A DNA stretch of 33,580 nucleotides, from NCBI GenBank assembly GCA_009787695.1, contig WQSW01000026.1:1-33580 (forward strand), written 5' to 3'. Position numbers and translations under genes: made by a program. This DNA comes from Treponema sp. Its GTDB lineage: Bacteria; Spirochaetota; Spirochaetia; Treponematales; Breznakiellaceae. Each line of letters opens with the position of its first letter. Position 1 is the first letter of the stretch. The notes under the pieces are model-generated. The model was not told the DNA's origin. It was given only the letters and a program-made list of their open reading frames with translations, and did not search any database. Shown here one piece after another: positions 1 through 33,580 of the stretch.

Positions 1-27
1 AAAAGATATATAATTACTGAGTTGTAA
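1..27 (+). CDS. Possible 3' end of an upstream gene (partial)
   Basis: Frame 1 is open from the window edge to a TAA at 25-27 and ends in the residues TEL. The GAG-TTG-TAA ending matches the last codons of the large gene downstream (5498-5506), which also ends GAG-TTG-TAA just before the next start. The stretch is too short to prove coding. If real, an earlier gene of the same operon lies left of the window. Confidence 0.2.
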   Translation, partial: KRYIITEL

Positions 28-64
28 AACAATTGATATGCAAAATATTTTGTATGATGAATAA

Positions 65-3000
65 TTGTCATTAAAAAGTATAAATTCGACAACCTCAACG
101 AGCAATACTACATTCAAACTTGATCCATCGAATACATTTCCAAACAATTTAAAAAAGAAAGAAAATGAAAACTCTTTATTTCCAGATTATATCATTCCAG
201 GTACACAAATATACTTTGTAATTCCGATAAAAGAAGTAAAAAACAGTTCGCCTGTCAATCTAGTTCAATTAGGTAATAATGATACATTTAAAGAGGATTA
301 TACTGCTTTTGCTTATTATCTAGATTATAAAATATCAGAGTACATTTGGATTAACAATATTAACATTATAAATAACACTTTAACACTAGCAAAAAACATG
401 AGTATTACAGACGCAAAGTTAAAATATAATATGCAGCAAAATTGGAAAATATTTTGGTTTGAATTATTAAAAATATTAATAGATACCAGTAAGAATAATA
501 ATATACATTTATGTGACATATTGAAGACAAGTGATTTCTATAAGTATCTTGAGGAGAAAGACAATTGTGAAATATTCATAAAAGGTTTTTTTGCCGCAGC
601 TTCGCTATTTACTTGCGAGGATTATTTGGAAGATACAGATTTTTATATATGTATATATTTTATGAATCTTCCATCACATTTTATCTATATATTTCAGGAA
701 GTTGGCAGTTCTCTTTCATTAATGAATTTTTCGCGAAATTTACAAGTTTTTCTGTCTTGTGAAGAAGAGCCGGATACACAATATAATTTAAAATACCCAA
801 AACAATTGGTTGTGTTGGGAACTAAAGTTGGTTATGTTATACAGAATGCATACATAATGTCATTAGAACATGGGGAAAGTAACATAAATACTGCTTATTA
901 CATTCGTGCTTCTGAATTATTGGAAATATTTAATAAAATACAACAACGAAAAAATGAAAGACCGCAATTTGTATGCCCGTTTAATGTAATTAAAAAAGAA
1001 GATAATGAAAATAATGAAAATAATGATTTGCCTCAATATTTCAAGAAAATTAGAGAAATAGTGGAAAAACCATTAGTTAATGAGGATCCTTTGTCTAGAG
1101 GATATCGTCTTCCGGATATCCATATGCGTTTAGGGAATAAGATTCATGCAAGCTCATTTTATGAAATGTCCTTTTTGTTTTACAGAACATCAATTGCAAA
1201 TAGGGTAGCATTTTACATTTTACAGGATATTCTTAAAAATTTAGAGAAAATACCCAATGATATTATTTTTTATGGATATGCTTCCTATTCTCAGGCGCTG
1301 ATTTTTTCCTTACATGAGATATTAAAAAAATATTTTGAGGTAAAAGGTATAAAAAAAGAAGTTCATTATGCTATTTATCAATATAATCTACAGCTGGAAT
1401 CTTTTCTTTTACAATCTGTTTTTCCTTTAGGTAACAGCACTTCAAAAAATACTGCCATTGATAGAGTGCAAATATACAGTACTTTAGAATTAAATGATAA
1501 CGAAAAACCTCGTAAAACATCTGTTATTCAAATTGTTCCAATTGGTTCAACATTAACAACATTTGATAAAATGAGAGCTAAATATAAAAGAGACAGAGAT
1601 GATAAAAATATTGAAATTTCCAGCATAATGTTTAATTACAATGTCTTTCTTGTACGTGATGAAAACATTAAATTTGATAAAGGTCTATCTTTTATTGAAA
1701 AAGAATTATGGGAATCCATTGATATTTGTAAAATGGAAATTGAAGTCAAAATAGATAAATTAAAAGAATTAAAAGATAATAATATCATTTCATACATTAT
1801 TGAAAGAGAATCAAATTGGTATCAGCCTTTAAAATGCAAACATTGTTTTCCTGATATTATTAATGAAGAGGCACCATTAGTTGAAACAGATCCGACATCA
1901 ACAGTTCCAACTCTTCAAATATATCAAATCGATAGTTTGTCTACAGATGATATAAGTAATGATACTTTGCTTAACTCATCAGAAAACAATGAACGCTTAT
2001 TCCAATTACAAGATTGTGTTTATTATGGGCACTTTCTACGCGGGAAAAATCATTATCAATATTATTTTGATACTCAAAAATATATTTCCAAAAAAATAGT
2101 AAAAGAACAATTAAAAGAATGGTTAGCAATGGAGAAAGAAAATGATATTACTAGAATTAGAAATGAAACTATTAATAGTAATAATAAAATTTCAACACCT
2201 GTTTTAAATATAATATTTTCCCCTGAGCACAATTCAAATGTGGGTTTTTCACAATATGTAAATGCATATTATTTTAATGGAACTGCTGAAATTGTATCTG
2301 TAAATGTAGATAAACAATTTCGCTCCAATTTTGTGTGCGAACATGATGCTTTACGTAAAATAATTAATCATTTATTTAATGAACATGAAGGGTTGCCTAT
2401 TAACTTCTTTTATGTAGATGATTGTATTATTACCGGTGGTAGTTTTCACCGGGCAAAAATGTTGATACAGTCTCTGATTCCAGAAAAATATAGACCGAGT
2501 AAATACGAATCCGTGTTTTCAAAATGTTTTATTTTGATCGATAGACTTTCTATGGATACAAAGGAATCATATGTAAATTATCCAAAAGGTAATTTTTTAT
2601 CGTTTTGCAAAGTAGACATTTCAAATATGCGGAAACAAGGTGACTCTTGCGTCGGTTGTAAACTTGAATATGAGGCAAAATATTTGTTTAAACGCAGTAC
2701 CACCCGCAGTTTCGCGAATTATTGGGCAAAAAAAGCTCTGGAATACACTCCTATAATGTATGATGATACTGAAAGAAGAAAAGATTATGGTAATACAAAA
2801 GCATTTGTACGTATGTTATTAACACATTTCATAGAGTGTTATTTTGAAAAAGTAATGATAAATTATGAAAGCATTTCTGAGCTTTTTAATATTATATTTA
2901 ATGAATTAAAAGAGAAAGATTCAAATAATAATTTTACTCTGGAGAACAAAAAACTAGCTATTGTCGTAAAAACCTTTCAAGTATTAAAAGAAACCGGCAG

Positions 3001-5506
3001 ATACTCATATAAGCAAATACTTGTGTGTATAATTGAACATTTACTAAAAATATTATCACGTCCATTTAAATCATATAATTTTAATGTAAAAAAGGTTATT
3101 TTAAAATTTATTATTAACATTTGCGAATCATTATTTACAGGATGTGCTAAAGATGAAATAACGGGGAAAATATGCAATATTATAATATCTGCAGATAATA
3201 ATGAATTTAAAACACTTGATTTTATTAAAAATTCATTATTCGAAGCATTAGCTGATATGAGAAGCACATATTTTCTAAGAAAAGAAACAATAAAAAAGAT
3301 ATACAAATTTTTAAAAAGGTTTATAAATCTTGAATCTAAAAACGGATGCGCCTATTACAATGAAAAATATTGTAATAGGTTTGTTTCACATTTAAATGAT
3401 AAAATTAAATATTCCTGTGATAATAATTTAATACGCTGTTTTTGGAAATATTATTCTTTTCATATTCATAAAGTTATTGACGGTAGTGGCGATGAAACAC
3501 GCTCTTTGTGGATGGAATTCTTACTTTTAACAAGTATTGAATATCAGAATAATACTAATGAAAATGATATTCCGATTATGAAAGGAATATTATCTCCTTT
3601 ATATAATTCTATTGTAATAGAAAATGATTCGTATAATGACTATAATAAACTTTTTAAGGAATTCTGTATTGAAATATTTTTTCAAAATTCGCGATTGTTG
3701 TTTGACGGAATAGAAAAAATTAATAGAGAAATACCTGAGACCGATCCTACTGATAATAGCTATTTTTTACAAAACATGACAAATATGCGAGAATGGGATC
3801 TTAAATGGGCTTCTGTTGAGGCAGAAGTAAAAGAGGAAGAAGCGAAAGAGAAAAGAATAAATGTTGAGAAAGAATTATTTGATTATTTTATGAAAGATGG
3901 TAATGATGAAAAAAAAATAAAAGATAAATATCAAAAATTTATACAGAAAATACAAAATATGATCGTATCAAAATATTTGCTTGATAATGAAAAATTGCGA
4001 ATTGTTTTAGTAACTCAAAATGGTGATGATAATTTAATTCAAATGAATAATCTTGATTTTATTGCAGAGAATACACCAGAGAATTATTCTAAACTTGAAA
4101 TAGCAAAGGCAAAATATGTTATAAAAAAACGAATAATGTGGGCACTTGGTGCCAACTTAAAACACTCAATATTGGAAACGTATTCAAATACCCGTTTAAT
4201 TGATGATGGTTATTGTTTGATTCCTTCGCCAAATAATAAAGTAAAATTATTAAATGATAACTGTTTTGATAATCCAGAAAATGAGGATAGATTTAATATT
4301 AATAATGATTCAACTTCATTTAGAAAACCATTTTTTATTCTTCGTTTTGATAATATACCTATATGCGATGAAGTAAAGTTAGACCGCGAAGCAAGACCAA
4401 TTGAAAAAGTATACTTGTATATAAGCTTTCATTTTAACCCCTCTGAAAAAGAGAAAGAAAAGATTGTTCCTATCCTGATAATGCGTGATATTTTATCGTA
4501 TAGAAATCGTATTATGCGTATGCTGGAGAAAGATTTTAACAGTCAATTGATGCAGGCAATGGCGCGGGAAGCAGGTGAAAACGCTATTTTAAAACATGAA
4601 AAAGCAGTTGATCATTCAACAAATTTAGATGATTTGTTATCTCATAAGATTTGGGGAACTGAGAAACAATTGAAAGAAGATGAGCTTGAATGGTTGCTAT
4701 TTAAAAATAATACAAATATCCAAATTGCAAAACTCTTTAACAGATTATTGCTTGATGATAATGATTCTAAAAAGCAAATTCCAAAACTATATTTAAATGA
4801 AGAAGATATTAATACAGAAAATACTTATTCAACACCAGCAAGAGATTTTCTATTTGACTTATGGAATAAATCTTCCGATAAACGAGTAAAATTATGTGAA
4901 GATATGATAGAATTTACAATGATTAATTTGGATAATTCTTTAATTACAATTAAAGGTTATGGAGAAAATAGAGAATATTATAATTTAGAATATTTAAAAT
5001 GTATTTTATATGATATAATTTTTTCATGTGCAAAATTTTGGAATGAAGATGTTGATTTTTTATCACGTGTAAAAAAGTTAATTCGATATAAAAAAAAGTT
5101 TTATGAATATAAAAATAATGATGATTCTGATTATGAGGAGACAAGAATTGCTTATGATGATTTAAGATGCAAGGTTATTTTACTTCGTGAGGATAATTAT
5201 CTTGTTATTATTAACCCTGTAAGAAGGGAAGAAAATAGGATATTTGACGGATGGATTGATAAAACGAACCAAATTAAGTTTCAGTTAGAAAATCCTTACG
5301 ATTCTTTCAATGGTAATATGAGTTTATTTACAATTAGTAATTATATAAAAGGTATTTCTGAAAAAGAATCCTCTTTTGAATATTTTTCATTTGATAAATT
5401 GAAGCCAGATTGGCAAAAGATTATAAAATCAGAGTGGAAATTCTGTCAAATTGAGAATAAGGCATTGTGGTTCGTATCTAAATTGCCTATTTTTAAGGAG
5501 TTGTAA
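65..5506 (+). CDS. Giant conflict-system-like protein: two PRTase-like modules plus kinase-like C-terminal tail
   Basis: The protein has 1813 residues and I know no named family covering its full length. Two modules resemble phosphoribosyltransferase (PRTase) folds. The first spans roughly residues 400-600, with an IVPIGSTLTT loop at 490-499 and a CxxC at 591-594. The second spans roughly 718-880, with VDDCIITGGS at 784-793, close to the classical PRPP loop (two acidic residues, then T/G/G/S), and a CxxC at 862-865. A charged, probably coiled-coil stretch follows near 1255-1280. The C-terminus has features of a degenerate histidine kinase: a helical segment at 1474-1520 with His1511 and His1517, an N-box-like helix at 1642-1659, strand plus Asn1717, a glycine/serine turn and helix at 1749-1764, and a terminal LPI near 1807. 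The kinase assignment is inference. The start is uncertain: TTG 65 directly follows an in-frame TAA and has no clear ribosome-binding site. The receiver-like gene begins 3 nt after the stop. It is probably the sensor or regulatory core of the operon. Confidence 0.75.
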   Translation: MSLKSINSTTSTSNTTFKLDPSNTFPNNLKKKENENSLFPDYIIPGTQIYFVIPIKEVKNSSPVNLVQLGNNDTFKEDYTAFAYYLDYKISEYIWINNINIINNTLTLAKNMSITDAKLKYNMQQNWKIFWFELLKILIDTSKNNNIHLCDILKTSDFYKYLEEKDNCEIFIKGFFAAASLFTCEDYLEDTDFYICIYFMNLPSHFIYIFQEVGSSLSLMNFSRNLQVFLSCEEEPDTQYNLKYPKQLVVLGTKVGYVIQNAYIMSLEHGESNINTAYYIRASELLEIFNKIQQRKNERPQFVCPFNVIKKEDNENNENNDLPQYFKKIREIVEKPLVNEDPLSRGYRLPDIHMRLGNKIHASSFYEMSFLFYRTSIANRVAFYILQDILKNLEKIPNDIIFYGYASYSQALIFSLHEILKKYFEVKGIKKEVHYAIYQYNLQLESFLLQSVFPLGNSTSKNTAIDRVQIYSTLELNDNEKPRKTSVIQIVPIGSTLTTFDKMRAKYKRDRDDKNIEISSIMFNYNVFLVRDENIKFDKGLSFIEKELWESIDICKMEIEVKIDKLKELKDNNIISYIIERESNWYQPLKCKHCFPDIINEEAPLVETDPTSTVPTLQIYQIDSLSTDDISNDTLLNSSENNERLFQLQDCVYYGHFLRGKNHYQYYFDTQKYISKKIVKEQLKEWLAMEKENDITRIRNETINSNNKISTPVLNIIFSPEHNSNVGFSQYVNAYYFNGTAEIVSVNVDKQFRSNFVCEHDALRKIINHLFNEHEGLPINFFYVDDCIITGGSFHRAKMLIQSLIPEKYRPSKYESVFSKCFILIDRLSMDTKESYVNYPKGNFLSFCKVDISNMRKQGDSCVGCKLEYEAKYLFKRSTTRSFANYWAKKALEYTPIMYDDTERRKDYGNTKAFVRMLLTHFIECYFEKVMINYESISELFNIIFNELKEKDSNNNFTLENKKLAIVVKTFQVLKETGRYSYKQILVCIIEHLLKILSRPFKSYNFNVKKVILKFIINICESLFTGCAKDEITGKICNIIISADNNEFKTLDFIKNSLFEALADMRSTYFLRKETIKKIYKFLKRFINLESKNGCAYYNEKYCNRFVSHLNDKIKYSCDNNLIRCFWKYYSFHIHKVIDGSGDETRSLWMEFLLLTSIEYQNNTNENDIPIMKGILSPLYNSIVIENDSYNDYNKLFKEFCIEIFFQNSRLLFDGIEKINREIPETDPTDNSYFLQNMTNMREWDLKWASVEAEVKEEEAKEKRINVEKELFDYFMKDGNDEKKIKDKYQKFIQKIQNMIVSKYLLDNEKLRIVLVTQNGDDNLIQMNNLDFIAENTPENYSKLEIAKAKYVIKKRIMWALGANLKHSILETYSNTRLIDDGYCLIPSPNNKVKLLNDNCFDNPENEDRFNINNDSTSFRKPFFILRFDNIPICDEVKLDREARPIEKVYLYISFHFNPSEKEKEKIVPILIMRDILSYRNRIMRMLEKDFNSQLMQAMAREAGENAILKHEKAVDHSTNLDDLLSHKIWGTEKQLKEDELEWLLFKNNTNIQIAKLFNRLLLDDNDSKKQIPKLYLNEEDINTENTYSTPARDFLFDLWNKSSDKRVKLCEDMIEFTMINLDNSLITIKGYGENREYYNLEYLKCILYDIIFSCAKFWNEDVDFLSRVKKLIRYKKKFYEYKNNDDSDYEETRIAYDDLRCKVILLREDNYLVIINPVRREENRIFDGWIDKTNQIKFQLENPYDSFNGNMSLFTISNYIKGISEKESSFEYFSFDKLKPDWQKIIKSEWKFCQIENKALWFVSKLPIFKEL

Positions 5507-5509
5507 AAA

Positions 5510-6184
5510 ATGAAAAAAGTATATTGGATTGATGATAACCCTTCTGCTATGATGCAAACAATTAAAAATTTATTTCCATTATTATGGGAAAACAATTTTA
5601 ACAGCCAAATATTCTTTGTTGGAGATAACTATCGTGAACATTGCGAAAATATATCAAGGGATAAAATTACACTTGATAGCTTTGATAATACGATTTCTAA
5701 AATATTTGAAGAATTTTGTGAAGAACATGTTGATGAAAGCAATTCAGCGTTAAACACACCTAAAAAAGTTCGTGAGAATTATTTCAAAATGGGTATGAAG
5801 CTGTATAGCTCAGAAGAAATTGAAGATAAAAATACTACTAATATTGCAAACAAAATAGCGGAAAGAATAGATAACGACTCATTTGTTGGTGTTGATATTC
5901 GTCTATTTACTCCAGATAAAGATCAACTGGAAGATAAAGAAGGAAATTATGAAACATTAGCAATGAAATTATACTATTTGTTGTCAATTGACAAAATAAA
6001 AAATAGTACTGTATTTTTATATACTTCTTTTCCTACACCTAACATTCAAGAAAAATGGGAGAAAAAATTTATGAATTACCATCCAGACTATCAAAATAAA
6101 ATAAGAATATTTACTAGACAAAAACTTGTTAAGAATGATAAAGAAACAAATGAACTTCTTGAATTACTAAAAAAGAAGGTGTAA
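5510..6184 (+). CDS. Stand-alone receiver-like (response-regulator-like) protein
   Basis: The protein has 224 residues. The N-terminus MKKVYWIDDNP gives the acidic pair Asp8/Asp9 of a receiver domain. FVGVDIRLF places a candidate phospho-acceptor at Asp129, FLYTSFP gives the Thr172/Ser173 switch position, and Lys205 may serve as the conserved lysine. A normal receiver has its acceptor near residue 50-57. Here about 75 charged residues lie between the first strands and the acceptor strand, so the fold carries an insertion. There is no DNA-binding output domain. An AAGGAG sits 9 nt before the ATG, the upstream stop is 3 nt away and the next gene starts 1 nt after this one. The three genes are therefore almost certainly co-transcribed. 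Its likely partner is the kinase-like tail of the preceding protein, by inference from adjacency. Confidence 0.7.
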   Translation: MKKVYWIDDNPSAMMQTIKNLFPLLWENNFNSQIFFVGDNYREHCENISRDKITLDSFDNTISKIFEEFCEEHVDESNSALNTPKKVRENYFKMGMKLYSSEEIEDKNTTNIANKIAERIDNDSFVGVDIRLFTPDKDQLEDKEGNYETLAMKLYYLLSIDKIKNSTVFLYTSFPTPNIQEKWEKKFMNYHPDYQNKIRIFTRQKLVKNDKETNELLELLKKKV

Positions 6185-6185
6185 A

Positions 6186-7280
6186 TTGATATCAAAAATA
6201 TCTGAAGAGCAAAAGCTTAAACAATTAGAATTGTTTCTTGTTAATAACTGGGAAAATCTATGGCAGACAGGTAAATCGCCAAAAAAGAATAAAAGAATAC
6301 CTCTCTATCATTACACTTCTATAGATGCGTTGTTTTCAATTTTAGAAAATGATACACTTAGATTTTCAAATCTACGTTTATCTAATGATTTTTCTGAAGA
6401 GAGACTTCTTGGCAATAAATGGTTGTCAGAAAATAATTATGATAGCGTTAATTTTATTTTCTGTGTAGGAGAAGCAGGAAATTTATTAAGCCAATGGAGA
6501 AGTTATTGCTCTAATGGAGGCGCGGCAATTGAGTTGGATGTAGCTAAACCATATAAATATTATGCTTTGCATTCAGACTATAATGAAACAGGTAAATATG
6601 AAAATATTTACAGTATGGCAATTCCTGTTTTATATACCCAAATTGATTATGAAGATGTACGAGATGCAGCACATCAAATTACAGAATTAATTAAATCAAT
6701 ATTAGAAGAAACAATAATAAAAGGAAATAAAAATTATTCACTTTTAAAATTAAATGATTTTGTACCATACATTAAACATTTTGCTTTTCATGAAGAAGAA
6801 GAGCGACGATTATTAATTAATAATTTTAATAATAAATATTCAAAATGCATTGGTTTTAGAAAATTGCCAAATGGAACCAAATCTCCATATATAGATGTAA
6901 TATGCGGAATTGTAAATAAAACCAGAAAAATAACAATATCGAAAAATAAAATTAAAAAAATCATTGATAACAGTGAATTTGAAAAAACTATAATAGTTCC
7001 CATTTGTTCAAACCAGGAAGAGTTATATATGGCTGTTCGCGAATACATAAAAAAAGATGAAACATTAGAAAAGGATGGAGAAATTAAATTATTTTGTGAT
7101 GGACATATTCCTATTAGAAGTATCAAAATCGGACCAATGCCGGATCAGGAACGAATTAAAGAGCAAGTTCAAATATATTGTAACAGTAAGTACTGGTTAC
7201 AATATGTCGACGTATCTATATCTGCAATTCCTTATATTACTAGTATAAACAGTAAAAGCACCTCAATTTTTTCAATGTAA
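6186..7280 (+). CDS. DUF2971 family protein
   Basis: The protein has 364 residues. It shows the hallmarks of DUF2971: YHYTSIDALFSIL (residues 41-53), a following SNDFSE (66-71), and LLSQWRSYCSNGGAAIELD (100-118). The family's biochemical activity is unknown to me. Members are often found in accessory and defence regions. The conserved His-Tyr-Thr and SQW..Y patches suggest an enzyme-like pocket, but I cannot name a reaction. The start is TTG at 6186, preceded by GAAGGTG at 6175-6181. No in-frame ATG exists nearby, and the gene begins 1 nt after the receiver-like gene ends. As the last gene of a sensor-receiver-DUF2971 operon it is the natural candidate for the effector, which is inference. 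Base composition is as AT-rich as its two partners, unlike the IS remnants that follow. Confidence 0.8.
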   Translation: MISKISEEQKLKQLELFLVNNWENLWQTGKSPKKNKRIPLYHYTSIDALFSILENDTLRFSNLRLSNDFSEERLLGNKWLSENNYDSVNFIFCVGEAGNLLSQWRSYCSNGGAAIELDVAKPYKYYALHSDYNETGKYENIYSMAIPVLYTQIDYEDVRDAAHQITELIKSILEETIIKGNKNYSLLKLNDFVPYIKHFAFHEEEERRLLINNFNNKYSKCIGFRKLPNGTKSPYIDVICGIVNKTRKITISKNKIKKIIDNSEFEKTIIVPICSNQEELYMAVREYIKKDETLEKDGEIKLFCDGHIPIRSIKIGPMPDQERIKEQVQIYCNSKYWLQYVDVSISAIPYITSINSKSTSIFSM

Positions 7281-7453
7281 TACCGTTGCATAGCCAATAC
7301 TTCAAGCTAAAAGGAGCGTACTAGTATCTACCCAAATTCGATAGTATTCGATGCTCTTACGATCAGACCATATGTAGTACCTTTCTTTTTATAACCTTTA
7401 CTTATTCTATCAATACCAGACATCACTCCGCAACCCCCCGCATTGCCTCATGA

Positions 7454-7499
7454 AAAATGTTACCGAAAAAGGGTCATGACTCAAATAGAAAATGTTACC
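7454..7499 (+). repeat. Direct repeat AAAATGTTACC x2 (left end of an IS remnant)
   Basis: AAAATGTTACC occurs at 7454-7464 and again at 7489-7499, 35 bp apart, just before a broken transposase gene. A related motif in inverse orientation, GGGGACATTTT, lies just before 9630 after the second transposase remnant. Paired motifs at the ends fit the termini of ISNCY-like elements. The rest of 7281-7453 holds no recognisable gene. Confidence 0.5.
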
Positions 7500-7550
7500 C
7501 AAATTAAACACAGACTTTAGTCTGAAGGGTGCCGGAAGGAGAGCATCCGA

Positions 7551-8365
7551 ATGGGGTTAAACATGAAAAAAAAACAGGTTGTAACGAGAGAATATAAACC
7601 GCGTTATAAAAAAGCGACGAAGAAAGAGAAAAAAGCGTTGTTGGACGAATTAGTTAAACTGACAAGCTACCACCGAAAATCAGCCGTCAGGGCGTTACGC
7701 GCAAATACAACAATGCAGGTAATGATCTACATGGACGGCAAAGCGGTAAAAAATCAAACCGGAAAAAAAACATTCTGCGAACCGAAAGGGGAAACGCGTC
7801 TATACAGACGAAGTGATCTGCTGCCTGCGTCTTATCTGGACATTCTTCTGGTATAAATGCGGGAAAATACTCGCGCCTCTTATGAGGCAGCAGATGCATT
7901 ATATAGCCCAGCGGGAGGCTTTTCACGTCACGGATGAAATCGCGGAAAAGCTTAAAAAGATAAGCCCCGCGACCATCGACCGGTATCTTAAAAAAAGACA
8001 AGGACGCTCTGAGTCCTAAAGGGAAAAGCCTTACAAAACCGCTTGCTTCTCTGAAAAGCCGCATCCCTATCCGCACCTTCTACACCCCGCACGAGCGTAA
8101 AACGCCCGGTTTCTGGTAGATTGACACCGTACATCACTGCGGGCAGAGCGCTTCGGGGCAATATCTGTATACTTTGACCGCAACAGACATCGCAACGGGG
8201 CGGATCGAGCTGCGTTCCCTGCTCAATAACGCCCAAAGATGGACTTTTGAAGCTTTAGCCGACATCAAAGTGGCCGTTATCTTCCCTGTTCTGGAATTTC
8301 ACAGCGACAACGGATCTGAATTTATCAACTACGCAACTGAAGCTTGGTGTAAAAAAGAAAGCGTG
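7551..8365 (+). pseudogene. Broken integrase-core (rve) transposase, 3' truncated
   Basis: The gene begins with ATG 7551 or 7563 and an N-terminal domain of the type KPRYKKATKKEKKALLDEL. Homology then moves between frames: near 7800 it shifts into the frame reading RLIWTFFWYKCGKILAP, and past 8000 it shifts again. An in-frame TAG interrupts the FW-IDTVHHCGQ segment around 8119. The catalytic-core segments TATDIATGRIELRSLLNNA and HSDNGSEFIN are readable, giving the first two acidic catalytic residues. The third (Glu) is missing because the sequence changes abruptly at about 8365, where the recombinase gene on the other strand begins. The element is inactive debris of an ISNCY/IS481-like IS with an integrase-type catalytic domain. 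Confidence 0.85.
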
Positions 8366-8367
8366 GT

Positions 8368-8967
8368 TTATTTCAGGCAGAGATGTTCTCTTTTAAAAAT
8401 TCTCACTGTCTGCCGATGCACGCCAAATTCTTTACCTATTTGTACATTGTTCATTCCTTTTTTTACCATCTTTAGAATTTCTTTTTCGTGTCCTGTTAAT
8501 TTTATCTTCACAGCTTTTCCGGGTTTGCGACCTAAAATAATTCCTTCGGACTTGCATCGTGCAAGAGCTTCTTTGGTTCGTTGTGATATTAAATTACGTT
8601 CGATTTCTGCCGAAAGACCAAAGGCGAAAGCTAGTACTTTACTTTGTATATCATCGCCTAATCTGTATCCATCTTTGATAGTCCAAATTTTAGCACCAAC
8701 ACTTAGACAATGAGATAGAATTGACATTATCATAAACAAATTTCTTCCAAGACGTGATAATTCTGAACAGATAATAATATCATCCTGTTTAATATCTTTT
8801 AGTAACATATCCAATTTTCGCTTGTCTGGGGATTTTGTTCCGCTTATTGTCTCTTCAATCCATTGTCCTACTATAAGCTTCTTGCTCTTGCAAAATTTTT
8901 CAATTTCGTACTTCTGATTTTTAATTGTCTGCTTGTCAGTACTTACCCTGATGTAACCGTATACCAT
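8368..8967 (-). CDS. Serine recombinase (resolvase/DNA-invertase family)
   Basis: The protein has 199 residues, full length for a small serine recombinase, with no frameshift. The catalytic serine is Ser9 in YIRVST. Arg7 and the SRLGRN motif (71-76) complete the active-site signature. Residues 120-145 form the long E-helix (SAEIERNLISQRTKEAL), and the last 50 residues form a helix-turn-helix, as in Hin/Gin/Mpi-type invertases and Tn3-type resolvases. It cuts and rejoins DNA through a phosphoserine link. Whether it inverts or resolves cannot be told from the protein alone. A good AGGAGG ribosome-binding site precedes the ATG. It lies between two transposase fragments of different subfamilies, so it was either inserted there or is the surviving gene of a third element. 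Confidence 0.9.
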   Translation of the reverse strand: MVYGYIRVSTDKQTIKNQKYEIEKFCKSKKLIVGQWIEETISGTKSPDKRKLDMLLKDIKQDDIIICSELSRLGRNLFMIMSILSHCLSVGAKIWTIKDGYRLGDDIQSKVLAFAFGLSAEIERNLISQRTKEALARCKSEGIILGRKPGKAVKIKLTGHEKEILKMVKKGMNNVQIGKEFGVHRQTVRIFKREHLCLK

Positions 8968-8977
8968 ACATAAACCT

Positions 8978-8992
8978 CCTGTTTTTTACAGG
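8978..8992 (-). promoter_or_regulatory. Hairpin covering the recombinase ribosome-binding site
   Basis: On the minus strand the leader reads CCTGT-AAAAA-ACAGG immediately followed by AGG and then the start region. The 5-bp stem pairs part of the AGGAGG Shine-Dalgarno sequence, so it could damp translation of the recombinase. The stem is short, so the effect is uncertain. Confidence 0.35.
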
Positions 8993-9103
8993 ATAAAACA
9001 GTTTATAACACGGAAAAACAAGGTTAAAAATAAGTTTTTGCTAAATTAAATAGTTCAATTTTAGTTATTAATATGTGTTCATTTATTGTTATAAAGTATA
9101 CAT

Positions 9104-9592
9104 TTCGGGCGGGCTAGTGAAAAATTAGGAGTCGGTGTGATTGCCGCAAATAGCTCACAGGCTAAAAGGTGTGTGGAAAGGAATCACAGCGTTGATCAAG
9201 ACAGGCTTGTAAAGGAACTCAAGCTTTCATGGATATCGACAATAGCAGAAGCGAATCTTTATCTCGCGAAAAAATACCTCCCGAAAATGAATAAAAAATT
9301 TTCACGCCCTCCTGCGGATGAGTCTGACGCGCATGTCCCTTTGGGAAACATAAACCTGAAAGAAATTTTTTGTTTCGAATATGAACGTACAGTCAGTAAT
9401 GATTATATTATACGTTTTGAAAAACATCTGTTTCAAATTCTTAAGACTGAGAAAGCGCTTCCCAGACAGAAAGATAAAGTGCTTGTAAGAATTTTTCTTG
9501 ACGGGGCTTTATCAATTATATGGAAAGGTAAAAAACTCCTTGTTAAGGAGCTTGTAAAAAAAACAAAAAATCCTGGATGTTGCATGACCTAG
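9104..9592 (+). pseudogene. 3' fragment of an ISNCY-like transposase
   Basis: The frame carries FGRASEKLGVGVIAANSSQAK, followed by CVERNHSVDQDRLVKELKL and ISTIAEANLYL. This is the last catalytic block (the Glu in VER) and C-terminal part of an integrase-core transposase in which FGR...LGI...SPQAKGRVER is typical. Further on, VSNDYIIRFEKHLFQI and FLDGALSIIWKGK match the C-terminal beta domain. Homology starts only at about 9104 and nothing upstream in frame continues it, so the first two thirds are gone. The downstream sequence at 9597-9640 is probably the right end of that IS. This fragment is of a different subfamily from the 7551-8365 remnant, so the two are not halves of one gene. Confidence 0.8.
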
Positions 9593-9653
9593 AGGTCATT
9601 TCTACTGAACGGAAATAGGGGACATTTTAACTGACCGTTAACAAGTTTTTTTC

Positions 9654-9682
9654 TTGACAAATTTCAAATTACATAATAGACT
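9654..9682 (+). promoter_or_regulatory. Candidate promoter for the 9772 gene
   Basis: TTGACA (9654-9659), a 17-bp spacer and TAGACT (9677-9682, 4 of 6 to consensus) lie about 90 bp before the gene. The leader between them is AT-rich. AGGAGG at 9761-9766 serves as the ribosome-binding site. Confidence 0.4.
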
Positions 9683-9771
9683 ATATTAGATATATAGTGA
9701 CTACAGTTATATAAACGGTAGTACTGTTTGTATGCCTTTTTGGGTATAAGAAATTTCACGAGGAGGATTTT

Positions 9772-10059
9772 ATGAATATTAATGTGACGGATTGGACATG
9801 GGCGCAGTTGTGCGCCATCAATGATGTAGCCTTTCATAATGCGCTTATGCGGTCGGAGTTTTCAAGGGAGGTTGGCCAGAATAGACAGCGTCAAATAAAT
9901 GTGTACTGGCTGTACCCTTGGGCTTATAGTGACGAGTGTGGAAATCGTCGTTTTTCCGTCGTAGCAGCAGCGATTCGCGCTGCATGGCCTGATCATGAAT
10001 TTTTTAATTTACAGATTTTCTTGCAAGTAGCACGAGAGCGAAGATACTTAGGTCTATAA
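9772..10059 (+). CDS. Hypothetical protein, 95 aa
   Basis: I do not recognise this protein. It has 95 residues and is rich in Trp and aromatic residues (WTWAQLCAIND at the start, VYWLYPWAYSDEC mid-way). It has no signal peptide or membrane segment. A near-perfect AGGAGG lies 5 nt before the ATG, and a promoter-like TTGACA is upstream, so expression is plausible. Its codons are less AT-biased than those of the operon at 65-7280, suggesting a different origin. A perfect hairpin begins 11 nt after its stop. It sits between IS remnants and may be passenger cargo of a mobile element. Confidence 0.6.
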   Translation: MNINVTDWTWAQLCAINDVAFHNALMRSEFSREVGQNRQRQINVYWLYPWAYSDECGNRRFSVVAAAIRAAWPDHEFFNLQIFLQVARERRYLGL

Positions 10060-10070
10060 GCAATATGATC

Positions 10071-10107
10071 CATTTTGTTCGGGAAATGAAAAATCTCGAA
10101 CAAAATG
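10071..10107 (+). terminator. 11-bp perfect hairpin followed by a T-run
   Basis: CATTTTGTTCG (10071-10081) pairs perfectly with CGAACAAAATG (10097-10107) across a 15-nt loop, with a run of six T at 10113-10118. It starts 12 nt after the stop of the 95-aa gene and ends 38 nt before the next start. It may be a terminator or an attenuator between the two small genes. The loop is long for a classical terminator, so an operator palindrome is also possible. Confidence 0.5.
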
Positions 10108-10144
10108 ACATCTATTTTTTAAAAAGTATTTAGGAGAATTTTTT

Positions 10145-10498
10145 GTGATTTCTATAGAGCTTTTACCTTCAGTGAAGGATGCAGTAAGTAAACTCCCCTA
10201 TGGTCGTTTTTCTATACTACATCTTCATTTAGCTGAATATTTTGAAATGTCAGGACCACAGGCCAGAGGTTTCGGTAAACAGTTTTTTAATACTGTTACG
10301 AAAGGTTTTTTTGATACACCTACTTATACTGTAAAACCGGTTGATAGGACAAAAAATCCACAGTTATACGATAAAATTCAGAATCCTCTGTCTCGTCCGA
10401 CTTCCTTATACCCCCCAGAAATGTTGTTGAAGGATGCGACTGTTGAGCAGGCCATGGAACGAGTTTTTGAGGTTTATTTTGAACGTATTTATAAATAA
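10145..10498 (+). CDS. Hypothetical protein, 117 aa
   Basis: The protein has 117 residues with a GTG start preceded by AGGAG at 10132-10136 (8-nt spacing). The N-terminal half (SKLPYGRFSILHLH, then GFGKQFFNTVTKGFF) has the rhythm of a small winged-helix-like fold and weakly recalls DUF1413, but this is only a resemblance. The middle is basic (TVKPVDRTKNPQLYDK). The C-terminus is an amphipathic helix ending in YFERIYK. No membrane segment or signal peptide is seen. It is probably cargo together with the 95-aa gene, and the hairpin between them suggests separate or attenuated expression. Confidence 0.6.
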   Translation: MISIELLPSVKDAVSKLPYGRFSILHLHLAEYFEMSGPQARGFGKQFFNTVTKGFFDTPTYTVKPVDRTKNPQLYDKIQNPLSRPTSLYPPEMLLKDATVEQAMERVFEVYFERIYK

Positions 10499-10622
10499 TA
10501 TGCAAAATAAAATGCTATCAAATTATTATGTAATTAAAAAAAATAATATAGAAGAAAATATGGATTAAAAAAATGAAAAATGTGATATTATATATTTCAA
10601 AAACTAATTGGGAGTAGTGGAA

Positions 10623-12848
10623 ATGCGGGATGAAATAAAACAAATCATGGACGAGTTTTTATCAAGCGGAGCCTCATTGGATAATATTGATAGTCTTTCA
10701 AGTTTTCTATCAAATAAAGGCTTATTAAACTATGAAAATGTAATTGAAATTCTTATTTCTTCAAGTGGAAGAAGTGTATATCTAACACCTGATATTATAG
10801 CATTATTTCTTGTAAAATTCTCGCAAAAAGTAAAAGCCAAGTCTATTTTAGACCCATTTGCCAAATTCGGACAGGTTGCAATGTTGGCTGCTAAGGAGCC
10901 TGAAAGCCAAATTCATGCAGTTTGTTTAGACCTTAATGCTTATGCAATTATGCAGTTATTAGAACCAAAAAATGCAGCAGTTTATTCAGGAAATATACTG
11001 TATCTGGACATGAGACAAAAATATGATATTATAGTCTCAGACTTGCCATTTGGTATGACTACGAATTTTACAATTTGTAATGAAAGAATCACAGATATGG
11101 GATTGGCAGTTGTAGCAAAATGCATTAATTTGCTAAAAGATGATGGATATATCGTAGCAACATTTCCATGCAACATTATGTTTAATAAATCACTACATAT
11201 TCTGAGAAAATTCGAACAAGAGTCATTGTACATCAATGCAATTATTGATCTTCCTGTAGGTACGTACGCTCCATATACAAATATTTCCGGAAAAATTTTG
11301 GTATTTAAGAAACAAGCTGTGACAAATAGATTCGTTGCTCGGTTGTCGTCCGTAACAGAAATTGATACAATAATCAATAACTTACTTGGTGGTAATGAAA
11401 ATGATCATCCCAATCTTGGTGTATTTGTAAACCCAAACGAGTGTGCCGATTACTCTATTTATCATAGAAAAGCTAATAATGAAAAATTAGCGAAATTATT
11501 TGATGGCAGACTGCTTCCTTTAAGGGAAATATCATCCGCACAACTACCAAATAGTAATAACGAGTTTAAAGATGAGCCAAATAGTATTTATATTCCCAAA
11601 ACAGGCGTATCAAAAGTAGTTACGTCAATGAGCGATTTTGAAATTAAACCGCAAAACTATATCCAATTATTATTAAACCCCGAGTTAGTTCTTGACCGCT
11701 ATGCAGCATTCTTTTTCAACACACCAAAAGGTGTTGATGTTCGGCGCAATTATCAAATTGGACAATTACCAAGTTTTAATCTTAACACTGTACTGGATAT
11801 GGAAATTGCTTTGCCAACTATTGATATTCAAGGCGATATCATAAAGGCCAATTCGTCTGTTATAGAGCTTGAAACCCAACTTGTTGCAATCAAGCAAAAA
11901 TTAAACAAAGATCCTGCAGCGTATAAAGATATAAAATTAGAGCTTAAAAAAATCAAAAATCAGGATACACTTGAAAAATGGAATGAAACGTTACCATTTC
12001 CTATTGCATCAATTTTACGCAGATATATTGTGGCAGTAAGTGATAGGGATAAACAGGATGCTCTTTTAAATTTTTTTGAAGCTTTGTCTATTTATATATC
12101 AGCGCTATTTTTGAGTTTAATAAAACACTCGAAAGATTTTTTGGAAGGATTAGAAATACTAAAAGGTAATAAAATTGAATGCTTAAAAAATGCCACTTTT
12201 GGATATTGGGTAAGATTAAATGAAGAATATTCAAAAAAATTTAAAGAATTACTTAATAAATCAATAGAAGACAGGCAATTAGTATGTCGTGTTTTTGCAG
12301 CTGATAATTCAGAAACTATTGAAATTCTATGTAATGAAAAATTACATAAATTACTTAAAAAAGCTAGTGAAAAAAGAAATAATAAAGCACATGGTGGTGT
12401 TTTTAGCGAAAGTGTTTGTCGTAACAATGTTGGAGAATTATATGAGTTATTGTTAGAAATAAAAGCTATTTTAAATGATGCATTTGATGAATTCCAACTA
12501 ATAAGAGCAATTGGTACAGAAGTGTTATTAAAAGATTTTATAAATAATACAGTAGAACTAATAACGAGCTCAAACAGTACATTCCATACAAAAACAATCA
12601 AGTTGCCAATAGGTCTTGTTAAAGGATGTTTGTATATATATATAAATGAAACAAACACGCCAATTGATATGATTCCTCTTTTAATTATGGGTTCAACATT
12701 AGAAAAAGAAAAAAATGCTTGTTATTTTTACAATCAAACGACAACTGAAGATACAAAATATGTTTCGTATCATTATGAAGATAAACCTGAAGAGACAAAA
12801 AATGGAAATAATGTTTTTTTAGAAATCAAAGATATTATGAAAGTTTAA
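10623..12848 (+). CDS. N6-adenine methyltransferase-like / HsdS-like TRD / HEPN-like fusion protein
   Basis: The protein has 741 residues from ATG 10623, chosen because GGGAG at 10610-10614 is correctly spaced; an upstream TTG at 10608 overlaps that site. Residues 50-230 resemble HsdM: LTPDIIALFL, the SAM motif DPFAKFG (77-83), and motif IV as SDLPFG (139-144) in place of NPPF/Y. The missing first Asn may weaken or abolish methylation. Residues 375-430 resemble an HsdS half (QIGQLPSF, then IALPTIDIQGDIIKA and a coiled helix). From about 458 a helical domain starts with LPFPIASILRRY and contains RNNKAH at 585-590, matching the R-x4-6-H motif of HEPN ribonucleases. The last 90 residues look like a beta domain. 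There is no partner HsdR. It could be a modified-DNA or phage sensor coupled to an RNase (inference), or an orphan methylase. Confidence 0.75.
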   Translation: MRDEIKQIMDEFLSSGASLDNIDSLSSFLSNKGLLNYENVIEILISSSGRSVYLTPDIIALFLVKFSQKVKAKSILDPFAKFGQVAMLAAKEPESQIHAVCLDLNAYAIMQLLEPKNAAVYSGNILYLDMRQKYDIIVSDLPFGMTTNFTICNERITDMGLAVVAKCINLLKDDGYIVATFPCNIMFNKSLHILRKFEQESLYINAIIDLPVGTYAPYTNISGKILVFKKQAVTNRFVARLSSVTEIDTIINNLLGGNENDHPNLGVFVNPNECADYSIYHRKANNEKLAKLFDGRLLPLREISSAQLPNSNNEFKDEPNSIYIPKTGVSKVVTSMSDFEIKPQNYIQLLLNPELVLDRYAAFFFNTPKGVDVRRNYQIGQLPSFNLNTVLDMEIALPTIDIQGDIIKANSSVIELETQLVAIKQKLNKDPAAYKDIKLELKKIKNQDTLEKWNETLPFPIASILRRYIVAVSDRDKQDALLNFFEALSIYISALFLSLIKHSKDFLEGLEILKGNKIECLKNATFGYWVRLNEEYSKKFKELLNKSIEDRQLVCRVFAADNSETIEILCNEKLHKLLKKASEKRNNKAHGGVFSESVCRNNVGELYELLLEIKAILNDAFDEFQLIRAIGTEVLLKDFINNTVELITSSNSTFHTKTIKLPIGLVKGCLYIYINETNTPIDMIPLLIMGSTLEKEKNACYFYNQTTTEDTKYVSYHYEDKPEETKNGNNVFLEIKDIMKV

Positions 12849-12860
12849 ATTATTTAATGA

Positions 12861-12929
12861 ATAATTATTACTGTCGGTGGTGTTGGAGGTGGTGGAATAT
12901 TAACTGAGCTTGTTTTAAAAATTGTGTAA
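12861..12929 (+). pseudogene. Possible 5' remnant of a ThiF/E1-like gene
   Basis: Directly after a TGA at 12858-12860, 22 codons read IIITVGGVGGGGILTELVLKIV and then stop at 12927-12929. The run of small residues resembles the GxGGxGS nucleotide-binding loop at the N-terminus of ThiF/E1-type adenylating enzymes. No ATG is in frame, and the broken IS256 transposase begins 45 bp later. I read this as the stump of a gene cut by that insertion. The match is only one motif long, so it could be chance. Confidence 0.3.
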
Positions 12930-12973
12930 ATGACCATTAAAATGGTAGAAATACCAGAGGAGAAAACAAGGTC

Positions 12974-13690
12974 ATGGCACGAAAAAAAAAGAAAAAGAAA
13001 AGGACATTCCGGATCAGATTCTTGGTCAAATTAACTTCAAAGGACTAACCCAATATGACGTTGTAGGACAAGACGGATTAATAAAAATATTAACCGGAAA
13101 GATTCTTCAAAGAGCTCTTGAAGTGGAAATGATAGAACATTAAGGATACGAAAAAAATCTAATGTCGGTGATAACAGCGGAAACTCAAGGAACGGACATA
13201 CCGAAAAAACGGTTCTTCTGGAAAATCAGGAAACGACAATTGAAGTCCCAAGTGATCGGAACAGCACATTCGAACTGATAATAATTCCCAAACATGAAAA
13301 AATATCTCCGCTGTTTAACGATGATCAAATAATTTCAATGTATTTATTCGGAATGAGCGACCGCGACATCAAAGCTCATTTAGAGAAAATTTATAATGTT
13401 GACGTATCCCATGATCTGATAAGCCGGGTAACAAATGAAGTTTTGGAAGAAGTGAGAGAATGGCAAAACCGACCTCTTGAAAAATCATACGCATTTTTGT
13501 ATTTGGACGCTATACGTTTTAAAGGACACAAAGGCGGTAAAATTGGTCATGAAAAGCTTTTACGTGGCTTTAGGTGTCAATTTTGATGGGAAGAAGGAGA
13601 TTGCAAATTATAAAGTTCGAGGGCTATAGATAGCGCAGAATGAAGGCGCAAAATTTTGGATGGGCGTACTGGCGGAATTTAAAAACCGCA
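12974..13690 (+). pseudogene. Broken IS256-family (mutator-type) transposase
   Basis: The start MARKKKKKK at 12974 is followed by a frameshift in an A-run (about 12981-12990) into the frame KEKDIPDQILGQI. That frame hits a TAA at 13141-13143, where relatives read HLGYEK. A second shift near 13165 restores NSGNSRNGHTEKT. The frame then reads through DQIISMYLFGMSDRDIKAHL and VSHDLISRVTNEVLEEV, with EWQNRPLEKSYAFLYLDA, to a third shift near 13550. A TAG at 13627-13629 replaces the usual Trp before IAQNEGAKFWMGVL. Homology ends about 13690, roughly half-way through the protein, where a tyrosine recombinase begins. At least five lesions make it dead. Confidence 0.88.
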
Positions 13691-14205
13691 GAAGAGATTA
13701 TCAAAATTTTAAATAAAGAAAAAAATCCCAAACATCGGTTATTATTAATGCTTACTTATTCATCCGGTTTGCGTGTAAGTGAAGTTGTTTCTTTAAAAAA
13801 AGAACATATCGATTTATCACGACAGGTTATTTTTATTAAACAAGGTAAAGGCAGGAAAGATCGTTATACGATACTTTCTGAAAAAGTATTTCTTTTTATA
13901 CAAGAGTATTACGAACATTTCAAAATAGAAAAATGGATTTTTCCGGGTCAATCAGGAAAAAATCATTTGTCAATCCGCTCTGCTCAGCTTATTTTTGATA
14001 AAGTAGCCAGATGTGCTGGAATAACAAAAAAATATCTATCCATGGTTTGCGTCACACTTTTGCAACTCATCTTTTATAAAACGGAACTGATATCAGATTC
14101 TTTCAGGATCTTCTTGGTCATACCAGTATACGCACTACAGAACGTTACACCCATGTTGCAAAACGAAGCATTCTTAAAATAAAAAGCCCGCTTGATACTA
14201 TTTAA
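13690..14205 (+). pseudogene. Broken tyrosine recombinase (phage-integrase/Xer type)
   Basis: The catalytic domain runs from LKTAEEIIKILNKEK through YSSGLRVSEVVSLK (first catalytic Arg). After a one-base slip in a seven-A run at 14026-14032 the homology continues as HGLRHTFATHLL, then a TAA at 14077-14079, then GTDIRFFQDLLGHTS and TTERYTHVAKR (catalytic Tyr), with the end at 14205. The N-terminal SAM-like domain is missing where it abuts the IS256 remnant. The order of R, H-x-x-R, H and Y motifs is canonical, so the family call is firm even though the gene is inactive. It may be the leftover integration gene of an older element. Confidence 0.85.
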
Positions 14206-14207
14206 TC

Positions 14208-14228
14208 AACACAAACGGAGTTTGCGTT
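14208..14228 (+). repeat. Imperfect inverted repeat after the recombinase
   Basis: AACACAAAC (14208-14216) and GTTTGCGTT (14220-14228) pair in 8 of 9 positions around GGA. No T-run follows, so it is a weak terminator candidate or a remnant of a recombination site. Confidence 0.3.
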
Positions 14229-14256
14229 ATCTCTATTGCTGCGTTAACTCTTTTTC

Positions 14257-14285
14257 TTGACATTCTTATTCTATTATTATACAAT
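14257..14285 (+). promoter_or_regulatory. Strong candidate promoter for the toxin-antitoxin pair
   Basis: TTGACA (14257-14262), exactly 17 bp, then TACAAT (14280-14285). AAGGAG at 14291-14296 precedes the antitoxin ATG at 14302. Such pairs usually repress their own promoter. Confidence 0.75.
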
Positions 14286-14301
14286 AAAGCAAGGAGTTTT
14301 T

Positions 14302-14508
14302 ATGAATACAGTTACATTATCTAATAATAATCAGTTAAATTTTCCCAATAATATACGCGAAATTTATGGTTTAGAAGCTGGAGATACTTTTGAATTCATT
14401 TCTTATAATAATAGAATTGAACTAATCCCGTTAAAACCAATAAAAAAAATGAAAGGTTTATTTCAAGGAATAGATACAAATATTATACGGGAAGATGACA
14501 GAATATGA
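14302..14508 (+). CDS. AbrB/SpoVT-type antitoxin (VapB-like)
   Basis: The protein has 68 residues. VTLSNNNQLNFPNNIREIYGLEAGDTFEFI is the swapped-hairpin AbrB/MazE-type DNA-binding fold (split here as VTLSNNNQLNFPNNIREIY plus GLEAGDTFEFI). The C-terminal tail (MKGLFQGIDTNIIREDDRI) is the usual toxin-binding segment. ATG 14302 is chosen because AAGGAG ends 5 nt before it. A longer reading from TTG 14257 would start inside the promoter -35 box. The stop overlaps the toxin start as ATGA, so the two are translationally coupled. Confidence 0.88.
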   Translation: MNTVTLSNNNQLNFPNNIREIYGLEAGDTFEFISYNNRIELIPLKPIKKMKGLFQGIDTNIIREDDRI

Positions 14509-14882
14509 ATATTATTGATTCATCATTTTGGCTGGAATATTTTGCTGGCACTAAAGCAGGAGATATTGTTTCTAACATAGTTGAAAACATTGACGAATTA
14601 ATAGTTCCTACAATTACACTTTATGAAGTATTTAAAAAGTTATTAATCGAGAGAAATGAAGATGATGCTCTTATGGCAGTTGGGCATATGAAACAGGGAA
14701 AAGTTATAGATATAACAGAAGAATTGTCATTATCTGCTGCTAAAATAAGTATAAAGTATAAACTACCAATGGCTGACAGTATTATTTATGCAACAAATAT
14801 GAAATATAACTGTATTTTATGGACACAAGATCAACATTTTTCCGATTTATATTCCGTTAATTATTTTGAAAAGTTAACTTGA
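14505..14882 (+). CDS. PIN-domain toxin (VapC-like ribonuclease)
   Basis: The protein has 125 residues, typical of VapC. The acidic cluster of a PIN nuclease is intact: Asp5 in IIDSSFWLEYF, Glu41 in TLYEVFK, Asp91 in PMADSIIYA and Asp109 in WTQDQHF. Such toxins cleave tRNA or rRNA at a metal site when the antitoxin is degraded. It overlaps the antitoxin by four bases. Unlike its transposase and recombinase neighbours it carries no lesion, consistent with selection or addiction holding it in place. The overlapping-stop arrangement and the consensus promoter suggest a working module. Confidence 0.9.
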   Translation: MNIIDSSFWLEYFAGTKAGDIVSNIVENIDELIVPTITLYEVFKKLLIERNEDDALMAVGHMKQGKVIDITEELSLSAAKISIKYKLPMADSIIYATNMKYNCILWTQDQHFSDLYSVNYFEKLT

Positions 14883-14916
14883 TTATTAGATAAGTTTAAC
14901 GCATTAATACTAATAT

Positions 14917-15756
14917 TTAAAATAAAAACCCCTTCATAAAATTCTCTTCCAAAATATTTTCCGCCTCCAAAGCTGTTAAGCCGCCTCTCAGCTTTGCAAT
15001 AGTATCCAAAATAAAAAGTAAATCCCTCCATGAAGAGCAAAACTCGCCTTGCCGTCTCTGATAAGGAGCATCGGTTTCAGTAAGTAATCTTTCCTGCGGA
15101 AGATGAGCGCAGCTATTAATTGCTTGTTTGTGATTTAATAAAATTGTGTTTCCGAAAGAAAAATACGTATTCACTTTTCTGCGCAAAAGAGATAAACCTT
15201 CATCTAACGTACCTGACCATGAATGAAAAATAACCGCTTTGCACTTTGAAAGTGTTTTAGTAAACGCAAAAATCTTATGGATGGCGCGTCTTATATGAAG
15301 CACTAATGGTAAATCATAGCGAAGTGCAATTTCAATTTGAGCTGAAAAATAACGCTCTTGAATAGTTTCTGTCTCTTTAAAAGAAGCGTTAAAAAGGTCA
15401 AAGCCGCACTCTCCGATTGCAATAATACGTTTTTCAGACGCTAATTTATCAAGTGTTTCCAGTTGTTCATCAAAATTTATTTCTTGATAATCGCTGAAAG
15501 CCCGCAGTTTATCATTTAGCATTTTAAATATTTGCGGATGAATACCAAAACTTGACAGCAAAGTTAATTTTTCTTTTAAAATATCGTTACGTGACAATTT
15601 TTCGTTAAATGAAAGGTCGGTCATATCACAGGCATTTCCAATCGCTAAAATATTTTTGTCAGGAAGTGTATTTTCAAGTAAATGAATGTTTTTATTCTCT
15701 GTTTTTTGCAGAGTATTGAAAAGATCAAAAGGATGGCAATGAGCGTCTGTTAACAT
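14917..15756 (-). CDS. TatD family metal-dependent hydrolase
   Basis: The protein has 279 residues. The metal ligands of the TatD TIM barrel are visible: His6 and His8 (DAHCHPF), Glu116 (IGECGFD), His154 (LVLHIRRA), His178 (FHSWSG) and Asp229 (TETDAPYQRR). Family members are 3'-5' deoxyribonucleases or amidohydrolase-fold phosphatases acting in the cytoplasm. Its ATG overlaps the stop of mgtE as TAATG, so it is translationally coupled to the transporter gene. The middle of the protein (residues 85-110) is somewhat divergent, but the length and motifs are normal. Confidence 0.88.
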   Translation of the reverse strand: MLTDAHCHPFDLFNTLQKTENKNIHLLENTLPDKNILAIGNACDMTDLSFNEKLSRNDILKEKLTLLSSFGIHPQIFKMLNDKLRAFSDYQEINFDEQLETLDKLASEKRIIAIGECGFDLFNASFKETETIQERYFSAQIEIALRYDLPLVLHIRRAIHKIFAFTKTLSKCKAVIFHSWSGTLDEGLSLLRRKVNTYFSFGNTILLNHKQAINSCAHLPQERLLTETDAPYQRRQGEFCSSWRDLLFILDTIAKLRGGLTALEAENILEENFMKGFLF

Positions 15757-17099
15757 TATAAATGAAAGAAAAGTTTTGCAAACGAGAAATAAATAATCAG
15801 CGAGACAGCGTCTACTATGGTTGTAAGAAGCGGGGCTGACATAATTGCAGGGTCAATTTTTAATCGCTTTGCAAGAATCGGAAGAATGCCGCCGACTGTT
15901 TTTGCCATTAGTATCGTGCAGAAAAGAGACAGAGTAACAGTCAGGCAAAGCATCCAATCATGTTTATTAATTATAAAAACACGGAGGAAGTTTACTATTC
16001 CCAATCCAAAACCGCATAATATTCCGACACGTAATTCTTTCCAAAGTATAATTAAAATGTCACCTAACCCGATTTCACCTACTGCCATACCGCGTACTAT
16101 AAGTGTCGAAGATTGCGAGCCTGCAATACCGCCTGTGTTCATAAGTATCGGTATAAACGACATTAAAATCGGAAGAACCATCAATCCGTTTTCAAAACTG
16201 GAAATGATAGAACCTGTTATGGTTGCAGAAAGCATTAGGATCAACATCCACAGAAAACGGTTTTTTGCATGATGAAAAACCGATGTTTTAAGATATGTCT
16301 CGTCAGACGGAACAAGAGCTGCCATCTTCTCAATATCTTCGGTGTTTTCTTCAACGATAACATCAACGATATCGTCAACTGTTATTATTCCGACTAACCT
16401 TTGTTCTTTATCAACAACAGGCATTGCAAGAAGATTATATTTTTTAAATTGATCTGCAATTACTTCTCTGTCATCGTGTGTGTATGCAAAAACTAAATTT
16501 GAATCCATGATGTCTTCAATTAGTTCATGAGGTTTTGCAAGTAAAAGCGTTTTTGCAGAAATCACTCCTACAAGCAATCTGTCTCTGCGTATCACATAAC
16601 AGTTATAAATTGTTTCTTTGTTAAGCCCTGTGGCGCGTATTGTGTCAAACGCTTCGCGTACTTTGGCATCTTCGCGTAAATCAACATATTCTGTTGTCAT
16701 AATGCTGCCCGCAGAATCTTCCGGGTATTGTAAAATCTGGTTGATTAGTTTGCGTTTTTCAGGCATCACGTTATTTAAAACGCGCTTAACAACATTGGCA
16801 GGCATTTCTTCGATAAAGTCTACAGCATCGTCAACAAAGAGCTTGTTCATGATTTCGCCGATTTCAGTGTCGGTATGAACTTCAATTATCAGCTGCTGAT
16901 AATCACTGTCCATGTAGGCGAAAACATCGGATGCAATCGCTGTCGGAAGAATTCTGAAAATCTGGATTATTTTTTCTTTTTCAAGTTCAGCCAATATTTC
17001 CGCTATGTCTACGGTGTTCATGTCGGAAAGTAAAATTTTTAATTTTGATATATCAATGGAACCATCGTTGATTAATGCTATCATTTCTTCTTTGTCCAT
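15756..17099 (-). CDS. mgtE: Magnesium transporter MgtE
   Basis: The protein has 447 residues, the normal size. An N-terminal helical MgtE domain (about 1-125, including VDFIEEMPANVVKRVL) is followed by two CBS domains (about 130-250, with LLAMPVVDKEQRLVGIITV) and a five-helix membrane domain from about 275. The signature NTGGIAGSQSSTLIVRGMA lies in the first part of that domain. MgtE is a homodimeric Mg2+ channel gated by Mg2+ binding between the cytosolic domains. The gene leads a two-gene operon with the TatD gene and has its own promoter and GAGGG ribosome-binding site. It is divergent from murC. Confidence 0.95.
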   Translation of the reverse strand: MDKEEMIALINDGSIDISKLKILLSDMNTVDIAEILAELEKEKIIQIFRILPTAIASDVFAYMDSDYQQLIIEVHTDTEIGEIMNKLFVDDAVDFIEEMPANVVKRVLNNVMPEKRKLINQILQYPEDSAGSIMTTEYVDLREDAKVREAFDTIRATGLNKETIYNCYVIRRDRLLVGVISAKTLLLAKPHELIEDIMDSNLVFAYTHDDREVIADQFKKYNLLAMPVVDKEQRLVGIITVDDIVDVIVEENTEDIEKMAALVPSDETYLKTSVFHHAKNRFLWMLILMLSATITGSIISSFENGLMVLPILMSFIPILMNTGGIAGSQSSTLIVRGMAVGEIGLGDILIILWKELRVGILCGFGLGIVNFLRVFIINKHDWMLCLTVTLSLFCTILMAKTVGGILPILAKRLKIDPAIMSAPLLTTIVDAVSLIIYFSFAKLFFHL

Positions 17100-17129
17100 A
17101 AAGGTCCCTCGTTTAAATCTGATATTTTT

Positions 17130-17157
17130 ATTGTAATTATTATTAGTTTTTTGTCAA
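17130..17157 (-). promoter_or_regulatory. Candidate promoter for mgtE
   Basis: On the minus strand TTGACA (17157-17152), a 16-bp spacer and TACAAT (17135-17130), about 30 bp before the mgtE start, leave room for a normal leader with GAGGG. Confidence 0.65.
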
Positions 17158-17203
17158 CTTTACAAAGGGATTTTTCCCGATTTTTATCTCTTTATAATAA
17201 GAC

Positions 17204-17232
17204 TTTAAAAATCTGCCGATTTAGGGTATAAT
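17204..17232 (+). promoter_or_regulatory. Candidate promoter abutting the murC start
   Basis: TTTAAA (17204-17209), 17 bp, TATAAT (17227-17232), then only 5 nt to the murC ATG. Transcription would start at or next to the ATG, and no Shine-Dalgarno sequence is present at the right distance. Confidence 0.5.
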
Positions 17233-17237
17233 AAATT

Positions 17238-18695
17238 ATGTTTACTGAGGATATTTTGAAGCAGCAATCCAAAGTTTATCTCATCGGGATAAAGGGGACG
17301 GGTGTCTGCGCCCTTGCCGAGCTTCTGCATTTTGCAAATTGCGATGTTTCAGGAAGCGATATCCCGGAGGAATTTTATACCGATGCAATTCTCAAAAAAC
17401 TCAATATTCCTTTTTATACTGATATTGACCCTTCGCGTATCAATAAAGATATAAGCCTTGTAATTCATTCTGCAGCTTATACCGCAGAAACAAATCAGGA
17501 ACTTGCAAGAGCGCAGGAACTTGAAATACCGATTATAAAATATACCGATGCTCTCGGCGAATTATCAAAGAGGTTTGACTCTATCGGGGTTTGCGGCGTT
17601 CATGGAAAGACTACTACCACAGCAATGTGCGGTGTGATGATGCGCGCTGCAAATCTTCCCGCGCAGGTTCTTGTCGGAAGCGCGGTTATTGATTTTGACG
17701 GAATGTCTACTATCAGTCTTGGCAATAAATATTTTATCGCGGAAACCTGCGAGTACCGCGAACATTTTCTTTCTTTCCATCCAAAACGGATTATACTGAC
17801 ATCTGTGGAAAGCGATCATCAGGATTATTTCCCGACTTATGAATCAATTCGCGATGCATTTGTAAGATACTGCCGCAACCTTCCGGAAGGCGGACAGCTT
17901 TTTTATTGCGCTGATGACAGCGGCGCATCTGAAGTTGCAAATATAATAAAAAATGATAATCGCAATATAGAATTAATCCCATACGGTTTTACCGCAAAAG
18001 GCGATTGGCAAATAACTTCTTATCATGTTGATACAGGAAAAGCGTTCTTTTCTGTTGCAGGTTTTTCAAATGACTTTGAATTATCAATTCCCGGCAAACA
18101 TGAAGCGTTAAACGCAGCGGTAAGTTTAGCGCTGACAAAAGAATTATTAAAAAATGAAAATAAAAAAGCCGATGATATTATAATTGATAATATAAAAAGT
18201 GCTTTCAAAAATTTTAAAAGTACAAAACGCAGAAGCGAGACAATTGGTATAGAAAATGATATTATCTTTATGGATGATTACGGACATCATCCGACAGCGA
18301 TAAAAACAACTTTAGAAGGGATTAAAAGTTTTTATCCTAAACGCAGATTGATTGTCAGTTTTATGTCGCATACATTTACACGCACTTCTTACCTTCTTGA
18401 TGATTTTGCAAACGCATTTAATGATGCGGATATAGTTTTCTTTCATAAGATTTATGCGTCTGCAAGAGAAGATTATAAGGGAGGTGTAAACGGAGTTTCT
18501 CTTTACGAGAAAACGCAAGTTGTCCGTAATTCTGCTCAAAAGGGAGAAACTTTTTATTATGAAGAATTCATGGATGCTTTTGATCCGTTATGCGAAATAT
18601 TAAAACCCGGTGACATCTTTTTAACATTAGGTGCGGGAAATAATTGGCCGCTTGGAGTAAAACTTTTAAAACATTTTGAGGTGAAACATGATTAG
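17238..18695 (+). CDS. murC: UDP-N-acetylmuramate--L-alanine ligase
   Basis: The protein has 485 residues. The N-terminal Rossmann loop (YLIGIKGTGVCALAELL, residues 14-30), the ATP loop GVHGKTTT (120-127), the AETCEYREHFLSF region and DDYGHHPTAIKTTLEGI near 350 are the Mur ligase signatures. The DDYxHHP motif fits MurC and Mpl. MurC adds L-Ala to UDP-MurNAc, the first amino-acid step of peptidoglycan synthesis, in the cytoplasm. The N-terminal IGIKGTG differs from the usual GxGGxG, so recycling ligase Mpl is an alternative, but the neighbourhood and length favour MurC. It leads a run of co-directional genes and overlaps yicC by 8 nt. Confidence 0.85.
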   Translation: MFTEDILKQQSKVYLIGIKGTGVCALAELLHFANCDVSGSDIPEEFYTDAILKKLNIPFYTDIDPSRINKDISLVIHSAAYTAETNQELARAQELEIPIIKYTDALGELSKRFDSIGVCGVHGKTTTTAMCGVMMRAANLPAQVLVGSAVIDFDGMSTISLGNKYFIAETCEYREHFLSFHPKRIILTSVESDHQDYFPTYESIRDAFVRYCRNLPEGGQLFYCADDSGASEVANIIKNDNRNIELIPYGFTAKGDWQITSYHVDTGKAFFSVAGFSNDFELSIPGKHEALNAAVSLALTKELLKNENKKADDIIIDNIKSAFKNFKSTKRRSETIGIENDIIFMDDYGHHPTAIKTTLEGIKSFYPKRRLIVSFMSHTFTRTSYLLDDFANAFNDADIVFFHKIYASAREDYKGGVNGVSLYEKTQVVRNSAQKGETFYYEEFMDAFDPLCEILKPGDIFLTLGAGNNWPLGVKLLKHFEVKHD

Positions 18696-19554
18696 CATGA
18701 CAGGGTATGCTTACCGCGAGAAATCGGGACAGGATTTATCGTTATCTATAGAAATTAAAAGCGTTAATAACCGTTATCTTGAAATACAGGTAAATCTTCC
18801 GCCTTGGTTATCTCCTGTTGAATCGAAAATACGCGAACAAATATCTTCATGCTGCGGCAGAGGAAAGGTTGATGTTTTTATCCGTGTAAGAGAGCATAAC
18901 GTTCCAGTAAAAATAAGTATAAATTTGAACGCGGCAAAATCTTTTTATGATGCAATGAAAGATTTATCGAAACAGCTGGGTCTCAAAGAAAAACCGTCTC
19001 TTTCTTTACTGTTGGAAATGGAAAGCGTTTTAGAGATAGAAAAAAACCGTGATGAAGAACGTTATTGGAAAGAAATTGAGCCTCTGCTGCGCGAAGCGAT
19101 AGAAGTTTTTTGCTCTGAACGCGAAAGGGAAGGAAAGCATACAGAAAAAGATATACTTGCAAATCTGGAAAAAATAGAATCGTCATTAAAAAATATAACG
19201 TCTTACGTTCCTGTAATAGAAAAAACACTTAAAGAAAATATAAAGACACGCTTTGAAGAATTGTTAGGGAATAAAATTGAAGAAAACAGAATTCTTGCAG
19301 AAACCGCATCTTTATTATTAAAATATACAATATCTGAAGAAATTTCCCGCCTTAATTCACACTTGACTGAATTTAAAAAAGAGATAAATAATAATTCAAG
19401 ACCTGGAAAAAAACTTGATTTTTTATGTCAAGAAATAAACCGCGAAATAAATACTATTGGATCAAAGAGCGCAGTAATAGAAGTGAGCAGCGAAGTTGTT
19501 ACAATGAAAGAAGCGCTTGAAAATATAAGAGAACAATTAAGAAATATTGAGTAA
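18688..19554 (+). CDS. yicC: YicC/YloC family endoribonuclease
   Basis: The protein has 288 residues, the family length. It begins MISMTGYAYREKSGQDLSLS and continues IEIKSVNNRYLEIQVNLP, the family's N-terminal signature, and ends with EVSSEVVTMKEALENIREQ, its conserved C-terminus. YicC proteins are metal-dependent endoribonucleases implicated in mRNA and small-RNA turnover. The ATG lies inside the last codons of murC, so translation is coupled, with GAGGTG just upstream. The gene order with a nucleotide-kinase-like gene next recalls the yicC-gmk neighbourhood of many bacteria. Confidence 0.92.
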   Translation: MISMTGYAYREKSGQDLSLSIEIKSVNNRYLEIQVNLPPWLSPVESKIREQISSCCGRGKVDVFIRVREHNVPVKISINLNAAKSFYDAMKDLSKQLGLKEKPSLSLLLEMESVLEIEKNRDEERYWKEIEPLLREAIEVFCSEREREGKHTEKDILANLEKIESSLKNITSYVPVIEKTLKENIKTRFEELLGNKIEENRILAETASLLLKYTISEEISRLNSHLTEFKKEINNNSRPGKKLDFLCQEINREINTIGSKSAVIEVSSEVVTMKEALENIREQLRNIE

Positions 19555-19583
19555 TAAGGAATTAAGTTTCCTGCGGAGGGCGT

Positions 19584-20117
19584 ATGAAAAAAAATATAAA
19601 AATCGCAATTTCCGGAAAGAGCGGCTGCGGTAATACTACAGTCAGTAAAATGGTTTCGGAAAATTTAAATTTAACATTTATTAATTTTACTTTTCGTACT
19701 CTTGCACAAGAAAGAAAACTTGATCTTAAAAAAATATTAGAGCTTGCATCGCATGATGATTCATGGGATAAAGAAGTTGATACCCGTCAGGTGCAGCTTG
19801 CCCGTGAAAGTTCCAGCTGTGTTTTAGGTTCGCGTCTTGCAATTTGGATGCTGGAAGAAGCTGATTTAAAAATTTATCTTTATGCAAACGAAGAGACAAG
19901 GGCACAGCGTATTGCAGACAGAGAACACGATAATTTAAAGGAAGTTGCCGCATTTACCAAAGAAAGGGACAAACAAGATCATGAAAGATATTTGCGTATT
20001 TATAATATAGATACATATAATTATAATTTTGTCGATTTAGTTATTGAAACCGATTATTTAACTCCGCAGCAAATAACAGATTTAATTATTCAAAAAGCAA
20101 ATACGATCAAAGATTAG
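19584..20117 (+). CDS. Cytidylate kinase-like P-loop kinase
   Basis: The protein has 177 residues. The P-loop is atypical: SGKSGCGNTTV (10-20), with Asn in place of the usual Lys (GxxGxGK[ST]), as in the short archaeal/spirochaetal cytidylate-kinase-like family (CTD of AAA_33 type). Further motifs are EADLKIYLYANEETRAQRI and REHDNLKEVAAFTKERDKQDHERY, resembling the lid and DxxDxxRY region of CMP kinases. It likely phosphorylates CMP/dCMP or a related nucleotide in the cytoplasm. GGAGGG 6 nt before the ATG is a strong ribosome-binding site. The Walker A Asn makes catalytic activity worth testing. Confidence 0.75.
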   Translation: MKKNIKIAISGKSGCGNTTVSKMVSENLNLTFINFTFRTLAQERKLDLKKILELASHDDSWDKEVDTRQVQLARESSSCVLGSRLAIWMLEEADLKIYLYANEETRAQRIADREHDNLKEVAAFTKERDKQDHERYLRIYNIDTYNYNFVDLVIETDYLTPQQITDLIIQKANTIKD

Positions 20118-20125
20118 GATGATAA

Positions 20126-21136
20126 ATGATTGAGAAAACTTCTTTGCATGCGAGTTCAAGCCGTTCTCATAATGTTTCTGATTCAAAAACAACATCGCTA
20201 AAAGCTCCTGTATCCTCGCAGCAAACAGCGGAAGTTTTTAATAAACAGACAACACGTTCAATTTTTTCTGTTATTTCATCCTTAGGGCTTCCTTCTGATA
20301 AACTTTCCGCCTCTATTATTTCATTTGCCCGCTTTTTTTCTTTACCGTTAAAACCGAATGTGTTAGCCGCAATTCGCCAGCAGGCGTTTTCACAAACGCA
20401 GCAAACAGCGGGAAATGCAGCGCTTACAGGAGCTGCAAATCAAACTGTCGCGAGTTCTTCCGCTGACACGTCTTTCGCAATGAAAATGCGGGAAGCGTTT
20501 TCATTTGCAGCAGCCGCTGCAGAAAGCAAGGGGGTTGAGCTAAACCAAAAAGGTATTGAGCAATATGCACAAGCAATCGATCCTGATTTGCACAATCGGC
20601 AAGAAAAGGAACGGCAGCAGGAGAAGCGGCGCAATAAAGATCAAATTGAAGAAGAAAAAACAACGATAACAGCCGCTTCTCTTGAAAAGAACGTTAATGA
20701 AAATACCACGCCGCTGATTGAAATGCTCAACAGAATGCCGGGAAAAAACGGTCAGCGTTGGATAGTGCTGCCATTTAATTTTTCTAAAGACGGAAAAGAG
20801 TTTAATATTTCCATGCGCGTGTTATTGGAAAATGAAAACCGCGCTGTTAAAATGGCTTTGCAGATAACGGAAAATAGTGAACAAAGAGATTTGCTTTTTA
20901 TTTTTGAAAATAATTTCATGCAGCAAGGAGAAAGTTTATCATTAAGTCAATTTTCAAGGTTAACATTATATCATCAAGATGAATTATCATCTAAAGAAAA
21001 AGAATATTATAAAAAAGAATTATCTAGTATTTTAGAAATTCCCATTGATCAAATTAATGTCAAAAAAAGAACAGAGAATTTCCCTTTTGAAGGTTCTTGC
21101 GAAGAGCAATTGTTAATGATAGATGAGATGGTGTAG
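20126..21136 (+). CDS. FliK-like (YlqG-like) hypothetical protein
   Basis: The protein has 336 residues. The N-terminal two thirds is low-complexity, Ser/Gln/Ala-rich and probably disordered (about 1-180, with a charged KERQQEKRRNKDQIEEEK stretch). The C-terminal third is an ordered alpha/beta region beginning near QRWIVLPFNFSKDGKEF (about 210). This architecture, a variable N-part plus compact C-domain, is that of flagellar hook-length-control (FliK) relatives. The next gene is an FlhB C-terminal-domain homologue, the same pairing as ylqG-ylqH of Bacillus subtilis. The family call rests mainly on that synteny. No signal peptide. Confidence 0.6.
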   Translation: MIEKTSLHASSSRSHNVSDSKTTSLKAPVSSQQTAEVFNKQTTRSIFSVISSLGLPSDKLSASIISFARFFSLPLKPNVLAAIRQQAFSQTQQTAGNAALTGAANQTVASSSADTSFAMKMREAFSFAAAAAESKGVELNQKGIEQYAQAIDPDLHNRQEKERQQEKRRNKDQIEEEKTTITAASLEKNVNENTTPLIEMLNRMPGKNGQRWIVLPFNFSKDGKEFNISMRVLLENENRAVKMALQITENSEQRDLLFIFENNFMQQGESLSLSQFSRLTLYHQDELSSKEKEYYKKELSSILEIPIDQINVKKRTENFPFEGSCEEQLLMIDEMV

Positions 21137-21137
21137 G

Positions 21138-21416
21138 ATGAAAAAAGGAAATATTGCACATAACAAAATTGCGTCAGCATTGAAATATACAAAAGGAGAT
21201 CCTGCGCCGGAATTATTGGCTAGCGGAAAGGGAAGGGAAGCAGAGAGGATTATCGCTATTGCACATGAAGAAGGGATAGCAGTGGTAGAGGATGCCGCAT
21301 TAGCTGCGTTACTCGATACTAGCGCAAAGCCGGGAGACTTTATCCCGTTTTGGTGCTGGGAAGCGGCGGCGAAGGTGCTGGCGTTTGTGATGAAAACAGA
21401 AAAAATTAAAAGATAA
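21138..21416 (+). CDS. FlhB C-terminal-domain-like (YlqH-like) protein
   Basis: The protein has 92 residues from ATG 21138, one base after the upstream stop. An in-frame ATG at 21123 would overlap the previous gene and has no better ribosome-binding site. Residues IAHNKIASALKYTKGDPAPELLASG and EAERIIAIAHEEGIAVVEDAALAALL match the cytoplasmic substrate-specificity-switch domain of FlhB (both spans shorter than 30 residues). The membrane part and the autocleaved NPTH motif are absent, as in B. subtilis YlqH. Its role is unknown. A link to type III export is inferred from homology. Confidence 0.8.
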   Translation: MKKGNIAHNKIASALKYTKGDPAPELLASGKGREAERIIAIAHEEGIAVVEDAALAALLDTSAKPGDFIPFWCWEAAAKVLAFVMKTEKIKR

Positions 21417-21425
21417 GGAAGGTTT

Positions 21426-22505
21426 ATGAAAAAAGATTTGCCGCGAATGCGCGGGCTAAACATGGGCGGATGGTTAAGTCAGATTGACGCCATTCAGGAA
21501 AAAGACCCGGAAAAGTTTGCAGGTATTGATAAACACATGGAAACTTTTATAACAAACGAAGATTTTGTAAATGTAAAATCGTGGGGTTTCGATCATGTGC
21601 GTATCCCCGTTGATTCGTATCTTTTCTTTACAGATGATGATGATTTAATTGAAAGCCGTATCATCCATCTTGATAAAGCTGTCAATCTTGCAAAACAAAA
21701 CGGTTTAATGATGATATTGGATCTCCATGAATGTCCGGGTCATGATTTTTCGCAGGTAACAAAAAGCCCTGTTCAGCAATTATTTGCAGAGGATGACACT
21801 TACATCAAAAAGACAGAAAAAATTTGGACAATACTTGCAGAGCGTTACGGGCAATTCGATCATGTGCTTTTTGAAACGCTTAACGAACCTGTCGCTCCCA
21901 CACATGAGATTTGGAATAATGTAAAAGACAGACTCTGCCGCCGGATACGCCGTTATGCGCCGAACTCTGTTATAATCACAGGCTCTAATATGTGGAATTG
22001 GGCAAGTACATATTCTTCTCTTACTCCTTTTGAAGATGACAATATAATTTACAGCGTGCATTTTTATGAGCCGCTTCTTTTTACTCATCAGAAAGCGCCG
22101 TGGATAACGAATCCTGAAATACAAGAAGAGAGGACATACCCTTGCGATTACAATCAGGGTTTTATCCGTAAATACGGGCTTGTAATGTCACAAGGAAAGT
22201 GGGACAGGGATCGCATCGAAAAAGAATTTGCCCCTGTTTATGCTTTCAGCGAAAAATACAAAGCGCCTGTTATCTGCAATGAATTCGGCGTTTATACCCC
22301 TGTCGATCTAAGCGCGCAGTTAAGATGGTATGACGATTTACTTTTTGTTTTAAAAGAAAAAGGTATAGGCTTTTCATACTGGAATTATAAAAACCTCGAT
22401 TTTGGTATTATTTCCATCGGTGAAAAACTGCATGAAAATCTGCCTCAGTACGGTAACAGCCGGAGGATAAATCATCCTGTACTTGATGTTTTACGGAAGT
22501 ACTAA
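21426..22505 (+). CDS. Glycoside hydrolase family 5 (cellulase-like)
   Basis: The protein has 359 residues. The GH5 pattern is clear: RGLNMGGWL near the start, WGFDHVRIPVDSYLF, MILDLHECPGHDF, the acid/base Glu154 in TLNEPV, the histidine in YSVHFYEP and the nucleophile Glu286 in CNEFGVY. The TIM barrel ends with SYWNYKNLDFGI. Members cleave beta-1,4 or beta-1,3 glucans or related sugars. There is no signal peptide, so the enzyme is probably cytoplasmic and acts on imported oligosaccharides. It begins 9 nt after the FlhB-like gene with AAGGAAGG ahead and closes the plus-strand run. Confidence 0.9.
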   Translation: MKKDLPRMRGLNMGGWLSQIDAIQEKDPEKFAGIDKHMETFITNEDFVNVKSWGFDHVRIPVDSYLFFTDDDDLIESRIIHLDKAVNLAKQNGLMMILDLHECPGHDFSQVTKSPVQQLFAEDDTYIKKTEKIWTILAERYGQFDHVLFETLNEPVAPTHEIWNNVKDRLCRRIRRYAPNSVIITGSNMWNWASTYSSLTPFEDDNIIYSVHFYEPLLFTHQKAPWITNPEIQEERTYPCDYNQGFIRKYGLVMSQGKWDRDRIEKEFAPVYAFSEKYKAPVICNEFGVYTPVDLSAQLRWYDDLLFVLKEKGIGFSYWNYKNLDFGIISIGEKLHENLPQYGNSRRINHPVLDVLRKY

Positions 22506-22518
22506 TATATAAACTTTT

Positions 22519-22592
22519 TGGGCTCACCCGGATTCGAACCAGGGACATCTTGCGTGTAAAGCAAGCGCTCTAACCAGCTGAGCTATGAGCCC
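22519..22592 (-). tRNA. tRNA-Val (anticodon TAC)
   Basis: Reading the minus strand gives a 74-nt cloverleaf: acceptor GGGCTCA pairs with TGAGCCC, discriminator A, D-arm GCTC..GAGC, anticodon stem CTTGC/GCAAG with loop TTTACAC, and T-arm CCTGG-TTCGAAT-CCGGG. The 3' CCA is not encoded. A matching tRNA-Gly lies just upstream on the same strand. Confidence 0.97.
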
Positions 22593-22606
22593 AAATAATA
22601 AAAACC

Positions 22607-22626
22607 TTAAAGATTTTTATCTTTAA
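22607..22626 (-). repeat. Hairpin between the two tRNA genes
   Basis: TTAAAGAT and ATCTTTAA pair perfectly over 8 bp with a TTTT loop. Lying in the 34-nt gap of a two-tRNA transcript, it may be a processing structure. Being AT-rich, it is weak. Confidence 0.35.
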
Positions 22627-22698
22627 AGCAGCTGATGGGAGTCGAACCCACGTCTCCAGCTTGGAAGGCTGGGGTAATAGCCGTTATACGACAGCTGC
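22627..22698 (-). tRNA. tRNA-Gly (anticodon TCC)
   Basis: The minus strand gives a 72-nt cloverleaf: acceptor GCAGCTG pairs with CAGCTGC, discriminator T, anticodon stem CCAGC/GCTGG with loop CTTCCAA, T-arm GTGGG-TTCGACT-CCCAT. The CCA is not encoded. It is upstream of tRNA-Val and probably co-transcribed with it. Confidence 0.97.
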
Positions 22699-22796
22699 GT
22701 AAAAGGGGTTTGCCAAAACTATTTAACCCTTTTTATATGTTCTTAAAAAATACAGACTTTGTCAAGAACCTTAAGATAGATTTTTCAAACGGTTAG

Positions 22797-22825
22797 TTGA
22801 CGGCAGACTTAATTATCAGTAATCT
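22797..22825 (+). promoter_or_regulatory. Candidate promoter abutting the TM2 gene start
   Basis: TTGACG (22797-22802), 17 bp, TAATCT (22820-22825, weak), then 6 nt to the ATG at 22832, without a ribosome-binding site. Confidence 0.35.
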
Positions 22826-22831
22826 ATATTT

Positions 22832-23332
22832 ATGTATAATAAATTTATAGCATATCTTCTCTGGGCTGTCGGCGGTTTCGGCGCATTGGGGCTTCATCGC
22901 TTTTACCTGCGGAAAATACCGACAGGGATACTGTGGATGCTCACAGGCGGCTTAGGGATGATAGGTTCTATATATGATTTTTTTACTATGCAAAGTCAGG
23001 TGGATTTTGCAAATTACCAGAAAGCAATAGGAAATATGCCCAAACCCAGTGATATAGGCTCTCCCATGCGCCATGTCACCGATGGTCAATCACATATTGT
23101 TCATGAAAAAGATACTATTGAACGTATAATTTTAAGAATTGCAAAGGAAAATAAAGGCACGCTCACTGTTAGCGATTTGGCGCTTGCCGCAAACACTCCT
23201 ATAGAAGAAGCAAGAAAAGCCCTTGACGATATGGTTACAAAAGGGCATGCAGAACTGCGGGTGCGCCAATCCGGTTCTTTAGTTTATGCGATACCTGATA
23301 TCCTTGATAACGATGAGCCGTTAGTAAATTAG
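22832..23332 (+). CDS. TM2 domain protein with winged-helix-like tail
   Basis: The protein has 166 residues. Residues 1-50 form a TM2 domain: two membrane helices around a conserved turn (GALGLHRFYLRKIPTGI, then GGLGMIGSIYDFF). After a linker the last 70 residues (ERIILRIAKENKGTLTVS, then ALAANTPIEEARKALDDMV) resemble a winged helix as in some bacterial TM2 proteins. It sits in the inner membrane with the tail probably cytosolic. Function is unknown. There is no Shine-Dalgarno before the ATG and a promoter-like element is only 6 nt away. Its stop overlaps the end of the convergent thg1-like gene by 4 nt. Confidence 0.85.
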   Translation: MYNKFIAYLLWAVGGFGALGLHRFYLRKIPTGILWMLTGGLGMIGSIYDFFTMQSQVDFANYQKAIGNMPKPSDIGSPMRHVTDGQSHIVHEKDTIERIILRIAKENKGTLTVSDLALAANTPIEEARKALDDMVTKGHAELRVRQSGSLVYAIPDILDNDEPLVN

Positions 23333-24096
23333 TTTTCTGCGCCTTCTAGCATCTTCTGAATAAACCCGCTGTATTCATCTTTCATGGGTAAATCAAAATC
23401 TGTTTTTAGAACATTTCTTTGCACTTTTACTTCAACACCGTCTTTTGGGTTAAACCCCGCTTTTTCTTCTTTAATCCAATACAAACCGATTCCTCTTTTC
23501 TGCCAGTTCGGCAAATCATTAAAATTGATTCCGTTAGAAAACAGTAATTCATTTTTATCTGCAACGCTTTTATTTTCAATTAATTTTGAAGCCTCATTTT
23601 TGTCTATTCCGTTTTTTCTCAGCATCCAATAACAATGTGCATTTAAGGCATTTCTGTAGGCATCTTCGTTCCGCCATCTGAAATAATCAATCACAGTTTT
23701 TTTATTCGGAAGCTGGCATATTCTGCAATCAAATACACCGATGTTTCCGAAAAGTAAACTGAATTTTGCAGAGGCTTCTCCTGCTAATACCGAATTAAAT
23801 TTTCTGATTTTTCTGCCGAATAAATCAATATTAAAATCAAATAACAATGATATTTCATCACTTTCAGTGTAACCGAAAATTACTTTAAAACCGCAATCCA
23901 TTAAATGCTTGGTTGCTTCAACCATTAAGTCTCTGAATTTTTCATCAAACGGCGCTTCAAACTTTCCGATTTCTTTTGTTAACGAAGTAAAATTTCTTCC
24001 GTCAAGCCGCGCAATAATAAATAAATCAGGCAACACACAAAAATCATGAGATGTTTCAAAAACGCGCATCTGTTTATCAAGATCATCAAATTTCAT
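23329..24096 (-). CDS. Thg1-like protein (tRNAHis guanylyltransferase family, reverse 3'-5' polymerase)
   Basis: The protein has 255 residues. RLDGRNFTSLTKE (30-42) with Asp32 and YTESDEISLLF (76-86) with Asp80/Glu81 supply the metal-binding residues of the Thg1 palm domain. DAYRNALNAHCYW matches the family's later conserved helix. Thg1 adds G in the 3'-5' direction to the tRNAHis 5' end in eukaryotes. Bacterial Thg1-like proteins repair 5'-truncated tRNAs by templated 3'-5' addition. It follows mutS2 after 14 nt with an AAGGA ribosome-binding site and is the last gene of that operon. The known activity is for relatives and is inferred here. Confidence 0.88.
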   Translation of the reverse strand: MKFDDLDKQMRVFETSHDFCVLPDLFIIARLDGRNFTSLTKEIGKFEAPFDEKFRDLMVEATKHLMDCGFKVIFGYTESDEISLLFDFNIDLFGRKIRKFNSVLAGEASAKFSLLFGNIGVFDCRICQLPNKKTVIDYFRWRNEDAYRNALNAHCYWMLRKNGIDKNEASKLIENKSVADKNELLFSNGINFNDLPNWQKRGIGLYWIKEEKAGFNPKDGVEVKVQRNVLKTDFDLPMKDEYSGFIQKMLEGAEN

Positions 24097-24110
24097 ACAT
24101 TATTTCCTTT

Positions 24111-26570
24111 TTATTTTAATACCACTTCAGTTCTTCCAAAGCCGCCTAATTCCGGTCTTGAAAAATAATAATCGGCAACCGCACTATCGCTTTTTAAAAA
24201 ATCATGAATCCCTTTTTGTAAAATTCCGCTGCCTTTTCCGTGAATAACAGAAAAGTTTTTAAGTCCTGATAAAGTAGCCGCTTCTATTTGACGGCGGAGA
24301 GCTTCTGTCGCTTCATCAAGGCGCATTCCTAAAAGTTTTAATTCAAATACAGCTCCTTTAGAGTTTTCCAGAGAGCCGTATTCTGCCGTCCATGACACCT
24401 TAGATGTTTGTTCAGATTTTGATTGTGCTGCGCTGTTAGTCAGAAGTACAGGGATCAATTCATTTTGAGGAAAACTTATTTTTAGTGAACCGATTTTAAC
24501 AAACCATGAAATACCGGAGGCGTTTTTTTTGTCAACTCTTATAATTGTACCGCGCTGTTTTGATGATCCCGCCAAAACTTCCATGCCCGCAGTTAATTCG
24601 TAAAAAAGAGTATTTCCTTCTTTTTTTTGTAAATGCTCTCTTAACGCTTGCTCTTCTTCGGCAAGTAGCGTACTTTCTTCTTCTGCGTTACGTGCAAGTT
24701 CATTTAAAAACTCTTTTACTTTCAGCGTTTTTTCGCGATCTACTTCGCCTTCCTTTAATTCGCGGACAAGATTTTCTAATGTTTTTCTGCTTTCTCTTAA
24801 AAATTGCTGGAGCTTGCCTACAGAGTCGCGTTTTAATTCCGCTTCTTTTTGGCGTAATTGCAATTCTTTTAAATCGGATTTTCGTTTTTCTTCCAACAAT
24901 TTACTTTGTTCAATTGCACTTTTTTTCTCCAAACCTGCAAGTTCTCTTTGTTTTTGCTCAAGTCCTTTGATCATTTCAGAAACGTCTGTCTTTTCATCGT
25001 CAATATATTTTCTTGCATTTGCAACAATTAATTTATCAAGCCCGTTTGCTTCGGCAATATCAAGCGCTCTGCTTTCTCCCGGTATTCCATTAATTATTTT
25101 ATATGTGGGCGAAAGTGTCTGCGCGTTAAATTCAACAGATGCGTTTTCCACACCCGCTCTTGTATATCCGTAATTTTTTAAAATCCCGTGATGGGTAGTA
25201 ACTATCATTCTTGATTTTTTTTCAATTAGAAAATCAAGAACTGCCATCGCTATTGCGCCTCCTTCTTGCGGGTCTGTTCCAGAACCTAGTTCGTCAAGAA
25301 GGACAAGAGAATTTTCTGTTGCATACTCTGTGATTGCAGAAATATTTGTGATATGAGCGGAAAATGTTGACAAAGACTGATTGATCGACTGCTCATCGCC
25401 TATGTCTGCATAAATTCCATCAAAGACCGGTAAGATGCTGCCTTCATTAACAGGGAGTGCAAGCCCTGATTGGTTCATCATGGCAAGGAGGCCAAGCGTT
25501 TTCAATGCTACGGTTTTTCCTCCTGTGTTCGGACCTGTAATTATTAAAGTGCGGACATTACTGTTCATTGTAAGATTAATGGGTACAGCTTTTTTCAGCA
25601 TAGGATGGCGTGCTTGTATTAAAATTAATTTTTCATTTTCACCTGAGCTTAATGCAAAATACCCTTTTGTTATAAAAGAATACTTTGCTTTGGCTCTTAA
25701 ACATTCCAGTTGTATTATAGTTTGATGCAGTTTGTTTATTTTTTCTGCATGTATAGATATTTTTTCTGTCAGTTCCCGCAGCAATTTTTGTACTTCTGCA
25801 TCAAGGTTGCGTTTTTCAATAAGGATTTCATTGTTTTTTTCTACAACATCCAAAGGTTCTACATAAATAGTCTGCCCGCTGCTTGATAATTCGTGAACAA
25901 TTCCTTTGATGCGGTTTCTGAAATTTGCTTTGACCGCAATTACAACCCTTCCGTCTCTTTGAGACGGAAGCTGAGATTGCAGCATACGTTTGTATTCATC
26001 ATCCGAAGTGTATTTTGTAACTGTACTTTTTAAATCTTTTTCCAGACTGCTTATGCGTTTTTTAATTGCACGTAACACCGGTAAGTCTCTAAGATTTCCT
26101 TCTTTGTCTATTATTTTAAAAATTTCTTTTGAAACAGGAGCGCAGTTAGGGCAGGTTTCATCTTCCAGCATAGCAAGCAACAATATTTTCCCTTTTGTTT
26201 CCGGTTCTTCGCGTTCATTTTTTATCCATTTTTTTATTTCCGATGCACGTTCAATAAAGAGCCCTATTGCAAGTGTTTCGTCAATATCTAAAACAGTGCC
26301 TTCAGTTTCTATCTTTGGAATTAAAAAATTAATAGACGGAAGCCAAGAACGCGGCTCATCGGCTCTTGTTTTTAAAAGTAAATAAATTGTGCTGACAATT
26401 TCTTTTGTTTCTTCGCATGATTTATTATAAACAGGCTGAGAGTTTTTTATTATTTCTGCCGCTTCTTCGCTTACAGCATATGAAGAAACATTCTCCATTA
26501 TTTTTGGATATTCCAGTAATGTTTCAGTTTTTGCTGTAAGCATAAGTTGTTTTTGATTATCAATCGTCAT
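24111..26570 (-). CDS. mutS2: MutS2 family ATPase with Smr domain
   Basis: The protein has 819 residues from the ATG at 26570. GGAAGG lies 8 nt before it, whereas the longer ATG at 26591 has none. It has N-terminal core helices, the Walker A loop GPNTGGKT near residue 345, VLLDELGSGTDPQEGGA as Walker B and signature, a long coiled coil (about 510-640) and a C-terminal Smr domain (LGMRLDEATEALRRQIE, then VIHGKGSGILQKGIHDFL). MutS2 is not a mismatch-repair protein. Known members suppress recombination or act in ribosome rescue by splitting collided ribosomes. It overlaps the end of rsgA by 11 nt. Confidence 0.95.
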   Translation of the reverse strand: MTIDNQKQLMLTAKTETLLEYPKIMENVSSYAVSEEAAEIIKNSQPVYNKSCEETKEIVSTIYLLLKTRADEPRSWLPSINFLIPKIETEGTVLDIDETLAIGLFIERASEIKKWIKNEREEPETKGKILLLAMLEDETCPNCAPVSKEIFKIIDKEGNLRDLPVLRAIKKRISSLEKDLKSTVTKYTSDDEYKRMLQSQLPSQRDGRVVIAVKANFRNRIKGIVHELSSSGQTIYVEPLDVVEKNNEILIEKRNLDAEVQKLLRELTEKISIHAEKINKLHQTIIQLECLRAKAKYSFITKGYFALSSGENEKLILIQARHPMLKKAVPINLTMNSNVRTLIITGPNTGGKTVALKTLGLLAMMNQSGLALPVNEGSILPVFDGIYADIGDEQSINQSLSTFSAHITNISAITEYATENSLVLLDELGSGTDPQEGGAIAMAVLDFLIEKKSRMIVTTHHGILKNYGYTRAGVENASVEFNAQTLSPTYKIINGIPGESRALDIAEANGLDKLIVANARKYIDDEKTDVSEMIKGLEQKQRELAGLEKKSAIEQSKLLEEKRKSDLKELQLRQKEAELKRDSVGKLQQFLRESRKTLENLVRELKEGEVDREKTLKVKEFLNELARNAEEESTLLAEEEQALREHLQKKEGNTLFYELTAGMEVLAGSSKQRGTIIRVDKKNASGISWFVKIGSLKISFPQNELIPVLLTNSAAQSKSEQTSKVSWTAEYGSLENSKGAVFELKLLGMRLDEATEALRRQIEAATLSGLKNFSVIHGKGSGILQKGIHDFLKSDSAVADYYFSRPELGGFGRTEVVLK

Positions 26571-27507
26571 TATATTTACCTTCCAGATCATCTGTTATGC
26601 GCAAGAAGCTGTCATAACGATCTTCATGAATAATACCTGCAGCAACAGCTTCCATTATCTTGCATCCGGGCTCGCATTTATGCGAACATGACATTCCAAA
26701 ACTGCATTTACCCGCAAGAGGGGCAAATTCTTTTAAGTGCAAAATTATTTCTTCTTTTTTAATTCTATCCGGGATAAATCTGCGTACACCGGGAGTGTCA
26801 ATTATTTTTGCAGAATAAGAAGGTAAATCAAACATATATGACATTGTCGTAGTGTGAACACCTCTGTCATATTTTTCGTTCAGACTCCCTTCTTTAATAT
26901 TTAACTCCGGTGAAAGCGCGTTTATTATACTGGATTTTCCAACTCCTGATTGTCCTGTTAAAACACTTGTTTTGCCTTTGATAATCTCTTTGAGTGTTTC
27001 TATTCCTTCGCCTGTCTTTGCAGAAATACACAATAATTTATAACCGATACGCTTGTATTCTTCCAGCCGTTCATCAAAATCAGCATCGTTATATTTTATA
27101 TCTATTTTATTGCAGATAACAATAGCGTCAATTTCTGCAATATCGGCTTGCAGTAAAACCCTGTCTATAAAACGAGGTCTGAAAGGAGGGCAGCATGGAG
27201 TAGTTACGCATAACAATAGATCGGTATTTGCAGCTAACAACTGGCTGGTATTTCCTTTTTGATTAAAACGGCTGAAATAATTTCGTCTCTCTTCGGCAGA
27301 AAGAATAAGAGCGCTGTCTGTTCCTTCCTGCAATTCTACAATAACATGATCACCCGGTGCAATTGGGTTATAAAAATTTTCGCAGCCTTTTAATACTTTC
27401 CCTTTTATTCTGCATTCAAGTTCTTTTATTCCGTCTTTTGTATCAATACGGACGGTTATAATGTTATGTGAAGCGCTGATAACAAGACCTTTTTGTGTTA
27501 TCTGCAT
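26560..27507 (-). CDS. rsgA: Ribosome small subunit-dependent GTPase A
   Basis: The protein has 315 residues. The circularly permuted GTPase order is visible: NKID near 137, then the P-loop GQSGVGKSS near 184, then DTPGVRRF. A preceding OB-fold (residues 1-90) and a C-terminal zinc-binding cluster (CSFGMSCSHKCEPGC) complete the family. RsgA checks 30S maturation, hydrolysing GTP on binding. Its start lies inside the last codons of murI and its end overlaps mutS2, so the operon is tightly packed. Confidence 0.95.
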   Translation of the reverse strand: MQITQKGLVISASHNIITVRIDTKDGIKELECRIKGKVLKGCENFYNPIAPGDHVIVELQEGTDSALILSAEERRNYFSRFNQKGNTSQLLAANTDLLLCVTTPCCPPFRPRFIDRVLLQADIAEIDAIVICNKIDIKYNDADFDERLEEYKRIGYKLLCISAKTGEGIETLKEIIKGKTSVLTGQSGVGKSSIINALSPELNIKEGSLNEKYDRGVHTTTMSYMFDLPSYSAKIIDTPGVRRFIPDRIKKEEIILHLKEFAPLAGKCSFGMSCSHKCEPGCKIMEAVAAGIIHEDRYDSFLRITDDLEGKYNDD

Positions 27508-28346
27508 ATATCATTTTCCTGCGTCGCACTTAATAAACTTAACTTGAAATTTAAATCTCTTGCGCGTTTTTGCCAAGAAACATCATCTGTTACAGAAGTT
27601 GTTAAAAGAAGGTTTGAAGGTTTACGGTCTTTTTCCGCACGAAGTGTTTTTTCGTTTTCGTCTAACAAGAACTCTATGCGTTTTGTTACTCCTGCAATTG
27701 AATCAAAAACTTCAATATGCAGTGCTTCTGTTCCCTTATCAGATGCCTCATGTTTAAATTCGTCAAGAAGATATAAAAAGTGCGTGCATCCAAGTACAAG
27801 GCTGTCTACGCCTTTGCTGCGAAACTCTGTAATATATTTTCTTACAATCTCAATTTTTTCTTGTTCGCTTGCTGTCTCTATTTTATGTTCGACAAATTCA
27901 ACAAGGTCGGGCGCTGCAAGACCGAAAATACTGCACGCCGCTTCTGCTGCAATATTTGAATAAACAAGACCGCCTATTGTTTGTTTTGTAGCCAATACGC
28001 CGATTTTTTTATTTCTGCTCTTTTCTGCGGCAGGTTTTAAAGCAGGGACTGTTCCGACAAAAAGAATTTGCGTGTCTTTAAAATACTCGCGGAGGTTAGA
28101 CAGTGCGGCAATAGTTGCGGTGTTACACGCTAATACAATTATTTTTGGATCAAATATTTTTATTAATTTCTCTGTAAGATCGATCATGATAGCTGATATT
28201 TCATCTTTTGTCCGCGATCCGTAAGGGAAATTCTGTGTATCTGCAAGATAGCATATTTCTTCGTCAGGATTTTTTTTTAAAAAATCGATGCAATAAGGAA
28301 GCCCGCCAATTCCTGAATCAATAAAAAGTACAGGTTTGTTGTTCAT
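27498..28346 (-). CDS. murI: Glutamate racemase
   Basis: The protein has 282 residues. Asp10-Ser11 (FIDSGIGGL), the tract TQNFPYGSRTKDEI, catalytic Cys74 in LACNTATIA and Cys187 in LGCTHF are the racemase hallmarks. It makes D-Glu for peptidoglycan. It follows the zinc-ribbon gene by 2 nt and overlaps rsgA by 10 nt. The C-terminal 50 residues (EKTLRAEKDRKPSNLLLTT, then DVSWQKRARDLNF) are typical of the family's last helices. Confidence 0.94.
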   Translation of the reverse strand: MNNKPVLFIDSGIGGLPYCIDFLKKNPDEEICYLADTQNFPYGSRTKDEISAIMIDLTEKLIKIFDPKIIVLACNTATIAALSNLREYFKDTQILFVGTVPALKPAAEKSRNKKIGVLATKQTIGGLVYSNIAAEAACSIFGLAAPDLVEFVEHKIETASEQEKIEIVRKYITEFRSKGVDSLVLGCTHFLYLLDEFKHEASDKGTEALHIEVFDSIAGVTKRIEFLLDENEKTLRAEKDRKPSNLLLTTSVTDDVSWQKRARDLNFKLSLLSATQENDICR

Positions 28347-28348
28347 AT

Positions 28349-28642
28349 TTATTTAAATAGATCATTGAAAGCGGCTCTGGAAGCGTCCGCTTTTTCCTTA
28401 TCAATTGATTGCCCTGATGTTTGGGTTCTGTATTTTTCGTCCAGCGAAAACCAATCGCAAAAATTCGCTCTTTCCTTGTCTGATTGCGGTTCTGCGCTTG
28501 ATTCACGGCAATCGCCTCTTGCGCCTGTCAGGAAAAAACGGCAATTTTTGCATGAACGCAGATCTTTGCCGCAGCTTTGACATCGTTGAGAACGCCCAAT
28601 CGGCACTTGTTCAGTAATCGGTGAACCGCAATACCAGCACAT
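28349..28642 (-). CDS. Small zinc-ribbon protein
   Basis: The protein has 97 residues. Cysteines at 2, 5, 21, 24, 30 and 33 (WYCGSP, QSCGKDLRSCKNCRFF) form a probable zinc ribbon, and a CDWF segment lies near 62. The rest is polar. No function is known to me. It heads the minus-strand operon with murI 2 nt downstream. Its ATG has no Shine-Dalgarno sequence and lies 6 nt from a good -10 box, so it may be translated from a leaderless mRNA. Confidence 0.75.
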   Translation of the reverse strand: MCWYCGSPITEQVPIGRSQRCQSCGKDLRSCKNCRFFLTGARGDCRESSAEPQSDKERANFCDWFSLDEKYRTQTSGQSIDKEKADASRAAFNDLFK

Positions 28643-28648
28643 ATCTTT

Positions 28649-28677
28649 ATTTTACAGGTCTATAGACTGGTTGTAAA
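28649..28677 (-). promoter_or_regulatory. Candidate promoter of the zinc-ribbon-murI-rsgA-mutS2-thg1 operon
   Basis: On the minus strand TTTACA (28677-28672), 17 bp, TAAAAT (28654-28649), then 6 nt to the ATG at 28642. Confidence 0.55.
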
Positions 28678-28757
28678 GGTAAAAATGTGTTAAAATGAAT
28701 TTATAAAGATGATATTCATGATAAAACATTTTAAGTTTTACATGAGAGGTTAAATTG

Positions 28758-29348
28758 ATGTTTACTAATAATCCATGTGCTGCAGGATGCGGAAAACCCG
28801 CAATCACAGGCTGCAATCTTTGCTACATTCATCAGGCAAATCCTGATCTGGAGTATAAGCGCATATGCAATTACATAAAAAAAAATATGCATATTAAAGA
28901 TTTAAATGTATCAGGTATGCGTTTTGAAAATATTGATTTTTCCCGGCATAATTTTTACGGATGCAACTTTAAAGAGGCTTCATTTTTAAATTGCAAGTTT
29001 TCAGAAGTAAAAATAAGAATGAGTTTTTTTGATTTTTCCCATTTTATTAAATGTGATTTTACTAAATCTGACATTCAATTTTTATCTTTTGCAGGTTCTA
29101 TATTCAATACATGCGATTTTACATGGTCGGATATTGTTCATGTAAACTTTGAAGGAGCGACAATTTTAGATACATCTTTTGATGATTCTAATCTTTATAA
29201 CAGCCGGTTTATCAGTGCAGATTTAACAAACATAACTTTTGTTAATTGCAATTTAAAACGTGTTTATTTTGCAAGTTCGAATCAGATTGATGTTTTATTC
29301 AAAGCTTCTAATACAGCAGAAGCTGTAACTGAAATGGAAGAACAATAA
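28758..29348 (+). CDS. Pentapeptide-repeat-like protein with Cys/His N-terminus
   Basis: The protein has 196 residues from ATG 28758, chosen over TTG 28755 because GAGAGG ends 8 nt before it. The N-terminus holds CAAGCGKPAITGCNLCYIH, a likely zinc-binding knuckle. From about residue 45 the protein runs as imperfect pentapeptide repeats, with Phe or Leu in every fifth position (NIDFSRHNFYGCNFKEASF, then NCKFSEV and CDFTKSDIQFLSF), predicting a right-handed quadrilateral beta-helix. The function of such proteins is generally unknown. No signal peptide. The metallo-hydrolase gene begins 11 nt downstream, suggesting co-transcription. Confidence 0.8.
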   Translation: MFTNNPCAAGCGKPAITGCNLCYIHQANPDLEYKRICNYIKKNMHIKDLNVSGMRFENIDFSRHNFYGCNFKEASFLNCKFSEVKIRMSFFDFSHFIKCDFTKSDIQFLSFAGSIFNTCDFTWSDIVHVNFEGATILDTSFDDSNLYNSRFISADLTNITFVNCNLKRVYFASSNQIDVLFKASNTAEAVTEMEEQ

Positions 29349-29359
29349 AAGGAAAATCG

Positions 29360-29980
29360 ATGAAACTTTTTTTTCAATACTGTTCATATGGTTTTAGTAA
29401 TTGTTATATTCTTGGATCAGAGAGCAAGAAAGATGCACCTAACGATGCAATTCTTGTAGATCCCGGAAGTATGGAAAAAATGACGCTTGAAACAATAGAA
29501 AATAATAATTTTCATTTAAAAGCTGTTTTAATAACTCACGATCATTTATCTCATGTGCATGGTTTGCGCACATTAAAACGAATTTACAATACAGAAATAT
29601 TTGCCGTTAATCAAACAGTTATGGAACACAAAACAAACATGGTAAAAGACGGCGATTTTTTTAATGTTGCAGATTTTCTTGTGGAAGTAATATCAATTCC
29701 CGGTCATTCCTCTGACTCTGTTGTCTACCGCATAGGTACTATGCTCTTTACAGGCGATGTGCTCACAGCAGGTCTTGTCGGCAAAACTGCAAGTGCATAC
29801 GGAGCAACTACACAGATGAACAAACTACGCAGCCGGCTTTTATCTCTTCCCGGCGATTATGTTGTTTTGCCGGGACACGGACCGCCTTCGACACTGGAAG
29901 CAGAACGGCGTTTTAACGCAGATGTATTCCGTTACGAGCAATCCCGATCAAAACGCCATGTGTTTAAACTTGATCTTTAA
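29360..29980 (+). CDS. Metallo-beta-lactamase fold hydrolase (glyoxalase II-like)
   Basis: The protein has 206 residues. Metal ligands are visible as THDHLSH (59-65), PGHSSDS near 115, LFTGDVL and LPGHGPPS. The canonical HxHxDH motif is changed: Asp is Ser64, so the second metal site lacks its usual ligand. Otherwise length and order match the small hydroxyacylglutathione-hydrolase-like proteins of many bacteria. The substrate cannot be told from sequence. It follows the pentapeptide-like gene, and its stop overlaps the 3' end of fhs (convergent) by 4 nt. Confidence 0.85.
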
Positions 29981-31701
29981 AATAATCCGGAGATTTTTCC
30001 TGTACTGTCAATGTCGATTTTTTCTGCGGAAGGTATTGGCGGTAAGCCGGGCATTGTCATTATCTCTCCTGTATAAACAACTATAAAGCCTGCACCGGCA
30101 GATAATTTTACATCCCTTACTGTAAGCTGCCATCCTTTTGGTGCTCCAAGAAGGTTAGCGTCATCTGAAAAACTGTATTGAGTTTTTGCCATGCAGACAG
30201 GTACTTTATCAAGCCCCATTTTTTCAATTTGATTTATTTGTTTTTGTGCATCACGCATAATAACAACGCCGTCTGCCCGGTAAATCTTTTTTGCAATTAT
30301 TTCTATTTTTTCTGTAATTGAAAGATTTACATTATAAGAAAATTCAAAATTATTCGGCTGTTCGCAAAGACGTACAACTTCTTGAGCAAGTTTTTCGCCG
30401 CCTTCGCTGCCTTTTGCCCAAACATCAGAGATTGCCGCATTGACACCTAATGCCTTGCACTTTTTTTCTACAAGTTCAAGTTCGGTTTTTGTATCTTTAG
30501 CAAAAGCGTTAATTGCAACTACTGCCGGAAGTTTATAAACTTGCGTGATGTTTTCAACATGCTGTAAAAGATTTGGAAGCCCTTTTTCAAGAGCGTCAAG
30601 ATTTTCTTTTTCAAGATCGATTTTTTTAACTCCGCCGTGCGATTTTAACGCGCGGATTGTAGCGACTATTATTACCGCAGAAGGTTTTAAATTTGCAAAA
30701 CGGCATTTAATATCTAAAAATTTCTGCGCGCCTAAATCCGCGCCGAAACCTGCTTCCGTTACAACATAGTCTGCGCATTTTAAAGCAAGGCGTGTTGCCA
30801 TGATTGAATTGCAGCCGTGTGCGATATTTGCAAAAGGCCCGCCGTGAATTAATGCGGGAGTTCCTTCAAGTGTTTGCACAAGATTTGGTTTTAGTGCATC
30901 TTTTAAAAGAGCTGCCATTGCGCCGTGTGCATTTAATTGGAAAGCGGTTACAGGTAGTTCTTCGGATTGCTTTCCGTATGTAAAACCTACGATAATGCTT
31001 CCTAACCTTTCTTTTAAATTATCAATACTGTTTGCAAGACAAAGTATAGCCATTATTTCTGAAGCCGCTGTGATATCAAATTTGTCTTCGCGGGGAAATC
31101 CGTTTGCCTTACCGCCAAGACCGTCAGTAATAATTCGAAGCTGGCGGTCGTTCATATCGATGCATCTGCGCCAAAGAATTTTTCTAGGATCGATATTTAA
31201 CTTATTACCTTGATATATATGATTGTCAATCATGGCGGCTAACAAATTATTTGCGGCAGTGATTGCATGAAAATCTCCTGTAAAATGAAGGTTAATATCT
31301 TCCATCGGGATAACCTGCGCCCAGCCGCCTCCTGCAGCCCCGCCTTTAACGCCGAAAATCGGACCCAGTGACGGTTCTCTTAACGCTACCATTGTTTTCT
31401 TTCCAATGCGGGAAAGACTGTCTGACACGCCGACAGTAGTAGTTGTTTTACCCTCTCCTGCAGGGGTAGGATTAATCGCAGTAACAAGGATTAAATGCCC
31501 GTCTTTTTTTTGATTATCGGATAATAAACTATAATCAATTTTCGCTTTATAGTTTCCGTAATATTCGATGCAGGCATCGGGAATCCCCGCCTTTATTGCC
31601 ACATCTTTAATATGAAGTGCATGTTCAGGAAAAATGGATTGGGCTATTTCAATATCAGAACCTGCAAACCGGGTTATTGCGGTTTTTTTATTATCTGCCA
31701 T
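29977..31701 (-). CDS. fhs: Formate--tetrahydrofolate ligase
   Basis: The protein has 574 residues. The ATP loop TPAGEGKTT (79-87), the [19 protein letters not shown] region near 110-128 and the [16 protein letters not shown] segment are diagnostic. It makes 10-formyl-THF from formate, THF and ATP, feeding purine synthesis or, in acetogens, the methyl branch of the Wood-Ljungdahl pathway. It stands alone on the minus strand. The ATG lacks a Shine-Dalgarno sequence and lies within 10 nt of a possible -10 (TAGAAT, 31715-31710) with TTGACT at 31736-31731 upstream. It is divergent from plsC. Confidence 0.97.
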
Positions 31702-31739
31702 TTTAATATATTCTAATTATCATATTAAAAAGTCAAGTG

Positions 31740-31768
31740 TTGTATTTTTAATGTAAATAAGGGATAAT
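31740..31768 (+). promoter_or_regulatory. Candidate promoter abutting the plsC start
   Basis: TTGTAT (31740-31745), 17 bp, GATAAT (31763-31768), then 7 nt to the ATG at 31776, with no ribosome-binding site at the proper spacing. Confidence 0.5.
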
Positions 31769-31775
31769 CATAATT

Positions 31776-32510
31776 ATGATAAAGACTATTTTTATGTTTA
31801 CGTATATCTGTATTTCTGTAATTTTTTTATTACCGTTCGGTTTTATAGGCTTCATGTTTTATTTAATAGGATTGCGTAAATCAATGCGATTTGTTATTTA
31901 CAAGATCGCTCAAGGCTGGGCGTTTTCTATTATGGCATTAATCGGTTCAAAGATTAGTGTATCGGGAAATGAAAACATCCCTAAAAAGGGCGGTGTTTGC
32001 TTTGTAAGCAATCATAGCGGATATTTCGATATCATATTGCTTCTTGCTTTTTCAAAAAGACCATTTGGTTTTGTCGCTAAAAAAGAATTGTTACTCCTTC
32101 CCTTTATTAATTTTTGGATTTATATGCTTGGCGGTTTATTTATAGACAGGCGCAATGTAAGAAAAGCATTAAAAACAATCGGCAAGGGTGTAAAGCAGAT
32201 TCAAGCAGGAGGAGGCATGGTGATCTTTCCGGAAGGCACTCGCTCCAGAGGAAGAGGTTTGCTGCCTTTTCATCAAGGTTCACTTAAACTTGCTACAAAA
32301 GCGGAAGCCATTATTATCCCTGTCGCTATAGAAGGCAGTTATGAACTTTTTGAAAAAACTTACCGTATAGTAAGCGCTCCGATAAAAATAACTTTCCTTG
32401 AAGGTATTGATACAGCCGCCTTGTCTAACGAAGAAAGAAAGGTTGCTCTTTCTGACAGGATTCATGCGGCGATTAAAGGAGTTTTAGATAAAGACAACTC
32501 TTTAACTTAA
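31776..32510 (+). CDS. plsC: 1-acyl-sn-glycerol-3-phosphate acyltransferase
   Basis: The protein has 244 residues. One or two N-terminal membrane helices (about 3-31) precede the acyltransferase motif NHSGYFD (His80, Asp85) and the substrate motif FPEGTRSRGRG (151-161). PlsC acylates lysophosphatidic acid to phosphatidic acid at the inner membrane. Length and motif spacing are normal. It is followed, after its own promoter, by the secreted-protein gene, and it is divergent from fhs. Confidence 0.93.
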   Translation: MIKTIFMFTYICISVIFLLPFGFIGFMFYLIGLRKSMRFVIYKIAQGWAFSIMALIGSKISVSGNENIPKKGGVCFVSNHSGYFDIILLLAFSKRPFGFVAKKELLLLPFINFWIYMLGGLFIDRRNVRKALKTIGKGVKQIQAGGGMVIFPEGTRSRGRGLLPFHQGSLKLATKAEAIIIPVAIEGSYELFEKTYRIVSAPIKITFLEGIDTAALSNEERKVALSDRIHAAIKGVLDKDNSLT

Positions 32511-32515
32511 ATTCA

Positions 32516-32543
32516 TTGACAAATACAAAAAGGCAAATATAAT
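32516..32543 (+). promoter_or_regulatory. Consensus promoter for the 32564 gene
   Basis: TTGACA (32516-32521), 16 bp, TATAAT (32538-32543): both boxes are perfect. AAAGGAG at 32551-32557 precedes the ATG at 32564, giving a normal short leader. Confidence 0.8.
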
Positions 32544-32563
32544 TAATAAAAAAGGAGAAATCT

Positions 32564-33151
32564 ATGTCAAAATTTTTTAAAATTTTATTATCTATATTGA
32601 TTTTTGGGTTGATTTTTATTTTTCCGGCAGTAAGTCAGGAAGATGAAAGTGAAGAACGCCGCGAAATGGTACAGGCGCAAGCAACGATGCAGCAAGCGGC
32701 GCGTCAGGCTTTGCGGCAAGTACTGGAATGGAGCAGAGAAGGGCTTGCGAAAATGTATGTGGATTTTCTAACCCAAGAAGGATATAGACCGGAAATAGAC
32801 AGAGACGGCGATATTCAATTTAAAGTAATGGGAAGCAATTATTTTATAATAATTGACGAGACCGACCTTCAGTTCTTTCATATTTACACAGGTTTTTCGT
32901 TAGACAATTTAACTATTGATGAAGCATACAATTTAATAAATTATGCAAACAGACGTTCAAAAGTGGCGAAGCTTTCTGTTTCATCACCGTCTTCAAATAA
33001 GATTGTTGTTTCAATTACCGCAGAATTGCTGATAGAAAATCCTGCTGATTTTAGTACAGTGTTTTTCAGAGCGCTTTCTTTAATTGATAATGCAAAAAGT
33101 ATTTTTCAAACTCAGGTTACGCAAGTAACTCAGCGCGCAGCGATAAACTAA
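32564..33151 (+). CDS. Secreted YbjN-like hypothetical protein
   Basis: The protein has 195 residues. Residues 1-24 form a signal peptide: basic start, hydrophobic core (ILLSILIFGLIFIFP), probable cleavage after AVS before QEDE. There is no lipobox Cys. After a helical, Gln/Arg-rich stretch (30-65) comes an alpha/beta domain (FLTQEGYRPEIDRDGDIQF, then FSLDNLTIDEAYNLINYAN) resembling YbjN/type III-chaperone-like folds, a structural guess. It is probably periplasmic. With a perfect promoter and strong ribosome-binding site it may be highly expressed. Confidence 0.75.
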   Translation: MSKFFKILLSILIFGLIFIFPAVSQEDESEERREMVQAQATMQQAARQALRQVLEWSREGLAKMYVDFLTQEGYRPEIDRDGDIQFKVMGSNYFIIIDETDLQFFHIYTGFSLDNLTIDEAYNLINYANRRSKVAKLSVSSPSSNKIVVSITAELLIENPADFSTVFFRALSLIDNAKSIFQTQVTQVTQRAAIN

Positions 33152-33153
33152 AA

Positions 33154-33172
33154 AAAAGTTACAAAAACTTTT
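33154..33172. terminator. Weak bidirectional terminator between convergent genes
   Basis: AAAAGTT (33154-33160) pairs with AACTTTT (33166-33172) around ACAAA. The A- and T-rich flanks could serve both directions. Only 7 AT-rich pairs, so low stability. Confidence 0.3.
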
Positions 33173-33580
33173 CAATCTCCAGAATAGAACAGCGTTTTAC
33201 TTCTTCAATTATTTCTTTGATTTTTATGGCAGGATTTTGTTTTCTGATAAATGCTGCATATGGAAGTAAAGTATAAAAAATTTGTAATTGCTCGTTGTTT
33301 ATTTTTTTTATATAATTTTCATTTTCTTGTGCCAAAGGCAAAGCTAAAATATTTTCTTTATATTCAATAAGAATTTCAACGCCGTTTTTTATCTGTTCTC
33401 TTTTCTTTGTTGTTTGATTTTTGTTTTCTGCTTTTTGATCTATTATCCCTTTTTCTTTTTTCTCTGAAAATGAAGTTCCCATTCCTGATGTGCCAAGAAC
33501 ATCCGCTTGCATTAAAGACACTTTTTCTTCTAATTTTTTTCTGTAAAAACGCAAAGAAGAAGTTTCATAATATTTATTAT
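33159..33580 (-). CDS. Hypothetical protein, 5' end beyond the window
   Basis: I do not recognise this protein. The frame stays open to the window edge without a stop, and the only start inside is a TTG at 33554 lacking a good ribosome-binding site, so the true start is probably to the right. The visible part is very rich in Lys, Glu and Gln (KKEKGIIDQKAENKNQTTKK) with a more ordered C-terminus (NEQLQIFYTLLPYAAFIRK, then IKEIIEEVKRCSILEIEKFL). No membrane segment is seen in this part. It converges on the secreted YbjN-like gene. Confidence 0.55.
   Translation of the reverse strand, partial: NKYYETSSLRFYRKKLEEKVSLMQADVLGTSGMGTSFSEKKEKGIIDQKAENKNQTTKKREQIKNGVEILIEYKENILALPLAQENENYIKKINNEQLQIFYTLLPYAAFIRKQNPAIKIKEIIEEVKRCSILEIEKFL

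What the first reader, a model, noticed from the sequence alone, without database searches (positions are those of the whole stretch)
10623..12848. Methyltransferase-like protein fused to an HsdS-like segment and a HEPN-type RNNKAH motif
One chain combines an N6-MTase fold with a mutated catalytic motif (SDLPFG for NPPF/Y), a TRD-like segment, and a helical domain with the R-x4-H signature of HEPN RNases. No restriction subunit is nearby. A DNA-recognition module wired to an RNase would be an abortive-infection-type device.
Basis: partly seen in the sequence, partly recalled or inferred. Interest (0 to 1): 0.75.

Follow-up and report, generated by a model that had tools for sequence, protein, structure and literature searches.

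The report
Dead DNA-methylase fused to suicide RNase
A bacterial gene joins a worn-out copy of a DNA-modifying enzyme to a predicted RNA-cutting toxin; relatives usually sit beside a restriction system, so it is probably a built-in alarm that shuts the cell down when a virus gets past that first defence.

Summary
Window 10623-12848(+) encodes a 741-residue chain: an HsdM-like N6-methyltransferase fold, an HsdS-like TRD with spacer helix, a helical domain with RNNKAH at 585-590, and an unclassified beta-rich tail. Twenty-three relatives show that this is a real protein family. R585, N586, H590 and G592 are invariant in all. The methylase catalytic motif is lost in nearly all, whereas the HsdM genes beside them keep it. 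Helix layout, best structural matches and profile comparison support HEPN, moderately. 'No restriction subunit nearby' is true of this window but misleads: 17 of 24 loci lie beside type I restriction genes, usually starting within a few bases of the hsdR stop. The fused TRD stays 71-83% identical where the neighbouring HsdS mostly share 30-40%, so it does not follow the partner's specificity. Best reading: a second-line abortive-infection device of the PrrC/PARIS kind, with a dead M-S mimic as sensor and a HEPN RNase as effector. The RNase activity and the trigger are inferred. The 2013 HEPN census states that restriction-linked HEPN domains are not fused to methylases, so this is a new variant of a known kind.

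The parts
10623..12848 (+). whole gene, 741 aa: inactive-looking HsdM-like methyltransferase + HsdS-like TRD + HEPN + beta-rich tail
   Evidence: intact ORF; GGGAG ribosome-binding site at 10610-10614; 23 relatives
10731..11342 (+). HsdM-like N6-methyltransferase fold (residues 37-240)
   Evidence: Pfam N6_Mtase 7e-6; model matches HsdM 3lkd_A at Z 19.0, rmsd 3.2, 221 aligned
10851..10871 (+). degenerate SAM-binding motif I, DPFAKFG (residues 77-83; DPTxGTGG in linked HsdM)
   Evidence: alignment of relatives; intact motif in linked HsdM
11037..11054 (+). degenerate catalytic motif IV, SDLPFG (residues 139-144)
   Evidence: alignment: DAPW, EIPY, FPPF, DAPL, DPQW, DSPW in relatives; one DPPW
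11523..11912 (+). HsdS-like half: TRD-like segment and spacer helix (about residues 301-430)
   Evidence: PADLOC Specificity_I at 331-426, 5e-8 and 7e-9 in relatives L005 and L034; 7eew (MTase solved with Ocr) aligned over 51-432
11988..12497 (+). HEPN-like helical domain (residues 456-625)
   Evidence: AlphaFold2 model pLDDT 79, pTM 0.84; top structural matches 7ae6_B and 2hsb, both HEPN, Z 5.5; profile match to HEPN_Swt1 sets, 0 of 200 shuffles as good
12078..12080 (+). conserved acidic residue E486 in the second HEPN helix
   Evidence: nearly invariant column; the 2013 census describes a conserved acidic residue in helix 2
12375..12392 (+). HEPN catalytic motif RNNKAH (R585, H590)
   Evidence: R, N, H invariant in all relatives, as RNxWxGH; R at the end of the third helix and H in the loop after it
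12498..12845 (+). beta-rich C-terminal tail, no assigned family (residues 626-741)
   Evidence: strands in the model; conserved with the HEPN part in relatives; no Pfam family recognised

Best explanation
It is a single-chain sensor-effector of an abortive-infection (second-line) defence, normally carried with type I restriction-modification systems. The N-terminal two thirds is a catalytically dead imitation of a restriction enzyme's M and S subunits and acts as the sensor. [quoted passage not shown] The most likely trigger is viral interference with restriction, such as an anti-restriction protein or DNA mimic that binds M-S surfaces. Shown here: domain order, conservation, loss of the methylase catalytic motif, selection on all parts, and type I RM linkage. 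Inferred: the HEPN-like domain is an active RNase, the RNase is toxic, and the chain senses infection. Hypothesis: the identity of the trigger.
For: (1) R585, N586, H590 and G592 are invariant in alignment with 20 relatives at 16-26% identity. (2) The predicted layout is that of HEPN: R at the end of helix 572-587, H in the loop, helix 596-617 after it, acidic E486 in helix 474-502, and inserted helices between (description in PMC3710099). The best structural matches are HEPN proteins. Profile alignment to HEPN_Swt1 members puts motif on motif, 0 of 200 shuffles as good. (3) Methylase motif IV is canonical [ND]PP[FYW] in only 1 of 22 relatives with this region, but in 11 of 11 readable linked HsdM. 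(4) All domains are under purifying selection, pN/pS 0.09-0.44, HEPN 0.11-0.21, so the dead methylase part still has a job. (5) 17 of 24 loci adjoin type I RM genes; 10 of 14 same-strand cases start within 10 nt of the hsdR stop. (6) PrrC and PARIS are known guardians that respond to RM inhibition and to Ocr.
Against: No activity data exist. HEPN structural scores are modest (Z 5.5; Foldseek probability about 0.2). The window copy has no linked RM, and two relatives' genomes show no HsdR or HsdS at all, so guarding a particular RM system is not obligatory. No viral trigger was identified. How closely the MTase-like part imitates the neighbouring HsdM was not measured for all loci; in L002 it is only about 29%, which weakens a close-mimic version.
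Confidence: 0.6

Rival explanations
1. Direct DNA sensor: the M-S-like part binds a fixed DNA sequence or a methylation state on incoming DNA, and this switches on the HEPN RNase. Linkage to RM reflects shared defence islands.
For: The chain keeps a TRD and spacer helix of HsdS type and matches M-TRD structures. It can occur without RM (window; L016 and L020) or beside Gabija (L004).
Against: The fused TRD is not hypervariable: 71-83% identical where the linked HsdS are mostly 30-40%, so it does not read the partner's mark. A fixed site that also occurs in the host genome would need a further self/non-self cue. The linkage is specifically to type I RM in several separate contexts.
Confidence: 0.25
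2. PrrC-type latency: the HEPN RNase is held inactive by physical assembly with the linked HsdMSR complex and released when that complex is disabled.
For: Operonic position after hsdR, like prrC inside the EcoprrI locus. HEPN proteins are widely RM-linked.
Against: The fused protein of L018 is 60-79% identical to the others domain by domain while its HsdM and HsdR are only about 20-30% identical to theirs. Genomes of L016 and L020 show no HsdR or HsdS. No RM genes accompany the window copy.
Confidence: 0.12
3. A working methyltransferase with a non-catalytic helical tail that binds RNA or a partner.
For: The fold and SAM-site region are partly kept in actinobacterial members (DPAAGxGFAG); L007 has DPPW.
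Against: Motif IV varies freely (DAPW, EIPY, FPPF, DAPL, DPQW), motif I is partly deleted in the two Bacteroidota members, and R-N-H in the tail is invariant.
Confidence: 0.05
4. The helical domain is not HEPN and the R-x4-H motif has another role (for example structural or protein binding).
For: Pfam finds only weak HEPN_Swt1 hits (2 of 19 members, best E 0.047). Fold scores are low. The DUF4145 comparison is weak (4 of 200 shuffles as good).
Against: Position of R and H, the acidic residue, the insert, invariance, and the top two structural matches all agree with HEPN.
Confidence: 0.1

Closest known systems
PrrC with the EcoprrI type IC restriction system
   Same: HEPN-type RNase encoded in a type I RM locus; second-line suicide response (proposed here, known for PrrC)
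   Different: PrrC's sensor is an ABC ATPase; here it is an inactive HsdM-HsdS-like chain. Here the partner RM is exchangeable and sometimes absent.
PARIS (AriA/AriB)
   Same: Guardian that aborts infection when anti-restriction proteins appear (proposed trigger here)
   Different: PARIS is a two-gene system (ariA, ariB) with no methylase-like part; AriA is an ATPase
DUF499-ATPase-HEPN systems (Type-1 BREX-related, also called Hma)
   Same: HEPN domain joined to an RM-like system that includes an N6-methylase
   Different: There the HEPN is on the ATPase and the methylase is separate; here HEPN is on the methylase-like chain and no DUF499 ATPase was seen
Type I RM M and S subunits, and single-chain M-TRD enzymes (7eew, M.BseCI, CamA)
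   Same: Methyltransferase fold followed by TRD and helix
   Different: Catalytic motif degenerate; C-terminal HEPN and beta-rich tail added
MADS (MAD2 methyltransferase)
   Same: Best PADLOC hit to the MTase region (mad2, 1.8e-16)
   Different: NCBIfam MAD2 model 18.9 bits against a cut-off of 720; no MADS partner genes recognised next to it

Membership tests
HEPN RNase superfamily | Rx4-6H motif with a polar residue (N/D/H) after R | tested here: met
   RNNKAH in the window, RNxWxGH in relatives, invariant R, N, H
HEPN RNase superfamily | motif at end of helix 3 and start of loop to helix 4 in a four-helix domain, often with an insert between helices 2 and 3 and an acidic residue in helix 2 | tested here: met
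   AlphaFold2 model against the description in PMC3710099
HEPN RNase superfamily | fold similarity to solved HEPN structures | tested here: inconclusive
   top two are HEPN (7ae6_B Z 5.5, rmsd 4.0, 121 aligned; 2hsb Z 5.5, rmsd 3.7, 115 aligned) but Z is low for a helical bundle
HEPN RNase superfamily | sequence-profile relation to known HEPN families | tested here: met
   HEPN_Swt1 sets: 0 of 200 shuffles as good, motif aligned on motif; DUF4145: 4 of 200. Pfam itself stays below cut-off
HEPN RNase superfamily | RNA cleavage | not testable with these tools
   needs purified protein or a toxicity assay
active N6-adenine DNA methyltransferase | catalytic motif [NDS]PP[YFW] | tested here: not met
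   SDLPFG in the window; only 1 of 22 relatives with the region has [ND]PP[FYW]
type I RM system (HsdM/HsdS/HsdR) | M, S and R genes at the locus | tested here: not met
   none in the window; type I RM genes present at 17 of 24 family loci beside the fused gene
PrrC | N-terminal ABC ATPase plus C-terminal HEPN | tested here: not met
   N-terminus is an MTase fold
PARIS | ariA and ariB genes | tested here: not met
   no such match in the chain or in four neighbouring proteins scanned
MADS | MAD2 methyltransferase above the curated cut-off | tested here: not met
   18.9 bits against 720
RM guardian abortive-infection devices (functional class) | cell death or arrest on RM inhibition | not testable with these tools
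   genomic linkage only

The most novel reading that the evidence does not exclude
An integrated-decoy immune receptor in bacteria: a restriction enzyme's own M-S architecture has been duplicated, made catalytically dead and fused to a HEPN RNase, so that viral anti-restriction proteins aimed at type I enzymes bind the decoy and set off cell suicide.
Probability: 0.3. Interest if true: 0.85.

Novelty: new variant of a known kind. Interest (0 to 1): 0.66.

Why it matters
The standard HEPN census (Anantharaman et al. 2013, PMC3710099) says that HEPN domains of RM systems fuse to nucleases, helicases and ATPases 'but not to the methylases', and builds a functional argument on that; this family is a counter-example, though with a methylase that has lost its active site. 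It also offers a compact case in which an inactive copy of a defence enzyme may sense sabotage of the real one. The idea can be tested with one gene, two point mutants and a few known anti-restriction proteins. It also suggests that some genes annotated simply 'N-6 DNA methylase' beside type I RM may be toxins.

Tried and rejected
Viral contigs: two scans found no relative. Phage records gave only methylase-domain hits; plasmid records gave two full relatives, Gordonia and Streptomyces, and otherwise methylase-domain hits. One hundred near relatives of the host genome have no copy; 393 genomes of its phylum gave two others; 395 genomes around L004 gave none besides L004 itself. A profile search of the HEPN-plus-tail part against PDB sequences found nothing meaningful. 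MADS membership was considered because of the mad2 hit and rejected on the curated cut-off. Cognate-methylation sensing was considered and weakened by the TRD/HsdS comparison. A first profile comparison used the wrong strand for some loci and was redone; in the DUF4145 set four of sixteen rows came out empty or nearly so. The tail (626-741) found no known fold in the list, which says little because one domain fills it. Five literature searches found no paper describing this architecture in the open-access library, which is not proof of absence. No RNA family matches 7000-15000.

Full report
What is there. The ORF at 10608-12848 on the + strand is intact; the likely start is ATG 10623, eight bases after GGGAG. 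The 741-residue product has an N6_Mtase match at 37-234 (E 7e-6), an HsdS-like stretch at 331-426 (E 4e-4), RNNKAH at 585-590 and SDLPFG at 139-144.

It is a family. tblastn against plasmids found proteins from Gordonia and Streptomyces that align across the TRD and C-terminal region. A profile of the C-terminal 312 residues found 20 more loci in one-per-species genomes, two from Bacteroidota and the rest from Actinomycetota by record name, and one more full-length copy in the window's own phylum (L034). They share the same order of parts, about 740-960 aa; in L023 the methylase part is in another frame. The Gordonia plasmid copy is split by an in-frame stop. I could not name the window's host; its gene content looks spirochaetal to me, which is not tested.

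Methylase part: the fold is there, the catalysis probably is not. The full-length model (pLDDT 66, weak overall) matches HsdM structures at Z 19.0 over 221 residues, and 7eew (an MTase solved with the DNA mimic Ocr) over 51-432. Motif IV in the family reads DLPF, DAPW (12 loci), EIPY, FPPF, DAPL, DPQW, DSPW, VLPF, and only once DPPW; motif I is partly deleted in the Bacteroidota pair. The HsdM genes beside these loci serve as control: 11 of 11 readable ones keep NPP[FYW] and DP-x-x-G-[TS]-GG. Yet the degenerate part is under purifying selection (pN/pS 0.21-0.44 in nine pairs), so it has a non-catalytic role.

TRD part. In relatives L005 and L034 this region matches HsdS models at 5e-8 and 7e-9, which confirms the weak hit in the window.

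HEPN part. R585, N586, H590 and G592 do not vary in 21 aligned sequences, nor in L002, L023 and L034. Relatives carry RNxWxGH (R-x5-H), the window R-x4-H; the census allows Rx4-6H with N, D or H after R. The model of residues 430-741 (pLDDT 79, pTM 0.84) puts R585 at the end of a helix (572-587), H590 in the loop, a helix at 596-617 after it, and E486 in helix 474-502 with extra helices between, as described for HEPN. VIA-align ranks two HEPN structures first (7ae6_B, 2hsb, both Z 5.5), but this is low for a helical bundle, and Foldseek alone is not significant. Profile alignment to HEPN_Swt1 members aligns motif to motif with P 0.0028 (all) and 0.00019 (DUF499-type), none of 200 column shuffles reaching it; DUF4145 is weaker (4 of 200). 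I put HEPN at about 0.9.

Neighbourhood. In the window the gene lies between transposase, resolvase and integrase remnants, next to no RM gene. Its genome has type I RM genes elsewhere. Among 24 loci (window, L002-L023, L034), 17 have type I RM genes beside the fused gene; L013 cannot be judged because the contig starts there. In 10 of 14 same-strand cases the gene begins within 10 nt of the hsdR stop, four with 4-nt overlaps. The contexts differ: divergent in L005, between HNH and hsdR in L034, on the opposite strand across a kinase gene in L019, and with dissimilar HsdM/HsdR in L018. L004 sits beside Gabija. The loci are not independent samples, but these RM contexts, with the main actinobacterial one, are at least five.

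What the comparison says about mechanism. Between loci whose HsdM and HsdR are 80-93% identical, HsdS identity ranges from 30 to 84%, mostly 30-40%, while the fused TRD is 71-83%. So the fused TRD does not follow the partner's specificity. L018's fused protein is 60-79% identical to the others domain by domain though its HsdM and HsdR are about 20-30% identical, so the partner can be exchanged. In the genomes of L016 and L020 no HSDR_N or Methylase_S match was found, though PF04313 does recognise the HsdR of L002 and L019; draft gaps remain possible. This argues against strict PrrC-type masking by one RM complex and against cognate-mark sensing, and for a self-contained sensor-effector that is useful next to restriction. 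A decoy for anti-restriction proteins fits best; a DNA sensor with a fixed preference is the main rival.

Relation to what is known. RM guardians PrrC and PARIS act on RM inhibition or on Ocr. [quoted passage not shown] Its table does mention occasional fusion of one HEPN family (HEPN-M/DUF86) to nucleic-acid methylase domains, so the novelty claim is limited to RM-linked, M-S-like chains. DUF499-HEPN systems join HEPN to the ATPase, not the methylase. I found no paper with this architecture in the library searched. I file it as a new variant of RM-guardian abortive infection by likeness of design, not as a proven member.

Noticed in passing
window 65-7280 (+): Three adjacent genes: a 1813-aa protein with no Pfam, NCBIfam or PADLOC match, a 224-aa protein beginning MKKVYWIDDNP, and a DUF2971 protein. 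It looks like another defence-type operon; low G+C (0.27).
   Followed up: partly
window 7551-9592 and 12900-14182: Remnants of transposases (ISNCY and Mutator type), an intact-looking resolvase and a phage-type integrase fragment flank the gene, which suggests arrival by mobile elements.
   Followed up: partly
window 14257-14882 (+): AbrB/MazE-like antitoxin and VapC-like toxin pair.
   Followed up: no
window 10145-10498 (+): 117-aa ORF directly upstream of the fused gene, no family match.
   Followed up: no
L035 8596-9442: Only the HEPN and tail part, in two frames, directly after the Res-like gene of a methylase/ResIII pair: a broken remnant or the effector module without its M-S part.
   Followed up: partly
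L002 7912-10431: Gordonia plasmid copy is interrupted by an in-frame stop between the TRD and the spacer helix; intact relatives exist.
   Followed up: yes
L004 3544-8942: Gabija pair (GajA, GajB by PADLOC) directly upstream of the fused gene, with no type I RM nearby.
   Followed up: yes
L034 5817-15141: Type I RM operon with an HNH protein around the fused gene, in the window's own phylum.
   Followed up: partly
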